From Streptomyces ferrugineus (GTDB lineage: Bacteria; Actinomycetota; Actinomycetes; Streptomycetales; Streptomycetaceae), in NCBI RefSeq assembly GCF_015160855.1, contig NZ_CP063373.1, forward strand, positions 6,820,001-6,884,000: a stretch of DNA of 64,000 nucleotides, given 5' to 3'. Positions 1-64,000 of the stretch are shown piece by piece (the stretch's first letter is position 1; each line of letters starts with the position of its first letter). A model generated the notes under the pieces. The model saw only the letters and a program-made list of their open reading frames with translations. It was not told the origin of the DNA and searched no databases. A program made the position numbers and the translations under genes.

Positions 1-955
1 GGGTGCCCGGACCGACGACCAGCGCGCCCATCCGCTCGGCCAGCCGCCGCCCGAACTCCTCCGCCACCGACCGGTGCACGAAGAAGCGGTTGGCGGCCGT
101 GCAGGCCTCGCCCATGTTGCGCATCTTGGCGACCATCGCGCCGTCCACGGCCTTGTCCAGGTCGGCGTCCTCGAAGACGACGAACGGCGCGTTGCCGCCC
201 AGCTCCATCGAGGTCCGTACGACCGCCTGCGCGCTCTGGGCGAGCAGCAGCTGTCCGACGGCCGTGGAGCCGGTGAAGGAGAGCTTGCGAATCCGCCCGC
301 CGCGCAGGAGCGGTTCGCACACCTCCCCCGCACGGGAGGTGGTGACGACGTTCAGCACGCCGTCCGGCAGCCCGGCCTCCTTGAGGATCGCGGCGAGAGC
401 CAGGCTGGACAGCGGGGTCTGCGGGGCGGGCTTGAGCACCATCGTGCAGCCGGCCGCGACGGCCGGGCCGATCTTGCGGGTGCCCATGGCCAGCGGGAAG
501 TTCCACGGGGTGATCAGCAGGCAGGGACCGACGGGGCGGCGGGAGAGCAGCATGCGGTTGCGGCCGTCCGGCAGGGTGGCGAGACCACCGTCGATACGGA
601 CGGCCTCCTCGGAGAACCACCGGAAGAACTCCGCCGCGTACGCCACCTCTCCCCTGGCCTCGGCCAGCGGCTTGCCCATCTCGGCCGTCATCAGGTGGGC
701 GAGCTCGTCGGTGCGCCCGACGATGATCTCGTAGGCGCGGCGCAGGATCTCACTGCGCACCCGGGGCGCCGTACGCGCCCACTCCTCCTGCGCCTGAACC
801 GCCGCGTCCTCCGCGAGCTTCGCGTCCTTGGGGCCGGCGTCCGCGACGTGGCAGAGGATGTCGCCGGTCGCGGGGTCGTCGACGGGCATGGTGGCGCCGT
901 CCGCGGCGTCCACCCAGGCACCGCCGATGAACAACTGCGTGGGTGTGTCGGTCAT
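1..955 (-). CDS. gabD: NAD(P)-dependent succinate-semialdehyde dehydrogenase, C-terminus cut by window edge
   Basis: Aldehyde dehydrogenase superfamily enzyme. The visible 318 residues carry the family hallmarks: TPWNFPLAMG in the nucleotide-binding fold, the FTGST glycine motif, MELGGNAPF with the general-base Glu, and the catalytic Cys in GEACTAANR near residue 284. Roughly the last 150 residues lie outside the window. Its ATG (953-955) overlaps the TGA of the upstream FAD/Fe-S gene (952-954), so the two are probably translationally coupled. Placement downstream of gabT suggests oxidation of succinic semialdehyde to succinate in GABA breakdown; the substrate is inferred from context and family resemblance. 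A paralogue lies at 18190-19674. Confidence 0.9.
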   Translation of the reverse strand, partial: MTDTPTQLFIGGAWVDAADGATMPVDDPATGDILCHVADAGPKDAKLAEDAAVQAQEEWARTAPRVRSEILRRAYEIIVGRTDELAHLMTAEMGKPLAEARGEVAYAAEFFRWFSEEAVRIDGGLATLPDGRNRMLLSRRPVGPCLLITPWNFPLAMGTRKIGPAVAAGCTMVLKPAPQTPLSSLALAAILKEAGLPDGVLNVVTTSRAGEVCEPLLRGGRIRKLSFTGSTAVGQLLLAQSAQAVVRTSMELGGNAPFVVFEDADLDKAVDGAMVAKMRNMGEACTAANRFFVHRSVAEEFGRRLAERMGALVVGPGT

Positions 956-3855
956 GAGTTCTCTCCTGGTTGTCCGGGCCGGTCGGCGGCGGGGTCGAGC
1001 AGTTCCGCGAGGTGCAGGGCGCGGATGCCCCGGTCTCCGGCGAGGTGGTCGATCTGGGTGGCGCAGCTGAAGCCGTCGGCCACCACGACTGCCCGTGTGC
1101 GCGGGTCGATGCCGTCGAGGCGTGGCTTCAAGGCCAGGTCGGCGACGGCCATCGAGGTGTCGTAGTGCTGTGCCTCGAAGCCGAAGTTCCCGGCGAGTCC
1201 GCAGCAGCCCTCGGCCTCGTCGACCTTGTGTACGCCGAGGCGACTGAGCAGGTCGCGAGGGTGGCGGCCCTTGAAGGTGGCGTACTCGTGGCAGTGGGTC
1301 TGCAGCACGACGTCGTCCGGCAGAGCGGGCGGGCGCCAGCCGGGGGCGGCGAGATCGTTCAGGGCCCCGGTGAGGGTGTGGACCCGGGCCGCGACGCGGC
1401 GGGCAGCGTCGGTGCCAAGGAGTTCGGGGACGTCGCGTTTGAGGGCGGCGGCGCAGCTGGGTTCGGCCACGACGATGGGCCGGTCGTCGCCGTTGTCCAG
1501 GCGGGCGACCGTGCGGGCCATGATGCGCCGCGCGTGGGACAGCTGTCCGGTGCTCACCCAGGTCAGGCCACAGCACAGATCGTCCTCCGCCGTGCAGGGG
1601 AGGCCGGCGTCGGCGAGTACGCGGCTCGCCGCCCCGGCCACCTCGGGGCGGAAGGCGCGGGTGAAGCTGTCCACGAAGAGCAGCGTCTTCGCCGGTTCGC
1701 CGGTCCTTTCCGTGCGCAGGGCCCGGCGCAGCGCATGCCGGGAGGCGAAGGCGGGCATCCGGCGTTTCGTGGTCACGCCGCCGAGGCGCGCGAGCAGCTT
1801 CCCGAGAGGGCCGCGCAGCAGCGTGTTCACCGGGCGGGCCACGTATCCGACGAGCCTGGACGTCAGGGGAAGCCAGCCCAGGGAGTAATGGGAGCGGGGT
1901 CTGACTCTGCCCTTGTAGTGCTGGTGCAGGAACTCCGCCTTGTACGTGGCCATGTCGACGCCGACCGGACAGTCGCTGGAGCAGGCCTTGCAGGACAGGC
2001 ACAGGTCGAGGGCGTCACGCACCTCCGTGGAGCGCCAGCCGTCCTGGACGGTTCCGCCCCGCACCATCTCCTGGAGCAGGCGGGCCCGGCCTCGGGTCGA
2101 GTCGTTCTCCTCCCCCGTGGCCCGGTAGCTGGGACACATCACGCCGCCGGCGGCGCTGCGGCAGCGGCCGACGCCGACACAGCGGCGTACCGCTCCAGCG
2201 AAGCCGTCCTCGTCGTGCGGAAAGGAGAACAGGGTCTCGACGGGCAGCACGTCGGAGGGGGTGTGCAGCGCGAGGTCGGCGTCGAGGCGAGCCGGGGCCA
2301 CGATGACGCCCGGGTTGAGCAGCCCCTCGGGGTCGAAGACTTCCTTGAAGGCGGCGAACGCCCGGATCATCCGGTGGCTGTACATGACCTCCAGCAGCTC
2401 GCCCCGGGCCCGCCCGTCACCGTGTTCGCCCGACAGGGTTCCGCCGTGCTCGACGACCAGGGCGGCGGCTTCGGAGAGGAACCGGCGGGTGGCGGTCCGC
2501 CCCGCATCCGTGGCGAGGTCGAAGTCGATGCGTACGTGGACACAGCCGGCGCCGAAGTGCCCGTACAGCACGCCGGTCAGCCCGTGGGCGGCCAGCAGCT
2601 TGCGGAAGTCGCGCAGGTAGGCGGCCAGGTTCTCGGGCGCGACGGCCGCGTCCTCCCAGCCGGGCCAGGACTCCCCGCCGTCCACGAGACGAGCCGCGAG
2701 CCCCGCCCCGTCCTCCCGTACCCGCCACAGTGAGCGCCGCTCGGCCGCGCTCTCCACGACTCGTCCGCCGGTCATCCGGCCCCGGGCCTTGAGCACGGCC
2801 AGCAGCTCGGCGGCGCGGGCGTCCACCGCGCCCTCGTCGTCCCCGTCGAGTTCGACGTACAGCCAGGCACGGCCCTCGGGCAGTCCGGTGACGGAGTCCG
2901 GCCCACGGCGGGCGCGCATGGTGGCGACGATCGCCTCGTCCATCCCCTCCACGGCGGTCGGATTCCACCGCAGGATCTCCGGCACGTCCTCGGCGGCGTC
3001 CACGACGTCGTCGTATCCGAGGGTGAGGAGGGTGGCGGCCTGTGCGGTCGCCACCAGGCGGACCGTCGCTGCGGTGACGACCGCACAGGAGCCTTCGGTG
3101 CCCACCAGCGCGCGAGCCATGTCGAAGCCGTGCTCAGGCAGCAGGTGGTGCAGCTGGTAGCCGGAGACCTGACGCGGAATGCGGCCCAGCTCGGTACGGA
3201 TCGGCGCCAGATTCGCCTCGATCAGGCGGCGTACGTCCGCTTCGAGGCGGGCGACCCGCTCGACCGCGTCCGTGTCGTTCGGGTCGGCCGCGCGCAGGCC
3301 GGTGCGGTCGGCGACGGCCCGCAGGCCGTCGGCCGTCACGATCTCCAGCGCCTCGATGTGCCCGCTGGTGCGCCCGTCCCGCACGGAGCGGTTGCCGCAG
3401 GCGTCGTTGCCGATCATGCCGCCGAGGGTGCAGCGGCTGTGCGAGGACGGGTCGGGGCCGAAGGTGAGTCCGTGCGGTGCGGTCGCGCTGCGCAGCGCGT
3501 CCAGGATCACTCCGGCCTCGACGCGTGCGGAGCGCGCCGTGGGGTCGATGTGCAGGATCCGGTTCATGTAGCGGGAGAAGTCCAGGACGACGCCCGGCCC
3601 GACCGCGTTGCCCGCCATGCTGGTGCCGCCGCCGCGCGCGGTGACCGGAACGTGCGCCTCGCGGCAGGCCCGCAGCACCGCGACGACGTCGTCGGCGCTG
3701 CGGGGAAAGACCACGGCCCTCGGCGGGACCCGGTAGTTGGAGGCGTCGTAGGCGTAGAGGCCGGTGGAGCCAGGGCCGGTCTCCACCCGCAGGCCGGGCG
3801 CGGTCTCGGCGAGCCGCGCGACCAGCGCCTCCAGGGCCGTGGTGGCGTCCGTCAT
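952..3855 (-). CDS. FAD-binding and 4Fe-4S D-2-hydroxyacid dehydrogenase (YdiJ/GlcD-like)
   Basis: A 967-residue fused flavoprotein/iron-sulphur protein. The N-terminal PCMH-type FAD domain includes RGGGTSMAGNAVGP (about residues 75-90), followed by a FAD-linked oxidase C domain, a ferredoxin-type segment with CLSCKACSSDCPVG, and a C-terminal CCG domain with two cysteine motifs (CCGLTWV, CCGLAGN). This layout is that of E. coli YdiJ (D-2-hydroxyglutarate dehydrogenase) and lactate/glycolate dehydrogenases that pass electrons to quinone. The chosen ATG (3853-3855) overlaps the gabT stop as ATGA. The frame stays open upstream to 4758, but that part is antisense to gabT and not real. The substrate is inferred to be a 2-hydroxyacid linked to GABA or glutamate carbon; it could also be D-lactate. 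Confidence 0.9.
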   Translation of the reverse strand: MTDATTALEALVARLAETAPGLRVETGPGSTGLYAYDASNYRVPPRAVVFPRSADDVVAVLRACREAHVPVTARGGGTSMAGNAVGPGVVLDFSRYMNRILHIDPTARSARVEAGVILDALRSATAPHGLTFGPDPSSHSRCTLGGMIGNDACGNRSVRDGRTSGHIEALEIVTADGLRAVADRTGLRAADPNDTDAVERVARLEADVRRLIEANLAPIRTELGRIPRQVSGYQLHHLLPEHGFDMARALVGTEGSCAVVTAATVRLVATAQAATLLTLGYDDVVDAAEDVPEILRWNPTAVEGMDEAIVATMRARRGPDSVTGLPEGRAWLYVELDGDDEGAVDARAAELLAVLKARGRMTGGRVVESAAERRSLWRVREDGAGLAARLVDGGESWPGWEDAAVAPENLAAYLRDFRKLLAAHGLTGVLYGHFGAGCVHVRIDFDLATDAGRTATRRFLSEAAALVVEHGGTLSGEHGDGRARGELLEVMYSHRMIRAFAAFKEVFDPEGLLNPGVIVAPARLDADLALHTPSDVLPVETLFSFPHDEDGFAGAVRRCVGVGRCRSAAGGVMCPSYRATGEENDSTRGRARLLQEMVRGGTVQDGWRSTEVRDALDLCLSCKACSSDCPVGVDMATYKAEFLHQHYKGRVRPRSHYSLGWLPLTSRLVGYVARPVNTLLRGPLGKLLARLGGVTTKRRMPAFASRHALRRALRTERTGEPAKTLLFVDSFTRAFRPEVAGAASRVLADAGLPCTAEDDLCCGLTWVSTGQLSHARRIMARTVARLDNGDDRPIVVAEPSCAAALKRDVPELLGTDAARRVAARVHTLTGALNDLAAPGWRPPALPDDVVLQTHCHEYATFKGRHPRDLLSRLGVHKVDEAEGCCGLAGNFGFEAQHYDTSMAVADLALKPRLDGIDPRTRAVVVADGFSCATQIDHLAGDRGIRALHLAELLDPAADRPGQPGENS

Positions 3856-5120
3856 CGCCGCGCCGCTCCCGATGTGCCGACCTCGACGGCGGTCGCCCAT
3901 GCCTGGAGGCCCTCGTCCACCGCCGTCTCGTCGATGACGAGCGCCGGGATCATGCGTACGACCTGGTTCCAGGCACCGCACAGCAGCAGGAGCAAGCCCT
4001 CGTCGACGGCGGCGCGCTGCACGCGGGCTGCGGTCTCGGGGTCGGGGCTGCCGTCCTCGGTGACGAACTCGGTGGCCAGCATGAGGCCGAGGCCGCGCAC
4101 GTCGCCGATGCCCGGCGTCCGGTCGGCCACCGCCTCCAGGCCCTGGCGCAGCCGCTTGCCCATCGCCTCGGCGTTCTCGACGAGCTTCTCGTCGCGTACG
4201 ACGTCCAGCGTCGCGCAGGCCGCGGCGCAGGCGACGGCGTTGGCGCCGTACGTGCCGCCCTGCGAGCCGGGCCACGCCTTGGTCATCAGCTCCTCGGACG
4301 CGGCGATGCCGGACAGCGGGAACCCGCTGGCCAGGCCCTTGGCGGTGACGAGGATGTCGGGCCTGACGCCGAAGTGGTCGTGCCCCCAGAAGCGGCCGGT
4401 GCGGCCGACGCCCGTCTGCACCTCGTCGAGGATCAGCAGGAAGCCGTGGCGGTCCGCCCGCTCCCGCAGGCCCTCCATGAAGGCACGGTTCGCGGGCACG
4501 TAGCCGCCCTCGCCGAGCACCGGCTCGACGATGATCGCGGCTGTGTCGGCGGGTGAGGAGATCGTCTGGAGCGTGTAGTCGAGCTCCTTCAGGGCGAAGC
4601 GGGTGGCGGTCTCCTCGTCCCAGCCGTACCGGTAGGCCGACGGGAAGGGGGTCACGACCACGCCGCTCATCAGCGGCGAGAAACCGGAGCGGAAACGGGT
4701 GCCGGAGGTGGTCATGGAAGCGGCTGCGACGGTACGGCCGTGGAAGCCGCCGTGACACACGATGACGTTCGGCCGACCGGTGGCCTGGCGGGCCAGCCGC
4801 AGCGCGGCCTCCACCGCCTCGCTGCCGGAGTTGGTGAAGAACAGGCTGTCCAGGCCGGTCGGCAGGACCTCGCCCAGCTTGTCGACCAGACGCCGCAGCG
4901 GCTGGTGCATGACGGTCGTGTACTGGCCGTGGATCAGCGTGCCCACCTGCTCCTGTGCCGCCGCGACGACCTTGGGGTGGCAGTGTCCGGTGCTGGTGAC
5001 GCCGATGCCGGCGGTGAAGTCGAGGTAGCGGCGGCCGTCCTGGTCGAAGAGGTGGACGCCCTCGCCCCGGGCCGCCACCACGGGCGTGGCCTGGCGAAGG
5101 TGCGGCGACAGTGCGGTCAT
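3852..5120 (-). CDS. gabT: 4-aminobutyrate aminotransferase family (class III PLP aminotransferase)
   Basis: A 422-residue class III aminotransferase. Visible marks are TGIGVTSTGHCHPKV near the N-terminus, FFTNSGSEAVEAALRLAR for the phosphate-binding region, LILDEVQTGVGRTG with the PLP-contacting Asp, and TAKGLASGFPL with the Schiff-base Lys near residue 261. The length is usual for GabT. The start at 5120 is preceded by a GGGAGA ribosome-binding site; the open frame extends 35 codons further upstream but without such a site. First gene of a three-gene operon with the FAD/Fe-S dehydrogenase and GabD, divergent from a PucR regulator, which supports transamination of GABA or a related omega-amino acid to a semialdehyde. 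The exact substrate is inferred. Confidence 0.92.
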   Translation of the reverse strand: MTALSPHLRQATPVVAARGEGVHLFDQDGRRYLDFTAGIGVTSTGHCHPKVVAAAQEQVGTLIHGQYTTVMHQPLRRLVDKLGEVLPTGLDSLFFTNSGSEAVEAALRLARQATGRPNVIVCHGGFHGRTVAAASMTTSGTRFRSGFSPLMSGVVVTPFPSAYRYGWDEETATRFALKELDYTLQTISSPADTAAIIVEPVLGEGGYVPANRAFMEGLRERADRHGFLLILDEVQTGVGRTGRFWGHDHFGVRPDILVTAKGLASGFPLSGIAASEELMTKAWPGSQGGTYGANAVACAAACATLDVVRDEKLVENAEAMGKRLRQGLEAVADRTPGIGDVRGLGLMLATEFVTEDGSPDPETAARVQRAAVDEGLLLLLCGAWNQVVRMIPALVIDETAVDEGLQAWATAVEVGTSGAARR

Positions 5121-5150
5121 GTTCGTCTCCCGGCCTCGGTGTTCGGTCTG

Positions 5151-5183
5151 CTGCGGTTCTGCTGCGGCTGTACTGCGGCTGTA
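5151..5183. repeat. 11-bp tandem repeats in the gabT/pucR intergenic region
   Basis: Three head-to-tail 11-bp units, one diverged (CTGCGGTTCTG) and two identical (CTGCGGCTGTA), followed by a partial fourth, lie just upstream of gabT. One helical turn per unit would place copies on the same DNA face, so they could be operator half-sites for the divergently encoded PucR protein. This role is inference only. The rest of the 295-bp intergenic region shows no other clear element. Confidence 0.45.
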
Positions 5184-5415
5184 CTGCGCCCTGACGAGCA
5201 TCTCGGCGGACCAGGGCCGCGCCAACGCGCGATCTGTCCGACCGGGACGCGGTATCCGGACGTTGTGTCAGGCGCGCGCCGGGCCCTCACCCCGCCCCTC
5301 CGCGTCGTGGCTGCCGTCTCCGCGCTCTTGCGCAGGTCAGCGACGCTTGTCAGAGTGACGGGGCAGTTCCCCGAGCTCTGTGCCTTCATCGGAGCCGGCC
5401 CCCCATGGAGGCACC

Positions 5416-7110
5416 GTGAGCGAGAACCACCCCACGGCTCCAGGGCCGGGCACCGACGGCCCCGACGCCTGCGTGCCGGGCCGCGAGGTGAACACCGCCG
5501 GCCGCCCGCCCACCGTGGCCGACGTACTGGCCCTTCCCGTCCTGGCCGCCGGACAGCCGCAGGTGGTCACCGGCTTGTCCCGGCTCGACCGCCCCGTCCG
5601 CTGGGTCCACATCACCGAACTGACCGATCCCGCCTCGTTCCTGAAGGGCGGCGAACTCGTCCTGACCACCGGCATGCCGCTGCCCGAGGAGCCGGCCGGT
5701 GTACGCCGATACGTCGACGAACTCGCCGACGTCGGCGCGGCGGCCCTGGTCATCGAGCTGGTCCGCCGCTACCACCGCCCGCCCGACGCCCTGGTCCACG
5801 CCTGCGAGGTCCGCGGCCTGCCCCTCGTCACCCTGGCCAAGGACGTCAACTTCCTGGAAGTCACCCAGGTCGTCCACGCGTTCATCCTCGGCAACCAGGC
5901 CGAGGTGATGCGGCGGACCCAGCGCGTCCACGAGGCGTTCACCGCCCTCACCCTGCGCGGCGCCGGGCCCGAGGACGTCGTACGCGCCGCCGCCGAGATG
6001 AGCGGCCACACCGTCGTACTGGAGAACCTGATCCACCAGGCCCTCGTCTGCGAGCCTTCCGGTGGCACGGCCGAGGCGGCGCTCACCTCCTGGGAACAGC
6101 GCTCCCGAGCGACACCGTCCGCCGACCGCACCACCGTCTCCGGTCCCGAGGGCTGGCTCGTGGCGCCCGTCGAGTACCAGGGCGAACGCTGGGGCAGGGT
6201 GGCCATGCTCCCGCCCCCGCCCGGCCCGGCCGCTCACTCGGCCCTCGGCCCGTTCGGTCCGGAAGCCGTCACGGTCCTGGAGAGAACCGCGATGGCCCTC
6301 ACCATCGCCCGTCTCACCCACCCCACGCCGTGGGAACGCGCAGCACACCGCGGCGTGCTGCGCGACCTCGTCGAACAGCGCCACCGCTCGCCCGCCGACG
6401 CCGAGGCCCGGATCGCCGCGCTGGGCCTGCCCACGGCGGACTCCCGCTTCATCGCCGTACTCGCAGACGTCCGATGCGAGGACGACACGACCAAGGCCGA
6501 GGAACTCCTCTCCGAGGAGCTGAAGAAGAAGGGAACGCAGGCCCTCGTCGGCCTCCTCGCACCGACCCGCCTCGGCATCCTCCTGTCCCTGCGCCCCGAG
6601 CAACCGTGGCGACCCGTCGTCGAGCACCTGAGCCGCACCGCACTCGACCTGGTTCCCGGGACAACGGTGAGCACGGGCAGCGAGGCGGCAGACCTCCCTG
6701 CCGTCGCCCGCTCCTTCCGTGAGGCGACCCGCGTCGCCGAAGCCACCGAGCCCGGCCAGCCGCTCCCGCCGGACCGCTCTTACCACGAACGATCCGACAT
6801 CGGCCTGCGTCGCCTCCTCTTCGCCCTCCGCGACGACACCCGGATCCAGGACTACGCCGAACGCCGGCTCGGCCGACTCGCCGACCACGACGCCCGCCAC
6901 GGCACGGACCTGCTGACCACCCTGCGCCACTACCTGGACGCGGCGGGCAACAAGACGGTGGCCGCCCGCTCCGGCGGTCTGTCCCGCGAGACCGTCTACC
7001 AACGTCTGCGCGCCATCGAGCGGATCCTCGACTGCGACCTCGAGTCCGGCGAACAGCGCACCGAACTGCACGTGGCACTCACGGCACTCGACGTCCTGCG
7101 GGTCCGCTGA
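5416..7110 (+). CDS. PucR-family transcriptional regulator
   Basis: A 564-residue regulator with an N-terminal PucR domain (VADVLALPVLAAGQPQVVTG onward, with the GGELVLTTG motif), a central GGDEF-like CdaR region, and a C-terminal HTH_30 domain (LLTTLRHYLDAAGNKTVAARSG... ETVYQRLRAIERIL). The GTG at 5416 is chosen because GGAGG (5407-5411) sits just upstream; an ATG 12 codons earlier lacks a comparable site. PucR/CdaR proteins sense nitrogen or sugar-acid metabolites. Divergence from gabT makes the GABA operon the likely target, possibly through the 11-bp repeats in between; that link is inferred. Confidence 0.92.
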   Translation: MSENHPTAPGPGTDGPDACVPGREVNTAGRPPTVADVLALPVLAAGQPQVVTGLSRLDRPVRWVHITELTDPASFLKGGELVLTTGMPLPEEPAGVRRYVDELADVGAAALVIELVRRYHRPPDALVHACEVRGLPLVTLAKDVNFLEVTQVVHAFILGNQAEVMRRTQRVHEAFTALTLRGAGPEDVVRAAAEMSGHTVVLENLIHQALVCEPSGGTAEAALTSWEQRSRATPSADRTTVSGPEGWLVAPVEYQGERWGRVAMLPPPPGPAAHSALGPFGPEAVTVLERTAMALTIARLTHPTPWERAAHRGVLRDLVEQRHRSPADAEARIAALGLPTADSRFIAVLADVRCEDDTTKAEELLSEELKKKGTQALVGLLAPTRLGILLSLRPEQPWRPVVEHLSRTALDLVPGTTVSTGSEAADLPAVARSFREATRVAEATEPGQPLPPDRSYHERSDIGLRRLLFALRDDTRIQDYAERRLGRLADHDARHGTDLLTTLRHYLDAAGNKTVAARSGGLSRETVYQRLRAIERILDCDLESGEQRTELHVALTALDVLRVR

Positions 7111-7320
7111 GGTCCGTGCCGGTCGGTGCCCTTTCCTGCGTCTGACAGGCCATGTATCAGCGCATTCGGCGCAGTTGGACAGGGGATTCGTACGGGAGGG
7201 GTGAACGGGCCACGGACCTGCCGTCCTCGTCCGGTCTCGTCGCCGACCCTGCCGCCGGCACCGCGATCCTGGCGGCGTCGTCCATCGGCCACCCGTCGCC
7301 AAGGACGGAGGACCCGCGCC

Positions 7321-7472
7321 GGAAGGTCCAGCACAGGACCGCACTCGGCCCGACCGCGTTGCCCGCCATGCTCGTGCCACCGCCCCGGGGCCGTGACCGG
7401 CACACCACCCTCACGGCAGGCCTACAGCACCACCGACCATGTGGTCGGTGGTGCTGCGGAAAGGCCACGGCA
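7321..7472 (-). pseudogene. decayed fragment of a FAD-linked oxidase gene
   Basis: About 150 bp align base by base, with small indels, to 3573-3719 inside the intact FAD/Fe-S dehydrogenase gene of this window. The minus strand still reads RGGGTSMAGNAVGP, the FAD-binding signature, and loses the frame on both sides (the copy continues as SAVLCWTF instead of GVVLDFSR). There is no start codon or ribosome-binding site. It is the only coding-like relic in the 387-bp gap between two convergent genes. It is best read as the scar of a partial duplication or of a lost paralogous gene. Confidence 0.75.
7428..7453. terminator. 12-bp perfect inverted repeat between convergent genes
   Basis: CACCACCGACCA is followed after two bases by its exact reverse complement. 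It lies between the PucR gene (ending 7110, plus) and the oxidoreductase gene (ending 7498, minus), where a bidirectional terminator would be expected. There is no T-run, as is common in Streptomyces. The tight two-base loop means the true hairpin would melt a few central pairs. Confidence 0.45.
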
Positions 7473-7497
7473 TCTGCTCAGCATCTCTGTTTCACGC

Positions 7498-8775
7498 CTA
7501 CTTGATGAGGTCCTTGAACTTGTAGTAGGCGCCCGCGAAGGGCAGGAACCAGGGCGGGCCGAAGTGGCCCGGGATCCGTCGGAAGGGCAGGTCTCGCCAG
7601 GGGTTGGCGGACGGCGTCCCGTTCATGTACTCGGCCATCTGCTTGCCCATGTAGGTGGCCATCTGCACGCCGTGGCCGGAGTAGCCGAGCGAGTAGAACA
7701 GCCCGTTGTGCTCGCCGGCGTGCACCATGCGGTCCATGCTCATGTCGACCAGGCCGCCCCAGCAGTAGTCGACGCGCGTGTTCGTGAGCTGCGGGAAGGT
7801 CTCGGTCATCGCCTTGTGCAGGATGCGCCCGCTCTTCGCGTCCGACTGCTGGTCGGGCAGGGCGAACCGGGCGCGGCCACCGAACAGCAGCCGGTGGTCC
7901 GGAGTGATCCGGAAGTAGTTCAACAGGTTCAAGGTGTTCGACGACATCCGCCGGTTCGGCAGCAGCGCGTCGCAGACGTCCTTGCCGAGCGGCTCGGTCA
8001 CGATGATGAAGCTGCCGACGGGCGCGAGCCTGACCTGATGCCAGCGCAGCGGCCTGCGGGTGTAGCCGCTGGTCGCGACGAGCACCTGGTCGGCCTCGAC
8101 GGTCCCGCGCGCAGTGACCAGCTCGTGCCGCGTGCCGCCCAGCCGCTCGACCTTCTCGACCGGTGCCTTCTCGTGAAGGGTGACGCCGAGCCGCGCGGCC
8201 GCCTCGGCGAGGCCCTTGGTGAACTTGCCGACGTGCAGCCCAGCGCTCTTGGTGTCGGACAGCCCGCCGTGGAAGCGGTCGGAGCCGATCTCGGTGTGGA
8301 GCTCGCTCTTGGAGATCAGCCGGGTCTCGATTCCGAGGCGGCCGGACATGATCTCGTGGGTCCTGCGCAGACCGTCGACGTGAGCCGGCTTGGAGGCCAG
8401 GACCAGCTTGCCCGTGCGGGCGAAGTCGCAGTCGATCCCCTCTTCGGCGACGAGCTTCTCGATGGTGTCGACCGCGTCGTGGTAGGTCATCAGGTACGCC
8501 TTCGCGGTATCGAACCCGTAGCGGGCAACCGCCTGCCGGAACCCGATCGACAAGCCCGTGGTGGCCATGCCTCCGTTGCGGCCCGATGCCCCGAATCCGA
8601 TCGTGTCCTTCTCGAAGACGTGCACGCTGGCGCCCTTGCGCGCCAGATGCAGTGCCGCCGAGAGGCCGGTCAGGCCGGCACCGATGATCGCCACGTCGAC
8701 GCGCCCACCGATCTCGGTCCGGGATCGGTCCGGACCCTGGGGAGCGGTGTCGAGCCAGTAAGGGGTGAACTTCAT
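7498..8775 (-). CDS. DadA/PuuB-like FAD-dependent amine or amino-acid oxidoreductase
   Basis: A 425-residue DAO-superfamily flavoprotein. A Rossmann ADP-binding motif VAIIGAGLTGLSAALHLA is at about residues 28-45, followed by FEKDTIGFGASGRNGG. The C-terminus has the family's SLGYSGHGVQMATYMG. The opening PYWLDTAP is shared with the paralogue at 20011-21294. The closest functional models are gamma-glutamylputrescine oxidase (PuuB) and D-amino-acid dehydrogenase. It is divergent from the HAD gene, with overlapping promoters and a GTCGACAA operator between them, so it is probably controlled by the GntR protein at 10034. Substrate not determined by sequence; a polyamine or secondary amine is likely. 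Confidence 0.88.
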   Translation of the reverse strand: MKFTPYWLDTAPQGPDRSRTEIGGRVDVAIIGAGLTGLSAALHLARKGASVHVFEKDTIGFGASGRNGGMATTGLSIGFRQAVARYGFDTAKAYLMTYHDAVDTIEKLVAEEGIDCDFARTGKLVLASKPAHVDGLRRTHEIMSGRLGIETRLISKSELHTEIGSDRFHGGLSDTKSAGLHVGKFTKGLAEAAARLGVTLHEKAPVEKVERLGGTRHELVTARGTVEADQVLVATSGYTRRPLRWHQVRLAPVGSFIIVTEPLGKDVCDALLPNRRMSSNTLNLLNYFRITPDHRLLFGGRARFALPDQQSDAKSGRILHKAMTETFPQLTNTRVDYCWGGLVDMSMDRMVHAGEHNGLFYSLGYSGHGVQMATYMGKQMAEYMNGTPSANPWRDLPFRRIPGHFGPPWFLPFAGAYYKFKDLIK

Positions 8776-8849
8776 GTCGCTGCTCTCTCCTGCCAGTGCC
8801 GTCCGTTGTGAACGCGCGGCGCGTGGGTCAGGCCTGAAGTTCGGGCCTG

Positions 8850-8892
8850 TTGACAGTTGTCGACAATAAACTTATCGTCGACAATCGACAAG
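8850..8892. promoter_or_regulatory. divergent promoters with GntR-type operator (site 1)
   Basis: On the plus strand TTGACA (8850-8855), a 17-bp spacer and TATCGT (8873-8878) form a good promoter for the gene starting at 8934. On the minus strand TTGTCG, 17 bp and TATTGT serve the gene starting at 8775. The palindrome TTGTCGACAA (8857-8866) and a second GTCGACAA (8877-8884) overlap both promoters. The same core recurs at 9986-10012 and 11213-11242. A repressor bound here could block both directions; the assignment to the GntR at 10034 is inferred. Confidence 0.65.
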
Positions 8893-8933
8893 CGACAGTG
8901 CCTGGCTCCTTCGATCGGCAACTGGAGAGACCC

Positions 8934-9614
8934 ATGGAGTTCGAGAGCAAGCCGAAGTTCGTCACGTTCGACATGAACGGGACGCTGATCAAGTTCAGCA
9001 TCAACGACGCGATGCGTGAGGTCCTGGGCGACCGGCTGCCGGCCGAGGTCGCCGACGAGTACCTGCGGATCTGCAAGGCGTACCGGATCGACGAGTGCAC
9101 GGGCGCGTACCAGCCGTTCCACCAGGTCGTCGCGCGTTCCATGGAACGCGCCTCGCGCTGGGTCGGTATCGAGTACCGCGAGGACGAGGCGCGAGCGGTG
9201 TACGAGATCATCCCGACCTGGGGCCCGCACCCCGGTGTCACCGAGGCGCTGAACCGCCTGGCCGAGGAAGTCCCGCTGGTCATCATCACGAACAGCGACA
9301 CCGCGCATGCCGTGCGCCTCGCGGAGAACCTAAAGGCCCCGTTCGAGGTCGTCATCAGCGCCGAGGAGATGGGCGTCTACAAGCCGCGGCTCCGTGCGTT
9401 CGAGTACACGTTCGACAAGCTCGGCGTGACACCCGACGAGATCGTGCACGTCTCCGCGAGTCCGATGTATGACCTGCGCTCCGCGGCCACCCTGGGCATC
9501 AAGAACAAGGTGTACGTCGACCGCGGCTTCGAGCAGGACGAACACTGGCTCGACTACCAGCGAATCACCGACATCGCCGACCTCCCGGTCCTCTTCGGCC
9601 TGCCCCGCCCCTGA
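8934..9614 (+). CDS. HAD-superfamily haloacid dehalogenase-like hydrolase
   Basis: A 226-residue HAD protein. Motif I is FDMNGTL with the nucleophilic Asp near residue 12; the position two residues later is Asn, not the Asp of HAD phosphatases, which resembles L-2-haloacid dehalogenases and phosphonatase-like members. Motif II is IITNSDT, the motif III Lys is in VYKPRLRAFEYTF, and the acidic motif IV region (HVSASPMYDLRSAATLG) follows, all in type II dehalogenase order. ATG at 8934 follows GGAGAG; the frame is open to 8850 but those codons overlap the promoter. The true substrate is unknown; in this catabolic context it may cleave a side product rather than an organohalide. Confidence 0.82.
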   Translation: MEFESKPKFVTFDMNGTLIKFSINDAMREVLGDRLPAEVADEYLRICKAYRIDECTGAYQPFHQVVARSMERASRWVGIEYREDEARAVYEIIPTWGPHPGVTEALNRLAEEVPLVIITNSDTAHAVRLAENLKAPFEVVISAEEMGVYKPRLRAFEYTFDKLGVTPDEIVHVSASPMYDLRSAATLGIKNKVYVDRGFEQDEHWLDYQRITDIADLPVLFGLPRP

Positions 9615-9985
9615 CGCCCACGTGCGGTGGCGGGTCACGGGAGGCGGTCTCCGGATCGCTGAGATGCAGAGAGTGCGCAGGCGCGGGTGCTGCGCCGCAC
9701 ATCCGGGGCACCCTGAGCCACGGACCGCCGCGCTCACCCACCACAAGGCGTTCAAGGCGCGAGTCGCCGAGTGGGTTCTACCGGATCCGCTTCCACCGCG
9801 GCCCGGTCAACCACGTCGGCCCTGCTGGACACGTTCCAGCAGGGCCGCCTTGTTCCGGTACCGCCCCAACCACGGCGCCTGCATGGCCTGCTGCACCCTG
9901 CTGCCGGTCCACATGCACGTCCGAGACGCCGACCTGGGGCGCAGATGACCAGCTTGAGGCGTCGACGCAGATCAGCGGAGGTATA
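9615..9985. other. non-coding gap downstream of the HAD gene
   Basis: No coding sequence is convincing here. The stretch holds one strong inverted repeat at 9817-9847, listed separately. The 3' end leads into the promoter and operator of the GntR gene. Confidence 0.5.
9817..9847 (+). terminator. 12-bp perfect stem, 7-base loop
   Basis: CGGCCCTGCTGG, loop ACACGTT, then CCAGCAGGGCCG. A GC-rich perfect stem of this size without a long T-run is typical of Streptomyces terminators. It lies about 200 bp after the HAD stop codon and before the GntR promoter, so it would insulate the two units. Confidence 0.6.
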
Positions 9986-10012
9986 GTCGACAAACGACCA
10001 AGTGGTCGACAA
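9986..10012. promoter_or_regulatory. GntR operator (site 2), autoregulatory
   Basis: Two GTCGACAA cores (9986-9993 and 10005-10012) separated by 11 bp stand immediately upstream of the GntR start at 10034. The TATAGT at 9982-9987 could be a -10 element, which the first core overlaps. The arrangement fits autorepression. Same core as sites at 8857-8884 and 11213-11236. Confidence 0.6.
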
Positions 10013-10033
10013 CGGGCAAGGGAGGGCGACGGG

Positions 10034-10699
10034 GTGGACCACAAGTTCGAGTGGCAGGAGCAGCGGATGACGACGCCGGACGGCGTCTACCGCACACTGC
10101 GTGCTGCCATCCTCGACGGGACCGTACCTCCTGGTGGCCAGCTGCGTGAGGCACACATCGCCGCGGATCTCGGTATCAGCCGGTCCCCGCTGCGCGAGGC
10201 GCTGACCAAGCTGGAGGAGGAGGGGCTCGTCGTAAAGTTCCCCTACCGTGGGGCGTTCGTCGTAGAGGTGAGCGCTCGCGAGGTCGCCGAGATCGACTCA
10301 GTGCGGCTACGTGTCGAGCCGTACGCCGCCGAGCTCTCGGCCGAAGCGCTGCGCGGTCCTGAGCGGCCGCGGTTGCTGCAAACCGTCGAGGATCTCCGCC
10401 GGGCGATGGAGAAGGACGACATTCCGGCCAGCATCGACGCGCACCTTCGATTCCACGGGCTCTTCTACGAGCTTTCGGAGCACGGCGTCCTGCAGAGTCT
10501 CTGGAAGGGCTGGGAGACCAAGCTGCGCCTCCACCTCAGCGCCGATCACCGCACTTACAGCGACGACCCGCATCAATTGGTCGTCGAGCACGAGAGGTTG
10601 GCCGCGGTTGCCCTGGAAGGCGACGCCGACGCGTTCCGCCAGGAACTGGCTGCCCATTTCCCCAAGGGGCTGCGAGCCCAGCCGGGAGATCAAGGGTAA
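10034..10699 (+). CDS. GntR-family regulator, FCD (FadR C-terminal) subfamily
   Basis: A 221-residue protein with an N-terminal winged helix-turn-helix (VYRTLRAAILDGTVPPGGQL, then LGISRSPLREALTKLEEEGLV, about residues 18-65). The C-terminal alpha-helical FCD ligand domain has the expected acidic and His positions (RLRVEPYAAELSAEAL, DAHLRFHGLFYEL, EHERLAAVALEGDADAF). The GTG start follows GGAGGG with a 7-base spacer. FCD regulators typically sense carboxylic or amino acids and repress nearby catabolic genes. Three copies of a shared operator core flank this gene and its neighbours, so it probably controls the oxidoreductase at 7498, the HAD gene, itself and the RidA/PLP-enzyme/SDR unit. Confidence 0.92.
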   Translation: MDHKFEWQEQRMTTPDGVYRTLRAAILDGTVPPGGQLREAHIAADLGISRSPLREALTKLEEEGLVVKFPYRGAFVVEVSAREVAEIDSVRLRVEPYAAELSAEALRGPERPRLLQTVEDLRRAMEKDDIPASIDAHLRFHGLFYELSEHGVLQSLWKGWETKLRLHLSADHRTYSDDPHQLVVEHERLAAVALEGDADAFRQELAAHFPKGLRAQPGDQG

Positions 10700-11184
10700 G
10701 GCGCGCCCCCGCACTCATGAAGCCATGCCGCCTGCCTGAAGTACCCAAGCCGGCTCGCCACCGTGAAGTCGGGATCAACCCAGCAGTGTCCCTGGCATCG
10801 ACCCCTGGGCGAAGCACCGGTATGCGGTCGGCCGGACCGCCGGCCCGAACACCGGAGGCAGCTGTCGCCGGGTGCCCCATTGGCGGCGGCTCTGCAGGTC
10901 GGGGCAAGCGGTCAGGTTCTTCGCTGACTCGTCGGCCCTCGACTCTCCTGGCAGACGGATCAGAGCTGCTCGGCGCACCGCCACCATCGCTCGCTCGAAC
11001 GGTACGCGCCGACGGGCGGTGAGGTTCTGGCGCCGCAGCCGGAACCCGGCGGTGGACGTCGTCGACCGCTCGAGATCCCGCCGCCGTCAGCGATCGCGAT
11101 GCGGACAGGTGTGCTGCACATACCGTCCACGCCGAACCGCATGAGACCGGTGAGCCGGGGCACGGCGTCGACCGTCGCTGCGTA
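10700..11184. other. 485-bp non-coding stretch
   Basis: Open frames exist on both strands but none has a plausible start site, recognisable family motif or clear third-position GC pattern. No hairpin or repeat stands out. It may be the remains of a lost gene, but nothing recognisable is left. Confidence 0.4.
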
Positions 11185-11242
11185 TTGACAGTTCTCGACA
11201 GGCGCCCATATGGTCGACAAACGACATGGTCGACAAACGACA
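11185..11242 (+). promoter_or_regulatory. promoter with tandem GntR operator repeats (site 3)
   Basis: TTGACA (11185-11190) and TATGGT (11209-11214, 18-bp spacing) form a candidate promoter. Two exact tandem copies of TGGTCGACAAACGACA (11211-11226 and 11227-11242) overlap and follow the -10. This is the strongest of the three related sites. It lies upstream of the short reading frame at 11315 and the RidA gene, so the whole unit to about 13918 is predicted to be under GntR control. Confidence 0.65.
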
Positions 11243-11314
11243 ATCCGGTGGCGATTTTAAGCCACCATGCGGCGCTTCTCCGCCACTGCTACTCGAGAGG
11301 AGAACCGAGTACAG

Positions 11315-11398
11315 ATGATCGAGATTCATGCGAAGCGGGTTCTCGTGGCCAGCTGCGAGGGTGCACGCCCCGCGCCGTCCACGGCGGTGGCTCAGTGA
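11315..11398 (+). CDS. 27-residue upstream reading frame, possible leader peptide
   Basis: ATG at 11315 is preceded by GAGGAGAA at 11296-11303, the best ribosome-binding site in the region. The frame ends with TGA at 11396-11398, which overlaps a GTG (11395-11397) that is in frame with the RidA-like gene. This would suit translational coupling or a leader peptide. The encoded peptide (MIEIHAKRVLVASCEG...) matches no family I recognise; it could also be the truncated start of a lost gene. Confidence 0.35.
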   Translation: MIEIHAKRVLVASCEGARPAPSTAVAQ

Positions 11399-11406
11399 GC
11401 GGGCCC

Positions 11407-11880
11407 ATGACTTCGGCAGTGAACACCGGCTCGGCTTCCGATCGGCTCAAGGCCTTGGGTCTGGACCTGCCCGTCCTCGCCAGTAACCCGTACTACGTGG
11501 ACCACCGGACGGTGGGCTCCAGCATCCACATTTCGGGCCAACTGCCTTACCGGGACGGTGAGCTGCTGGGTCAGGGCATTGTCGGCCGGGAGGTCGAGCT
11601 GGAGACGGCGCGGGAGCTCGCGCGCCATGCCGCGCTCAACGCACTCGCCGCCGCTGTGCAGGCGGTGGGAGATCTGGACCGGGTCCGGATCGTGCAGATG
11701 CTGGTCTTCGTGGCCAGTACGCCGGACTTCGGTCTGCAGTCGCGGGTCGCCAACGCGGCCAGTGAACTGCTCATCGAGGTGCTGGGCGAGAACGGACGGC
11801 ACGCTCGCACGGCGATCGGTGTCGCCGGGCTGCCGCTCAACAGTCCGGTCGAGATCCAGATGGTCTGCACCGCGGTGTAG
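11407..11880 (+). CDS. ridA: RidA/YjgF-family enamine/imine deaminase
   Basis: A 157-residue member of the RidA superfamily, of the longer YjgF-like subgroup. SSIHISGQLPYRDGEL corresponds to the first conserved strand, VGDLDRVRIVQMLVFVAS to the central block, and GRHARTAIGVAGLPLNSPVEIQM to the C-terminal block with the conserved Arg that binds the substrate carboxylate. RidA proteins hydrolyse reactive enamines or imines released by PLP enzymes. It precedes a DSD1-like PLP enzyme, the kind of partner that would release such an intermediate. ATG 11407 is used; GTG 11395, overlapping the upstream short frame, is an alternative start giving four more residues. Confidence 0.85.
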   Translation: MTSAVNTGSASDRLKALGLDLPVLASNPYYVDHRTVGSSIHISGQLPYRDGELLGQGIVGREVELETARELARHAALNALAAAVQAVGDLDRVRIVQMLVFVASTPDFGLQSRVANAASELLIEVLGENGRHARTAIGVAGLPLNSPVEIQMVCTAV

Positions 11881-12000
11881 TGCGGCCGCGACGGCGGTGT
11901 ACGCGAGCGCGCGATGTCGCGGGCCGTGCACGTTCGGCATCTGGGGAAGTCAGCCCCGCGCCCCTCGATCATTCCCAGGCAGAACCACAAGGAGGGCAGT

Positions 12001-13110
12001 GTGAACCGGCTCCAACGAGCACTCGACGCTCTGGTCGAGCGGGTCGACACCCCCGCGCCGATCGTGCTGGTCGACGTCATGCAAGGCAACATCGACCGCA
12101 TGCAGGGCTTCGCCGCCCAGCACAACCTCGACGTCAGGCCGCACGTCAAGACGCACAAGTGCGTGGAGATCGGACGACGCCAGATCGAGGCCGGCGCGGT
12201 CGGAATCACCGCGGGGAACGTCGGTGAGGCCGAGGTCTTCGCCGCGGCCGGATTCGACGACATCTTCCTCGCCTACCCGATCTGGCCCGCGGGAACGAAA
12301 GGGGCCCGGATCCGCCGACTCGCCGAGTCCGCCCGGCTGCGGGTCGGCGTCGACAACGCCGCGGCGATCGAGGCCCTCGCCGACGCGATGGGAGACGAAC
12401 CGGACCGGCTGCAGGTCGTGATCGAGGTCGACTGCGGCGCCCGTCGTTCCGGGGCGCCGCCCGAGGCCGCGGGCGACCTCGCGCTCGCCGCCCGCAAACG
12501 CGGTCTGGTGCCGGTGGGCGTCTTCACCTATCCCGGTCACGGCAGCGCCGGTCGCGACGCTCGCCGGCGCGCCGCGCAGGACCAGGAGGCCGCGCTCACC
12601 ACCGCGGTACGCAGCCTGGAGGGCGTCGGGATCACGGCAGAGGTGGTCAGTGCGGGCTCCACGCCCACCGTCGAGTTCACCACCAGCAGCGCCGTGATCA
12701 CCGAGATCCGTCCCGGCGAGTACGTCTTCGGCGATCTGAACAACGTCCGGCTGGGCGCCTGTACGGACGACCAGATCGCACTGTTCGTCGCCGGCACCGT
12801 GGTCAGCGACTGGGTCCCCGACCAGGTCATTCTCGATGTGGGCAGCAAAGCCCTCAGCCGCGAAGGCAGCCCCGAGCTCGGCTACGGCGGCATCGCCGGC
12901 ACGAAGGCGGTCCTGGCCAAGCTCAACGAGTACCACGGATTCCTCCCGCTGCCGGTCGGCGACTTCCGCCCCAGCGTCGGCGGCGTGGTGCCGGTGGTGC
13001 CGAACCACGTATGCCCGGTCGTCCTCAATTTCGAGGAGCTGATCGTCACCGACAGCACGGGCACGTCGCTGCGGCGATGGCCGGTCGACGCCCGCGGATT
13101 CCTCAACTGA
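12001..13110 (+). CDS. DSD1/D-threonine aldolase-like PLP enzyme
   Basis: A 369-residue fold-type III PLP enzyme of the alanine racemase N-terminal family, D-threonine aldolase-like branch. The PLP Lys is in RPHVKTHK near residue 44. The C-terminal VVPNHVCPVVLNF holds the His-x-Cys pair that binds the divalent metal in D-serine/D-threo-3-hydroxyaspartate dehydratases and D-threonine aldolases. The GTG at 12001 follows AAGGAGGG. Likely reaction: dehydration or retro-aldol cleavage of a D-beta-hydroxy amino acid, giving an enamine that the preceding RidA could hydrolyse. Dehydratase versus aldolase cannot be decided from sequence alone. Confidence 0.87.
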   Translation: MNRLQRALDALVERVDTPAPIVLVDVMQGNIDRMQGFAAQHNLDVRPHVKTHKCVEIGRRQIEAGAVGITAGNVGEAEVFAAAGFDDIFLAYPIWPAGTKGARIRRLAESARLRVGVDNAAAIEALADAMGDEPDRLQVVIEVDCGARRSGAPPEAAGDLALAARKRGLVPVGVFTYPGHGSAGRDARRRAAQDQEAALTTAVRSLEGVGITAEVVSAGSTPTVEFTTSSAVITEIRPGEYVFGDLNNVRLGACTDDQIALFVAGTVVSDWVPDQVILDVGSKALSREGSPELGYGGIAGTKAVLAKLNEYHGFLPLPVGDFRPSVGGVVPVVPNHVCPVVLNFEELIVTDSTGTSLRRWPVDARGFLN

Positions 13111-13183
13111 CCGGCCGCGGGGACGAGATGTCCGTAGCAGAGCCCGCAACCCGACCGACCTCCCCCGCAAAGGAATGCCTGAC

Positions 13184-13918
13184 ATGAGACTCAAGAACCT
13201 CGCGGCCCTGGTGACCGGCGCCAGCAGTGGCATCGGTCAGGCGGTGAGTGCCCACTTCCGCCGCGAGGGCGCGCGGCTGCTGCTCACCGGCCGCAAGGAG
13301 CGACTCGACACCGCCCGGCCCGACGACCTGTACGTCCCCGGGGACCTCAATGACGAGGCGTTCGTCGAGCACCTGGCCAAGCAGGCCGCCGAGTCCCTCG
13401 GCACCGTCGACGTCGTCGTCCTCAACCACGGCCTGCAGGCCAGCAGTCCGCTCACCGAGATGCCGTACGACGACGCGAAGAACGTGCTCGACAGCAACCT
13501 GCTCAGCGCGTTCCTGGTGATGAAGCACTTCGCGCCGCTGATGCCCGAGACAGGAGGCTCGTTCGTCTGCGTCAGTTCACGGCTCGGCATGGTCGGCAAG
13601 CCCGGTGAAGTCCTGTACTCCGCCGCCAAGGGAGGCCTCATCATGCTCGCCAAGGGAGCGGCGATCGAATGGGCGCCGCGCAACATCCGCGTCAACGTCG
13701 TCGCTCCAGGTCTGACCGCCACCCCGACCATCGAAGCATCGTTCCGGCGCAGCTCCGACCCCGAGGCCTACCGCCGCGAGCGCGAGACCCAGATCCCGCT
13801 CCAGCGCCTCGCCACTCCCGAAGAGGTCGCCGACGCGGTCCTCTTCTTCGCATCAGCGGAGTCGTCGTACGTGACCGGATCGGTCCTCCCCGTCGACGGC
13901 GGGTACACCGCTTTCTGA
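13184..13918 (+). CDS. SDR-family NAD(P)-dependent oxidoreductase
   Basis: A 244-residue classical short-chain dehydrogenase. The cofactor motif is TGASSGIGQAV (about residues 11-20), the NHG motif stands for NAG, catalytic Ser is in CVSSRLG, and the Tyr/Lys pair is in LYSAAKGG. PVDGGYTAF closes the protein as in FabG-like members. Start 13184 is chosen because AAAGGA (13169-13174) is correctly spaced for it; an in-frame ATG at 13175 abuts that site. It probably oxidises or reduces a hydroxy acid or keto acid in the same catabolic unit; the substrate is unknown. Confidence 0.87.
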   Translation: MRLKNLAALVTGASSGIGQAVSAHFRREGARLLLTGRKERLDTARPDDLYVPGDLNDEAFVEHLAKQAAESLGTVDVVVLNHGLQASSPLTEMPYDDAKNVLDSNLLSAFLVMKHFAPLMPETGGSFVCVSSRLGMVGKPGEVLYSAAKGGLIMLAKGAAIEWAPRNIRVNVVAPGLTATPTIEASFRRSSDPEAYRRERETQIPLQRLATPEEVADAVLFFASAESSYVTGSVLPVDGGYTAF

Positions 13919-13924
13919 ACACCC

Positions 13925-13945
13925 TGCTGGGCATCGCCCCCAGCA
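13925..13945 (+). terminator. short stem-loop after the SDR gene
   Basis: TGCTGGG pairs with CCCAGCA across a seven-base loop, seven bases after the SDR stop codon. A weak terminator or attenuator before the ABC transporter operon is plausible. Confidence 0.35.
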
Positions 13946-14142
13946 TGGGGCTGCGCCACCCACAGTGCGCCCCTGCCGAGGACCGCATCCGCGCTACCCC
14001 GGCCACACCGACGCCACCGCGACACATCGCGCTGAGGACCACCGCCACCCTGCTGGTCACCGCCCTGCACCATCCCACCCCCACCCGCGAGGTAATTCCC
14101 CGCACAGCTTCTCCCGTACGTCCTTGGACAGGGAGTATTGCC

Positions 14143-15246
14143 ATGAGTGATTCCATGATCGGCCGGAGAGCGCTCCTGCGTGGAGCGGGCGGCCTGGCCG
14201 CCTTTGCCGCTCTTCCCTCTCTCGCCGCCTGTGGCACCGGTACCAGCCGGTCCGGCGCCGGCAGCGGTGGCAAGGGCGGGAAGACGGTGGTCGTCCGTGA
14301 CAGCGGCGGTTCCTATGGTGCGGCTCTGCAGAAGGCGATCTACACGCCGTTCACGCAGGAGACCGGTATCCAGGTGAAGGTGCTGAACCTGGACGACGCT
14401 CCGCTGCTGGCGCAGATCAAGCAGGGCCGGCCGCAGTGTGACCTCATCAACAACTCGATGACGTCTCACCACAAGTACGTGGCCCAGGACGCGCTGGAGG
14501 CGCTGGACCTCGACCGGGTCAAGAGCGTGAAGAGCGCGAAGCTCCCCGACAACCAGATCACCGACCATGCCATCGGCAGCAGCTTCTACGGCGCCTGTAT
14601 GGCATACCGCACGGATGCGTTCGGCGGTAAGAAGCCGGAGTCATGGGCGGACTTCTGGGACACCGGGGCGTTCCAGGGCGGCCGTTCGATGTGCAACCCG
14701 GACGGTGATCTGCCGGAGCTGGAGTTCGCGCTGCTGGCCGACGGTGTCCCGATGGACAAGCTGTATCCGCTGGATGTGGACCGCGCGTTCAAGGTGCTGA
14801 CCCGGCTGCGGGGTGACATCAAGAAGTTCTGGGACAGCGGCCCGCTCCCCGGCGTTCTGCTCAGCCGCGAGGAGGTGACGATGTCCACCGTGTGGGACGG
14901 TCGTATCGCCGATCTGCAGAAGCAGGGCGTTCCGGTCACCAGGCAGCTCAACGGTATGCGCCGGCAGTTCCAGGGCTATGCCATCGCCAAGGGCGCGGCC
15001 AATGTGGACGCCGCCTACCAGCTGATGGACTTCTCGCTGCGTGCGGAGAGCCAGGCCGCTCTGGCGAAGGCCTTCCCCTCGAACCCGGCCTCCCCGCTGG
15101 CTTACGAGAAGCTCACCGAGGAGGAGCGCGACGCGCTGGCGGGTGCGCCCAAGTACTACGACAAGGGCTTTGACGCGGATATCGACTGGTGGCTGAAGAA
15201 CGAATCGGCCGTCACCAAGCGCTGGCTGGAGTGGGCTCGTGGCTGA
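14143..15246 (+). CDS. ABC transporter substrate-binding lipoprotein, spermidine/putrescine type
   Basis: A 367-residue extracellular solute-binding protein of the PotD/family-1 type. The N-terminus combines a twin-arginine-like signal (GRRALLRGAGG), a hydrophobic stretch and the lipobox LAAC near residue 30, so it is predicted to be exported and lipid-anchored. The body includes VVRDSGGSYGAALQKAIYTPF and the C-terminal YDKGFDADIDWWLKNE, both usual for polyamine-binding-type proteins. ATG 14143 follows GGGAG. First gene of a four-gene importer operon; its stop overlaps the ATPase start by eight bases. Ligand is inferred to be a polyamine or amino-acid derivative. Confidence 0.9.
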   Translation: MSDSMIGRRALLRGAGGLAAFAALPSLAACGTGTSRSGAGSGGKGGKTVVVRDSGGSYGAALQKAIYTPFTQETGIQVKVLNLDDAPLLAQIKQGRPQCDLINNSMTSHHKYVAQDALEALDLDRVKSVKSAKLPDNQITDHAIGSSFYGACMAYRTDAFGGKKPESWADFWDTGAFQGGRSMCNPDGDLPELEFALLADGVPMDKLYPLDVDRAFKVLTRLRGDIKKFWDSGPLPGVLLSREEVTMSTVWDGRIADLQKQGVPVTRQLNGMRRQFQGYAIAKGAANVDAAYQLMDFSLRAESQAALAKAFPSNPASPLAYEKLTEEERDALAGAPKYYDKGFDADIDWWLKNESAVTKRWLEWARG

Positions 15247-16378
15247 ATTCGGTATCGCCGCACCGTCGGTGAAGATGTCCGGCGCCACGCCGGCCGCCGG
15301 GAGCGGCAAGTCGCTGTCGGTGGTGGCTCTGCGCAAGACGTACGGGGATGTCGTCGCGGTCGACGAGGCGTCGATGGAGATCGCGGCCGGGGAGTTCGTC
15401 ACCTTCCTCGGCGCCTCCGGGTCGGGCAAGACCACGACGTTGATGATGATCGCCGGGTTCTGCGAGCCGGACTCCGGCACCATCACCGTCGGGGGCCGCG
15501 ATGTGACGCGGCTGGCGCCGCAGAAGCGGGGCCTGGGTTTCGTGTTCCAGCAGTACCTGCTGTTCCCGCACATGACGGTCGCCGAGAACGTCGCCTTCCC
15601 GCTCACCCTGCGCGGGGTGCCGAAGGACGAGATCCGGCGCCGGGTGGGGGAGACGCTGGAGATCGCCGGCCTGTCCGGGTTCGGCGGGCGTAAGCCGCGT
15701 GAGCTGTCGGGTGGTCAGCAGCAGCGGGTGGCGTTGTGCCGGGCGCTGGTCTACCGCCCGCCGGTCATCCTGATGGACGAACCGCTGGGCGCGCTGGACA
15801 AGAAGCTGCGTGACCAGCTCCAGGTCGAGATCAAGACCATCCAGCAGGAACTGGGCCTGACCGTCATCTACGTGACGCACGATCAGGAAGAAGCGCTGGT
15901 GATGTCGGACCGGATCGCGGTGATGCGCAACGGCCTGATCGAGCAGTTCGACACCCCGAGGGAGCTGTTCGAACGGCCCAAGACCCCGTTCGTCGCGGAC
16001 TTCCTCGGCGCGGCCAACTTCCTTGACGGCCGCATCGAGAAACAGGACGGCGAGCACACCCTGGTCCGCCTCGATGCCAGTGGCGGTCTGATCAAGGCGC
16101 GGCGTCACGATCTGGCTTCCAACACCCCGGTCAAGGTTGCCGTGCAGCCGGGCCGGCTGCGGGCCTGCGCCAGTGATGACGGGTTCTGTTCCGGCACCGT
16201 CGAGAGCGCCACCTACGTGGGCACGCTGGTCCGCGCCGGCGTACGCATCGACGGCGGCCAGGCGCCGCTGCTGCGACTGGAGGTCCCGGCCGGCCGGGGC
16301 CCGGTAGCCGGCGAGCGGGTCGGGATCACCGCCGATGCCGAGGACGTCAACCTCTTCCCCAGCGAACAGGCAGGGTGA
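15239..16378 (+). CDS. ABC transporter ATP-binding protein (PotA-like)
   Basis: A 379-residue ATPase. Walker A is GASGSGKTT (about residues 59-67), the Q-loop is in FVFQQYLLFPHMTVAENV, the signature is LSGGQQQR, Walker B is VILMDEP, and the H-loop is YVTHDQEEAL. A C-terminal TOBE domain follows, as in PotA-type importers. GTG start within the end of the substrate-binding gene indicates coupled translation. It energises the two permeases downstream. Confidence 0.94.
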   Translation: MAEFGIAAPSVKMSGATPAAGSGKSLSVVALRKTYGDVVAVDEASMEIAAGEFVTFLGASGSGKTTTLMMIAGFCEPDSGTITVGGRDVTRLAPQKRGLGFVFQQYLLFPHMTVAENVAFPLTLRGVPKDEIRRRVGETLEIAGLSGFGGRKPRELSGGQQQRVALCRALVYRPPVILMDEPLGALDKKLRDQLQVEIKTIQQELGLTVIYVTHDQEEALVMSDRIAVMRNGLIEQFDTPRELFERPKTPFVADFLGAANFLDGRIEKQDGEHTLVRLDASGGLIKARRHDLASNTPVKVAVQPGRLRACASDDGFCSGTVESATYVGTLVRAGVRIDGGQAPLLRLEVPAGRGPVAGERVGITADAEDVNLFPSEQAG

Positions 16379-16381
16379 GCC

Positions 16382-17263
16382 ATGGCCGCCACCCTCACCG
16401 CGGGGGCTCCTGCCCGTCCGCGCAAGCTCCTCGCCTCACGCAGGACCCGGGTCGGGATCCTGTACGCGCTGCCGGTCGTCGTCTACCTGCTGGTGCTGTT
16501 CGTCTACCCGATCTTCAGCACCCTGTTCCTCAGCCTGAGGAACGCCGACGGGTCGCTGACGCTGCACTGGTACGCCGACGCCCTGACCGGCGTCAACCTC
16601 TCCGTTCTGATCACCACGCTGCGGATCTCCGCCGAGACGGCGCTGTTGAGCCTCGTCTTCGGGTTCCTCCTGGCCAACGCCATCTCCCGGCTCAAGCCCC
16701 TCCTGGCCGGACTGGCCATGCTGGTCGTCGTCGTTCCGCACTTCGTCAGCGCCCTGGTGCGCACCTACGGCTGGATCATCATGCTCGGCGACAAGGGCCT
16801 GGTGAACGAGTCGATACCGGGCGGGCCGTACCAACTGCTCTACAACGAGCTCGGCGTGGTCATCGGCACCACCTCCATGATGCTGCCCTATACGGTGCTG
16901 CTGCTGTACGGCGTGATGCGCGGCGTGGACCGCCGCCTGCTCGCCGCCGCGTCCAGCATGGGCGCGGGCCGCGTGACCATCTTCCGCCGCATCTACCTGC
17001 CGCTGGTCGCCCCCGGCCTGGCCAGCGCCGGACTGCTCAGCTTCATCCTCTCCCTGGGCTACTACATCACCCCCGCCCTGATGGGCGGACCCAACCAGAC
17101 GATGATCGCCACCCTCATCAACCAGCAGGTCACGAAAGAGAACCAGTGGAACGGGGCCGCCGCCCAGGGCGTCATCCTGCTGGTCCTCACCCTGGCCGGA
17201 CTGCTCCTGGTCAAGGCCGTCACCTCCCTGGGCGCCAGCCGCAAGAAGAGGAGCGCCACATGA
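16382..17263 (+). CDS. ABC transporter permease (PotB-like)
   Basis: A 293-residue inner-membrane permease with about six hydrophobic segments, the first at about residues 25-45. The cytoplasmic EAA loop is present as LAAASSMGAGRVTIFRRIYLPLVAPGL. It starts three bases after the ATPase stop and ends in an ATGA overlap with the next permease. Confidence 0.93.
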   Translation: MAATLTAGAPARPRKLLASRRTRVGILYALPVVVYLLVLFVYPIFSTLFLSLRNADGSLTLHWYADALTGVNLSVLITTLRISAETALLSLVFGFLLANAISRLKPLLAGLAMLVVVVPHFVSALVRTYGWIIMLGDKGLVNESIPGGPYQLLYNELGVVIGTTSMMLPYTVLLLYGVMRGVDRRLLAAASSMGAGRVTIFRRIYLPLVAPGLASAGLLSFILSLGYYITPALMGGPNQTMIATLINQQVTKENQWNGAAAQGVILLVLTLAGLLLVKAVTSLGASRKKRSAT

Positions 17264-18126
17264 TGGAACTGCGCAAGACCCTCACCGGACGCATCGCCCT
17301 CACCGCCGTCGCCACCATCATCCTGCTGTTTTTGGCGCTGCCGATCGTCGTCATCCTCGTCACCTCCTTCAGCAACAACGCCTTCGCCGCCTTCCCACCC
17401 GAGGCATGGACACTGAACTGGTACAAGGCCCTGTTCGCCGACGGCAGCAAATGGCCCGCCGCACTCTCCCTGAGCGCACTCGTCGCCGCCCTGAGCACCG
17501 TCTTCTCCCTCATCATCGGCGTGACCGCCGCGACCGCCCTGACCCGCAGCGAACTCCCCCTGCGCTCCGCGGTCTTCGCCCTGGTCCTCGGACCACTGCT
17601 CATCCCCCAGATCGTCACCGCACTCGGCCTGTTCCTGCTCTTCGAACCCGCCGCGATGCTGGGCAGCCCCATCGCCATCGCCCTCGGCCACACCGTGCTC
17701 GCCGCACCGATCGCCGTCCTCATCCTGATCGCGACCCTGCGCGGCATCGACGAACGCCTCGAAGACGCCGCCGCCAGCATGGGCGCCGGCCGCCTCACCA
17801 TCGCCCGGAAGATCACCTTCCCCCTCGCCGCACCCGGCATGATCGCCGCCGCGATCTTCTCCTTCATCACCAGCTTCGACGAGTTCTACATCGCCCAGTT
17901 CCTCTCCTCCGTCGACACCGTCACCCTGCCCGTACGCGTCTACAACTCCCTCACCTTCGAAATCGACCCCAGCGTCACCGCCGTCAGCGCACTCCTGACC
18001 GCCTTCGCCATCCTCGCCCTCGGCCTCGTCGCCCTCGTCCGCTGGATCGGCTCCGGACGACAGCAATCCCTGCTCTCCGTCGAGAACACCGTCGGCGTCG
18101 CCAACCCCGGAGGCGACGCCGTATGA
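17260..18126 (+). CDS. ABC transporter permease (PotC-like)
   Basis: A 288-residue permease. The EAA loop reads EDAAASMGAGRLTIARKITFPLAAPGM, and SFITSFDEFYIAQFL is typical of PotC-type subunits. ATG 17260 overlaps the preceding stop. It completes a binding protein, ATPase and two-permease importer of the polyamine/opine class. Confidence 0.93.
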   Translation: MMELRKTLTGRIALTAVATIILLFLALPIVVILVTSFSNNAFAAFPPEAWTLNWYKALFADGSKWPAALSLSALVAALSTVFSLIIGVTAATALTRSELPLRSAVFALVLGPLLIPQIVTALGLFLLFEPAAMLGSPIAIALGHTVLAAPIAVLILIATLRGIDERLEDAAASMGAGRLTIARKITFPLAAPGMIAAAIFSFITSFDEFYIAQFLSSVDTVTLPVRVYNSLTFEIDPSVTAVSALLTAFAILALGLVALVRWIGSGRQQSLLSVENTVGVANPGGDAV

Positions 18127-18189
18127 CGACCACCCACCGATCGTGCTCTCTCAACACACCATCCTGCGATCAGCGAAAGAGCCACGCGC

Positions 18190-19674
18190 ATGACTGACAC
18201 GCTCACGGCTCCCTCAGGGGAGTCGGCAGTCCTCGAATCCGTCCCCCGTGGCTTCCTCGCCCACGACTGGCAGCCCGCCACCGGCGGTCGCACCTTCGAG
18301 GTGCGCAACCCCGCCACCGAAGAAATCATCGCCACCGTCGCCGACTGCGGCGCACAGGACGCCTTGAGTGCACTGGACGCGGCGGCCGCGGCCGCCGACC
18401 GGTGGGCCTTCACCAGCCCGCGGGACCGCGCGCGAGTCCTGCACCGGCTCACCGACGCCCTGATCGAACACCGTGAGCGTCTGGCCCGGATCATCACCCT
18501 GGAGATCGGCAAGACGATCACCGAAGCCCGGGGGGAGGTCGACTACGCCGCGGCCTATTTCCGCTGGTACGCCGAGGAGGCGGTCCGCCCTCACGCGCGC
18601 AGCACTCCCTCCCCGGACGGCAGGAGTCACATCGTCACCGTCGCCGAACCGGTCGGGCCCTGTCTGCTGATCACTCCTTGGAACGTTCCGCTGGCCATGG
18701 CTGCCCGCAAGGCCGCCGCTGCCCTGGCCGCAGGCTGCACCGCCGTGCTCAAGCCGGCCGCGCTCACCCCGCTGTCCTCCCTGGTACTGGGCGAGCTGGC
18801 GCGTGAGGCCGGCGCGCCCGCGGGTGTCCTGACCGTGATCACCAGCTGCGACGCGGCGGCGGTCACCACGGCTCTGCTGGCCGACCCCCGGCTGCGCAAG
18901 CTTTCCTTCACCGGGTCCACCCCGGTCGGCCGACTGCTGCTGCAGCAGAGCGGTGCCCGGGTACTGCGCACCTCGATGGAGCTGGGCGGCAACGCGCCGT
19001 TCCTGGTCTTCGACGACGCCGACCTCGACCTCGCCGTCCGCGAAGCGATGATCGCGAAGATGCGGCTGGGCGGCCAGTCCTGCGTCGGCGCCAACCGATT
19101 CCTGGTCCAGGAGCCGATCGCCGACGCGTTCGCCGCCGCCCTGGCCGAACGGATGGCCGCCATTCGGGTGGGTCCCCCGGACCTGGAGGACACCGACCTC
19201 GGCCCGCTGGCCGACCACCGTGCGGTGAACAAGGTCCGCCACCTCGTCGAGGACGCCGTGGCCCGCGGTGCCGTTGTCATCGCCGAGGCGGACATCCCCG
19301 ACGGGCCGGGCCACTACGCCGCCCCGACTGTGCTGGACCACGTCCCCGCCGACGCCGCGATCATGCACGAGGAAGTCTTCGGCCCCGTCGCCGCCATCCA
19401 CCGGTTCTCCACGGAGGCCGAGGCCATAGCGGTGGCCAACGACACCGAGCACGGCCTCGCGTCGTACCTGATGACGTCACACCTCGACCGCGCCCGCCGG
19501 GTCGCCGCCCGTCTGCAGGCCGGAATGGTCGGCATCAACCGCGGCTTGGTCTCCGAGGTCGCGGCACCCTTCGGCGGGATCAAGCAGTCCGGCTTGGGCC
19601 GCGAAGGCGGACCCGAGGGCCTCCACGAGTACCAGCAGCTCAAGTACTTGTCCCTGCCCGGCTTTCACACCTGA
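18190..19674 (+). CDS. aldehyde dehydrogenase, succinate-semialdehyde type
   Basis: A 494-residue complete aldehyde dehydrogenase. It shows TPWNVPLAMAARK, FTGSTPVG, MELGGNAPF (general base Glu), the catalytic Cys in GGQSCVGANRF, and HEEVFGPVAAI. The C-terminal PFGGIKQSGLGREGG is typical of GabD-like enzymes. It is a paralogue of the gene at the left edge. Located between the polyamine-type importer and a DadA/PuuB-like oxidase, it fits oxidation of an aminoaldehyde or semialdehyde produced in the same pathway. Confidence 0.92.
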   Translation: MTDTLTAPSGESAVLESVPRGFLAHDWQPATGGRTFEVRNPATEEIIATVADCGAQDALSALDAAAAAADRWAFTSPRDRARVLHRLTDALIEHRERLARIITLEIGKTITEARGEVDYAAAYFRWYAEEAVRPHARSTPSPDGRSHIVTVAEPVGPCLLITPWNVPLAMAARKAAAALAAGCTAVLKPAALTPLSSLVLGELAREAGAPAGVLTVITSCDAAAVTTALLADPRLRKLSFTGSTPVGRLLLQQSGARVLRTSMELGGNAPFLVFDDADLDLAVREAMIAKMRLGGQSCVGANRFLVQEPIADAFAAALAERMAAIRVGPPDLEDTDLGPLADHRAVNKVRHLVEDAVARGAVVIAEADIPDGPGHYAAPTVLDHVPADAAIMHEEVFGPVAAIHRFSTEAEAIAVANDTEHGLASYLMTSHLDRARRVAARLQAGMVGINRGLVSEVAAPFGGIKQSGLGREGGPEGLHEYQQLKYLSLPGFHT

Positions 19675-20010
19675 GCGAGCCGGACGGAAGCGTCCTGCGT
19701 TTCGGCAGCATCCGCCGGCCGCAAGAACGGACCTGCTCGCATCCTGCCGATGCTCTGCGTCGGCCAGACCGGGGCCCCACCTCTCCGTGACCTTCGAACA
19801 CACCGCAAGGCAGGGGGCGTCGAGCGGCCGCACGCCATCCACACGGCACAGCCCGGATGATCGTCGACTCCGGATCAGGCGGCGCCCAGCACTGCGGCTA
19901 CGACCGCATGACGACCAGTTGCCCGACATGACGGGCCCGCCGGCTCCGCTCGGCTGCCGACCGCACGCGACCCGGCCACACAGGACAGAGAACACGACAG
20001 GACGTACGCC
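19675..20010. other. 336-bp intergenic stretch, nothing recognised
   Basis: No gene, strong hairpin or repeat is evident. The GTCGACAA core found upstream of the other catabolic units is not seen here in full; only GTCGAC occurs near 19864. A modest AGGA precedes the next start codon. Confidence 0.4.
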
Positions 20011-21294
20011 ATGAAGCAGATCCCCTACTGGCTGGACACAGCCCCCGCCCTGCCCGACCGTTCCGGAAAGGACCTGCCCGACGAGGCGGACGTGGTGGTG
20101 ATCGGCGGCGGCCTCACCGGACTGTCCACCGCCTACCACTCCGCCCGAAAGGGCGCCCGGGTCGTCCTCGTCGAGAAGGACAAGGTCGGCTCGGGCGCCT
20201 CCGGGCGCAACGGCAGCATGTGCACCCAGGGCATCACCATCAGCCCTGCCGAGGCGCGCAAGCGCTACGGCCAGGAGCGCGCACTGGAGCTGTACGACGC
20301 CTTCCGCGACGCGGTCGACGTCGTCGAGGACCTCACGCGGACGGAACAGATCGACTGCGACTTCCACCGCGCCGGACGCCTCGCCGTCGCCGCCAAGTCT
20401 CGGCACTTCGCGGCAATGCGGGCCAAACAGCGTGACCTGGCCGAGAACTTCGGCCACGAGACACAGCTCCTCACGCGCGGCGAACTGAAGTCGGAGCTCA
20501 GCTCGGACCACTACCACGGCGCCCTGCTCGACCCGGACAGCGCCGCCCTCCACGTCGGCAAGTACGTCCACGGCCTGGCGGACGCCGCCGAGCGAGCCGG
20601 CGCCGAGATCCACGAACGCAACGCCGCCACCGGCCTCACCCGCCTCCCCGGCGGCGGCTTCCTGGTGGAGACCCTGCACGGCACCATCCGCGCCAAGCAG
20701 GTCATGGCGGCCACCGACGCCTACACCGACAAGTCACTCCCCTGGTTCCGCAAGCGGCTGATCAACGTCGGCAGCTTCATCATCGTCACCGAACCGCTCG
20801 GCGAGGCGCGTGCCAAGGAGCTGATCCCGAACGCCCGCCTGGTGGTCGACTCGAAGAACATCGGCCACTACGTCCGCCTCACCCCCGACCACCGTCTCGC
20901 CTTCGGCGGCCGGGCAGCCTTCACCCCCTCCAACCCGGCCTCGGACGCCAAGAGCGGAGAGATCCTGAAACGGGACATGCTCGCGAGCTTCCCGCAGCTG
21001 GCGGGGGTGCGCATCGACTACCTGTGGGGCGGCCGGGTCGGCTTCTCCTGGGACCGCATCCCGCACGCGGGCGAGGTCAACGGCCTGTACTACTCCATGG
21101 GTTACTGCGGCCATGGTGTCCAGATGGCCACCTACATGGGCCGCGCGGTCGCCGAGATGATGGACGGCAAGCCGGAGGCCAACCCCCTGCGCGGCCTCGG
21201 CTTCCCCAAGGTCCCCGTCCCCTTCTACAACGGCACCGCCTGGTTCCTGCCGTTCGGCGGCGCCTACTACCAGGCCAAGGACAAGCTGCGCTGA
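20011..21294 (+). CDS. DadA/PuuB-like FAD-dependent oxidoreductase, second copy
   Basis: A 427-residue DAO-superfamily flavoprotein, collinear with the gene at 7498-8775 from the shared PYWLDTAP start to the C-terminal YCGHGVQMATYMG. The FAD motif VVVIGGGLTGLSTAYHSA is at about residues 29-46. RVGFSWDRIPHAG marks the substrate domain. It probably oxidises a gamma-glutamylated polyamine or related amine to an aldehyde for the dehydrogenase just upstream. The presence of two paralogues within 13 kb suggests two related substrates or an old duplication. Confidence 0.89.
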   Translation: MKQIPYWLDTAPALPDRSGKDLPDEADVVVIGGGLTGLSTAYHSARKGARVVLVEKDKVGSGASGRNGSMCTQGITISPAEARKRYGQERALELYDAFRDAVDVVEDLTRTEQIDCDFHRAGRLAVAAKSRHFAAMRAKQRDLAENFGHETQLLTRGELKSELSSDHYHGALLDPDSAALHVGKYVHGLADAAERAGAEIHERNAATGLTRLPGGGFLVETLHGTIRAKQVMAATDAYTDKSLPWFRKRLINVGSFIIVTEPLGEARAKELIPNARLVVDSKNIGHYVRLTPDHRLAFGGRAAFTPSNPASDAKSGEILKRDMLASFPQLAGVRIDYLWGGRVGFSWDRIPHAGEVNGLYYSMGYCGHGVQMATYMGRAVAEMMDGKPEANPLRGLGFPKVPVPFYNGTAWFLPFGGAYYQAKDKLR

Positions 21295-21490
21295 GCCGAT
21301 GCCGACGACGGCGACACTGCGGGGCCGGTACGCGGTCACCGACCATGCCGAGGCCGTCGGTCGGGCGTTCGCGCAGGCGCACTGGTCCGCCGAGGCGGCG
21401 GCCCGGCATCTGGCCGGTTTCCAGGTGCGCGGCATCGCTGCGATCCGGGCGGTGGTGCGGCGGATATGCCTCTGCCGGAGGCGCACGGCG

Positions 21491-22300
21491 TCAGGGCTTT
21501 CGGGCGACACCTCCCAGGGCGATCACCTCTCCAGGAGAACGGCCGGGTTCGGGGCGCCACTCGTTGAGGGGTACGACTCCGGGTTCCAGCAGTTCCAGGC
21601 CGTCGAAGAAGCCGGCGAGCTGCTCGGGGCTGCGCAGGTGGTAGGGGGCCGCCCCGCTCTCGTTGTAGAGGCGGGTGGCCTCGGCGTTGGCCTGGTTGGT
21701 GTCGACGCTGTCGTTGAACGCGAAGTAGCTGCCGGACGGCAGGGCGCCCATCAGTGAGCCGATGATCGAGCGCGCCTGCTGGTAGTCGGCGATGTGTCCG
21801 CTGACCTGCATCATGGTGAGCGCGACCGGCTGGGTGAAGTCCAGCGTCCGGGACGCTTCCCGCAGGACGGTCTCCGGATCGTACAGGTCGGCGTCGACGT
21901 AGTCGGTGACCCCCTCGGGCGTGCTGGTCAGCAGCGCGTGGGCGTGGGCCAGGACCAGGGGGTCGTTGTCGATATAGACGATGCGCGCCTCGGGGTTTAT
22001 TCGCTGGGCGATCTCGTGGGTGTTGTCGGCTGTGGGCAGGCCGGTGCCGATGTCGAGGAACTGGCGTATCCCGGCCTCTTTGGCCAGGTGCCCCACGGCG
22101 CGGCCGAGGAAGGCCCGCGAGTCACGGGCAAGATCGGTGATGCCGGGGAAGATCTGACGGAAGGCATCGCCCGCCTCCTCGTCGACGGGGTAGTTGTCCT
22201 TACCGCCGAGCCAGTAGTTCCAGATCCGGGCCGAGTGCGGCACCGCAGAATCGATCTTCGAAAACGCTGCGGTGTCGGCCGCGGACGGGTCCTGCGACAC
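21491..22300 (-). CDS. SAM-dependent methyltransferase, SAV2177/DUF574 family
   Basis: A 269-residue member of the actinomycete SAV2177-type methyltransferases. Characteristic segments are SARIWNYWLGGKDNYPVDEEAGD near the N-terminus, FLDIGTGLPTADNTHEIAQ for SAM binding, and VALTMMQVSGHIADYQQARSI. The GTG at 22300 has GGAGG six bases upstream; the frame stays open further but without such a site. Such genes occur in many copies in Streptomyces and their substrates are unknown. It is transcribed towards the catabolic region and seems independent of both neighbours. Confidence 0.88.
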   Translation of the reverse strand: MSQDPSAADTAAFSKIDSAVPHSARIWNYWLGGKDNYPVDEEAGDAFRQIFPGITDLARDSRAFLGRAVGHLAKEAGIRQFLDIGTGLPTADNTHEIAQRINPEARIVYIDNDPLVLAHAHALLTSTPEGVTDYVDADLYDPETVLREASRTLDFTQPVALTMMQVSGHIADYQQARSIIGSLMGALPSGSYFAFNDSVDTNQANAEATRLYNESGAAPYHLRSPEQLAGFFDGLELLEPGVVPLNEWRPEPGRSPGEVIALGGVARKP

Positions 22301-22585
22301 GGGCAACCTCCTTAGAACAAACCGTCGTTGACCTTCAACAGCACACCGTAGAACCATCGACCCGGGTTTGGGGAGCGCCTTCGTGCCGCCGGGATGATCC
22401 GGACCCCGGCCGCGGCCAACAGGGCCCTACGCCATGATCTGCGTGCCGTTCCGTCTCGAGCCCTCTGCCTGCTCAGCCGCTACGACGGCCGCCGCCTCGG
22501 CGAGTATCGCGGCTGCCCGCACACCGAACACCGTCCTCAGCGGAGAGTCGCAATCGTCCGATCGGTTCGGGTGAGGCACCGCGCT

Positions 22586-23314
22586 TCAGTGGCCCAGTCC
22601 GGCGCCGCCGTCGACCGGGATCACGGCGCCGCGCACATAGCCGGCACGGGCCAGGAACTCCACCGCGTCCGCGACTTCGTCGGGGTGGGCAGGGCGGCCC
22701 GCCGGGGTGTTGCTGAGCAGGTGCTGCCGCTGTTCCTCGGTGAGGGCTCGGCTCATGTCCGTCTCGGTCAGGCCGGGAGCCACCACGTTGCAGGTGATGT
22801 CGCGGGGGCCGAGTTCGTGGGTCAGCGATCGGGCGAACCCGACCAGTCCCGCCTTCGCCGCCGCGTAGTTGGTCTGGCCGGCGGCGCCGTGCAGTGCCGC
22901 CGTGGAGGAGACCAGCACGATACGGCCGTGACCCCGCGCGAGCATCCCGCGCACCGCGCGGCGGGCGACCCGGAAGGCCCCCGTGAGGTTGGTGTCGATG
23001 ACGGAGGTGAAGTCCTCCTCGCTCATCCGCACGAGCAGCCGGTCGTGGGTGACACCGGCGTTCGCGACCAGGACGGTGACCGGACCGTGGGCGGTTTCCG
23101 CCTCCTTGAAGGCCTGGTCCACCTGCTGTCCGTCCGTCACGTCGCACCGTACGGCGAGGAGGTTCTCGTCGGTGGGCGGCCTGTCACCGCGAAAGGTCAC
23201 CGCGACCCGGTCTCCCGCCGCCGCGAAGCGGCGGGCTATGGCCAGCCCGATCCCCCTGTTCCCTCCGGTCACGAAGACCGACCGAGCCTCGTCCCGTTCT
23301 CCGGTTCCCGCCAT
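22586..23314 (-). CDS. fabG: 3-oxoacyl-ACP reductase (ketoreductase, FabG-like)
   Basis: A 242-residue SDR. It has FVTGGNRGIGLAIARRF for NADPH, VANAG, the catalytic Ser in VLVSSTAALHG, and Tyr/Lys in TNYAAAKAG near residue 150, with PVDGGAGLGH at the end. Last gene of the long minus-strand biosynthetic operon, one base after the MFS gene. In this context it should reduce the beta-ketoacyl-ACP made by the ketosynthase pair, as in highly reducing type II PKS systems. Confidence 0.88.
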   Translation of the reverse strand: MAGTGERDEARSVFVTGGNRGIGLAIARRFAAAGDRVAVTFRGDRPPTDENLLAVRCDVTDGQQVDQAFKEAETAHGPVTVLVANAGVTHDRLLVRMSEEDFTSVIDTNLTGAFRVARRAVRGMLARGHGRIVLVSSTAALHGAAGQTNYAAAKAGLVGFARSLTHELGPRDITCNVVAPGLTETDMSRALTEEQRQHLLSNTPAGRPAHPDEVADAVEFLARAGYVRGAVIPVDGGAGLGH

Positions 23315-23315
23315 G

Positions 23316-24929
23316 TCAGTCCTTCCTCCCCAGTCCTGTCCTGCCTTGTTCTCTCTTGCCTTGTTCTCCCAAGCCCTGTTCTCTCTTGCTCTCGGCGCCT
23401 TGTGTGCGCAGCCCCACGACGGCTACGACAAACCCGGCGAAGGCCAGTACGGCGGTCCAGAACGTGGCCGCGTACATCGCGTCCAGGAAGGCGCGGTCGG
23501 CCGCGGCCGCCAGCTCCGGCAGTCGCAGTGAACCGGCCAGCGAGCGGGCGCTCTCGGCCGAGGTGCGGGCCTGCGCCGCCGTGTCCGCCGACAGTCCCTG
23601 CGGACCGACGGGCAGGACGGTGTCCGCCATGCGGTCCCGGTAGACGGCGGAGAGGATCGAGCCCGTCATCGCCACCCCGAGCGTGCCGCCGACCTGCCGC
23701 GTGACGCTGTTGACGGCCGACCCGGCGCCCGCGAGCCGCGGCGGCACCCCGCGCATCATCACGGCCGTGACCGGTGTGCCGACCAGACCCATGCCGAAGC
23801 CCTGCACCCACAGCAGGGCGGCGACGACGGTGATGGGGGTCCGTCCGTCGAACCACAGATAGCCGGCGTACGTGGCCGCCGTGGCCAGGACGCCGGCCGC
23901 GATCGTCCAGCGGGCCGATAACAGTCTGCTCATCGCCGGGGACGCCTGGCTGCCCAGGACGATGCCGACCGCGGCGGCGACCATGACCGTTCCGGCCTCG
24001 GCGGGGGAGAGTCCGCGGGGTCCCTGGAGGTAGAAGGCCGCGTAGAACAGATGCCCGGCCAGCGCCATGAACGCGATCAGCAGCACCACGCTCCCGGCCG
24101 TGAACCCGGGTTGCCGGAAGAGCCGCAGGTCCAGGCTGGGCGCCGGGGATCTGCGCTGACCGGCGACGAAGGCGGCCAGCAGGGCGCCGCCCAGGAGGAG
24201 CGGCAGGAGGACGTGTGCGCCGTACCAGGTTCGGCCGTTGCCGAGTTCGATGACGCCGTAGACCACACCGCCGAGGCCGAGCACCGACAGGGCGAGGCCG
24301 GGCAGGTCGAGCACCCTGCGCCCGGGACCCTTCAGCGCGGGCACCACGGCCGCCACCCCGGCCAGACACAGGGCCACGATCGGCACGTTGGCCAGGAACA
24401 CCGAACCCCACCAGAAGTGGTCGAGCAGCATCCCGCCCACGACCGGACCGACCGCCACCCCGAGGCCGCTGGACGAGCTCCAGATCGCGATGGCCCGGGT
24501 GCGTTTCTCCTCCGGGGTGCTCTGCACGATGACCGACAGGGTCGCGGGCATCAGCAGCGCACTGCCCGCGCCCATGAAGGCCCGCGCCACGATCAGCCAG
24601 GCCGGGCTCGGGGCGAAGGCGCCGGCGGCGGAGGCGGCGCCGAACAGGGCCAGACCGGCGAGGAGGGTGGCTCGGGGGCCGAAGCGGTCCGCGAGCGCGC
24701 CGCCCGCGAAGAGGGCGCCGGCGAAGACCAGGGTGTAGGCGCTCGCCACCCACTCCAGTTCGGCGGGGGTCGCGCCCAGGCCTTCGGCCGGGTCGGCCAG
24801 CGTGGAGACCGCGACGTTGAGGATCGAGGTGTCCAGCCAGATCAGCATCTGGGCGCAGACGACGACCAGGAGGACGGGCCAGGAGCGGGTGGGTGACGCC
24901 CGTTTCTCGGTCCTGCTTGCGGTGGTCAT
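23316..24929 (-). CDS. MFS efflux transporter, DHA2/EmrB-QacA type
   Basis: A 537-residue transporter with about 14 hydrophobic helices, the number typical of the DHA2 family. LADRFGPRATLLAGLALFG is the loop 2-3 motif and ASSSGLGVAVGPVVGGMLLDHFWWGSVFL-like residues form motif C around residues 150-175. It starts in an ATGA overlap with the lyase gene. The C-terminal tail is an odd low-complexity run of Gln/Gly/Arg/Lys after about residue 512. It is likely the exporter of the operon's product or a resistance pump. Confidence 0.88.
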   Translation of the reverse strand: MTTASRTEKRASPTRSWPVLLVVVCAQMLIWLDTSILNVAVSTLADPAEGLGATPAELEWVASAYTLVFAGALFAGGALADRFGPRATLLAGLALFGAASAAGAFAPSPAWLIVARAFMGAGSALLMPATLSVIVQSTPEEKRTRAIAIWSSSSGLGVAVGPVVGGMLLDHFWWGSVFLANVPIVALCLAGVAAVVPALKGPGRRVLDLPGLALSVLGLGGVVYGVIELGNGRTWYGAHVLLPLLLGGALLAAFVAGQRRSPAPSLDLRLFRQPGFTAGSVVLLIAFMALAGHLFYAAFYLQGPRGLSPAEAGTVMVAAAVGIVLGSQASPAMSRLLSARWTIAAGVLATAATYAGYLWFDGRTPITVVAALLWVQGFGMGLVGTPVTAVMMRGVPPRLAGAGSAVNSVTRQVGGTLGVAMTGSILSAVYRDRMADTVLPVGPQGLSADTAAQARTSAESARSLAGSLRLPELAAAADRAFLDAMYAATFWTAVLAFAGFVVAVVGLRTQGAESKREQGLGEQGKREQGRTGLGRKD

Positions 24930-26380
24930 CGCATGCCTTCCTCGTCAGGGGTGACGCCCGGGTCGCCGTACCTGCGCAGCGCCCGGTCGACGAGCGCGTC
25001 GGCCGCGCCCGTGTAGCCGGTCGGGTCGAGGAGTTCCGCCAGGCGGGCGGGGGTGAACCGGGCCGACAGTTCGGGGTGCTCGGACAGCAACTCGGCGAGC
25101 GGGCGCCCGGTGTCCGCCGCCTCGGCCGTGGCGGCGGACAGCAGTGTCTTCGCCCGTGCCTTGCCGAGTGCCGGGGCGAGCGCCACCGTCAGCCGCTCGG
25201 TGACGAGGGCGCCGCCGGTCAGTTCGAGGTTGGCGAGCATCCGCTCCGGACGGACGACCAGTCCCTCCGCAAGCTCCACGGCGGTGTGCGCGGCGCCGCC
25301 CGCGAGCCGTAGCGCCTCCCGGAGCGGCTGCCATTCGGCGTGCCACGCCCCGGCGGGCCGCTCGTCCTCGGCGAGCATGCACTGGGCCAGGACGAGGGCA
25401 TGCGCGGGGACCTGACGGGCGGCCGACACGATCAGGGTGGCGAGCACGGGGTTGCGCTTCTGCGGCATCGCCGACGAGGCCCCGCGCCCGGCCGCCGCGG
25501 GCTCGGACAGCTCGCCGATCTCGGTGCGGGACAGCGTCTGCACATCGAGTGCGAACTTCCCGAGCGCCCCGGTGACCAGCTGGAGCACCGCCCCCAGGTC
25601 GGCGACGGGGGTGCGCGCCGTGTGCCACGGGATCACCGGCTCGGCCAGCCCGAGCGCCCGCGCGAACGGCCGGAGCAACTCCGTACCGTCCTCGCCCGTC
25701 CCGCTCTCGCCCTGCCCGCCCTTGCCCCGCCCACCGTCCAGTACCGCGTACTCCCCGTACGCGGCGAGCGTGCCGGCCGCGCCGCCGAGCTGGGCCGGGA
25801 GCGTGGACGCGACGGCCCGTACCCGCGTCAGGGCGTCGGCGACCAGCTGGAGCCAGCCCGCCGCCTTGAGTCCGAGGGTGGTGGGCACCGCGTGCTGGGC
25901 CAGGGTGCGCCCGGCCAGCACGGTGTGGCGATGGGTGTCGGCCAGCGCGGCGAGGGCGGCGCGGACGCGTTCCAGGTCCGCGGCGATCAGGCCGAGCACC
26001 CGGCGGGCGACCAGCATGGCCGCCGAGTCGAGGATGTCCTGGCTGGTCGATCCGCGGTGTACGTACTCGGCGGCGGCCGGGTCCTTGGCGGCGACCAGCT
26101 CGGTGAACGCGGTGACCAGCGCGACCACCGGGTTGGCTGTGGCCCGGGCCGCGCGGGCGAGGGCGATCAGGTCCAGCCGGTCGGCGCGGGCCGCCGAGGC
26201 GATCGCCGCCACCGCGGCGGCGGGCGTGCGCCCGACGGCGTACTGGGCACGGGCCAGCGCCACCTCCGCGTCGAGCATGGCCTGCAGCCAGGCCTCGTCG
26301 GTCACCTCGGCAGCCGCCGGAGTGTCCGCCCAGGTGGGGGCGAGCAGGCCGGCGTCGGTGCCCACGGACAGCGCGTTCAC
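24926..26380 (-). CDS. creD: nitrosuccinate lyase (CreD homologue), fumarase/aspartase superfamily
   Basis: A 484-residue member of the fumarase/adenylosuccinate lyase/CMLE superfamily. It shows RGSTSQDILDSA, the thrice-conserved catalytic loop SSAMPQKRNP near residue 305, and HAEWQPLREALRLA. Alone it would be called 3-carboxy-cis,cis-muconate cycloisomerase-like. Next to a CreE-like monooxygenase it fits CreD, which eliminates nitrous acid from nitrosuccinate to give fumarate. GTG 26380 is used: it has GGGAG upstream and overlaps the CreE stop as GTGA. A Gly/Glu-rich insertion (about residues 212-230) is unusual. Confidence 0.85.
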   Translation of the reverse strand: MNALSVGTDAGLLAPTWADTPAAAEVTDEAWLQAMLDAEVALARAQYAVGRTPAAAVAAIASAARADRLDLIALARAARATANPVVALVTAFTELVAAKDPAAAEYVHRGSTSQDILDSAAMLVARRVLGLIAADLERVRAALAALADTHRHTVLAGRTLAQHAVPTTLGLKAAGWLQLVADALTRVRAVASTLPAQLGGAAGTLAAYGEYAVLDGGRGKGGQGESGTGEDGTELLRPFARALGLAEPVIPWHTARTPVADLGAVLQLVTGALGKFALDVQTLSRTEIGELSEPAAAGRGASSAMPQKRNPVLATLIVSAARQVPAHALVLAQCMLAEDERPAGAWHAEWQPLREALRLAGGAAHTAVELAEGLVVRPERMLANLELTGGALVTERLTVALAPALGKARAKTLLSAATAEAADTGRPLAELLSEHPELSARFTPARLAELLDPTGYTGAADALVDRALRRYGDPGVTPDEEGMR

Positions 26381-28293
26381 GCTCGTCGACTCCCTGTCTC
26401 GGATATCTGATGTGACGTCAAAACATCGGAACAAGCTGGGACTTCGGCCTCCGGAAACCCCAGAGCCGCCCGTGCGATCGCGTCCGAGTCCTCCAGCGTC
26501 ACCGAGCCGACGCCGGGTCTGACACCCACCGCCGTCACCCAGCGCACCCCCTCCGTCGGCACCCCGAAGGCGAACCGGCGCGGATGCGCCCTGCCCGCCG
26601 CGTCCACCAGCCGGGGCGGGCCGTCGGTCACGGCCAGCCCGCCCTGCCGGTACGGGACACAGTCACCGGCCGAGAGGAGCGACCGCAGCAGGGGGTTGGC
26701 GGTGCGCCGCAGCTCGGTGCCGGGCAGCCGTGCCTCGATCAGCGCGCGGACCGGCACCGGCGGCTCGGACACCGCCTCCGCGTCCACGAGGAACCCGCCC
26801 GCGCGCGCCGAGGGCCGTACGCGCATCCCCGGCCCGACGATGTGCAGCACCCCCGCTTCGATCAGCGCGATCAGCTGCTCGATCCGGAAGGCCGGCGGGC
26901 CGATCGAGGTGAAGGCGTTCAACGGCGTGTACCAGCCGTCCAGTTCGGCACGGTAGGACGTGTCACGGACGCCGCCGTGGTCGACCACCAGCCGGATCTC
27001 GTTGCGCAGGTCCCGCAGGGCGTCCAGCGCGGTCTTCAGCGGCCCGTCCACATTGCCGAGGCGGGCCTCGGCGACATCCCGCCGCAGGTACTCCAGCAGC
27101 CAGTGCCGGAAGTCGTCGCGGTCGGCGAAGGCGCGCTCGCCGTACGGGCGCTCGACGCGCCGCCAGTCCCACCGCTCGCCGGCCGGCACCGCGTACCGGT
27201 CGAGCAGGGCCGCCTCGGGACACCGGCCGGCGAGAGCGGAGCGTACGAACTCCTCGGCGGCCGGGGCTCCGTGGGCCGCGCGGATCCACGCCTCGTAATA
27301 GACCGTCCGGACCTCACGGTCGATCAGCGGCCAGATGTCGCGGCGAAAGCGCACGGGCCGCCGCCGCAGTCCGGCGATCACCTCCGGGGTCAGAAAGCGG
27401 GGGTGGTGACGGCCGAGCGCGCCCTTCTGGTTCTCGCCCCGCGAGTGGTACGGCACTCCGCGCCGCGAACCGGCGTACAGCACCGGCTCGTTGCCGCTCG
27501 GGAGGTACACCGGACCGTGCTCGCTCTCCTTGAACGTGCCGCCGCGGCCCTCGGTGAGCAGCGCCAGATGGTCGAAGAAGGTCAGCCCCAGGCCGCGCAG
27601 GGCGACCGGTGTGCCCGGCGCGATCCCGGTCAGGTCGACGTCGGCCGGGCCGGCGGGCCCCACGTAGGTCAGACCGTGCCGGTCCGCGAAGCCGGCCAGC
27701 GTGCGTTCCTCCTGGCCGGGGAGCTGCTCCGCGTGGCCAAGCGCCAGTACCACCGCGTCCATCCCGGCCCGCCGTCCGCCGTTCGCCAGCGTCACCGTCT
27801 GCCTTCCGTCGGGGGTGTCGTCCAGCGCGACCGCGGTCGACCGGTGCGTGTGAACCGTCACCTCCTCGGGCGCGGTGTGTAAGAGATGCCGGAACACCCA
27901 CTCCAGGTAGTGGCCGTGGAACGCCCGGGTCGGATAGGAGTCCGGGCCGAGCCGCCGTGCCTCCTCCAGGACGTGGAGCGGGTGGCCCTCGGTGTCCCGC
28001 TCGATCATGCGCGCCCATGCGTACAGGCTGGGCCCGGGCACCGACGGGCCCGCGCAGTCCACGCTGTCGTCGGTGAACAGGGTCACCTGGGAGGCGACCG
28101 TGTTCATCAGCAGCTCGCCCGGCTGGCCGGTGCGCCACACCGCGCCCGGACCGGGCGGGTAGGGGTCGACGAGGTGCACCGCGACCGGCCGGGCGGTGCC
28201 CGCTGCGTTGGCGCAGATCCGCTCCAGGACGGACAGGCCGCGCGGACCGGCGCCGATCACACAGATGGCGAGGGCGTCGACGGGGCCGCTCAC
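26377..28293 (-). CDS. creE: aspartate N-monooxygenase (CreE homologue), FAD/NAD(P)-binding
   Basis: A 638-residue flavoprotein of the FAD-NAD(P)-binding PF13454-like family. The N-terminal dinucleotide motif is ICVIGAGPRGLSVLERI (about residues 7-23), followed by WRTGQPGELLMNTVASQVTLF. A second cofactor region (VVLALGHAEQLPG) is near residue 190. CreE uses FAD and NADPH to oxidise L-aspartate stepwise to nitrosuccinate, the substrate of CreD. The adjacent CreD homologue makes this assignment strong. The GTG start overlaps the previous gene's TGA. Confidence 0.85.
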   Translation of the reverse strand: MSGPVDALAICVIGAGPRGLSVLERICANAAGTARPVAVHLVDPYPPGPGAVWRTGQPGELLMNTVASQVTLFTDDSVDCAGPSVPGPSLYAWARMIERDTEGHPLHVLEEARRLGPDSYPTRAFHGHYLEWVFRHLLHTAPEEVTVHTHRSTAVALDDTPDGRQTVTLANGGRRAGMDAVVLALGHAEQLPGQEERTLAGFADRHGLTYVGPAGPADVDLTGIAPGTPVALRGLGLTFFDHLALLTEGRGGTFKESEHGPVYLPSGNEPVLYAGSRRGVPYHSRGENQKGALGRHHPRFLTPEVIAGLRRRPVRFRRDIWPLIDREVRTVYYEAWIRAAHGAPAAEEFVRSALAGRCPEAALLDRYAVPAGERWDWRRVERPYGERAFADRDDFRHWLLEYLRRDVAEARLGNVDGPLKTALDALRDLRNEIRLVVDHGGVRDTSYRAELDGWYTPLNAFTSIGPPAFRIEQLIALIEAGVLHIVGPGMRVRPSARAGGFLVDAEAVSEPPVPVRALIEARLPGTELRRTANPLLRSLLSAGDCVPYRQGGLAVTDGPPRLVDAAGRAHPRRFAFGVPTEGVRWVTAVGVRPGVGSVTLEDSDAIARAALGFPEAEVPACSDVLTSHQISETGSRRA

Positions 28294-29204
28294 TCCTTGC
28301 CCAGCCCGTCCCGCCAACTCGGGTGCAGCGGCTTGAAGCCCAGTGCCGTACGGGCCCGGTCGTTCGCCGCCCCGCGTGCCGTGGTCAGCTGATGGGCCAT
28401 GAACCAGCCCAGCAGCCGGGGCGCGAGCGCCGCCGGGACGGTGCGCGGGGGCGGGGCGCCGAGCGCGCGGGCGTAGTGCGGGAGCCACTGGGCGGCCGGG
28501 GTCGGTTCGTCGTCGGTCGCGTGGAAGACGCCGGTCGCCGTCGACTCGACGGCCGCCACCGCGGCCCCCACGGCGTCGTCCACGTGCAGGAACGACGTGA
28601 CTCCGGCGCCGCCTTCCGGCAGCGGCAACTTCCCGCCCAGCACCCGCTGTCCGGTCCCGCCGTCCCGGGCGTACGCGGTGCCGGGGCCGTACAGCGTGCC
28701 GTACCGCAGCACCACCCCCGCGAGGTCGCTGCCCGTAACGAGCCGCTCCAGCTCGGCGACGGCCCGTACGGTGGCGGCCCAGCCGGGGTCCGAGGCGTCC
28801 ACGTACAGCCGCGCGTCCTCGTCGAGGACCGGCGGCCCTTCCGGCGCGGCGGCGAAGGCGATGGACTGGGCTATCAGCCGCCGTGCGCCGGCCGCGCGGG
28901 CCGCCTCGGCCAGATTGGCGGTGCCCTCCGTGCGCAGCCGCGCGGTCTGCGCGAAGGCCGCCGGAGGGTCGTCGCGCAGCAGCCGCAACGCCGACAGTTG
29001 GTGGACGACCACCTCGGGCCGGGCGGCGGACACCGCCGACAGCACGGCCTCGCGGTCGAGGGCGTCGGCGACCACTACCCGGTCCGCCTCGGGCGCCCGC
29101 GAGGCGTCCCGCACCAGTGCGCTCACCTCGTGGCCCCGCGCCCGCAACGCGCCCACCAGGGGATGTCCGACCACGCCGGTGGCCCCGGCGACCAGCACGC
29201 GCAT
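28290..29204 (-). CDS. NAD(P)-dependent extended SDR (epimerase/reductase), candidate diazo reductase
   Basis: A 304-residue extended short-chain dehydrogenase. The N-terminal motif is VLVAGATGVVGHPLVGAL, with DALDREAVLSAV following. The usual YxxxK is not obvious: the expected position reads near SDPGWAATVRAVAELE, so classic epimerase chemistry is doubtful. It lies between the ANS genes and the second ANL ligase. In the avenalumic acid pathway, as I recall, an NADPH-dependent enzyme (AvaA7) replaces a diazo group with hydride; this gene is the best local candidate for such a step. That role is inference. Confidence 0.7.
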   Translation of the reverse strand: MRVLVAGATGVVGHPLVGALRARGHEVSALVRDASRAPEADRVVVADALDREAVLSAVSAARPEVVVHQLSALRLLRDDPPAAFAQTARLRTEGTANLAEAARAAGARRLIAQSIAFAAAPEGPPVLDEDARLYVDASDPGWAATVRAVAELERLVTGSDLAGVVLRYGTLYGPGTAYARDGGTGQRVLGGKLPLPEGGAGVTSFLHVDDAVGAAVAAVESTATGVFHATDDEPTPAAQWLPHYARALGAPPPRTVPAALAPRLLGWFMAHQLTTARGAANDRARTALGFKPLHPSWRDGLGKE

Positions 29205-29207
29205 GCG

Positions 29208-29765
29208 TCAGCCCTCCCCATCGTCGGAGACCGGCGCGGCGACCCGCATCAGCAGACGGCACGCCTTGTCGCCGTCCCGCAGGCAGCTCTCGGCCCTGTT
29301 CTCCGTGAGGGTCACGCCGAGGCCCTCCGACCAGCCCGCGTGGATGTCCGTGCACGGGCAGCGGTAGCCCTCCAGCGAGCCGGCCATCCGCACCATGGTG
29401 ACGGCGAAGCTCCGCTTCAGCGTGAGCACGATCAGGTCGTCGTCCTCGATCTCGGTGGAGGCGTTGCGCAGCTCCGGCGGGAACATCCGGTCACCGCAGT
29501 CGTCGTAGCGGCGGCGCAGTTCCTCCAGGTCCTTGCGGGTGTCACCGGTATCCGGGAGCGGACCGGAGAGGCGGCCGACGCGCTGTGCGACGTGCAGGGC
29601 GATCTTGCGCAGCGCCTCGGCGTTGATCTCGTTCGCGACCTCCTGCCCGAACCGCGCGGCCACCCCCTGGTACCAGTTGGCGTCGTGCTGCCACCACAGC
29701 CGGTACGCCTCGCCCGCTCGGGCGCGGTGGTTGACGCCGTCGCCGCCGGTCGTGTTCGTGCTCAT
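29208..29765 (-). CDS. ATC-hydrolase/DUF6125-like protein of unknown role
   Basis: A 185-residue soluble protein. The N-terminal half (AYRLWWQHDANWYQGVAARFGQE...) resembles the L-2-amino-thiazoline-4-carboxylate hydrolase-like/DUF6125 family; the C-terminal half has a CPCTDIHAGWSEGL segment with closely spaced Cys and His, and a later SCLRDGDKAC that could bind a metal or a substrate. It starts in an ATGA overlap with the ligase gene, so it is made with it. Its function is not known to me; conserved linkage with a diazotase-type ligase would suggest a partner in the diazo chemistry. Confidence 0.6.
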   Translation of the reverse strand: MSTNTTGGDGVNHRARAGEAYRLWWQHDANWYQGVAARFGQEVANEINAEALRKIALHVAQRVGRLSGPLPDTGDTRKDLEELRRRYDDCGDRMFPPELRNASTEIEDDDLIVLTLKRSFAVTMVRMAGSLEGYRCPCTDIHAGWSEGLGVTLTENRAESCLRDGDKACRLLMRVAAPVSDDGEG

Positions 29766-31426
29766 GCGTGCTGCTCCTTGGCGGCGAACCTGTCGCGCAT
29801 CACTCGTTTCAGAACCTTGCCGGTGGCGCCCTTGGCCACGTCGTCGGGCTTCATCCGCAGGGCCCGGTGCACCGGGGGGAATCCGGCGGTCGTCAGCACC
29901 GCGTTGACGCGCCCGGTCCACACCTCGTCGTCGGCAGCGTCTTGGTCGACGACCTGGAGCAGCGCGTACGCCTCGGCCTCTCCGTCGCCGTCCCAGTCCG
30001 CCCGTACGCCGTCCGGGGCGACCCCGACGACCGTGCAGTCGGCCAGCTCGGGCAGCTCGGCGAGCAGGAGTTCCTCGGTGCGGGTGCTGAAGACGATGCC
30101 GCCCGGGGTGCGGATGGCGTCCGGCGCCCGGTCAAGGTGGTAGAAGTTGCCGTCCTCGTCCTGGTGGGCGAGGTCTCCGGTGAGCCAGTAGCCGCCGAGC
30201 CGCATCCGGTTCCAGGTCAGCGAGTCGTTCCAGTAACCGGGCGTGAGTGTCGGGGACTTGAGGCCGAGGCGGCCGATCTGCCCCGGCGGCAGCGGGATGC
30301 CGTCCTCCGAGAGCACGGCGGCCTCGGCGAAGCTGATCGGCTTGCCGATGCAGCGCGAGTAGGCGTCGGTGTCCTTGGTGTGCCGGTTGTGGAAGACGGA
30401 GTAGCCGGCCTCCGACGAGCCGAGCCCGTCCACGAAGACCGAACCGTCCACGCGGACGCGGCGCAGGTCCCGGCCGATCTTCAGGTGGCTGCCGTGCTCC
30501 ACCAGGGCGCGGATGTGCGCCTCGTGCGCCGCGTCCCCGGTGTTGAACCACACCTGCACACTGGACAGGTCACGCCTGGTCAGGTCCTCGGCGGCCATCT
30601 CGCCGAACGTCCCGGCGAAGGCCAGCACGGTGGTCGGCCGGAACTCCTCGACCGCGTCGAGCACGTCGGCGCCGCGCTGGCTGGACAGGAGCTTGATGTC
30701 GGTGCGCAGCAGCAGGCAGTACAGCAGCGTCGCCACCATGGCGTTGTGCGCGCCCGGCAGCCCCACCAGGGTGCGCTCCATGTCGGTCCCGGTGGAGTAG
30801 CGCAGCCGGTGCAGCTGCGCGTACATCAGGGTCCGGTGGGTGTGCGGTACGCCCTTGGGCATGCCGGTGGTGCCGGAGGAGTGCGAGATGAGCACCGGGT
30901 CGGTCGGGTCGTGCCGGTACGGGTACGGCGGCGGCAGCGACGCGCGGTGCTCCGGGCGGATGTCGGCGGCGGTGACGTGGAAGGCGAGCCCGGGCCCGGA
31001 ATCCGCGAGCGCCGCCCGGTGCGCCTCGTCCGTGAACGCGCCGACCGCGCCCTGCCGGAGTACGTACGCGCGTGCCGTCTCCGGGGCGAGATTGCCGTTG
31101 ACGTACGACGGGATCGCGCCGAGGGACGTCAGCGCCAGGAAGTTCACCGCGAACTCGGCGCTGGAGTAGGAGTGGATGGCGACCGGGTCGCGGGGCCGTA
31201 CCCCGTGGGCGGCGTACCAGCCGGCGTAGGTCTCGACCGCCTCGTACAGCTCGCCGAGCGTCAGCGTCTCGGGGCGGCTGCCGTCGGGCGCCCGCCAGGT
31301 GCCGTCCGTGCGCAGTACGGGTTCGTCGAGCGGGCGGCCGTACGCCTTCAGGCGGTCCAGGACGTTGCCGGCGCCCAGTTCGGTGTCGGAGCAGATCCGT
31401 GCCCGCTCCTGCCTACTGATGAGCAT
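29762..31426 (-). CDS. ANL-superfamily ATP-dependent ligase, candidate diazotase (CreM/AvaA6/CmaA6-like)
   Basis: A 554-residue adenylating enzyme. The P-loop is LISHSSGTTGMPKG (about residues 176-190), A5 is DGLGSSEAGYSVF, A7 is YWLTGDLAHQD, and the A10 Lys is in KGATGKVLKR near the C-terminus. It begins 14 bases inside the end of the short ketosynthase gene, with GGAGA upstream. The operon also has CreE/CreD for nitrous acid, and ANL enzymes of the CreM/CmaA6 group activate nitrite with ATP to diazotize an aryl amine. This gene is the more likely diazotase; an acyl-CoA or acyl-ACP ligase role remains possible. Confidence 0.75.
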   Translation of the reverse strand: MLISRQERARICSDTELGAGNVLDRLKAYGRPLDEPVLRTDGTWRAPDGSRPETLTLGELYEAVETYAGWYAAHGVRPRDPVAIHSYSSAEFAVNFLALTSLGAIPSYVNGNLAPETARAYVLRQGAVGAFTDEAHRAALADSGPGLAFHVTAADIRPEHRASLPPPYPYRHDPTDPVLISHSSGTTGMPKGVPHTHRTLMYAQLHRLRYSTGTDMERTLVGLPGAHNAMVATLLYCLLLRTDIKLLSSQRGADVLDAVEEFRPTTVLAFAGTFGEMAAEDLTRRDLSSVQVWFNTGDAAHEAHIRALVEHGSHLKIGRDLRRVRVDGSVFVDGLGSSEAGYSVFHNRHTKDTDAYSRCIGKPISFAEAAVLSEDGIPLPPGQIGRLGLKSPTLTPGYWNDSLTWNRMRLGGYWLTGDLAHQDEDGNFYHLDRAPDAIRTPGGIVFSTRTEELLLAELPELADCTVVGVAPDGVRADWDGDGEAEAYALLQVVDQDAADDEVWTGRVNAVLTTAGFPPVHRALRMKPDDVAKGATGKVLKRVMRDRFAAKEQHA

Positions 31427-32216
31427 GGGTCTCCGTCTCGTCGCTTGCGGTGAGGACAAACGCGGCGGGGCCGGGCAGGAGCAGGTTCCCGCCGTCCCGC
31501 AGCAGCCGTCGGTGGGCGGCGACCAGGTCGAACAGGCCCTGGATACCGCCAGGACGGTCAACGGCCCCGGCGTCGGGGCCGGGGGCCTCCGCCGACCGGA
31601 CCGTCATCGGCGCCCCGGCCCCGGCACGGCCGAGCAGCACCGCGGCCGCCAGGCCTGCGGACGCGGGGAGGTCCGGCACCGGGCGGTCACTGTCGGCGGT
31701 CAGTTCCCGGTGCACGGCGGCCAGCCGCTCGCTGCCGCCCAACTCCACACCCAGCACCAGGACACGGTCCAGCTCCGGGTCCTCCAGCAGCAGATCCGCC
31801 ATGGCCAGCAGCTCGGTCACCGGGTCGTCGAAGGAGGAGATGCTGAACATCTGCCCGGTGATCTGGAACTCCCGGCTGATGTGGCCCAGTACGGAGTTGG
31901 GCGTGGCCTGCATGAACAGCAGCGGGTTGTGCACCTTGCCGGAGACCATGCGACTGCTGGCCAGGTCGGCGGTGGTGGTGTCGCCCAGCAGACTGCCCAG
32001 CGCCACGGCGGTGCGGGAGCAGTCACCCGGCCGCTCGGTCAGGCACTGTCTGCTCACCTCGTACGCCAGCGGGCTGAACGCCGACTCCACGAAGCCGGGC
32101 AGCCTCGGCAGCGGGATGTCGTCGTCCCGGCCGGTGCCATGGGTGGCGGTGGCGGTGGCGAGAATGCCGAGGGGTGCGCGGAGCACGGTCTTCTGGCTCG
32201 TCGTCATCTTCGTCAC
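31413..32216 (-). CDS. short chain-length-factor-like ketosynthase (Ketoacyl-synt_2 type)
   Basis: A 267-residue ketosynthase-like protein, far shorter than a 400-residue KS-beta. It aligns with the N-terminal thiolase half: GSLLGDTTTADLASSRMVSG, NPLLFMQATPNSVLGHISREF, and a block like FSISSFDDPVTELLAMADLLL where KS-alpha carries its nucleophile. No Cys occupies the active-site position, as expected for a chain length factor. Such short partners are known from aryl polyene clusters. GTG 32216 follows GGAG and overlaps the KS-alpha stop; an ATG three codons later is possible. Confidence 0.75.
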   Translation of the reverse strand: MTKMTTSQKTVLRAPLGILATATATHGTGRDDDIPLPRLPGFVESAFSPLAYEVSRQCLTERPGDCSRTAVALGSLLGDTTTADLASSRMVSGKVHNPLLFMQATPNSVLGHISREFQITGQMFSISSFDDPVTELLAMADLLLEDPELDRVLVLGVELGGSERLAAVHRELTADSDRPVPDLPASAGLAAAVLLGRAGAGAPMTVRSAEAPGPDAGAVDRPGGIQGLFDLVAAHRRLLRDGGNLLLPGPAAFVLTASDETETHAHQ

Positions 32217-33394
32217 GGCCGCTCCAGCACGAGTGCGGTGTTGGCGCCGCCGAACGCGGCGTTGACGGTGAGAGCCCGGCGCAGATCGGCCTGGCGTGGC
32301 CGGTTCGGCACGTAGTCGAGGTCGCACTCCGGGTCCGGCTCGGTGAACCCGGCGGTCGGCGGCAGTACGCCGTCCGTCAGGGCCAGCAGGGTGATCACGA
32401 ACTCCACGACGCCCGCCGCCTCCAGGAGGTGGCCTGTGGTGCTCTTGGTGGAGCTGACCGGTATCGACTCGGCCCGGTCCGGGAAGGCGGCGCGCAGCCC
32501 GCGGGTCTCCGCCCCGTCGTTGTACTTGGTGCCGGTGCCATGGGCGTTGACGTAGTCGAGGACCGCCCCGTCCGGATCGCCCGCGAGCCGCATCGCCTGC
32601 AGCGCCGCCCGCGCCAGCCCCGCTCCCTGCGGGTGCGGTTGGGCGATGTGGTGGGCGTCCGTGGCCGCGCCCCAGCCCACCACCGACGCCAGCGGCCGGG
32701 CGCCCCGGCGCCGGGTGTGCTCGGCGGACTCCAGCACCACGACCGCCACCCCGTCGCCGAGCAGCAGCCCGCTGCGGTCCGCGCTGAACGGGCGCACCAT
32801 GCCGTCCCGGGACAGTGCCCGCCCGGAGTCGAACTTCCCGAAGGTCTCCTCCTCCACCAGGTAACCGCCGGCGCAGATCGCCACGTCGGTCCGCCCGGAG
32901 GCGATCAGCCGACAGCCGTGGACGATCGCGGCGGCGGAGGCGACGCAGGCGTTGGTGAAGGTCAGCCGTGGTCCGCTCAACCGGAGCTGTGCGGCGAGCA
33001 GTTCGGCGAGCTGGGCGGGTACGGCGTCGGCGGCCCGCTCCACGGCCGCGTCCGCGCCGTCGGCCTCGGCGGCGTTGCGCCAGTACCGCGTGACGCTGGT
33101 GTGGTCGCCTGCCACGCCGAGCAGGACCGCTGCCTCCGTGCCCGGGCGCAGCCCCGCCATGTCGAGGGCCTGCGTACCGCACTCGGCGAGGGCGTGGCGC
33201 AGGGCCCAGTGCTCGACCGCGTCGGGGCCGTCGGGGGCGGCGGCGGCCATCGGCGTACGGTACGGGCCGGTGTCGAACCGGGTGGTGGGCGCGAAGGCGG
33301 GGACTCCCGCGAAGACCCCGCGCCGCAGGGCGTCGGCACCGGTGCCGAACGCGGTGCGTACCCCGAATCCGGTCACCGTGACCTCACTGCTCAT
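32213..33394 (-). CDS. beta-ketoacyl-ACP synthase (KS-alpha, type II PKS)
   Basis: A 393-residue ketosynthase with a complete catalytic set: Cys in TNACVASAAAIVHGC near residue 150, His in VNAHGTGTKYND near 287, Lys in SSTKSTTGHLLEAAG with the second His near 321, and NAAFGGANTALVL at the C-terminus. It overlaps the ACP gene by 11 bases and the short partner by GTGA. It most likely forms a heterodimer with the 31413 protein and extends an aminohydroxybenzoyl starter with malonyl units. Confidence 0.9.
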   Translation of the reverse strand: MSSEVTVTGFGVRTAFGTGADALRRGVFAGVPAFAPTTRFDTGPYRTPMAAAAPDGPDAVEHWALRHALAECGTQALDMAGLRPGTEAAVLLGVAGDHTSVTRYWRNAAEADGADAAVERAADAVPAQLAELLAAQLRLSGPRLTFTNACVASAAAIVHGCRLIASGRTDVAICAGGYLVEEETFGKFDSGRALSRDGMVRPFSADRSGLLLGDGVAVVVLESAEHTRRRGARPLASVVGWGAATDAHHIAQPHPQGAGLARAALQAMRLAGDPDGAVLDYVNAHGTGTKYNDGAETRGLRAAFPDRAESIPVSSTKSTTGHLLEAAGVVEFVITLLALTDGVLPPTAGFTEPDPECDLDYVPNRPRQADLRRALTVNAAFGGANTALVLERP

Positions 33395-33647
33395 CGCGCC
33401 CGCCCTCCTCGACGGCACGCAGGTACGCGGTGAGCCGCCGCAGTGAGGTGAGCCCGGAGATCTCCTCGTCGCTGGGCTCCACGACCAGGCCGTAGCGTTC
33501 CTCGACCACATGCAGGAGCCACACCAGCCCGAGTGAGTCCAGGACCAGTTCGGCGTCCTCGCCGAGATCGTCGGGCAGGCCCGGGAAGATGTTCCGGTCC
33601 GACAGCAGCTCCCGGACGGAGTCGGTGGTGAAGGTGGCCGTGCTCAT
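33384..33647 (-). CDS. acyl carrier protein 1
   Basis: An 87-residue carrier protein. The phosphopantetheine Ser is in LVLDSLGLVWLLHVVEE (Ser38), and the helical acidic profile and length are typical. It overlaps both neighbours, including ATGA with the second ACP. One of the two carriers probably holds the aryl starter and the other the malonyl or growing chain. Confidence 0.9.
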   Translation of the reverse strand: MSTATFTTDSVRELLSDRNIFPGLPDDLGEDAELVLDSLGLVWLLHVVEERYGLVVEPSDEEISGLTSLRRLTAYLRAVEEGGRDEQ

Positions 33648-33919
33648 GCCTTCGCACCGCGCCGGATCACCTCGGCAACGAGTCCGCCGAGGGTGAGGGA
33701 GGCCAGCGGCTCGATGTCGGTGTCCGGTATCTCCACGCCGAACCGTGACTCCAGCCGCAGCGTCAGTTCGATCAGGCTCAGTGAGTCCACCTCCAGCCCG
33801 TCGACGGTCATCGGGCTGTCGTCCGTGATGCCTTCGCGGCTCAGCAGGACGTTCATCTCGTCGATGACCGAGGTCAGGATGAACTCGCGGATCTCGTCTT
33901 CCAGGGTCGACGTACTCAT
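33644..33919 (-). CDS. acyl carrier protein 2
   Basis: A 91-residue carrier protein with the attachment Ser46 in LEVDSLSLIELTLRLE and FGVEIPDTDIEPLASLTLGGL following. ATG 33919 is chosen for its GGAG site nine bases upstream; a GTG five codons earlier is less likely. It is diverged from ACP 1, which supports separate starter and extender roles. Confidence 0.9.
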   Translation of the reverse strand: MSTSTLEDEIREFILTSVIDEMNVLLSREGITDDSPMTVDGLEVDSLSLIELTLRLESRFGVEIPDTDIEPLASLTLGGLVAEVIRRGAKA

Positions 33920-33961
33920 GATCGATGTCTCCACGTGAAGGGTCGAAAAGGAGGGAAGGAA

Positions 33962-33987
33962 GAGAGGGAAGCAGGAGAGGGAAGCAG
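33962..33987. repeat. 13-bp tandem repeat in a purine-rich spacer
   Basis: GAGAGGGAAGCAG occurs twice head to tail within a 94-bp gap that is almost all purine on the plus strand (pyrimidine in the operon mRNA). This is one of the few real gaps in the operon, between the starter ligase and ACP 2. Slippage could have created it; a regulatory role is unproven. Confidence 0.5.
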
Positions 33988-34013
33988 GGGTGTGGGAGTC
34001 AGTGGCGCGTGGG

Positions 34014-35444
34014 TCAGGAACCGCCGCCGGGCGCAGCCGCCTGCAGCACCGCTGCCTGGCGCAGCAGCTTCCCGTTGGACGTGCGGGGCAGGGACTCCAG
34101 CACCCGGATCACCCGCGGCAGCTTGTAGTCGGCCAGCCGCTCCCGGCACCAGCGCAGCAGCTCCTCGGCGGACGGCCGCTCGGCCCCGGCGGCCGGGGCG
34201 ACGTACGCCTCGGTCACGCCTTCGTGGACCAGGACCGCCTGCTGAACCGCCGGATGCTCGCGGAGCACGTTCTCGACCTCCAGGAGGTCCACCTTGAGGC
34301 CGCCGATCACGACGAGGGAGTCCGCGCGGCCGTGCACCAGCACCGTCCCGGAGGCGTCCACCGTGGCGCGGTCGCGGGTGTGCAGCCAGCCGCCCGTGTA
34401 CTGGGTGCCGCCGGAGTCGAAGAGGTACGGCGACTCGTCGAGGGCCACATCCAGTTCGCCCCGGTGTTCCCGTACGACCACTCCCGGTGCGGCCCGGCCG
34501 ACCGCCGGCCGCAGGGTGCCGTGAGCGTCCATGGCGACCACACCGGTCTCCGTGGTGCCGTAGGACTCGCCGACGGCAAGCCCGTAGCGTTCCGCGAACC
34601 GCGCCGCGACCTGCGGGGGCATCAGCTCGCCGCCCGACACCGCGACCCTCAGCTCGGGCAGCGCGGGGGGATCACCGGCGGTGGCGAGGAGTTCGTAGTG
34701 CATCGGCACCCCGAACAGGGTGGTGACCCGGTGCTCCACCGCGGTCCGCAGGATGTCGCGGGCGGAGATCCGGGGGGCGAAGACCACGCAGACCCCGGCC
34801 GCGAGCGAGTGCAGCAGACCGGCGATCAGACCGAAGCTGTGCGCCGTCGAGCTGAGCAGCAGCAGCCGGTCGCCCGCGCCCGGCATGCCCGGAATACGGG
34901 TGAACCGGTCCACCTCGGCGGCGAGGGAACGGGCGGTTCTGCCGATCACCTTCGGCCGCCCGGTGGAGCCCGAGCTGAACTGGACCAGTCGGTGGCCGGT
35001 GCCGGCCGGGCGACCGCCGCCGACGCGCTCGGTGACGACCTCGTACTCGGACCGGAAACCGAACGTCGCCCGCGCGTTGGTGCCCGCGCTGACCATGAAC
35101 TGCGGCCGGCAGGAGGCGCACAGTGCGCTGACCTCGGCCGGTTTGAGCCGGAAGTCGAAGAGCAGCACCTGGGCGCCGAGCCCCCACAGCGCGAGCAGCA
35201 CCTCGACCTGAGTGAAGCTGGGCGGCGTCCGCAGGCCGACGGTGCTGCCCGCGCCGATGCCGTATCCGGCGAAGACCGCGGCCTGCTTGGCCACCCGGTC
35301 GCGCGACTCCGCTCGGGTGAGCGTCTCCTGGCGGTGGGTCAGGTAGGGCAGTTCGCCGTCGTGCGCGTCGAAGAGACTTCGGACGAGGGACCGCATGCCG
35401 TCGTCGTGCCCGTCCGGCGCGAGGCTCGCCGCGCGTTCGCCCAT
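34014..35444 (-). CDS. ANL-superfamily acid-ACP/CoA ligase, likely starter-loading
   Basis: A 476-residue adenylating enzyme. The P-loop is VQFSSGSTGRPKV, A5 is VGESYGTTETGVVA, A7 lies in GGWLHTRDRATVD, A8 is GRADSLVVIGGLKV, and the A10 Lys is in PRTSNGKLLRQ. ATG 35444 is preceded by GGAGG. It sits between the GriH/GriI pair and the two ACPs, so it probably activates 3-amino-4-hydroxybenzoate and loads it on a carrier protein. A diazotase role is less likely but not excluded. Confidence 0.78.
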   Translation of the reverse strand: MGERAASLAPDGHDDGMRSLVRSLFDAHDGELPYLTHRQETLTRAESRDRVAKQAAVFAGYGIGAGSTVGLRTPPSFTQVEVLLALWGLGAQVLLFDFRLKPAEVSALCASCRPQFMVSAGTNARATFGFRSEYEVVTERVGGGRPAGTGHRLVQFSSGSTGRPKVIGRTARSLAAEVDRFTRIPGMPGAGDRLLLLSSTAHSFGLIAGLLHSLAAGVCVVFAPRISARDILRTAVEHRVTTLFGVPMHYELLATAGDPPALPELRVAVSGGELMPPQVAARFAERYGLAVGESYGTTETGVVAMDAHGTLRPAVGRAAPGVVVREHRGELDVALDESPYLFDSGGTQYTGGWLHTRDRATVDASGTVLVHGRADSLVVIGGLKVDLLEVENVLREHPAVQQAVLVHEGVTEAYVAPAAGAERPSAEELLRWCRERLADYKLPRVIRVLESLPRTSNGKLLRQAAVLQAAAPGGGS

Positions 35445-35448
35445 GCGG

Positions 35449-36687
35449 TCAGACCTCCTTGCAGAACTCGCCGATGGGCAGACCCACATGGCGCTTGTCC
35501 GTGGCCAGGTAGCCGAGCAGCTCGTCACCCGTCTGCAGTTCGGTGACGTTGAGGACCTTGCCGCCGGGGCCGAGCACCCGTACGTGCCAGTCGTCCTGCA
35601 CGGTCAGGCTGACCAGCCGTCCGTCCTCGGCGTGGGTACGGATCTCCAGCAGCGGCCGGGACTCCAGCTTGGCGCGGCCGACCACCACCCGCCGGGTGCG
35701 CCCGTCGGCACCGACCGCCAGCAGGGCGGTGCCGGAGCCGACCTCGCTGAGGTAGTTGGTGCGGTTGTCGGGGCCGAGCGTGTACGAGTGCAGGGCGCCG
35801 GCGTTGACCCGGAACGGCCGGGTCGGCATGTAGGGCAGCGGGTGGGTCTCGGAGCAGCACAGCACGAACCCGGAGGAGTAGGAACCGACGAGGATGCCCT
35901 CGTCCTCCTCGAAGTGCGAGCAGGTGTCCACACAGACCCGGTCGCCGAGCCCGACGTGCCGGATGCTCTCCACGGTCAGCGTGGACAGCTCCAGCTGGGG
36001 TGTGGTGGCCTGAAGCAGCCGGGCCAGCGCGAACACGTCGTCGGCGCTGCGGGGCGTGAACAGGATGCCGTCCGAGCCGCGCTCCAGCACGTCGAAGACG
36101 ATCGCCGCCTCCTCCAGGCCGTCGACGACGGTCACCAGTTTGCCCTCGGCCGACTCGGCCGCGGCGAGCACGATCTCCAGTGGGATCTTGGTCGGGTCGG
36201 CGAAGTGGATGACGGTGTACGGCAGCGCCATGGCGCCCGTGCAGGACAGCTGCAGGGTGCGGTCGTCCCGTACGTCGATGAATCCGGCTACGGGTGTGCC
36301 GGTACCGGGCGTGCCGGTGCCGACGGCGCGGTTGCTCGCGGCGAGGGCGTCCAGCTCGTCCTGGGTGGTGAACGTCCGCAGCAGGACGTCGGCTCCGGGG
36401 CGGGACGCGGGGTTTCCGGTACCGGCCGCGGAACCGGCGGGCTCGGCCGGTGACTTGCCGTCGGCGGCGGGCTTCGCCGTCTTGCCGTCGGGCTTCTTCG
36501 CGGCGGCGACGGCAGCCCCGGCCGGGCCCCCGTCGGCCAGGACCCGGGTGACGGTCGGGGGCAGCGTCGCGAGCAACTCGGCGTCGGCGGAGAGCACGCC
36601 CGCCATCCGGGCATGGACGGCGGCGTCCACGACCGCCTGGATCTGCTGTCGGGGGACTTCACGGAGGTCGATCCATGCGAATCTCAT
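35449..36687 (-). CDS. griH: GriH homologue: 3-dehydroquinate synthase II-type 3,4-AHBA synthase
   Basis: A 412-residue member of the archaeal-type 3-dehydroquinate synthase II (AroB') family. It opens with [12 protein letters not shown] and carries GSYSSGFVLCCSETHPLPYMPTRPFRVNAG and NYLSEVGSGTALLAVGADGRTR, both strongly conserved in the family. GriH with GriI makes 3-amino-4-hydroxybenzoate in grixazone and related pathways, and CreH/CreI do so for cremeomycin. A Lys/Ala/Pro-rich insertion of about 35-40 residues (about residues 60-95) is unusual. Start overlaps the GriI stop as ATGA. Confidence 0.88.
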   Translation of the reverse strand: MRFAWIDLREVPRQQIQAVVDAAVHARMAGVLSADAELLATLPPTVTRVLADGGPAGAAVAAAKKPDGKTAKPAADGKSPAEPAGSAAGTGNPASRPGADVLLRTFTTQDELDALAASNRAVGTGTPGTGTPVAGFIDVRDDRTLQLSCTGAMALPYTVIHFADPTKIPLEIVLAAAESAEGKLVTVVDGLEEAAIVFDVLERGSDGILFTPRSADDVFALARLLQATTPQLELSTLTVESIRHVGLGDRVCVDTCSHFEEDEGILVGSYSSGFVLCCSETHPLPYMPTRPFRVNAGALHSYTLGPDNRTNYLSEVGSGTALLAVGADGRTRRVVVGRAKLESRPLLEIRTHAEDGRLVSLTVQDDWHVRVLGPGGKVLNVTELQTGDELLGYLATDKRHVGLPIGEFCKEV

Positions 36688-37559
36688 GCGACACCTGCCA
36701 CGATCGTCGAGTAGTCGGTGGGGGTTTGTGTGCTCTTGCCGGAGGCGCGGTCGGCGTCCGGGACGCTCCGAGCTCCGCGGTGCACGACGGCGGAGAGCCG
36801 AGACACCAGCGCACAGGGGGAGGGGGCCGAGAAGATCCGGCGGCCGATGGCCAGCCCCTGGCAGCCGGCATCCATCACCGCGGTGCCGTACGCGACGAGG
36901 TCGGAGCCGTCCGGCGGACCGCCGGCCGCGAGGATCGGGATGGGGCTGGCCGCCACGACCTCGGCCATCCGCTCCAGCGGCAGGGCGACGGAGGTCTTCA
37001 CCATGTCCGCGCCCAGATCCGCGGCCACATTGGCCAGATGCGCGAGCAGGGCCGGGTCGCGCGGATCCGCGATCCGGGAGCCGCGAGGGTAGACCATCGC
37101 GATCAGCGGCATGCCCCACGCGTCGCAGGAACGCGCCACCGCCCCGAGATCGCTGATCTGCTGCGCCTCGGTGTCCGAGCCGATGTTGACGTGCACGCTC
37201 ACCGCGTCCGCGCCGAGCCGCAGCGCCTCCTCGACATCGGCGACCAGCACCTTGGCGTGCACGTCGGCGGAGTGGGCGGTGCTGGCGCTCAGGTGCACCA
37301 CCAGCGCGCAGCTCTTGAGGATGTCCGGAGCGAAAGCGCGGGCACGTCCCTTGTGGACGATGATCCCGTCGGCCCCGCCGTCCACCAGTGCGCGCACCAG
37401 GCCGTCCCACTGGTCGGCGGGGACGATCGGGCCGTCCGAAACGCTGTGGTCGAGCGGTACGAGGAGATGCCGGCCGTCTCCGGCCAGCGAAAGTCTTCTC
37501 AAGCGAAATAGCTTGCCGGTTTTCAGCATGGGTAACGCTCCGCCCCCATCCATAGTCAT
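36684..37559 (-). CDS. griI: GriI homologue: DhnA-type aldolase (2-amino-4,5-dihydroxy-6-oxo-7-phosphooxyheptanoate forming)
   Basis: A 291-residue class I aldolase of the DhnA/AroA' family. [39 protein letters not shown] and [10 protein letters not shown] mark the TIM barrel; the Schiff-base Lys is in [11 protein letters not shown] near residue 188. GriI condenses aspartate 4-semialdehyde with dihydroxyacetone phosphate for GriH to cyclise into 3,4-AHBA. First gene of the operon. ATG 37559 is chosen for its GGAA site; the frame extends upstream to 37769 through an AT-rich leader that looks non-coding. Confidence 0.88.
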
Positions 37560-37948
37560 TGGTGCGCGTTCCTTCAATGTCCGAAAATCGACGGTCGTAG
37601 AAGTTTCAAGTTCCTCCGGGGCGTCAGCATTCCGCGCTTGATCAGCCGTTGGCAAGGGTGCGTCGGGAGGCAAATATTCATGCAATTGCGCGTATAAATA
37701 TTGAAAGGAAGTTGACAGGTGGCGGGGGGTTGACGCCTTGGAGAGGTGCATATTGGGGTGCAGTTCCATGCATTAGGTAGATCTGTCCGAACTCGTAGCC
37801 GCATCGGGTGTTTCATTACTGATGACGCGTGCAAATAGCCGATCCCACTGTCCGGCTTTTCGAACGATGCGACTTCCTCGTCAATTTCTTGTCGAAATTG
37901 AATTCCCGGGTCTAGGGTGCCCTCCGTCCCCATCTGAATGGATTCCCC
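37560..37948. other. AT-rich divergent leader region of the biosynthetic operon
   Basis: This 389-bp gap between the GriI gene (minus) and the MHS transporter (plus) is markedly poorer in GC than its surroundings, especially 37670-37715 with TATAAATATTG. It must carry the operon promoter and probably that of the transporter. A TATACG hexamer (37691-37696 read on the minus strand) could be a -10 for GriI, but no good -35 pairs with it, so no promoter is assigned. An inverted repeat at 37881-37901 is listed separately. Confidence 0.5.
37881..37901. promoter_or_regulatory. 8-bp-arm inverted repeat, candidate operator
   Basis: TCAATTTC and GAAATTGA face each other across five bases, about 48 bp before the MHS transporter start and about 320 bp before the GriI start. 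The AT-rich perfect arms in a GC-rich genome suggest a protein-binding site; the binding regulator is unknown. Confidence 0.45.
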
Positions 37949-39316
37949 ATGCCCGAATTGCCATCTGAGGCAGCACCCGTGATCGTTACGTCCCCAGGGC
38001 CGATCCCGGGGACCGCCGCCCGGCCCCAGGCATCGCGTGCCGCCGCCGCGAGCCTGGTCGGCACCACGATCGAGTACTACGACTTCGCCGTGTACGGCAC
38101 AGCCAGCGCACTCGTCCTCGGCCCCGCCTTCTTCCCCTCCGGCAACGCCGCCGTCTCCTCCCTGGCCGCGTTCCTCACGTTCGCCGCGGCTTTCGTCGCC
38201 CGTCCCCTCGGCGTCGTGCTGTTCGGGACGATCGGCGACCGCCTGGGCCGCCGGCGCGCCCTGGTCGCCTCGCTCCTGCTGATGGGCGTCGCAACGGTCG
38301 GCGTAGGACTGCTCCCCACCTACGAGACCGCCGGACTCCTCGCCCCCGTCCTCCTGGTGACGCTCCGTCTGCTGCAGGGTGTGAGCATGGGTGGCGAGTG
38401 GGGCGGGGCGGTGCTGCTCGCCGCGGAGCACGCGCCGCCCGGACGCCGCGCGCTGTACGCGTCCATCCCGAACGTCGGCCCCTCGCTCGGCTTCCTGCTG
38501 TCCAGCGCGGTCATCCTGCCCACCCTGAACATCGCGGGCCGGGACGGCTTCACCGACTGGGCCTGGCGGATCCCGTTCCTGCTCAGCACCGTGCTCGTCG
38601 TGGCCGGCCTGTGGGTGCGTACGACGGTCTCCGAGTCACCGGTGTTCACGCCGCGGGCCGAGGCGCAGGCGCGGGCCCCGGAGAGGGCACCCGCACCGAC
38701 GTCCCGCTTCCCGCTCGGTACGCTGCTCACCCGGCACCCCGGACGACTGCTGCTCGGCATCGGCGCCGCGCTGGGCGGCTCGGCCGTCTACTACCTGACG
38801 ATCGTCTACAGCCTCTCGTACGGGCCGAAGGAACTCGGCATCCCGCAGAACACGATGCTGACCGCCGCGAGCGTCGGCGCGGCGGCCGGAATCGCCGTCA
38901 CCCTCCCGGCCGCCAGGCTGGCCGACCGGATCGGCCGACGCCCGGTGATGCTGACCGGAGCCGTGGGCTGCGTCCTGTGGGCGGTGCCCATGTACGCCTC
39001 GCTGAGTTCCCGGGACCCCTGGGTGATCACCGGCGCCTACACGGTCGGACTCATGCTGCTCGCGCTGATGTTCTCCCCGGTCGCGGCCTTCCTCCCCGAA
39101 CTCTTCCCGGCGCGGCTGCGCTACACCGGCGCCTCCGCGGCCTTCATCCTCGCCAACACCCTCGGCGGCGGCTTCGCCCCGCTGGTCGCCACCTGGCTGA
39201 ACAGCCACTGGGACTCACCGCTCGTCCTCGGCTTCTACACCGGCGGACTCTGCCTGCTGAGCCTCCTGTGCCTGCTGGCCCTGCCGGAGACCCGGGACCA
39301 GGAGTTCGACGCCTGA
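37949..39316 (+). CDS. MFS transporter, metabolite:H+ symporter (MHS) family
   Basis: A 455-residue 12-helix transporter of the MHS family. The start SLVGTTIEYYDFAVYGTASALVLGPAFFP, then GDRLGRRRAL and RLLQGVSMGGEWGGAVLLAAEHAP, are diagnostic. MHS proteins import or export organic acids, shikimate-type acids, proline or betaine. It is divergent from the biosynthetic operon, so it may move an aromatic acid product or a precursor, though it could be unrelated. No strong ribosome-binding site precedes the ATG. Confidence 0.85.
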   Translation: MPELPSEAAPVIVTSPGPIPGTAARPQASRAAAASLVGTTIEYYDFAVYGTASALVLGPAFFPSGNAAVSSLAAFLTFAAAFVARPLGVVLFGTIGDRLGRRRALVASLLLMGVATVGVGLLPTYETAGLLAPVLLVTLRLLQGVSMGGEWGGAVLLAAEHAPPGRRALYASIPNVGPSLGFLLSSAVILPTLNIAGRDGFTDWAWRIPFLLSTVLVVAGLWVRTTVSESPVFTPRAEAQARAPERAPAPTSRFPLGTLLTRHPGRLLLGIGAALGGSAVYYLTIVYSLSYGPKELGIPQNTMLTAASVGAAAGIAVTLPAARLADRIGRRPVMLTGAVGCVLWAVPMYASLSSRDPWVITGAYTVGLMLLALMFSPVAAFLPELFPARLRYTGASAAFILANTLGGGFAPLVATWLNSHWDSPLVLGFYTGGLCLLSLLCLLALPETRDQEFDA

Positions 39317-39350
39317 CGACCGAGTGCCAGCCAGCCAGCGTCGCTGGTGC

Positions 39351-39743
39351 TCATACCTCTGCGGACAACGAGCCCGCCGCGTTCTGCGCCTCGAATCCCG
39401 CCAGGAGTGCCCGGGGGTCGAAGGTCACCCGGATCCGGGTGACCTTCCCGTCTTCCACATGCATCCAGTTCGCCGTCGGGGTAGGTGGCGCAACGCTTGT
39501 GCACAGGTCGAACCAGGTGATCACTTCACCACCTTCCGCCACCCGCACCTTCACGTCGATCTTCTCCAGTACCCGGCCAAGCCCCTTCAGCCCAGCGAGC
39601 GCCTCGTCCACCCCCGACGCCGTTCCCAGCGCTCCGACGAAGTCGACATTCTCGGCCAGCACCCCCCGCAAGGCATCGAAGTCGCCCGCCTCCCAGGCGG
39701 TGAAGTAGGTCTCGGCAACCTCTCGCGCGGTCCTCGTCGTCAT
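39351..39743 (-). CDS. SnoaL/NTF2-like domain protein
   Basis: A 130-residue NTF2-fold protein: AREVAETYFTAWEAGDFDALRGVLAENVDFVGALG is the standard opening of SnoaL-like proteins, and MHVEDGKVTRIRVTFDPRALLAG the last strand. The family includes polyketide cyclases, isomerases and many orphans. It is divergent from the LysR regulator, with 70 bp between, so it is the probable target of that regulator. ATG 39743 with GGATGGAGG just upstream. Confidence 0.8.
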   Translation of the reverse strand: MTTRTAREVAETYFTAWEAGDFDALRGVLAENVDFVGALGTASGVDEALAGLKGLGRVLEKIDVKVRVAEGGEVITWFDLCTSVAPPTPTANWMHVEDGKVTRIRVTFDPRALLAGFEAQNAAGSLSAEV

Positions 39744-39789
39744 GCCTCCATCCTTGAATCTTCTGTTCCATCCGTCCAACAGATGGATC

Positions 39790-39800
39790 AGATGGCATCT
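39790..39800. promoter_or_regulatory. candidate LysR operator
   Basis: AGATG-G-CATCT, extended by flanking AT bases to an ATCAGATG/CATCTAT symmetry, lies 14 bases before the LysR start in the 70-bp divergent spacer. This fits the T-N11-A type of LysR boxes loosely. Confidence 0.4.
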
Positions 39801-39813
39801 ATCATCACTGGAT

Positions 39814-40689
39814 ATGGAGATCCACCAGCTGCGCTACTTCGCCGCGATCGTGGACGAGGGCACCTTCACCGCTGCCGCCCATCGCCTGCACGTCAGCCAG
39901 TCCGGCATCAGCACCCAAGTGGCCAAGCTGGAGCTGGAGCTGGGCCAACAACTGCTCGACCGCTCCGGTCGCCAAATCCGCCTCACCCCGGCTGGCGAGG
40001 CCGTTCTCCCCCTTGCGAAAAGCGCCCTCGCCACGCTCGAGGCCATCAAGCACACCGCCGCCGAGTTCGCCGATGCCGTCCGCGGTCGGGTCCGTCTCGG
40101 CATGATCATGGGCTGCTCGATCCCGGCCTTCCTCGACACCATCGCCGTCCTCGGCCACACTCACCCCGGCATCGAGGTCAGCCTTCACGAGGGCTACTCC
40201 GATGATCTCCAGGCCCAGGTCCTCGCCGGCTCTCTCGACCTCGCCCTGATCGGCTACGCGAACGGCGTCACCCCTGGCCTGGAGGCGAGCATCGTCACCG
40301 ACGAGCCGATCACCGCAGCCGTCCCTGCCGGGCACCCCCTCGACCGGCCGGAACTGCGCCTCGGCGACCTACGGGGCGAGAAGATTCTCTGCCTTTCCCC
40401 AGGCAGCGGCATCCGCGCCGCCTATGAGGACTCCTGCCGCAGGATCGGTCTCGGCCCACGCGTGGACATCGACGCCAGTTCTCCGGTCACCCTGCTCCGC
40501 CTCGCTGAGCGCGGCGCGGGCGTTGCCGTGCTCAGCGCCTCCTCCACGCAAGGCACCAGCCTGCAGACCATCCCGCTCACCGACGCCACCACGCACGCCC
40601 GGCTCGGACTCATCATCCGCCGAGGTCAGCACTCCCCAGCCGTGCAACTCCTGCGAACCAGGCTCCTCGCCGCGCTGCAAGCCGGCTAG
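39814..40689 (+). CDS. LysR-family transcriptional regulator
   Basis: A 291-residue regulator. The N-terminal helix-turn-helix is MEIHQLRYFAAIVDEGTFTAAAHRLHVSQSGISTQVAKLE; the effector domain begins at GRVRLGMIMG. The start at 39814 gives the standard LysR N-terminus; longer open frames overlap the SnoaL promoter. It is likely to regulate the divergent SnoaL-like gene. A link to the biosynthetic operon 2 kb away is possible, since that operon has no regulator of its own. Confidence 0.92.
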   Translation: MEIHQLRYFAAIVDEGTFTAAAHRLHVSQSGISTQVAKLELELGQQLLDRSGRQIRLTPAGEAVLPLAKSALATLEAIKHTAAEFADAVRGRVRLGMIMGCSIPAFLDTIAVLGHTHPGIEVSLHEGYSDDLQAQVLAGSLDLALIGYANGVTPGLEASIVTDEPITAAVPAGHPLDRPELRLGDLRGEKILCLSPGSGIRAAYEDSCRRIGLGPRVDIDASSPVTLLRLAERGAGVAVLSASSTQGTSLQTIPLTDATTHARLGLIIRRGQHSPAVQLLRTRLLAALQAG

Positions 40690-40757
40690 GCACGCCTCGG
40701 CGTGCAGAGAGATCGGGGAACCGCCCGGCACCTGGCCACCGACAGCCACCGTGTCCG

Positions 40758-41267
40758 TCAGCCGAGTCGCCGGGCGAACGCCTCGTACGCCCGGTCGTCG
40801 AAGAGAACGAAGCGCACCTCTTCGACGGCGGTCGGCGTGTTCCGTACCGTCTCCAGCGCGATACGTGCCGCATCCTCCATCGGCCACCGGTAGACGCCGG
40901 TGGAGATCGCCGGGAACGCCACCGTACGGGCACCCAGCTCATCGGCCACACGGAGCGACTCCCGGTAGCAGGAGGCCAGCAGGTCCGAGCGGTCCTCGGA
41001 GGCCGACCAGACCGGGCCCACCGTATGGATCACCCACCGCGCGTCCAGTTCTCCGGCCGTCGTGGCGACCGCCTGTCCCGTCGGCAGGCCCTTGCCGTAC
41101 CGAGAGGCGCGCAGTTCGCGGCATTCGGCGAGGATCGCGGGGCCGCCTCGGCGGTGGATGGCACCGTCGACTCCTCCCCCGCCGAGGAGGGAGGAGTTCG
41201 CGGCGTTGACGATCGCGTCGGCGGACTCTCGCGTGATGTCGCCCTGGACGAGCCTGATGGTGGTCAT
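40758..41267 (-). CDS. macro-domain protein (ADP-ribose / O-acetyl-ADP-ribose binding)
   Basis: A 169-residue macro domain of the YmdB/MacroD class. IRLVQGDITRESADAIVNAANSSLLGGGGVDGAIHRRGG, KGLPTGQAVATTAGELDARWVIHTVGP and FPAISTGVYRWPMEDAARIAL cover all ligand-binding loops. Such enzymes remove ADP-ribose from proteins or deacetylate O-acetyl-ADP-ribose. It is a stand-alone housekeeping-type gene. Confidence 0.93.
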   Translation of the reverse strand: MTTIRLVQGDITRESADAIVNAANSSLLGGGGVDGAIHRRGGPAILAECRELRASRYGKGLPTGQAVATTAGELDARWVIHTVGPVWSASEDRSDLLASCYRESLRVADELGARTVAFPAISTGVYRWPMEDAARIALETVRNTPTAVEEVRFVLFDDRAYEAFARRLG

Positions 41268-41305
41268 GACTGCCTCTATAACAGGGCAGTGCGACCACCG
41301 CAGGT

Positions 41306-42493
41306 TCACCGCCAGGCGACCGGCAGCGAGCGCACCCCGTGGACGGTGCTGGCCGACAGGGCGAGCGAGTCGGGCGAGGCCGTCATCCGCAGGGCCGGGA
41401 GCCGGCGGAACAGGGTGGACAGGCCCAGACGGAGTTCGGCGCGGGCCAGCGACTGGCCGAGGCACTGGTGCAGGCCGTGGCCGAAGGCCAGATGGCCGGA
41501 CGCGTCGCGGTGGACGTCGAGCGAGTCGGGGCCGGAGTACGTCGACGGGTCCCGGTTGGCGGCCTGGAGTGCCACGACCACGCCCTCGCCGGCGCGGATG
41601 CGGACGCCGGACAGGTCGACGTCCTCCGTGGCGACCCGCCGTATCCCGGAGTGGATGACGGTCAGGTGGCGCAGGAGTTCCTCCACCGCCCCGGGCCACA
41701 GGGAGTCGTCGGCGCGCAGGGCGTCCAGCTGGGACGGGTTGTGCAGCAGGGCGATCACGGCCAGCGGGAACATGTTCGCCGTCGTCTCGTGGCCGGCCAG
41801 CAGGAGCAGGGAGACCATGCCCGTGGCCTCGTCGAGGGTGGCCTCGCCGGTCGCCACGCGCTCCGTGGCCAGCCGGGAGATCAGGTCGTCGGCGGGGTCC
41901 TGCGCGCGCCGCTCGATGAGGGCGCGCAGATAGCCGTAGAGCGCCATGCGGGCGGCCATGGCCTCCGCCGGGTCGCCCGCGACGCTGGTCAGGGCGTTGG
42001 ACTTCTCGCGGAAGAAGCCGTGGTCCTCGTAGGGGACGCCGAGCAGTTCGCAGATGGCCAGGGTGGGCAGCGGCAGGGCGTAGGACGGCACCAGGTCCGC
42101 TTCCGTGGTGCCGTCCGCCGTCATCGTGTCCAGCAGGTCGTCGCAGATCCGCTGGATCGCGCCCTCCATCTGCTCGATGCGCCGGAAGGTGAAGTCGGGG
42201 ATCAGCATGCGGCGCAGCCGGGTGTGGTCCGGCGGGTCCATCTGGTGGAAGAGGCCGGGGGCCTGTGGGGGCGCGCCGGGGCGGGTGTGCGGGAAGGCCG
42301 GGTGGTTGGCGTCGGCGCTGAAGCGGGGGTCGGCGAGGACGGTGCGGGCGTCCTCGTACCCGGTGATCAGCCAGGGGCTGTTGTCGCCCCAGATCGTCAC
42401 CCGGCGGACGGGCTCCTCGGACCGCCACTTGGCGTATTCGGGGGCCGGGTCGAGCAGGGGGCGAATGGTGGGCAGGGGCGGGTGCGTCGTCAT
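41306..42493 (-). CDS. cytochrome P450
   Basis: A 395-residue P450. The I-helix oxygen-binding motif is LLLAGHETTANM, the ExxR is in the K helix region after LRHLTVIHSGIRRVA, and the haem loop FGHGLHQCLGQSLARAEL has the Cys ligand near residue 343. ATG 42493 follows AAGGA. It is the last gene after the ebo operon, only 38 bp from EboF, so it may be cotranscribed and tailor the metabolite trafficked by that system; typical Streptomyces CYP105/107-like length. Confidence 0.93.
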   Translation of the reverse strand: MTTHPPLPTIRPLLDPAPEYAKWRSEEPVRRVTIWGDNSPWLITGYEDARTVLADPRFSADANHPAFPHTRPGAPPQAPGLFHQMDPPDHTRLRRMLIPDFTFRRIEQMEGAIQRICDDLLDTMTADGTTEADLVPSYALPLPTLAICELLGVPYEDHGFFREKSNALTSVAGDPAEAMAARMALYGYLRALIERRAQDPADDLISRLATERVATGEATLDEATGMVSLLLLAGHETTANMFPLAVIALLHNPSQLDALRADDSLWPGAVEELLRHLTVIHSGIRRVATEDVDLSGVRIRAGEGVVVALQAANRDPSTYSGPDSLDVHRDASGHLAFGHGLHQCLGQSLARAELRLGLSTLFRRLPALRMTASPDSLALSASTVHGVRSLPVAWR

Positions 42494-42543
42494 TTCCACG
42501 GTCCTTGTTTCTGCGTTATGTCCACGGTCCCTATTTCCGCGTT
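42492..42543. repeat. 26-bp imperfect tandem duplication at the EboF/P450 junction
   Basis: Two adjacent 26-bp units (42492-42517 and 42518-42543) match at 22 positions, sharing CCACGGTCC and GCGTT. The duplication covers the EboF stop codon region and the P450 start with its AAGGA ribosome-binding site. It looks like a local slip duplication that duplicated the translation start region. Confidence 0.65.
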
Positions 42544-43919
42544 CCTTCGGTGTGCAGGCCCGCGAGGCCCAGGAGCAGGGACTTGACCTCGGTGGCGGCG
42601 TATGCCTGCCTCGCCCGGTCCGGCTCCGAGCACAGGAGTACGGGGCCGTGGTCGGGGTCGGCGGGCAGCCGGCCGTGGCTGCCGCGGATGCCGGACGGGT
42701 CGAGGGGGACCGTCTTGAGGCGGTAGCGGAAGCCGAGTTTCTTGCGGGCGACCTGGCCGACGGCGCGCAGTTTCACCGCGGGGACCGTGTCGTCGTAGAG
42801 CAGCTCGGCGGGGTCGTAGCCGGGCTTGCGGTGGATCTCGACCTGGCGGGCGAAGTCGGGGGCGCGGTCGTCGTCCAGCCAGTAGTAGTACGTGAACCAG
42901 GCGTCGGGGTCGGCGAGTGCGACGAGTTCGCCGGAGCGCTCGTGGTCCAGGCCGTGGGCCGCCTTGCCGTCGGCGTCCAGCACACGCTCCACGCCGTCGA
43001 GTTCGGCGACGGTCTTCGCGACCGCCTCGGTGTCGGCCGGGTCGCGGACGTAGACGTGGGCGATCTGGTGGTCGGCGACCGCGAAGGCGCGCGAGGTCCA
43101 CGGGTCGAGGTACTCCATGCCGTCCTGCGTGTACACCTCCAGCAGGCCCGCCCGGCGCAGGGCGCGGTTGATGTCGACGGGGCGGGAGGCGGGGGCGATG
43201 CCGTACTCGCTGAGCGCCACGACCGTCGCGCCCTCGCGCAGGAAGTGGTCGATCAACGGGCGCAGGGCGTCGTCGAGTTGGCGGGCGGCGCGGATGGTCT
43301 CGGGTGAGTCGGGCCCGGTGCGCTGGGGCTCGTAGTCCATCTGCGGGATGTAGACGAGCGTGAGGTCGGGCTGCTTCTCGTCGAAGACCTGGCGGGCCGC
43401 GCCCAGGATCCACTGGGTGGAGGGCATGCCGGCGTTCGGGCCCCAGTAGGTGAAGAGGGGGAAGGGGCCCAGGCGGTCGGTGAGTTCGTCGTGCAGGGAC
43501 GGCGGCCAGGTGTAGCAGTCGGGTTCCTTGCGGCCGTCGGAGTAGTAGACGGGGCGCGGGGTGACGGTCCAGTCGACGTCGGCGCCCATCGCGTACCACC
43601 AGCAGATGTTGGCGACCTTGTAGTCGGGGTTCGCCTTGCGGGCCGTCGACCAGATCTTCTCGCCGCCGACGAGGGCGTTGTGCTGACGCCAGAGGAAGAC
43701 TTCGCCGAGGTCGCGGAAGTACCAGCCGTTGGCCACCGCGCCGTGTGTGGAGGGGGGTTCGCCGGTGAGGAGGGTGGACTGGACGGTGCAGGTGACGGCG
43801 GGGAGCACGGTGTCGAGCCGGGCTTTGAAGCCGCGGTCGCCGAGGGCGGCGACGGCCGGCATGTGCTTCAGGAGCTTCGGGGTCAGGCCGACGATGTCGA
43901 GTACGACCACGCGGGTCAT
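42531..43919 (-). CDS. eboF: nucleotide pyrophosphatase/phosphodiesterase family protein (EboF-like)
   Basis: A 462-residue alkaline-phosphatase-superfamily enzyme. A metal-binding Asp occurs in VVVLDIVGL (Asp8), the Thr-rich nucleophile region and TLLTGEPPSTHGAVANGWYF in the first 80 residues, and VALSEYGIA further on. Such proteins are fixed members of ebo clusters. Start overlaps the EboE stop as ATGA. Its substrate is unknown; it may hydrolyse a phosphodiester or pyrophosphate on the trafficked metabolite. Confidence 0.85.
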   Translation of the reverse strand: MTRVVVLDIVGLTPKLLKHMPAVAALGDRGFKARLDTVLPAVTCTVQSTLLTGEPPSTHGAVANGWYFRDLGEVFLWRQHNALVGGEKIWSTARKANPDYKVANICWWYAMGADVDWTVTPRPVYYSDGRKEPDCYTWPPSLHDELTDRLGPFPLFTYWGPNAGMPSTQWILGAARQVFDEKQPDLTLVYIPQMDYEPQRTGPDSPETIRAARQLDDALRPLIDHFLREGATVVALSEYGIAPASRPVDINRALRRAGLLEVYTQDGMEYLDPWTSRAFAVADHQIAHVYVRDPADTEAVAKTVAELDGVERVLDADGKAAHGLDHERSGELVALADPDAWFTYYYWLDDDRAPDFARQVEIHRKPGYDPAELLYDDTVPAVKLRAVGQVARKKLGFRYRLKTVPLDPSGIRGSHGRLPADPDHGPVLLCSEPDRARQAYAATEVKSLLLGLAGLHTEGTRK

Positions 43920-45073
43920 GAGGGGTCCTCCTTGAGGCCGAGGCCGGTCAGCCGGTCGCGGGCCCAGGCGAGTTCGGCGGCGATGCCGCCGGGCAGGTCG
44001 GTGGGGGGTTCGGGGAGGACGGACCAGGTGTAGGTCTCGACCTCGATGTGGTCGCAGTGGGCCGCCGGGCCGCCCAGCAGCCCGGCGAGGACCTGGTCGA
44101 GCTGGTCGGCGGTGGTCCGCAGCGGGGGCTCGGGCTCGGTGTGCAGCGGGGCGTGGAAGTGGACGCGCCAGGGCCCGGTGTCGTCGGGCAGGTCGCCGTC
44201 CAGGGCCTGCGGGAGGTCGTCGACACCGACTACGTCACCGTCGGTCACGGTGCGGGTCTGGTGCAGGAACCGGGGTTCGGCGAGCCGTCGCAGGGCCGCG
44301 CGGGCGGCGGGGTCGGCCGGGCGGGCGGCCTCCACGGCGCAGGACGCCTGGAGCTTGACCACGGGCAGCCCGGCCTCGCCGAGCCGGCGCAGCGCCTCGG
44401 CCGGGTTCTCGAACTGGACCGCCAGATGGCAGGCGTCGAGGCAGATGCCGAGCCGGTCGGGGTCCAGTCCGCCCAGCTCCCGTACCGCCTGAGTGGTGTT
44501 CTCGACGACGCACCCGGGTTCCGGTTCGAAGCCGACGCGGATACGGCGGCCCGTCCACGACTCCAGCGCGGCGAGCCCGTTGGTGAGCCGGTCCAGGGCG
44601 TGGCGGGCCTCCTCGGAGCAGGCGCGGTGCCACGGGGTGCGCCAGGCGAGCGGCAGGGTGGACACGCTGCCGTGGGCGACGTCGTCCGGGAGGAGGGCGG
44701 CGAGGACGCGGGCGCAGTCCAGGGTGTACTTCAGCCGGGCCTCGTCGGCCCAGTCGGGCTCGTAGACGTCCTTCTTGACGACCTCGCGGTGGAATCCGGC
44801 GTACGGGAAGGCGTTGAGGGTGACGGTCTCCAGAGCACGCGCCCGCAACTCGCTCTTCAGTCGCGCCAACGCCGCGGCGTCCTCGGCGAGTTCGGTGACG
44901 ACGGGGCGGGCCAGCCACAGCCCGATGCCGAGCCGGTCGGCACCGAGCCGCTCGCGCACGGGCTCCGCGTACTCGGCGAGCTGGGCGATCACGCCCGCCA
45001 GGTCCTCCGCCTGGTGGACGTTGCTGCAGTAGCCGAGGTGGACGGTGCTGCCGTCCGGGTGCTGAAAGCGCAT
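43916..45073 (-). CDS. eboE: metabolite traffic protein EboE (TIM-barrel)
   Basis: A 385-residue protein of the xylose-isomerase-like TIM-barrel fold. The opening HLGYCSNVHQAEDL and the segments TLNAFPYAGFH and GFEPEPGCVVENT are typical of EboE. EboE is one of the conserved proteins first studied in cyanobacteria, where the ebo genes are needed for moving a scytonemin precursor to the periplasm. The mechanism is not established. Confidence 0.87.
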   Translation of the reverse strand: MRFQHPDGSTVHLGYCSNVHQAEDLAGVIAQLAEYAEPVRERLGADRLGIGLWLARPVVTELAEDAAALARLKSELRARALETVTLNAFPYAGFHREVVKKDVYEPDWADEARLKYTLDCARVLAALLPDDVAHGSVSTLPLAWRTPWHRACSEEARHALDRLTNGLAALESWTGRRIRVGFEPEPGCVVENTTQAVRELGGLDPDRLGICLDACHLAVQFENPAEALRRLGEAGLPVVKLQASCAVEAARPADPAARAALRRLAEPRFLHQTRTVTDGDVVGVDDLPQALDGDLPDDTGPWRVHFHAPLHTEPEPPLRTTADQLDQVLAGLLGGPAAHCDHIEVETYTWSVLPEPPTDLPGGIAAELAWARDRLTGLGLKEDPS

Positions 45074-45080
45074 GGGATGC

Positions 45081-45935
45081 TCACGCTCCCCCGCGACGTA
45101 TGGAGTTGCCCTGGAAGGTGGCCTCCTCGTCCGGCTTGGGTTCCTCCAGCTCCAGCCGTCCGCTCTGGCCGTAGAAGGCGACGGGGTTGCGCCACAGCAC
45201 CTTGTCGACGTCGTCCTCGTCGAACCCGGCGGCGAGCATGGCGTCAGCGGTCCTACGGGTCTTGAGCGGATCCGAACGCCCCCAGTCGGCGGCCGAGTTG
45301 ACCAGCACCCGCTCGGTCCCGTGCTCCTTGAGGATCTCGACCATCCGGTCCTCGCTCATCTTGGTCTTCGGGTAGATCGAGAACCCGGCCCAGCAGCCGC
45401 TGTCGAGGACCAAGCCGACGGTGAGCTCGTTGAGGTGGTCGAGGACGACGAGTTCGGGGGCGATGCCCGATTCCCGCACCACCTCCAGGGTGCGGCGGGT
45501 GCCGGCCGCCTTGTCGCGGTGCGGGGTGTGCACCAGGGCGGGCAGTTCGTGCTGGACGGCGAGCTGGAGCTGGCGGGCGAGCGCCTCGTCCTCCTGAGGG
45601 GTCATCGAGTCGTAGCCGATCTCACCGACGGCGACGACCCGGTCCTTGGCGAGGTAGCGGTCCAGTTCGTCGAGGACCGGGAGGCACCGCGGGTCGTTCG
45701 CCTCCTTGGGGTTGAGGGCGATGGTGCAGAAGTGCTGGATGCCGAACTGGGCGGCGCGGTACGGCTCCCAGCCCAGCAGCCCGTCGAAGTAGTCGTAGAA
45801 GCTCTCCGGCGAGGTGCGGGGCTGGCCCAGCCAGAAGGCGGGCTCGACGACGGCGCGCACCCCGGCCGCGTACATCGCCTCGTAGTCGTCGGTCGTCCGG
45901 GAGGTCATGTGGATGTGGGGGTCGAAGATGCGCAC
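45081..45935 (-). CDS. eboB: TatD-family metal hydrolase (EboB-like)
   Basis: A 284-residue amidohydrolase-superfamily protein. DPHIHM at residues 5-10 provides two metal-binding His, VAVGEIGYDS the Glu, ALVHTPHRDK and VLDHLN the later His ligands, and NSAADWG the Asp. GTG 45935 has GGAAGAGG upstream. It follows EboA by two bases, giving the usual EboA-EboB order. Confidence 0.88.
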   Translation of the reverse strand: MRIFDPHIHMTSRTTDDYEAMYAAGVRAVVEPAFWLGQPRTSPESFYDYFDGLLGWEPYRAAQFGIQHFCTIALNPKEANDPRCLPVLDELDRYLAKDRVVAVGEIGYDSMTPQEDEALARQLQLAVQHELPALVHTPHRDKAAGTRRTLEVVRESGIAPELVVLDHLNELTVGLVLDSGCWAGFSIYPKTKMSEDRMVEILKEHGTERVLVNSAADWGRSDPLKTRRTADAMLAAGFDEDDVDKVLWRNPVAFYGQSGRLELEEPKPDEEATFQGNSIRRGGA

Positions 45936-45937
45936 GG

Positions 45938-46621
45938 TCAGCCCTCTTCCTTGAGTACGTCCGTGAGTGCGGGCTCGATTTCGGCGGCGATGGCGTCCGG
46001 GAAGGCGCGGACGAGGGGGCGGATGTCCCGGGGTACGTCCCGTCCGGCGACGATCCGCTCGTGGGCGAAGTCGGCGAGCATCCGGGCCAGTTCACGGTCG
46101 GCGCGGGTGTCGAGGCCGGCCACGCGGTCGAGCGGGATCTCGCAGAAGACGCACTTCAGTACGGCCTGCCGGTACTCGGCGTCCGGCAGGTGTGCGGCGG
46201 CGTAGGGGCCGAGGGCGGCCTCGATCAGGGTGGTGTCGTTGCCGCGCAGGGTCTCCCGGACCAGGGGCAGGGCGAGGTCGCCGAGGTCGAGCAGCGGCAG
46301 GGTGCGCAGGACGGCGCGCTGTTCGGCCGGGTCGCCGTGCCGGTGGAGGCGGGCGACCTCGTCGGCGAGGGCCCGGCCGCGCAGGGGCAGGGCGGTGAGC
46401 AGGACGGCGCGGGCGGCCTCGTCGACGCTCCAGTGCTCGGTGAGCCGGTCGTGTCCGCAGCGCCTTCGGGCGGCGGGGAAGAGCCGTCGTACGGTGGACG
46501 GTTCGGCGGCGACCTCGGCGGCGCTCTCGTCCAGCCAGGCGCGGGCCGTGGGGTCCAGTGCGGCGTTCAGGGCGGGTCGGGGGTCCGGTGGGGCGGAGGG
46601 GGAGGCGCTCGTGACAGCCAT
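45938..46621 (-). CDS. eboA: EboA-family protein
   Basis: A 227-residue alpha-helical protein. LDESAAEVAAEPSTVRRLFPAARRRCGH and VLRTLPLLDLGDLALPLVRETLRGNDTTLIEAA, and later LKCVFCEIPLDRVAGLDTRADRELARMLADFAHERIVAGR, are the conserved EboA blocks. No catalytic motif is evident. ATG 46621 with TCGGAAG upstream. Confidence 0.85.
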   Translation of the reverse strand: MAVTSASPSAPPDPRPALNAALDPTARAWLDESAAEVAAEPSTVRRLFPAARRRCGHDRLTEHWSVDEAARAVLLTALPLRGRALADEVARLHRHGDPAEQRAVLRTLPLLDLGDLALPLVRETLRGNDTTLIEAALGPYAAAHLPDAEYRQAVLKCVFCEIPLDRVAGLDTRADRELARMLADFAHERIVAGRDVPRDIRPLVRAFPDAIAAEIEPALTDVLKEEG

Positions 46622-46679
46622 GGGGGGGAACAACTTCCGAAGAGGCGGAGAGGGGGGAGGAGCTGAGCTGGACGGTGTC

Positions 46680-47537
46680 CTACGCGGCGGCGGTCCGTTC
46701 GGCCGCGCGCAGGAATTCGATGGAGCGGCGGGCGACCTCGGGGGCGTCGAGTGAGCCGCCCTGGATCTCCACGGAGACCAGGCCGCGGTGCCCGAGGTCG
46801 CGCAGGGCGGCCAGCACGGGCGGGAAGTCGATCTCGCCGGCGCCGAATTCGAGGTGCTGGTGGACGCCGCGCCGCATGTCCTCGATCTGCACGTTGCGCA
46901 GCAGCCCAGCCGCCTGCCGCACACAGTCGAGGACGGACCGTTCTTCCACGCAGTGCGCGTGGCCGACGTCCAGGGTGACCCCGAACAGCTCGTGCCCGTC
47001 GACCAGTCGGGCGAGCCGCAGGCACCGCTCCACGGTGTCGACGAACATGTACGGCTCGGGCTCGAAGGCCAGCGCGACCCCGTGCTCCCCGGCGGTCTCC
47101 AACACGGCCTCGACACCTGCCGCGAGCCGCTTCCACGCGTCCTGCTCCGGCAGCCCGTCCGGCGCCGGACCGCTGCACAGATGGACGGTCGGCGAGCCGA
47201 GGTCGGCCGCGATGCGCAGGGCGCGGCGCAGCAGGTCCACCCTGCGCTCGAAGCCGTCCGACATCAGCGTGGGCAGATGCTTGCCCCAAGGGTCGAGGAA
47301 GTAGGGCGCGCCGGTCTCCACCGTGACGTCCAGCCCGTGCCGGGCGAGCTGCCGGGCCAGGGCGGTGACACGACGGGGCAGGTCGTCGGCGTACGGGTCG
47401 AGATGGTTGTGGTCGAGCGTGAGGGCGACGCCGTCGTAGCCGAGGTCGGCGAGGACGGCGAGGACGTCGCTCAGCCGGTGGTGGGCGAACCCGTTGGTGC
47501 CGTAGCCGAGTTTCAACGGGGTGGGGGGAGGTCTCAT
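46680..47537 (-). CDS. sugar phosphate isomerase/epimerase family protein
   Basis: A 285-residue AP-endonuclease-2/xylose-isomerase-like TIM barrel. LGYGTNGFAHHRLSDVLAVLADLGYDGVALTLD, FEPEPYMFVDTVE and TLDVGHAHCV hold the likely metal-binding Glu, Asp and His; VSVEIQGGS closes the site. It is a common member of actinomycete ebo operons next to EboA. Substrate unknown. Confidence 0.85.
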   Translation of the reverse strand: MRPPPTPLKLGYGTNGFAHHRLSDVLAVLADLGYDGVALTLDHNHLDPYADDLPRRVTALARQLARHGLDVTVETGAPYFLDPWGKHLPTLMSDGFERRVDLLRRALRIAADLGSPTVHLCSGPAPDGLPEQDAWKRLAAGVEAVLETAGEHGVALAFEPEPYMFVDTVERCLRLARLVDGHELFGVTLDVGHAHCVEERSVLDCVRQAAGLLRNVQIEDMRRGVHQHLEFGAGEIDFPPVLAALRDLGHRGLVSVEIQGGSLDAPEVARRSIEFLRAAERTAAA

Positions 47538-47569
47538 GATGCCGGTTCCTCACACGGAGGTGGGTGGTC

Positions 47570-47656
47570 AGGGCGTGTGTCGAATGTCCCGTCGTCCGCG
47601 CGCAACGCGGGCGCACCGGACGCCGGGGCGCAGGCGGGACATTCGACACACGCCCT
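47570..47656. repeat. 22-bp perfect inverted repeat, 43-bp centre
   Basis: A 22-base left arm (47570-47591, from AGGGCGTGTGTC) has its exact reverse complement at 47635-47656. The centre pairs in part (CGTCCG with CGGACG). The whole is a long cruciform that begins inside the stop region of the prenyltransferase gene and ends 33 bp before the isomerase start. It may be a MITE-like element, a processing site or an intra-operon attenuator. No coding capacity. Confidence 0.8.
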
Positions 47657-48686
47657 AGGTGGGGGATATGCGCCGGGCCAGCCGTCGCGCGAGGGGGTGC
47701 ACGACGCCGAGCGCCGCGGCGACGGTCGGTGCCCCGCCGCGCGCGGTGAGCGCCGCCTGAAGAGGCATCAGCCCGAGAATCCCGGCCCCGACGGCCCGCC
47801 GGAGGTTCTCCCCCGAGGGCTTGCGGACGGCACGGACTTGGGCGGTGCCGTAGGTTCCGAGGTAGGCGAGAGCACCGGCGGCGGCCAACGGTTTCCTGGA
47901 ACGAACGGCGCCCGCAACGCCCTTAAGGGGCGCGGGGAACTGCGCGACCAGCCCGGACGGCGCAGCAGACGACCAACGACCCTTCGCGGCACTTCCTACG
48001 TCGTCTCGCCCCACCGGAACAGCCGTGGCGACTGCCGTAGCCACCGACACGGCCAAAGTCGCCGCAGGCACCCGCACCGCCGCCCCGGAGATCTCATGCC
48101 TGCTGAGCGCCATCAACGTACCGGTATGCACACCGACCAGCCCCGCGGGCACAGCGGCCCGACGAAGCGCGGCACCGACCGATCCGGCGCCGGTCCCGGC
48201 CACCACCGCTCCGGCCACGACGTCCAGAACCCGCGCCCCCGCCATGGCGAAACCACCCGCCGGCGTGGACTTGAGCTTCAGGTCATACGCCCAGACCAGC
48301 CCGGCCAGGGGAACCGCCACCGACACACTGCGGCGCCCACCCGACACAGCGGCAAGACCGAGCCCCGCCGCGGTCAGCCCCCCGGCCACGGCAAGCGCGG
48401 TGCGGCGCGGGACTCGCCCCGACGGCACCGGCCGGTCCGGTCTCTCGACGGCGTCGACCGTGGCGTCGGCGTAGTCGTTGAGGGCCATACCGGCCCAGTA
48501 GAGGCAGACGGAGGAACCGATCACTCCGAGGGTACGGGCGTTCAGCGGACGTCCGGCGGTGGCCGCTCCCGCGATCACGTCACCGGGGACACTCAGCGCG
48601 GCCGGTGCTCTGACGAGCAGGGCGAGGTCGGAGAGGCGCACGGCAGACCGGGATCCGAAGCGGGCAACCGCTTTCCGATCTTTCAT
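47655..48686 (-). CDS. eboC: UbiA-like prenyltransferase, SCO3242 family (EboC-like), with an inserted repeat
   Basis: A 343-residue membrane protein of the UbiA superfamily. APAALSVPGDVIAGAATAG is the opening helix, YWAGMALNDYADATVDAVERPDRPVPSGRV contains the NDxxD and DxxxxRP Asp motifs that bind Mg and prenyl diphosphate, and the end LRRAVGAGILGLMPLQAAL is typical of SCO3242 proteins. About 20-30 residues around positions 235-260 are encoded by a dispersed Streptomyces repeat and have no counterpart in the family as I know it. First gene of the ebo operon. Confidence 0.85.
   Translation of the reverse strand: MKDRKAVARFGSRSAVRLSDLALLVRAPAALSVPGDVIAGAATAGRPLNARTLGVIGSSVCLYWAGMALNDYADATVDAVERPDRPVPSGRVPRRTALAVAGGLTAAGLGLAAVSGGRRSVSVAVPLAGLVWAYDLKLKSTPAGGFAMAGARVLDVVAGAVVAGTGAGSVGAALRRAAVPAGLVGVHTGTLMALSRHEISGAAVRVPAATLAVSVATAVATAVPVGRDDVGSAAKGRWSSAAPSGLVAQFPAPLKGVAGAVRSRKPLAAAGALAYLGTYGTAQVRAVRKPSGENLRRAVGAGILGLMPLQAALTARGGAPTVAAALGVVHPLARRLARRISPT
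47918..47978. repeat. dispersed Streptomyces repeat inside the prenyltransferase gene
   Basis: CCCTTAAGGGGCGCGGGG followed by AACTGCGCGACCAGCC is a sequence that I recognise as recurring widely between Streptomyces genes. Here it lies inside an open frame, read through on the minus strand as GLVAQFPAPLKGV. The start of the motif matches the reverse complement of 50404-50422. Confidence 0.7.
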
Positions 48687-48817
48687 GGCCGCACCTTACT
48701 CGCGGCCGTTGACCATTCAGGTACCTACCCCCCGGTAAGACGAGTGACAAAGTAGACACGGTCTTCTTCTTACCGAGCGAGCCGAACTGACGGTAAACGT
48801 GGGTCGTTTGGGCAGCC

Positions 48818-50239
48818 TCACTGCTCCTGTCGCAGTCGCCGCCACACCGCCTTGGCCGCGTTGTGCCCCGACATGCCGTGCACGCCCGGTCCGGGCGGGG
48901 TCGCCGACGAGCAGATGTAGACGGCCGGGTGCGGGGTGGTGTACGGGAACAGCGAGAGCTTGGGGCGCAGCAGGAGTTGGAGCCCGGATACGGCCCCGGA
49001 GGCGATGTCCCCGCCGACGTAGTTGGCGTTGCGCACGGCGAGTTCGGCCGGCCCGGCCGTCGCGCGGGCGAGGACGCGGTCGCGGAACCCCGGGGCGAAG
49101 CGCTCCAGTTGGCGCTCGATGGCGTCCGTGAGGTCCCCGGTCCAGCCGTTGGGCACATGGCCGTAGGCCCAGAAGACGTGCTTGCCCTCGGGGGCCCGCC
49201 CCGGGTCGGCGACACTGGGCTGCACCGTGATCATGAACGGCTTGTCGGGTGCCCGGCCCTCCCGGGACGCGGCACGCAGTGCGGCGCCGATCTCGGCGCT
49301 GTCCCCGCCGATCTGCACGGTGCCGGCCCGCCGGGCCTCGGGCGCGGTCCACGGCACCGGGCCGTCCAGCGCGTAGTCGATCTTGAAGACGCCGGGGCCG
49401 TAGCGATAGCCCTCGTAGTAGTTGCCGAGGCCGGCGATACGGGCCAGGGCGGTGGGTGAGGTGTCGAAGACGTACGCGCGCGCGGGCGGCAGGTCGTCGA
49501 GGCGCTTGACCTCGTAGTCGGTGTGGACCGTGCCGCCGAGGTCCTTCAGATACGCGGTGAGGGCGTCCGAGACGGACTGGGAGCCGCCGCGGGCCACGGG
49601 CCAGCCGCGGGCGTGTGCGGCGAGGGCGAAGACCAGGCCGATGGCGCCGGTGGCGAAGCCGCCGAGCGGGGCCATGACGTGCGCGACGAGGCCGGAGAAC
49701 AGGGTCCTGGCCCGCTCGTCCCGGAACCGCCGCATCAGCCAGGTGGCCGGGGGCAGCCCGACCAGGCCGAACCGGGCGAGGGTGACCGGGTCCCGGGGAA
49801 GCGCGGTCAGGGGCAGGGACATGAAGTCCCGGGCGAGGGTGTCCCACCTGGCCAGGAACGGCTCGACCAGCTTGCGGTACGGACCCGCGTCGCGCGGGCC
49901 GAAGGAGGCGGCGGTCTCGGCGATGGAGCGGGCCAGCACGGCGGCGGTGCCGTCGGTGAACGGGTGCGCCATCGGCAGCTCGGCGTGCAGCCACTCCAGG
50001 CCGTAGCGGTCCAGGGGCATGGCCCGGAATGCGGGTGAGTTGATGCCGAGGGGGTGGGCGGCGGAGCACGGGTCGTGCCGGAAGCCGGGGAGGGTCAGCT
50101 CCTCCGTGCGGGCGCCCCCGCCGATGGTGCTCTGTGCCTCGAACACGGCCACGGAGAAGCCGCGGCGGGCCAGCTCCACGGCGGCCGTCAGTCCGTTCGG
50201 CCCCGCTCCCACCACGACCGCATCGAGCATCGACGGCAC
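48818..50239 (-). CDS. NAD(P)/FAD-dependent oxidoreductase, phytoene-desaturase-like
   Basis: A 473-residue flavin amine oxidase/phytoene dehydrogenase-like protein. [23 protein letters not shown] is the FAD motif at residues 8-30, followed by [15 protein letters not shown]. The C-terminal [29 protein letters not shown] is characteristic of this group (CrtI/PYROXD2-like). Upstream of the ebo operon by 131 bp and in the same direction. Substrate unknown; a polyene or isoprenoid is possible given the prenyltransferase downstream. Confidence 0.9.
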
Positions 50240-50333
50240 GTTCGGACTCCTTCGTCAGCCGATGGCCACTGAAGGATCAGGATATGCCGGGGCACTGACA
50301 GCCGGTCGTTCGCCCAAGGGCTCGATCCGGTCC

Positions 50334-50422
50334 GTTGTGTCGCGGCTGCGGGAGCGTGGGGGCTCGTCGCGCCCGCGCGGCGGTAGCCGCACATGCAACA
50401 CAGCCCCGCGCCCCTTTAGGGC
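50334..50422. repeat. dispersed Streptomyces hairpin repeat
   Basis: A GC-rich imperfect hairpin: GTTG...GCGGCT on the left pairs with AGCCGC...CAAC on the right, followed by CCCCGCGCCCCTTTAGGGC, the reverse complement of the motif at 47920. It ends one base before the stop codon of the inositol-phosphatase-like gene, so it may double as that gene's terminator. It is the main content of the 184-bp gap. Confidence 0.65.
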
Positions 50423-50423
50423 G

Positions 50424-51272
50424 TCAGCCGACCCCTTGCTGCAAGAGTCCCGCCACCTGCCTGACCGTCGCTACGTCCCGCGCCGCCGTGAACGGCAGAG
50501 CGTTACCCCCGGTGATCCGGAACGGCTCCCCCGCACGAGTCAGGTGCGCACCCCCCGCCTCCTCGACCAGCAGGATGCCCGCCGCATGATCCCACGCGGC
50601 CTCCCAGCTGAACGCGGTCGCGTCCAGCTCCCCCCGCGCGACGGCCAGATACTCCAGCCCCGCCGAGCCGCACGAGCGCGGCGCGATGCCGTCGGTCCAC
50701 AGGCCGAGCAGCCCGCGCTTCTGCTCGTCGGTCGTGTAGTCCGGATGCGACGTGGCGACCTCGAGGTCGCGGCCGGGCTCGGGTGCGCCCGAGCGCAGGC
50801 GCTCGCCGTCGAGGAAGGCGCCCCGGCCCCGGACCGCCGTGGCCAGTTGGTCGCGGGCGGGGGCGTAGGTCCAGGAGGCGAGCAGGACGCCGCGCCGCGC
50901 GAGCGCGACCAGCGTGCAGAAGCCGTCGTCGCCGTGCACGAACTGGCGGGTGCCGTCGACGGGGTCGACGATCCACACCGGGGCGTCGCCCTGCAGCGCG
51001 TCGTACGACGCCGGATCCGCGTGCACCGCCTCCTCGCCGACCACGACCGAGCCGGGCAGCAGGGCGCCCAGTGCCTCGGTGAGGTACTGCTCGGCGAGCC
51101 GGTCGGCGTCCGTCACCAGATCGTGCGGTCCCGCCTTCTGGTCGACCTCGTGCTCGGCGAGCTGCCGGAAGCGGGGCATGATCTCGGCCGCGGCCGCCTT
51201 GCGGACCGCTTCCTCCACGTCGACCGAGTGCTGTGCGAGAAACTCTTCGATGGTTTCGTTGTTTTCGATCAC
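50424..51272 (-). CDS. inositol-monophosphatase-family phosphatase
   Basis: A 282-residue Mg-dependent phosphatase. GEEAVH holds the metal Glu, WIVDPVDGTRQFVHG is the DPxDGT motif near residues 100-115, and AWDHAAGILLVEEAGG the C-terminal WDxAAG motif. The family dephosphorylates inositol phosphate, histidinol phosphate or nucleotide bisphosphates; which one applies is unclear. Confidence 0.9.
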   Translation of the reverse strand: MIENNETIEEFLAQHSVDVEEAVRKAAAAEIMPRFRQLAEHEVDQKAGPHDLVTDADRLAEQYLTEALGALLPGSVVVGEEAVHADPASYDALQGDAPVWIVDPVDGTRQFVHGDDGFCTLVALARRGVLLASWTYAPARDQLATAVRGRGAFLDGERLRSGAPEPGRDLEVATSHPDYTTDEQKRGLLGLWTDGIAPRSCGSAGLEYLAVARGELDATAFSWEAAWDHAAGILLVEEAGGAHLTRAGEPFRITGGNALPFTAARDVATVRQVAGLLQQGVG

Positions 51273-51377
51273 GTGTCAATAAGAACACGGCCCACTGACA
51301 ATCCCCGCCCGCTCGGTGGCCGCCGGATGGCGTCGACGTGAATACGCGGGGCACGTATCAGCAGGTCGGAGACGCGT

Positions 51378-53204
51378 TCAGCGTCCGACCGCGTATCCCT
51401 GCATCCCCCGCGGGTTCGCCGCGGCCGACAGGATTCCGGTCTCCGGGTCCCGCGCGACCGCGCACAGCCGCCCCTCCGACCAGGCGTCACCGACGGTGAC
51501 GTCGTGACCGCGCCGCCGCAGCTCCTCCACCACCCCGGCGTCCGTGCGGGACTCCACCGTCACGCTGCCCGGCCGCATGCCGCGCGGAAAGAAGGAACCG
51601 GGGAAGCTGTCGTTGTGCCAGTTCGGGGCGTCGATCGCGCCCTGGAGGTCGAGGCCGCCGCGGACCGGGCCACGCAGGGCGACCGCGAGGAAGAAGTGCG
51701 TCTGCCACTGGTCCTGCTGGTCCCCGCCTGGCGTGCCGAAGGCCATGACGGGCACGCCGTCGCGCAGCGCGATGGAGGGCGTGAGGGTGGTGCGGGGGCG
51801 GCGGCCCGGTGTCAGGGAGTTCGGCAGGCCCTCCTCCAGCCAGCTCATCTGCAGCCGGGTGCCGAGCGGGAAGCCCAGCTCCGGCACCACGGGGTTGGAC
51901 TGGAGCCAGCCGCCGCTGGGCGTGGCCGCGACCATGTTGCCCCAGCGGTCGACGATGTCGAGGTGGCAGGTGTCGCCCCGGGTGCCGCCGTCGGCGGACA
52001 CGTCGGGCTCGCCCGGCACCGGTGAGGTCGGTCGCTTGGCGACGGTCGGCTCGCCGACGCCCAGCACGTCGAAGCCGGGTTCGCCGGAGGCCACCAGGCC
52101 CGCGTGCGCGCACAGCCGTGGGGTGCGGCCGCCCGGGCTGCCGGGCCGCAGCTCGTGGGAGGCCTTGTCGCCGACCAGCTGACGCCGGGCGGCGTTGTAC
52201 TCGTCCGACAGCAGCTCGGCCAGCGGCACCTCGGCCGCGTCGCCGTACCAGGCCTCCCGGTCGGCCATGGCCAGCTTGCAGCCCTCGATCAGCAGATGGA
52301 CGTACTCGGCGGAGCCGTACCGCGGCAGCTCGGGCGGGAGCAGCGCGAGCTGCTGGAGGAGGACGGGGCCCTGGCTCCAGGGGCCGGCCTTGCACAGGGT
52401 CCAGCCGTTCCAGTCGTACGTGGCAGGAGCCTCGTAGGTCGCGGACCAGCCGGCGAGGTCGGCGGCCGTGAGGGTGCCGGAGTGCCGCTCGCCGCTGGTG
52501 TCCATGGTGGGGCGCCGGGCCTGCCGCACGAGGGCCTCGGCGATGAATCCGGAGCGCCACACCTCCCGCGCGGTCTCGATCTGCGCGACCCGGTCCCCGG
52601 CTCCGGCGACCTCGGCGAGCAGTCGCTTCCAGGTGGCGGCGAGGGCGGGGTTGCGGAACGGCTCCCCGGGCCGGGGCGGCTTCCCGTCCGGCAGATAGAC
52701 CTCGGCCGACGAGGTCCACTCCGTCTCGAACAGCTCCCGCACGGTCTCGACGGTCTCGCCGACCCGCTCCACGGGGGCGTGGCCGTGTTCGGCGTACCCG
52801 ATGGCGTACTCCAGCACCTCGGCGAGCGTCCGGGTCCCGTGGTCCCGCAGGAGCAGCATCCAGGCGTCGAAGGCGCCGGGCACGGCGGCGGCGAGCGGGC
52901 CCGTCCCGGGCACCAGCTCCAGGCCGAGGCCCCGGTAGTGCGCGACGGTCGCCCCCGCCGGCGCCACGCCCTGCCCGCACAGCACCCGCACCTCGCCGCC
53001 GGCCGGGGCGATGAGGATCGGCACCTCGCCGGCCGGACCGTTGAGGTGCGGCTCGACGACATGCAGCACGAACGCGCCCGCCACCGCGGCGTCGTAGGCA
53101 TTGCCGCCGCGCTCCAGCACGGCCATCGCGGACTGCGAGGCCAGCCAGTGGGTGGAGGACACCATGCCGAAGGTGCCCTGAAGGGTGGGGCGGGTGGTGA
53201 ACAT
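51378..53204 (-). CDS. gamma-glutamyltransferase-family Ntn hydrolase
   Basis: A 608-residue gamma-glutamyltranspeptidase-like protein. MVSSTHWLASQSAMAVLERGGNAYDAAVAGAFVLHVVEPHLNGPAGE is the large-subunit opening, and the autocleavage site is GDTCHLDIVDRWGNMVAATPSGGW, with the nucleophilic Thr near residue 411 followed by Cys-His instead of the usual Thr-His. No secretion signal is obvious. Self-cleavage into two subunits is expected. It may act on glutathione or cephalosporin-like substrates. ATG 53204 preferred over 53234. Confidence 0.88.
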   Translation of the reverse strand: MFTTRPTLQGTFGMVSSTHWLASQSAMAVLERGGNAYDAAVAGAFVLHVVEPHLNGPAGEVPILIAPAGGEVRVLCGQGVAPAGATVAHYRGLGLELVPGTGPLAAAVPGAFDAWMLLLRDHGTRTLAEVLEYAIGYAEHGHAPVERVGETVETVRELFETEWTSSAEVYLPDGKPPRPGEPFRNPALAATWKRLLAEVAGAGDRVAQIETAREVWRSGFIAEALVRQARRPTMDTSGERHSGTLTAADLAGWSATYEAPATYDWNGWTLCKAGPWSQGPVLLQQLALLPPELPRYGSAEYVHLLIEGCKLAMADREAWYGDAAEVPLAELLSDEYNAARRQLVGDKASHELRPGSPGGRTPRLCAHAGLVASGEPGFDVLGVGEPTVAKRPTSPVPGEPDVSADGGTRGDTCHLDIVDRWGNMVAATPSGGWLQSNPVVPELGFPLGTRLQMSWLEEGLPNSLTPGRRPRTTLTPSIALRDGVPVMAFGTPGGDQQDQWQTHFFLAVALRGPVRGGLDLQGAIDAPNWHNDSFPGSFFPRGMRPGSVTVESRTDAGVVEELRRRGHDVTVGDAWSEGRLCAVARDPETGILSAAANPRGMQGYAVGR

Positions 53205-53420
53205 AAGGCCTCTCACCTCACTGTTCGCGCACATCGGCCAGACTGATGGGCGCTCGGACCGGTCCTGCGGGGGATCCGGGGAACCCGGGATGTCCGGACC
53301 GGGGCTCTCCTCCCGCCGCTCCCCAGCAGGCTACCGATCACCCCGCGCCCCTTCTTCCTCGGCGTCGCCGACCGCACCGGCGCCGTCACCTTGGCTCTGG
53401 TGCCTGCCCTGGACGCGGCA

Positions 53421-53439
53421 TTGAACGATTGTTTAGTAT
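53421..53439 (+). promoter_or_regulatory. TetR operator and -10 of a leaderless promoter
   Basis: TTGAACGATTGTTTA has the AAC-N4-GTT symmetry common for TetR regulators of ABC exporters. It overlaps TAGTAT (53434-53439), a fair -10 whose start point would fall at about 53446, directly before the ATG at 53447. This suggests a leaderless, autorepressed transcript. No clear -35 is seen. Confidence 0.5.
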
Positions 53440-53446
53440 GCTGTAC

Positions 53447-54091
53447 ATGCGTTCAATCCTGGATGACCGGACCACTCGCGCGGTGATCCGCGACGAGGCT
53501 CTGCGGCTGTTCGCCGACCGTGGACCCGAGTCGGTGACCATGCGTCAGATCGCCGAGGCCGCAGGCGTGTCGGCGGGACTCGTGGTGCACCACTTCGGTT
53601 CGAAGGACGGTCTGCGCCAGGAGGTCGACGAGTACGTCCTGGCCGTGTTCGAGGCGATGCTGGGCGAACTGACCGGCGAGAGCGGGGCTCAGCTCCTCGA
53701 TCCCCGCACCGGGGCGAGTTCCCTCAGCGAGGCGTTCGCCCGCCATCTCCCGGCCGGTTCTCCGCTGCCCGGCTACCTGCGCCGGCTGCTGCTGTCCGAC
53801 ACCGACGTCGGCAGGCGGCTCTTCCAGCGCCTGTTCGACCTCAGCAAGGCCGCACTGGGCGGCCTGGCGGCGGCCGGCCTGGCCGCACCCGGCCGGGACA
53901 CGGCGGTCCGCGCGGCCTTCCTGCTCGCCAACGACCTGGCCGTCTTCCTCCTGCGCGACCGGCTCGCGGAAGTCCTGGGCGCCGACCCGCTGTCGGCCGA
54001 CGGGGTGGCCCGCTGGGCGCCGGAGATGCTCAGCATCTACGCGGGCGGACTGAACGCATCACCGCAAGGAGACACAATCGAGAAAGGCTAG
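53447..54091 (+). CDS. TetR-family transcriptional regulator
   Basis: A 214-residue TetR protein. The helix-turn-helix is IRDEALRLFADRGPESVTMRQIAEAAGVSAGLVVHHFGSKDGL, about residues 14-55. No ribosome-binding site precedes the ATG, in keeping with leaderless translation; an ATG three codons earlier is the alternative. It heads a three-gene unit with an ABC exporter and presumably represses it until a ligand binds. Confidence 0.9.
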   Translation: MRSILDDRTTRAVIRDEALRLFADRGPESVTMRQIAEAAGVSAGLVVHHFGSKDGLRQEVDEYVLAVFEAMLGELTGESGAQLLDPRTGASSLSEAFARHLPAGSPLPGYLRRLLLSDTDVGRRLFQRLFDLSKAALGGLAAAGLAAPGRDTAVRAAFLLANDLAVFLLRDRLAEVLGADPLSADGVARWAPEMLSIYAGGLNASPQGDTIEKG

Positions 54092-54100
54092 GAACCCTCC

Positions 54101-54760
54101 ATGCCGGCCGGATCCACAGTCGTACCCTCACCGGTGCTCCAGGCCCACGACGTCCACAAGTCCTACGGCAGGCACCACGTCCTGCGCGGCGCCGACCTCA
54201 CCGTCACCACCGGGCAACTCGTCGCCGTCGTCGGGGAGAACGGCGCCGGAAAGTCCACCCTGCTCAGGATTCTGGCGGGCACACTTCCCGTGGATCGCGG
54301 CGAGGTGTCCCTGTCCGGGACGCTCGGCTACTGTCCGCAGGAGCCCGTGCTCAACGCCGCCCTGACCGTCGAGCAGCATCTGCGCTACTTCGCCGCCGCC
54401 CACCGCCTGCCCGACCTGCACCGCGGCCATGAACTCGTGCGCCTCCTCGGCTACGAGCGCTACGCGCAGACCGCCGCCGGCGAACTCTCCGGCGGCACCC
54501 GGCAGAAGCTCAACCTCACGCTCGCCCTTCTGCACGACCCGGACGTCCTGCTCCTCGACGAGCCCTACCAGGGCTTCGACTGGGAGACCTACCTGCGCTT
54601 CTGGACCCTGGTGGATGATCTGCGCACCCGCGGCAAGGCCGTCGTGATCATCACCCACCTCGTGTTCGAACAGGACCGCTTCGACCTGCTCGCCGATCTC
54701 GCCGACGGCCGGGTCACGCCCCGCACGACGGTCGAGGAGGACCACCATGTCGGCGCCTGA
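54101..54760 (+). CDS. ABC transporter ATP-binding protein (exporter type)
   Basis: A 219-residue ATPase: Walker A VGENGAGKST, signature ELSGGTRQKLNL, Walker B DVLLLDEPYQGFDW, H-loop IITHLVFE. Typical of small drug or lipid exporters with a separate permease. It starts nine bases after the TetR stop and overlaps the permease gene by 14 bases. Confidence 0.93.
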   Translation: MPAGSTVVPSPVLQAHDVHKSYGRHHVLRGADLTVTTGQLVAVVGENGAGKSTLLRILAGTLPVDRGEVSLSGTLGYCPQEPVLNAALTVEQHLRYFAAAHRLPDLHRGHELVRLLGYERYAQTAAGELSGGTRQKLNLTLALLHDPDVLLLDEPYQGFDWETYLRFWTLVDDLRTRGKAVVIITHLVFEQDRFDLLADLADGRVTPRTTVEEDHHVGA

Positions 54761-55580
54761 CACGACCGAACCGCGGGCCCTGTACGGGCAGTTCCCCACC
54801 GCACTGCGCTTCTCGGTGCGCGACCAGACCCGCAACCGGCTCGCCGGACTGCTGCTCGTGCTGTTCGTGCCCGCCTGGTACCTGCTCATGGACGCCCTCG
54901 CCTCGGGCGAGGTACTGGACTTCAAGCTGTACGCGACCGGCCGGGTCCTGCATGTCGACGGCGGCCATCTCACCCTGATCTCGGCGGGCCTCAACTCCGT
55001 CACGATGATCGCCGGGTTCGTCGTCTTCGACGCCGTGCGCAAGGCGCTCGCCTTCGACCGGCGGCTCGTCTTCGCCGGATACCGGCAGTCCACCCTCCTC
55101 GGCGCCAAGACCCTGGCCATCGCCGTGATCGCCGGCGCGATCGCCCTCTACACCGCGCTCGCGATCCTGTTCTTCTGGCGCCCGACGGTGGGCGGCTGGT
55201 TCGCCGTGCTCACCGGGTACACCGTCATCGCCCTCACCTACGGAGCCCTCGGCCTGCTCCTCGGCGTACTGGTCAAGCGCGACCTGGAGGGCTTCTTCCT
55301 CATCATCATGGGCGGGCTGATGGACACCTTCCTGCAGAACCCGCTGGGCAACCCGCTCGCCAACAAGCCCGTCCTGCAGTGGTTCCCGTCCTTCGGCCCC
55401 ATGCAGTTCGCCGCCGGCGGCTCCTTCGGCCACACCGCACTGTGGGGCCACCTCGCCCTGGGACTGGTGTGGGCGGCCTCGTTCAGCGCCGTGGGGCTGG
55501 TGATCTTCCATATCAGGACCCGCAACCGCAACCGCCGCGCCGCGCGCGACTCCGCGAACGGCCTTGCCCGAGACCTTTAG
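54747..55580 (+). CDS. ABC transporter permease
   Basis: A 277-residue ABC-2-type permease with about six hydrophobic segments (for example LAGLLLVLFVPAWYLLM, TLAIAVIAGAIALYTALAILFFW, YTVIALTYGALGLLLGVL). It pairs with the ATPase just upstream. Substrate unknown. Confidence 0.88.
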   Translation: MSAPDTTEPRALYGQFPTALRFSVRDQTRNRLAGLLLVLFVPAWYLLMDALASGEVLDFKLYATGRVLHVDGGHLTLISAGLNSVTMIAGFVVFDAVRKALAFDRRLVFAGYRQSTLLGAKTLAIAVIAGAIALYTALAILFFWRPTVGGWFAVLTGYTVIALTYGALGLLLGVLVKRDLEGFFLIIMGGLMDTFLQNPLGNPLANKPVLQWFPSFGPMQFAAGGSFGHTALWGHLALGLVWAASFSAVGLVIFHIRTRNRNRRAARDSANGLARDL

Positions 55581-55672
55581 ACTATGCAAAGCTTTCCATG
55601 GACACAGAACTTCCGTTGTTTCGCTGCCAGTTGGCACAAGGGCCGCACCTCCGCGAGGCCAGGAAGGCGACA

Positions 55673-56179
55673 ATGACGCAACACCGGAGCACGTCCCAGC
55701 GCCCCCAACCCCCCACCGGATGGCGGCGTCTGGCGTTCCGACTTCCCATCCGCCTGTATCGCGCCGGACTGGGACCACTGCTCGGCAAACGCTTCCTCCT
55801 CCTGCACCACACTGGTCGCAAGTCCGGCCGCGAACGCCAGGTGGTGCTCGAGGTGGTCTCCTACGACCGGGACACGCACACCTGGACCGTCGCCTCAGGC
55901 TTCGGTCCGAAATCCGACTGGTACCAGAACCTGCGTCATCGGCCGCAGGCCGCCATCCAGTTCGGCAGGCGACGCTTCTCCGTCAGGGCTCACTTCCTGT
56001 CACCCGAGGAAGGCGCCGACGTCATGGCCGAATACGCCCGTCGACACCCACGAGCCGCCCGCCGCCTGTCCTCGCTCATGGGCTTCCCCGTGGACGGCAG
56101 CGAGGCCGCCTACCGGCGCATCGGAGAGGCCACCCCGTTCGTGCGGCTCGAGGGCACGCCCCTGCCTTCCTCACCCTGA
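55673..56179 (+). CDS. deazaflavin (F420)-dependent nitroreductase-family protein
   Basis: A 168-residue DDN-type protein. LPIRLYRAGLGPLLGKRFLLLHHTGRKSGRERQVVLEVV and GFGPKSDWYQNLRHRPQAAIQFG are the family signature. These bind F420 and reduce quinones or nitro compounds. ATG 55673 has AGGAAGG upstream. It converges with the acyltransferase gene and their stop regions overlap by nine bases. Confidence 0.9.
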   Translation: MTQHRSTSQRPQPPTGWRRLAFRLPIRLYRAGLGPLLGKRFLLLHHTGRKSGRERQVVLEVVSYDRDTHTWTVASGFGPKSDWYQNLRHRPQAAIQFGRRRFSVRAHFLSPEEGADVMAEYARRHPRAARRLSSLMGFPVDGSEAAYRRIGEATPFVRLEGTPLPSSP

Positions 56180-57091
56180 CCAGAGCGAACCCCGTTCGCG
56201 CACCATCGCGGTCAGCGTTTCCTGGATGGTGTCGCGGACCTCGTCCGAGACCTTGTGGACGAACATCGGGTCCTCCAGGGCCTGAGGGGAATAGTGGTCG
56301 GTCCGGACCGGCTCGCCGAACCGGATCGTCCACTTGGTCGGCAGGGGTAGCGCGCCCAACGGGCCGAGCAGGGGGAACGTGGGCGTGATCGGGAAGTAGG
56401 GGAGGCCGAGGCGCCGGGCCAGGGGGCGGGCGTCCGCGATCATCGGGTAGATCTCCTCGGCGCCCACGATGGAGCAGGGCACGAGAGGGCTCCCGGTGCG
56501 CAGCGCGACGGCCGCGAAGCCGCCCCGGCCGAAGCGGCGCAGCCGGTACCTCTCGGCGAACGGCTTGCCGAGCCCCTTGTAGCCCTCGGGCATGACGCCG
56601 ACCAGTTCGCCGCGTTCCAACAGCCGTAGTGCGCTGTCCATACAGGCGATCGTGTGGCCGGCCTTGCGGGCCAGTGTGCGCAGTACCGGCAGTTCGAAGA
56701 CCAGGTCGGCGGCGAGCAGCCGCAGTGCCCGGTGCGCGGGGTGATGGTCGCGCACGGCGATCTGCAGCATGAGCGCGTCCAGCGGCAGGGTTCCGGAGTG
56801 GTTGGCCACGATGAGGGCGCCGCCCTCGGCCGGTATGTTGTCCAGGCCCTCCACATCGACGCGGAAGTACTTGCCGTACAGCTGCCGGAGAGGCGCCAGC
56901 AGGACGTCGTCGGTGAGTTCGGGGTCGTAGCCGAAGTCGTCCACGCCCTGCTCGTCGGTGAGACAGCGGTCGAGGAGGTCGCGTCCCCGGGCCAGGGCGA
57001 GCATGCCCTGGGCCACCGTCTCCATGAGCAGGTCCCGGGGGCTCACCCGGTCCTGCGGAGGCTGACCTTCTCTTTGGCCTGCCTCGTCCAT
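56171..57091 (-). CDS. PlsC-type lysophospholipid acyltransferase-like protein
   Basis: A 306-residue acyltransferase-domain protein. ALIVANHSGTLPLDALML carries the catalytic His98 with Asp105, and GVMPEGYKGLGK is the PEG block. It is a 1-acyl-glycerol-3-phosphate acyltransferase relative of the group common in actinomycetes. It lies 121 bp after the redF-like gene in the same direction; whether it belongs to the prodiginine cluster is uncertain. Confidence 0.87.
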   Translation of the reverse strand: MDEAGQREGQPPQDRVSPRDLLMETVAQGMLALARGRDLLDRCLTDEQGVDDFGYDPELTDDVLLAPLRQLYGKYFRVDVEGLDNIPAEGGALIVANHSGTLPLDALMLQIAVRDHHPAHRALRLLAADLVFELPVLRTLARKAGHTIACMDSALRLLERGELVGVMPEGYKGLGKPFAERYRLRRFGRGGFAAVALRTGSPLVPCSIVGAEEIYPMIADARPLARRLGLPYFPITPTFPLLGPLGALPLPTKWTIRFGEPVRTDHYSPQALEDPMFVHKVSDEVRDTIQETLTAMVRERGSLWSG

Positions 57092-57211
57092 AGGCCTCTC
57101 CTCCCGCTTGCGATGTGCGTGTGCAGACAGCCGGTGGCGTGTTTCGCCGTGCCTCGAACGCGGCGTTCGCGGCGCGGTCCCCGGCTCCGGAGAACCGCGC
57201 CGCGAACGCTC

Positions 57212-57892
57212 TCAGTAGACGAACGGCACCAGCTTGGCCGTCTTCTTGGAGTACTCCTGGAAGGCGTCGCCATATCGCTCGGCCAGGTACTTGTCGAGCA
57301 TGGGGATGTTCAGGAAGGCGAACATGCACGCCATGATCGCCGGGATGACGAAGGCCCACGGACTGCCCGTCACCAGCGCGAACCCGGTGAAGAGCACGAC
57401 ATCACCGAAGTAGTTGATGTGCATGGAGTACTTGAACAAGCCCTCTGTGTAGAGCTTTCCCTTGTGCTCCGGCACCTGCTTCCACAGCTTGCGCTGGTAC
57501 TCCGAGCCGGTGTTGAGGTACGACCCGACGAGGTAGAGCACGACGCCGAGCCAGGCGAACGCTCCCACGGAGGCGGCGTTGGTGCCGCCCAGGTAGGCCA
57601 TCGTGCCGTGGATGATGACGACCCAGACGCCCACGGTCGCCGCCTCGGACCACTCCATGCTGCGCTTGAGCATGACGAAGGTCGTGGCGATGAACCGCAG
57701 CAGGTAGATCGCCGACAGGGCGAGAAGGAGTCCACGGCGGAGCAGCTCGGCGTGGTCGAGGTGGATGCCGAACCAGTCGGCCACGGTGTCCGTGCCGCCG
57801 AAGAGGAACCAGGCGGCTATCACCACGGCCGCGGTGTTGCACGTGGTCACCAGCGTCTTCGGGCCGATCGACGTGTCGTACCCGCCGTACAT
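57212..57892 (-). CDS. redF: RedF-like membrane protein (DUF1295/isoprenylcysteine methyltransferase fold)
   Basis: A 226-residue integral membrane protein with about five to six hydrophobic segments. The C-terminal GLFKYSMHINYFGDVVLFTGFALVTGSPWAF and MLDKYLAERYGDAFQEYSKKTAKLVPFVY match the DUF1295/steroid-5-alpha-reductase-like group. It follows the redG-like gene by 65 bp. In the S. coelicolor red cluster the corresponding position is redF, a membrane protein of unknown role. Confidence 0.75.
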   Translation of the reverse strand: MYGGYDTSIGPKTLVTTCNTAAVVIAAWFLFGGTDTVADWFGIHLDHAELLRRGLLLALSAIYLLRFIATTFVMLKRSMEWSEAATVGVWVVIIHGTMAYLGGTNAASVGAFAWLGVVLYLVGSYLNTGSEYQRKLWKQVPEHKGKLYTEGLFKYSMHINYFGDVVLFTGFALVTGSPWAFVIPAIMACMFAFLNIPMLDKYLAERYGDAFQEYSKKTAKLVPFVY

Positions 57893-57957
57893 CTCTCACG
57901 CTCGCTTTCTGTTGGGGTGGGGGGTGGGAACCGAGGGGCGGGCAGGCGGATCCGCCC

Positions 57958-59127
57958 CTATGACCGGGCCTTGGCCAGGTTGCCGGTCCGGCTCCGGGAT
58001 TCGGCGGTGCGCCTTCCGCGGGTGCCGTTCGTCCCCTTGGAACCGTTGCCGCCGGCCGCCCCCTGGCCGTCGTCCGGTTCGCTCACCGGGGCGTTCGAAT
58101 GGGCCGCGGCCTCCGCCTTGAGCCGGTCGCGCATCTGCAGGAACTTGGCGTTCATCTCGTCGACCGCGATGAGCTTGTTCACACCGCGCTCGCTCACCTT
58201 GGGCTCCTGACGGAGCATGATGCCCACGTCCTGCGGGTCCTGGACGAGCCTCTCCATGAGCAGCGACGCCCGCAGCACCCAGGGCCGCAGCTGCTTGACC
58301 GGCACCATGGTCCGCAGCATCGGGTACTCGTACAGCCGCATGATCGCCAGGGTGTTCTCGTCGTCGATGGGGGTGAGCCAGGTGGTGATCTCCAGGAGCC
58401 CGGTCTTGACGTGCGTCAGTCCCGGTGCCTGGTAGATGAGGTTGAAGTGGGAGCTGTTCTCCGGATTGGCCTCCTCGCACTGGTCGAAGGTGGAGCGGAT
58501 GATGGTCCCGTCGACCTCGACCTTGTGATTGACGATCTTGTTGGCGGCGAGGTAGCGGTCCCGGCCGTCCATCCAGAGGTTGCGCGCGGTGCCGTACATG
58601 AAGGTGTAGTCGATGTTGTTCGTCCAGTGATCCCGGTGCACGAAGGTCACGTGGTAGAACTCGAGCAGGCTCTCGATGTAGCGCGTGTAGTGGATGGGCC
58701 GGGTCCACGAAATCGTCTCGTAGGGCCGGGGATTGCTCACGAGTTCGGTCGGCAGTTCGATCGCCGGAAGGTCCTCCCGCTGGTCTCCCCACCACAGCCA
58801 GACCAGGCCGTGCTCCTCACGCACCGGGTAGGTCCGCAGCTTCAGGGAGGCGGGAATGCGCGCGTCGGTGCCCAGGGCGGGCACCACCTTGCAGGTGCCC
58901 TCGGCGTTGAAACGGAAGCCGTGGTAGGGGCATTCGACGGTGTTGCCCTTGAGCCGGCCGTCGGCGATGTTGGCGCCTTTGTGGGGACAGCGCGCCGTCT
59001 GGCACACGAGGTTGCCGTCGAGGTCGCGCCACAGGACGAGTTCCTCGCCCATGCGGCGCACCCCGGTGGGCTTGTCGCGCTTGATGTCACCGGTCTGCAG
59101 GATCGGGTACCACTGGTTGGGGATCAT
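57958..59127 (-). CDS. redG: RedG-like Rieske oxygenase (prodiginine oxidative cyclase)
   Basis: A 389-residue Rieske non-haem iron oxygenase. The 2Fe-2S ligands are Cys47/His49 in CPHKGANI and Cys66/His69 in CPYHGF; the mononuclear iron site is in ESLLEFYHVTFVHRDHW near residue 180. RedG-type enzymes carry out C-H activation that closes the carbocycle of prodiginines such as streptorubin B. The 45-residue C-terminal Gly/Ser/Arg-rich tail is low complexity. Identity rests on fold plus the RedJ-I-H-G-F gene order; ring size cannot be predicted. Confidence 0.85.
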   Translation of the reverse strand: MIPNQWYPILQTGDIKRDKPTGVRRMGEELVLWRDLDGNLVCQTARCPHKGANIADGRLKGNTVECPYHGFRFNAEGTCKVVPALGTDARIPASLKLRTYPVREEHGLVWLWWGDQREDLPAIELPTELVSNPRPYETISWTRPIHYTRYIESLLEFYHVTFVHRDHWTNNIDYTFMYGTARNLWMDGRDRYLAANKIVNHKVEVDGTIIRSTFDQCEEANPENSSHFNLIYQAPGLTHVKTGLLEITTWLTPIDDENTLAIMRLYEYPMLRTMVPVKQLRPWVLRASLLMERLVQDPQDVGIMLRQEPKVSERGVNKLIAVDEMNAKFLQMRDRLKAEAAAHSNAPVSEPDDGQGAAGGNGSKGTNGTRGRRTAESRSRTGNLAKARS

Positions 59128-59200
59128 CCGGCTGTGTTCCTCTCGTCACCCGCACCGTGGTGAACCGGGCGCGGTGTACTGGCGGATGGGCGGCACCGGC

Positions 59201-61927
59201 TCAGCCTTCGACGACCTCGGCGACACCGGTGTCGCCGTCGACCATGACCATGTCGCCCGTGTTGATGCGCTGTGTGGCGTACTTGGTGTTGACCACCGAC
59301 GGCACGTTGAACTCCCGCGACACGATCGAACTGTGGGAGAGCATCGATCCGACGTCGGTGACCACGCCGCCGGCGATGGCGAAGAGCGGTGTCCAGGAGG
59401 CGTCGGTGTAGCGGGTGACCAGGATCTCTCCCGGCTGGAACTCGTCCGCCTGCCAGACCAGGTCCTCCACGATGCGGGCCCGTCCGACGATCCGTCCCGG
59501 ACTGGAGCCCAGTCCTTCCAGGCGCGTCCCGCCGGCCGCGGGTCGCACCGACCGGGTCGGGTCGTGCTCGCCGATGAACGTCAGGGGCGGCTCGGGCAGT
59601 CGGTTGTGGTAGTCGTGCGCGCGCCGACGCTCGTCCAGTTCCGCGCGGGAGAACGCCTCGCGGCCCGTGCGGGTACCGGCGAGGTAGGTCCGGACGTCGT
59701 CGAAGTCGAGGTACGCGACCTCGTCCAGGGAGTGCAGGACGCCTTCCGCGTGCAGCCTGCGCCCGACCTCGTACACCACGTTCCTGACCAGCCAGATCGA
59801 CGTGATCATCGACATGCGCGTGGTCTCGCGCAGCTCGCTGCACAGGGAGTACATGGCGATGACCGTCTCCAGCGTCTTGCGCTGGGGCAGCGGCAGCTTC
59901 TCCAGCGCCGACCGGGCGTCGCCCTCCACCCGGGCCCGGCTGCGCCCCATGATGTCGTCGACGGAGAATCCGTCGGCGGCGTAGCGGCGGATCATCTGGA
60001 AGATGTACGAGGGGTCGTCGATCCAGCGCGGATGGGTGAGCTCCATCTCCTGCCGGCCGCGTGTGCCGTTGGCCCGCAGGAACGGTTCCATCTCGGCGTT
60101 CCAGAAGGCGCGGCCCTCGTCGTCGTCGCGCAGCCGCCGCGCGATCTGCTCCAGCGGCGCCTCGTCGATGATCTTCATGACCCGCGGCCGGGCCCTGGCG
60201 GCCTGGGCGACCTTCCAGATCTCCTGCGCGGATGCCACGGTCCGCAGGCTGGACATGTCGGTCTTGAGACGGTTCTGCAGGTTGTCGCCGTCGGCCCCGA
60301 GCCACTTCCGGCAGAGCTCCGTCAGGACTCCGTAGAAGCCGAACGCGTTGATGTAGTAGGGCATGTAGCCCACGTGTGCGTCGTGGAAGAAGTCGAGGTA
60401 GCGGATGAGCTCGGCGTTGAGCTCGCGGCGGCTCATCCGGGTGAGGTCCAGTCGCCGGGCACGGTCGAACTCGTACAGCCGGGTGGCGACCATCTCTTCG
60501 GCGCGGTGCTTCATGGTCAGCATCTCGGTGGCCGTCGACTGCGCCCAGTGGAGGGTGGACAGGAGGTCGTCGATGCCGCCGGGGAAGGTGCCGAAGGGGT
60601 TCTCGTAGCTGGAGAGGTCGGCCTCCTCGCTGACGAAACGGCTGGTGAAGTGGCGCTGGTCGCGCGTGGGCAGGCACTGGCCCAGCAGATAGGCGGTGTA
60701 GGAGATGTTCAGATAGACGTGGCCCTGGAGATAGCCCATGTGCAGGTCGACGTCGCCGGTGTCGCGGACGCCGAGGGCGGCGGCGCAGTCGCGGTGCACG
60801 TGCTCCTGGTAGTAGCGGGCGAAGCTCAGGCCCAGCGGTGACATCAGGCCAACGAAGATCTCGCCGATGTCCATCCTGGACCAGAGCGTGCCCTGCCGCA
60901 CCGCGTCCGGCTGCGGTGCGACGTAGGGGCTGCGCTTCGCCTCGGCCGCGTTCTCCCGGGGCAGGGTGGTGATCGGCCTGGTCTGCAGCAGATACAGCGT
61001 GCCGTCCCGCAGGGCCCACTCGATGTCCTGCTCGGCGTCGTAGTGGGCGCGGACGTCGAGGGCGAGCCGGGCGAGCGCCGTGAGCTGTTCGCGTGTCAGG
61101 CACGGGGTGTTGCGGTCGGCGGCATCGACCTTGGTCATGCCGATGGTGCCCGGGGTCACGGAGGCGCACTTGGTCACCTTGTAGCGGACGCGCTCCTCGA
61201 CCACCTCCAGCGTGCGGTCGTCGACGGCGAAGAAGTCGCTGGAGACCCGCCCGGACACCAGGCCCTCCCCCAGGCCGCAACAGGCCTCCACGACAAGCCG
61301 GTTGGGCTGTCCGCCGACCGGATCGACGGTGAACAGCACACCGCTGACGTCGGCATGGACCATCTCCTGCACGACCACGGCGATCGAGCCCGCGGAGCCG
61401 CTGTCCCGGTAGGCCGCGGCGCGGTCCGACCAGAGCGAGGCCCAGCAGGTCTTGACCGCCTCCAGCAGTGACTGGTCGCCTGAGACGTCCAGGACGGTGT
61501 CGTGCTGTCCGGCGAACGACTGGGCGGCGGAGTCCTCCCGGCAGGCGGACGACCGGACGGCGACCCGCGGGCGGCCCAGGTCCTCGTAGGCGGCGAGGAC
61601 GGTCCGGGCGATGGACTCGGGCATCTCCCGGTCGACGATCAGTTCACGGATGGTCCGGCTGTCCGCGCCGCGCGCCTCGGCGGCGCGGATCTCGGCCGCC
61701 AGACCGGTCTCGCGCAGGAAGAGGTCGAACAGACCGGTGCTCAGACAGAAGGCGGGCGGGACCGGAAGGCCGGCTTCGATCATCTCGCCCAGCCGGGCGG
61801 CCTTGCCCCCGGCTGTCTCGACGGTGGCACCGGTGCGGCCGAGGGCGATCACCAGGTCCGCGTGCGGCGCCTGCGAGACCGTCGTGGCCGGGGCGGGGGC
61901 CGGGATGCTGTCGGTTCGGGTTTCCAT
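59201..61927 (-). CDS. redH: RedH/PigC-like PEP-utilizing condensing enzyme
   Basis: A 908-residue enzyme with an N-terminal ATP-grasp/PPDK-type domain (GGKAARLGEMIEAGLPVPPAFCL, VRSSACREDSAAQSFAGQHDT, QEMVHADVSGVLFTVDP), a long central domain, and a C-terminal phosphohistidine domain with GSMLSHSSIVSREFNVPSV (His near residue 864). PigC and RedH condense 4-methoxy-2,2'-bipyrrole-5-carbaldehyde with a monopyrrole in the last step of prodiginine formation. Gene neighbours favour RedH over rifampicin phosphotransferase, which has a similar layout. Confidence 0.85.
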   Translation of the reverse strand: METRTDSIPAPAPATTVSQAPHADLVIALGRTGATVETAGGKAARLGEMIEAGLPVPPAFCLSTGLFDLFLRETGLAAEIRAAEARGADSRTIRELIVDREMPESIARTVLAAYEDLGRPRVAVRSSACREDSAAQSFAGQHDTVLDVSGDQSLLEAVKTCWASLWSDRAAAYRDSGSAGSIAVVVQEMVHADVSGVLFTVDPVGGQPNRLVVEACCGLGEGLVSGRVSSDFFAVDDRTLEVVEERVRYKVTKCASVTPGTIGMTKVDAADRNTPCLTREQLTALARLALDVRAHYDAEQDIEWALRDGTLYLLQTRPITTLPRENAAEAKRSPYVAPQPDAVRQGTLWSRMDIGEIFVGLMSPLGLSFARYYQEHVHRDCAAALGVRDTGDVDLHMGYLQGHVYLNISYTAYLLGQCLPTRDQRHFTSRFVSEEADLSSYENPFGTFPGGIDDLLSTLHWAQSTATEMLTMKHRAEEMVATRLYEFDRARRLDLTRMSRRELNAELIRYLDFFHDAHVGYMPYYINAFGFYGVLTELCRKWLGADGDNLQNRLKTDMSSLRTVASAQEIWKVAQAARARPRVMKIIDEAPLEQIARRLRDDDEGRAFWNAEMEPFLRANGTRGRQEMELTHPRWIDDPSYIFQMIRRYAADGFSVDDIMGRSRARVEGDARSALEKLPLPQRKTLETVIAMYSLCSELRETTRMSMITSIWLVRNVVYEVGRRLHAEGVLHSLDEVAYLDFDDVRTYLAGTRTGREAFSRAELDERRRAHDYHNRLPEPPLTFIGEHDPTRSVRPAAGGTRLEGLGSSPGRIVGRARIVEDLVWQADEFQPGEILVTRYTDASWTPLFAIAGGVVTDVGSMLSHSSIVSREFNVPSVVNTKYATQRINTGDMVMVDGDTGVAEVVEG

Positions 61928-61946
61928 GATGAGGTCTCCTGGCCTG

Positions 61947-63038
61947 TCAGGCGCTGTGGACGGGAGAGTTGGTGCCGACGAAGGCGCGGAACGGCTGACC
62001 GGGGATGATCCGCGTGGCCCGCACGTCGGTGAAGCCCGCCTTCTCCATCTGGGAGACCAGTTCGTCGGCCTGGGGCAAGGGGCCGCCGAAGTCGGCGTAC
62101 GTGAACCAGAGGTTGAGCACGTCGAGGCCGAGGTTGCCGCCGCCCTGACACGACGTGGTGAGCAGCATCCGGCCACCGGGGGCGAGGAGGGACCGAGCCC
62201 GTTCGAGCGCCTCGACGCGCTCGGTCTCGGGGAAGTAGTAGATGTTGTTGTGGAGGGTGACCAGGTCGAACTGGGGCTGCAGGTCCAGCGTGCGCAGGTC
62301 TCCCTGGCGGGTCTCCACACGCTCGGTGAGGCCCCATGCGGCCATGTTGTCGGCGGCACGCGCGGCGACTTCCTGCTGAAGGTCGACGGCGACCGCGGTC
62401 AGCCGGGGGTTCGACTCGGCCGCGTATCGCACGTAGGCGCCCGTCCCGCAGCCGATCTCCAGCAGTCGGACCGGGCCCTCGCGGTCGAGCGTCCGGTCGA
62501 TGGCCGCCTGGACCATTGAGCGCAGCGCCAGGGACGAGCGTGCGATGACGGTTCCGTCCTGGTCCTGAAGGGAGAAGCGGCGGCCGGCGGAGAGCATGCG
62601 GGGCGCGTCCAGCAGCACCGGCACATGGAAGCGCAGGATCTCCTCGAGGGCTGCGGCGACGGCGTCGTTCCCGGGCTGGGCCAGGAGCCTGGCCGTGGGG
62701 CTCTTGAGCCGGTAGCAGCCCTCGCGCCGACCCAACTCGCCCAGCCGGACGCCGGTTTCGAGCCAGGCCCTCAGCCGGGGACGGTCGTCCTCGGGGATGT
62801 CCAGGTACTCGGCGAGGCTCTCGAGGTCGCACGGGCGCACCGCCAGGCACCGCAGCACGCCCGAGCCCGCGGCGGAGGCCAGGAACGCCGCCCGGTACAG
62901 CGGGTTGACCAGTGCGGTCGACAGCGTCAGCAGCACCGGGTTGCGCGGGTCCGTGACGATCTTCGCCACGGTCAGCGCGTCCGTGAGCGGTTCCTCCACC
63001 CGGTGCTTGACGTTCCTGGCCAGGCTCAGCAGATCCAT
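61947..63038 (-). CDS. redI: RedI-like SAM-dependent O-methyltransferase
   Basis: A 363-residue methyltransferase. An N-terminal dimerisation/winged-helix region precedes the SAM motif VRLLEIGCGTGAYVRYA (about residues 192-208), and QGDLRTLDLQPQFDLVTLHNNIYYF follows. PigF/RedI O-methylates the 4-hydroxyl of the bipyrrole intermediate. Its ATG lies within the end of the redJ gene (13-base overlap), and the redH gene follows 19 bases after its stop. Confidence 0.83.
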   Translation of the reverse strand: MDLLSLARNVKHRVEEPLTDALTVAKIVTDPRNPVLLTLSTALVNPLYRAAFLASAAGSGVLRCLAVRPCDLESLAEYLDIPEDDRPRLRAWLETGVRLGELGRREGCYRLKSPTARLLAQPGNDAVAAALEEILRFHVPVLLDAPRMLSAGRRFSLQDQDGTVIARSSLALRSMVQAAIDRTLDREGPVRLLEIGCGTGAYVRYAAESNPRLTAVAVDLQQEVAARAADNMAAWGLTERVETRQGDLRTLDLQPQFDLVTLHNNIYYFPETERVEALERARSLLAPGGRMLLTTSCQGGGNLGLDVLNLWFTYADFGGPLPQADELVSQMEKAGFTDVRATRIIPGQPFRAFVGTNSPVHSA

Positions 63039-63904
63039 GAGGGTTCCCTCTTCGCAGTGGGGAGTCGGTCTGGCGCGTCCGGGGCCGGCCTGCCCGGCTC
63101 GTCGGTGAGCCGGGCGAGTTCGCTCCGTATCTCGCGCAGGAGTGACGGCCGCGAGAGGCCGCTGAGGAAGAAGTGGTCGCCCTCCAGGTGGTGGTGGAGG
63201 AGGGAGCCGCTGGTGTACGACCGCCACGCCTCCACGGAGGGTCGCGGCGCGATGGGGTCGCGGGTGGCCGAGAACGCGGTCATGGGACAGTCCAGCGGGG
63301 CCCGCGGTACCCAGCGGTACTCCTCGCACACCGTCAGGTCGGCGCGCAGCACCGGCAGTCGACGGTCCAGGTAGGCGCTGCCGATGGTGTGGTCGTCGCC
63401 GAGGCCGCCGAGGGCGGCCACCAACTGCCGCAGGTCCGCGTCGGACAGCGTCCGGTCGTCGCGGTCGCCGTAGAGGTGGGGCGCCCTGCTCCCGGACACG
63501 AACAGGTGCCGAGGGGCGCTGTGTCCTCGATCGCGCAGCTCGCAGGCGACCTCGTAGGCGAGAAGCGCGCCCATGCTGTGGCCGAACAGGGCGTAGTCAT
63601 GGGCGAGTTCACCCTGAACCAGCGCTTCCGCGATATCGCGGACCAGTGGTCCCATGGCGGAGTAGGGCCTCTCGCGCATCCGCAGACCGCGACCGGGCAG
63701 CAGGACGGGGACGACCTGCACGCCCGCACCCAGCGGGGCGTCCCAGCCGCGGTACACGGAGGGAGTGCCGCCCGCGTACGGGAAGCAGATCAGTCGTAGC
63801 GGCGCGGCATGAGCTCCACTCGCGGGCGTGAGCCCCGGGAACCAGCCGACGGCGGGTGGCCGCGGGGCCGTGGCGGGCCCCGGCGGCCGCTCGGTGATGG
63901 GCAC
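63026..63904 (-). CDS. redJ: RedJ-like type II thioesterase
   Basis: A 292-residue alpha/beta-hydrolase. RLICFPYAGGTPSVYRGW is the type II thioesterase opening, the nucleophile is Ser110 in GHSMGALLAYEVA, the Asp is in SATRDPIAP, and the His in LEGDHFFL. It edits or releases acyl groups from carrier proteins in PKS/NRPS pathways; RedJ assists the prodiginine carrier proteins. The C-terminus is long and proline-rich. Confidence 0.85.
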   Translation of the reverse strand: MPITERPPGPATAPRPPAVGWFPGLTPASGAHAAPLRLICFPYAGGTPSVYRGWDAPLGAGVQVVPVLLPGRGLRMRERPYSAMGPLVRDIAEALVQGELAHDYALFGHSMGALLAYEVACELRDRGHSAPRHLFVSGSRAPHLYGDRDDRTLSDADLRQLVAALGGLGDDHTIGSAYLDRRLPVLRADLTVCEEYRWVPRAPLDCPMTAFSATRDPIAPRPSVEAWRSYTSGSLLHHHLEGDHFFLSGLSRPSLLREIRSELARLTDEPGRPAPDAPDRLPTAKREPSWIC

Positions 63905-63959
63905 GTGGATCCTCGCAGTCCTCGGTCGTCGCTGTTCGTGGGTGTTGGGGGTGCCGGTT

Positions 63960-64000
63960 TCAGCGGGGGACGTGCTTGCGGCCCTCGGGCGAGTTCAGCC
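63960..64000 (-). CDS. C-terminal end of a further minus-strand gene, cut by window edge
   Basis: Twelve sense codons (LNSPEGRKHVPR) and a TGA are readable at the edge, 55 bases upstream of the redJ-like start. Codon third positions are mostly G or C. In the S. coelicolor red cluster redK lies next to redJ, so this may be its end, but too little is visible to identify it. Confidence 0.35.
   Translation of the reverse strand, partial: LNSPEGRKHVPR

Follow-up and report, generated by a model that had tools for sequence, protein, structure and literature searches.

A fourteen-gene operon of Streptomyces ferrugineus, probably orthologous to the ava cluster for avenalumic acid

In the cremeomycin (cre) system the amine is derived from 3,4-AHBA, as is predicted for the operon that we describe here; cre is not known to have a polyketide synthase (PKS) extension, and its diazo group is kept. 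The ANS nitrite pathway (CreE and CreD) and the ligase-type diazotase (CreM) are also common to cre and the operon. Closer still is ava, the Streptomyces sp. RI-77 cluster for avenalumic acid. Avenalumic acid has been produced heterologously from ava, and the native host gave none under the conditions tried (PMC11705231). For the Cma and Ava proteins, loading by A1, diazotisation by A6 and the kinetics of A7 have been published, and Kawai et al. 2024 counted 134 ava-related clusters, 72 of which lack E and D (PMC10777205). The cluster type is already known, having been described in 2022 and having more than 100 members. The p-coumaric acid (cma) cluster of Kutzneria albida is without an AvaA8-type ketoreductase; it has the FMN oxidoreductase CmaG and the LysR regulator CmaR instead (PMC10777205). 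The spinamycin (spi) cluster, for an aryl polyene, likewise carries CreE/CreD homologues and an AvaA6-type diazotase, SpiA7, but differs in its fused SpiED, in an aryl amine without a hydroxyl and in an N-N bond that is kept in the product (PMC11705231).

The window analysed here, the whole 64-kb stretch at 6.82-6.88 Mb of a genome assembled as a single contig of 9.96 Mb, holds 14 genes in one tight operon on the minus strand (22586-37559). They are listed below in the order in which they are read, with the evidence for each; Pfam was used at a cut-off of E 0.001, and 20 gene products in and around the operon were scanned.

36684..37559, minus strand: AvaI counterpart, GriI-type aldolase, predicted first 3,4-AHBA step (Pfam DeoC, DeoC/LacD aldolase, 6.9e-48)
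35449..36687, minus strand: AvaH counterpart, GriH type, DHQ synthase II family, predicted second 3,4-AHBA step (Pfam DHQS, 1.5e-103)
34014..35444, minus strand: AvaA1 counterpart, putative ligase that charges the starter ACP with 3,4-AHBA (Pfam AMP-binding and AMP-binding_C)
33644..33919, minus strand: AvaA2 counterpart, putative extender (malonyl) ACP (Pfam PP-binding; DSL motif, W..H motif absent)
33384..33647, minus strand: AvaA3 counterpart, putative starter ACP, 87 aa (position and orthology; DSL motif, W43..H46)
32213..33394, minus strand: AvaA4 counterpart, ketosynthase (KS) (Pfam ketoacyl-synt N and C; Cys-His-His motifs)
31413..32207, minus strand: AvaA5 counterpart, short chain length factor (CLF), 264 aa (position and orthology, CLF tree)
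29762..31426, minus strand: AvaA6 counterpart, predicted ATP-dependent diazotase (AMP-binding ligase; identity to AVAA6_STRSQ)
29208..29765, minus strand: AvaB counterpart, said to stimulate the PKS (DUF6125 match weak, under the cut-off)
28290..29204, minus strand: AvaA7 counterpart, predicted NADPH-dependent replacement of diazo by hydride (Pfam Epimerase, 3.7e-21)
26377..28293, minus strand: AvaE counterpart, CreE-type aspartate N-monooxygenase, predicted to give nitrosuccinate (Pfam NAD_binding_9)
24926..26380, minus strand: AvaD counterpart, CreD-type nitrosuccinate lyase, predicted to give nitrite (Pfam Lyase_1 and ADSL_C; SSAMPQKRNP loop)
23316..24929, minus strand: in-operon MFS exporter, putative AvaF/CmaF counterpart by identity (Pfam MFS_1)
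22586..23314, minus strand: AvaA8 counterpart, FabG-like SDR ketoreductase (Pfam adh_short_C2, 1.9e-54)

All 14 genes reported by the sequence-only reading are present on that strand, although its statement that nearly all of them overlap was too generous: among the 13 junctions there are eight overlaps, four gaps of 1-5 bp and one of 94 bp, between A1 and A2. The families that it named are borne out by Pfam, save for the second ACP (the 87-aa AvaA3 counterpart) and the 264-aa CLF, which gave no Pfam match at E 0.001 and are assigned by position and orthology. It put names to 12 of the 14 genes and left the AvaB and AvaA7 counterparts unnamed.

We conclude, with a probability of about 0.92, that the operon is an orthologue of the ava cluster and that its product would be avenalumic acid. 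The core order I-H-A1-A2-A3-A4-A5-A6-B-A7-E-D is that of the 12 core genes in Table 1 of PMC10777205, and D is followed by the MFS gene and then by the AvaA8-type ketoreductase. All 15 named genes of the RI-77 cluster have S. ferrugineus counterparts, and the accession numbers published for AvaA6, A7, E and D follow the operon order. The AvaA6-type diazotase, the AvaH and AvaI homologues and an AvaA4/AvaA5-type KS-CLF pair are all present, as are the AvaA8 ketoreductase and a putative AvaC-type MFS transporter, both of which are missing from cma. In the two proteins compared directly, A6 and the CLF, the operon differs from ava by ordinary divergence: A6 has 90.7% global identity (92% over aligned columns) to P0010, the 3-aminoavenalumate diazotase AVAA6_STRSQ, and the CLF is 82% identical to P0130, an nr record named 'chain length factor [Streptomyces sp.]' that is presumed to be AvaA5. 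A7 and E carry a few unusual residues, to which we return below.

These relationships hold across many genomes. From a species-level genome collection we confirmed 89 related stretches and kept 80 as loci, comprising 42 ava-type loci, 28 cma-type or other loci (the two classes sorted by identity and synteny) and 10 distant ligases (L071-L080); protein searches scored just those candidates that shared most words. Identities to full-length or other ava-type orthologues were 74-90% for the AvaI counterpart (37 full-length orthologues), 80-88% for AvaH (39), 75-92% for AvaA1 (38), 78-93% for AvaB (42, in an identical position) and 81-91% for AvaA8 (32). The AvaH counterpart is the sole match in its own genome at E 0.001, and the function of AvaA1 is predicted by homology to CmaA1/AvaA1. 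W43..H46 of the AvaA3 counterpart are spaced like Trp38/His41, which are said to mark CmaA3/AvaA3 (PMC10777205). The same gene order is repeated over the ava-type loci, which excludes a chance arrangement. Within the genus, a diazotase match at E up to 1e-150 was found in 18 of 295 genomes, the own genome included; in the 17 others its identity is 86-93% (12 genomes), 71-72% (three) or 51-52% (two).

The core gene set is also that of cma, whose 12 core genes from I to D lie in the same order, and the operon could in principle be a cma-type cluster in which the PKS would stop after a single malonyl extension and yield p-coumaric acid. We regard this as highly improbable. The operon was compared with the Kutzneria viridogrisea locus L051, the diazotase of which aligns with PDB 8ztz with zero mismatches over 542 residues; we take 8ztz to be CmaA6. 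With protein starts estimated in L051, and likewise estimated from alignment in other loci, the global identities between 12 S. ferrugineus proteins and those of L051 track the published ava/cma values (r = 0.98). For the CLF, with its 82% identity to the presumed AvaA5, the global identity to L051 is just 35.2%, against a published ava/cma value of 35.4. In a CLF tree of 64 rows, the 43 ava-type rows, S. ferrugineus and P0130 among them, all fall to the same side of a branch that has 99/99 support, and these two share a 7-row clade supported at 100/97. The tree was built without L068 (a frame artefact) and without six CLFs of at most 200 aa (L051, L053, L054, L055, L058 and L067). Since L051 and other Kutzneria CLFs were thereby dropped, L051 was compared by identity; by the tree and by this identity the S. 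ferrugineus CLF falls outside the CmaA5 clade. Moreover, the operon has an AvaA8-type ketoreductase, which none of the 28 cma-type or other loci matches at full length. As the CLF groups with the presumed AvaA5, two malonyl units, giving avenalumic acid, are predicted rather than the single unit of p-coumaric acid.

The set of ava counterparts probably extends beyond the operon, around which the following features lie.

37560..37948, no strand: divergent intergenic region, presumed to contain the promoter of the operon (sequence)
37949..39316, plus strand: divergent MFS transporter, probably AvaC (Pfam MFS_1)
39742-40689: LysR gene, beyond the divergent MFS gene
18190-19674: aldehyde dehydrogenase, judged on position alone
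20011-21294: DAO protein, judged on position alone
41306-42499: P450, judged on position alone

The names AvaF and AvaC were given to the two MFS genes on the strength of identity values and not of a gene map. The in-operon transporter has 45.5% global identity to the divergent MFS of L051, which is close to the 45.9% published for AvaF/CmaF (PMC10777205), which makes AvaF the likeliest name for the in-operon gene and AvaC for the divergent one. The latter is full-length in 28 of the 42 ava-type loci and matches nothing in the 28 loci classed as cma-type or other. Lying outside the coordinates first given for the cluster, it probably brings the set to 15 of 15 ava genes. Intergenic equivalents in the 13 relatives examined measure 228-632 bp; their alignment contains conserved blocks, all short, and no operator was identified from it. 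The LysR gene, a possible counterpart of CmaR, was considered as an ava-type cluster member. Weak matches to it (23-38%) occur in 19 of the 28 loci classed as cma-type or other, and the 42 ava-type loci contain a single weak one of 30% (L063); it was rejected as an ava-type member. A methyltransferase gene (21491-22357) was rejected as well, with no match in the 80 loci. The Pfam scan of 20 gene products gave no match to an FMN oxidoreductase family. A search of plasmids with A6 DNA yielded no hit.

By homology to the Ava and, in part, the Cma proteins for which the steps have been demonstrated, we infer the following pathway in S. ferrugineus. I and H would convert primary metabolites to 3,4-AHBA, which A1 would load onto the starter ACP A3. 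The KS and CLF (A4/A5), with the malonyl ACP A2 and the ketoreductase A8, would then add two malonyl units, with B assisting the PKS steps. No dehydratase or thioesterase gene was found in the operon by the Pfam scan; these activities would be supplied from outside it, with formation of the diene giving 3-aminoavenalumic acid. E and D would produce nitrite from aspartate, and A6 would use ATP and this nitrite to diazotise the amine of 3-aminoavenalumic acid. A7 would then use NADPH to put a hydride in place of the diazo group, with loss of N2, and the resulting avenalumic acid would be exported by an MFS pump. The chemistry proposed by the sequence-only reading (malonate extension of a 3,4-AHBA starter, nitrite from the ANS pathway and a diazotase of the ligase type) is right by homology, and so is the likeness that it saw to the ava and Kutzneria p-coumaric acid systems. 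Its view that the product and exact logic were undetermined is superseded: the cluster type has been published, and the AvaA7 counterpart and the CLF together predict avenalumic acid.

The operon appears to be intact. No gene has an internal stop, and in the 12 genes tested (both ACPs were left out) dN/dS against L006 and L016 is 0.18-0.41, which points to purifying selection; operon decay was ruled out on these two grounds. The Cys-His-His of the KS, the ACP serines, the P-loops and C-terminal lysines of the ligases, the CreD loop, the SDR YxxxK of A8 and the aldolase lysine (in the MVKTS motif of the AvaI counterpart) are all kept, the functional meanings of these motifs being general background. 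Departures from near-invariant columns are concentrated in two proteins, with four of 84 columns in A7 (second most among 60 sequences) and six of 240 in E (fourth most among 35 sequences); I departs in two of 118, the divergent MFS in one of 267 and the other genes in none. The AvaD counterpart starts at a GTG at 26380 with GGGAG upstream. It was compared from a GTC at 26416, 12 residues beyond this corrected start, and the conclusions are unaffected. The AvaI counterpart gene has a TTA at codon 9.

The departures in A7 (P132R, P138S, V111I and W290F) bear on the fate of the diazo group, which the sequence-only reading had as either kept or replaced with hydride. A diazo-removing enzyme is not missing here, as it would be in cremeomycin-type retention: 28290-29204 is predicted, from its place and orthology, to encode an AvaA7-type reductive denitrification enzyme. 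The best 120 of 6188 protein matches include no record named AvaA7 (the names being cut). With this counterpart present, the hydride arm is the one predicted and the keep-diazo arm gives way. The four residues could be taken to mean that A7 is weakened or changed, in which case an ava cluster that is complete in other respects would release 3-diazoavenalumic acid or a derivative of it; position 132, an arginine in S. ferrugineus, is a proline in 120 of 120 homologues among the matches listed. But A7 is full length, occupies an identical position, has 75-91% identity to 38 ava-type orthologues and shows a dN/dS of 0.21-0.25, and we hold retention of the diazo group to be a slim chance indeed.

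The supply of nitrite raises a similar question for E. CreE and CreD homologues are adjacent in the operon and their catalytic residues are present (for CreD, the SSAMPQKRNP loop). The AvaE counterpart matches the FAD-binding protein 8cp2 (phmmer, 9.2e-192), which, from its matching numbering, seems to be the aspartate N-hydroxylase of PMC10404684. The structure described there names nine residues as contacting substrate or flavin, namely Arg13, Asn62, Arg266, Arg276, Arg409, Arg412, Asn413, Arg416 and Arg577, and all nine are kept in E according to a hand mapping on the 8cp2 alignment. One substitution, N238T, replaces an asparagine found in 34 of 34 orthologues; it corresponds to residue 219 of 8cp2, outside the nine residues named in PMC10404684. 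It is conceivable that this and the five further departures impair nitrite supply, in which case the operon would stop at 3-aminoavenalumic acid or an N-acetyl shunt unless nitrite came from elsewhere. A second CreE homologue (59%) does lie unlinked in the own genome, and close relatives have lost E and/or D: in the 8-row CLF group of S. ferrugineus, E and/or D are wholly or partly lost in five of six loci (L001, L002, L003, L012 and L063), L006 being the only one to keep both. Against such an impairment, the contact residues are retained and the dN/dS of E, 0.32-0.37, is inside the range of the other genes. We therefore judge it very unlikely, and favour an operon that makes its own nitrite and proceeds to avenalumic acid.

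Gene content varies among the ava-type loci. For the 35 of 42 in which 6 kb or more follow the A7 (or B) match, E and D are both present in 20, neither is present in 13 and D alone in two; A7 is found in 34, A8 in 31 and the in-operon MFS in 22. A striking gene combination is hereby already explained, down to its likely product, and the question shifts to why many actinomycetes use the costly route from amine to diazo to hydride for avenalumic or p-coumaric acid, and to what their A7-less relatives release. In three cma-type loci (L039, L040 and L044), B is not followed by A7, E or D inside the locus, and a search of their genomes for A7 homologues, at E up to 1e-40, gave none. It is these loci, rather than the S. 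ferrugineus operon, that would suit the idea of a kept diazo group. Their genomes carry CreE homologues of about 60% identity elsewhere. In Goodfellowiella (L056), A7, E and D are likewise absent after B; a search at E up to 1e-60 gave no CreE in this genome, and an A7-like match of 49% lies elsewhere in it. Finally, the cluster A7 of Streptomyces scabiei 87.22 (L064) is reduced to a 33-residue remnant, and a copy with 80% identity lies about 1 Mb away.

Three clusters of the cma type, the p-coumaric acid type (loci L039, L040 and L044), are candidates for products that retain the diazo or amino group. Inside these loci, downstream of B, the counterpart of AvaB (reported to stimulate the PKS), there is no match past ~12.2 kb to A7, which exchanges the diazo group for hydride, or to E and D, the CreE- and CreD-type enzymes that together make nitrite from aspartate. 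Nor was an A7 homologue found in the three whole genomes (search at E up to 1e-40), and CreE homologues are present elsewhere in them.

The same genes are incomplete in several clusters of the ava (avenalumic acid) type. In Streptomyces scabiei 87.22, A7 of the cluster is reduced to a C-terminal remnant of 33 residues (L064:12328-12426), and a full copy, 80% identical, lies ~1 Mb away. Two close relatives are affected near 13.1-13.9 kb: L002 lacks part of E and has an intact D; in L003, E is represented by an N-terminal fragment alone and D by a C-terminal one alone. An assembly fault may be the source of both. A further cluster has kept D and has no E (L036:13208-14641), with a 60% CreE homologue on a different contig of that genome. 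As a separate observation, locus L065 from Crossiella carries an AvaA6-like ligase (54%) followed by a CreE homologue (60%) at 10.0-13.4 kb; AvaI and AvaH matches are absent from this 20 kb locus.

The S. ferrugineus genome itself hosts a second CreE homologue (59%; C1:2166211-2168007, corresponding to L081:16136-18079), unlinked to the operon and neighboured by DoxX, VTT and ketopantoate-reductase-like genes. The 36 kb surrounding this homologue contain no CreD match. Elsewhere in the genome, at C1:6376033-6377316, there is a CreD-like copy (60%) whose reading frame contains a single internal TGA.

Within the operon, E (26377-28293) carries N238T, and A7 (28290-29204) P132R and P138S, at sites that are otherwise invariant or nearly so. 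In Streptomyces, TTA codons suggest bldA-dependent translation. Their presence in I (codon 9), E (codon 138) and the in-operon MFS gene (codon 337) suggests that these three genes may be translated in this way.

Elsewhere in the window, a large PPDK_N/PEP-utiliser fusion protein adjoins a Rieske protein (57958-62359); from position alone, we judged this pair unrelated to the ava-type operon.
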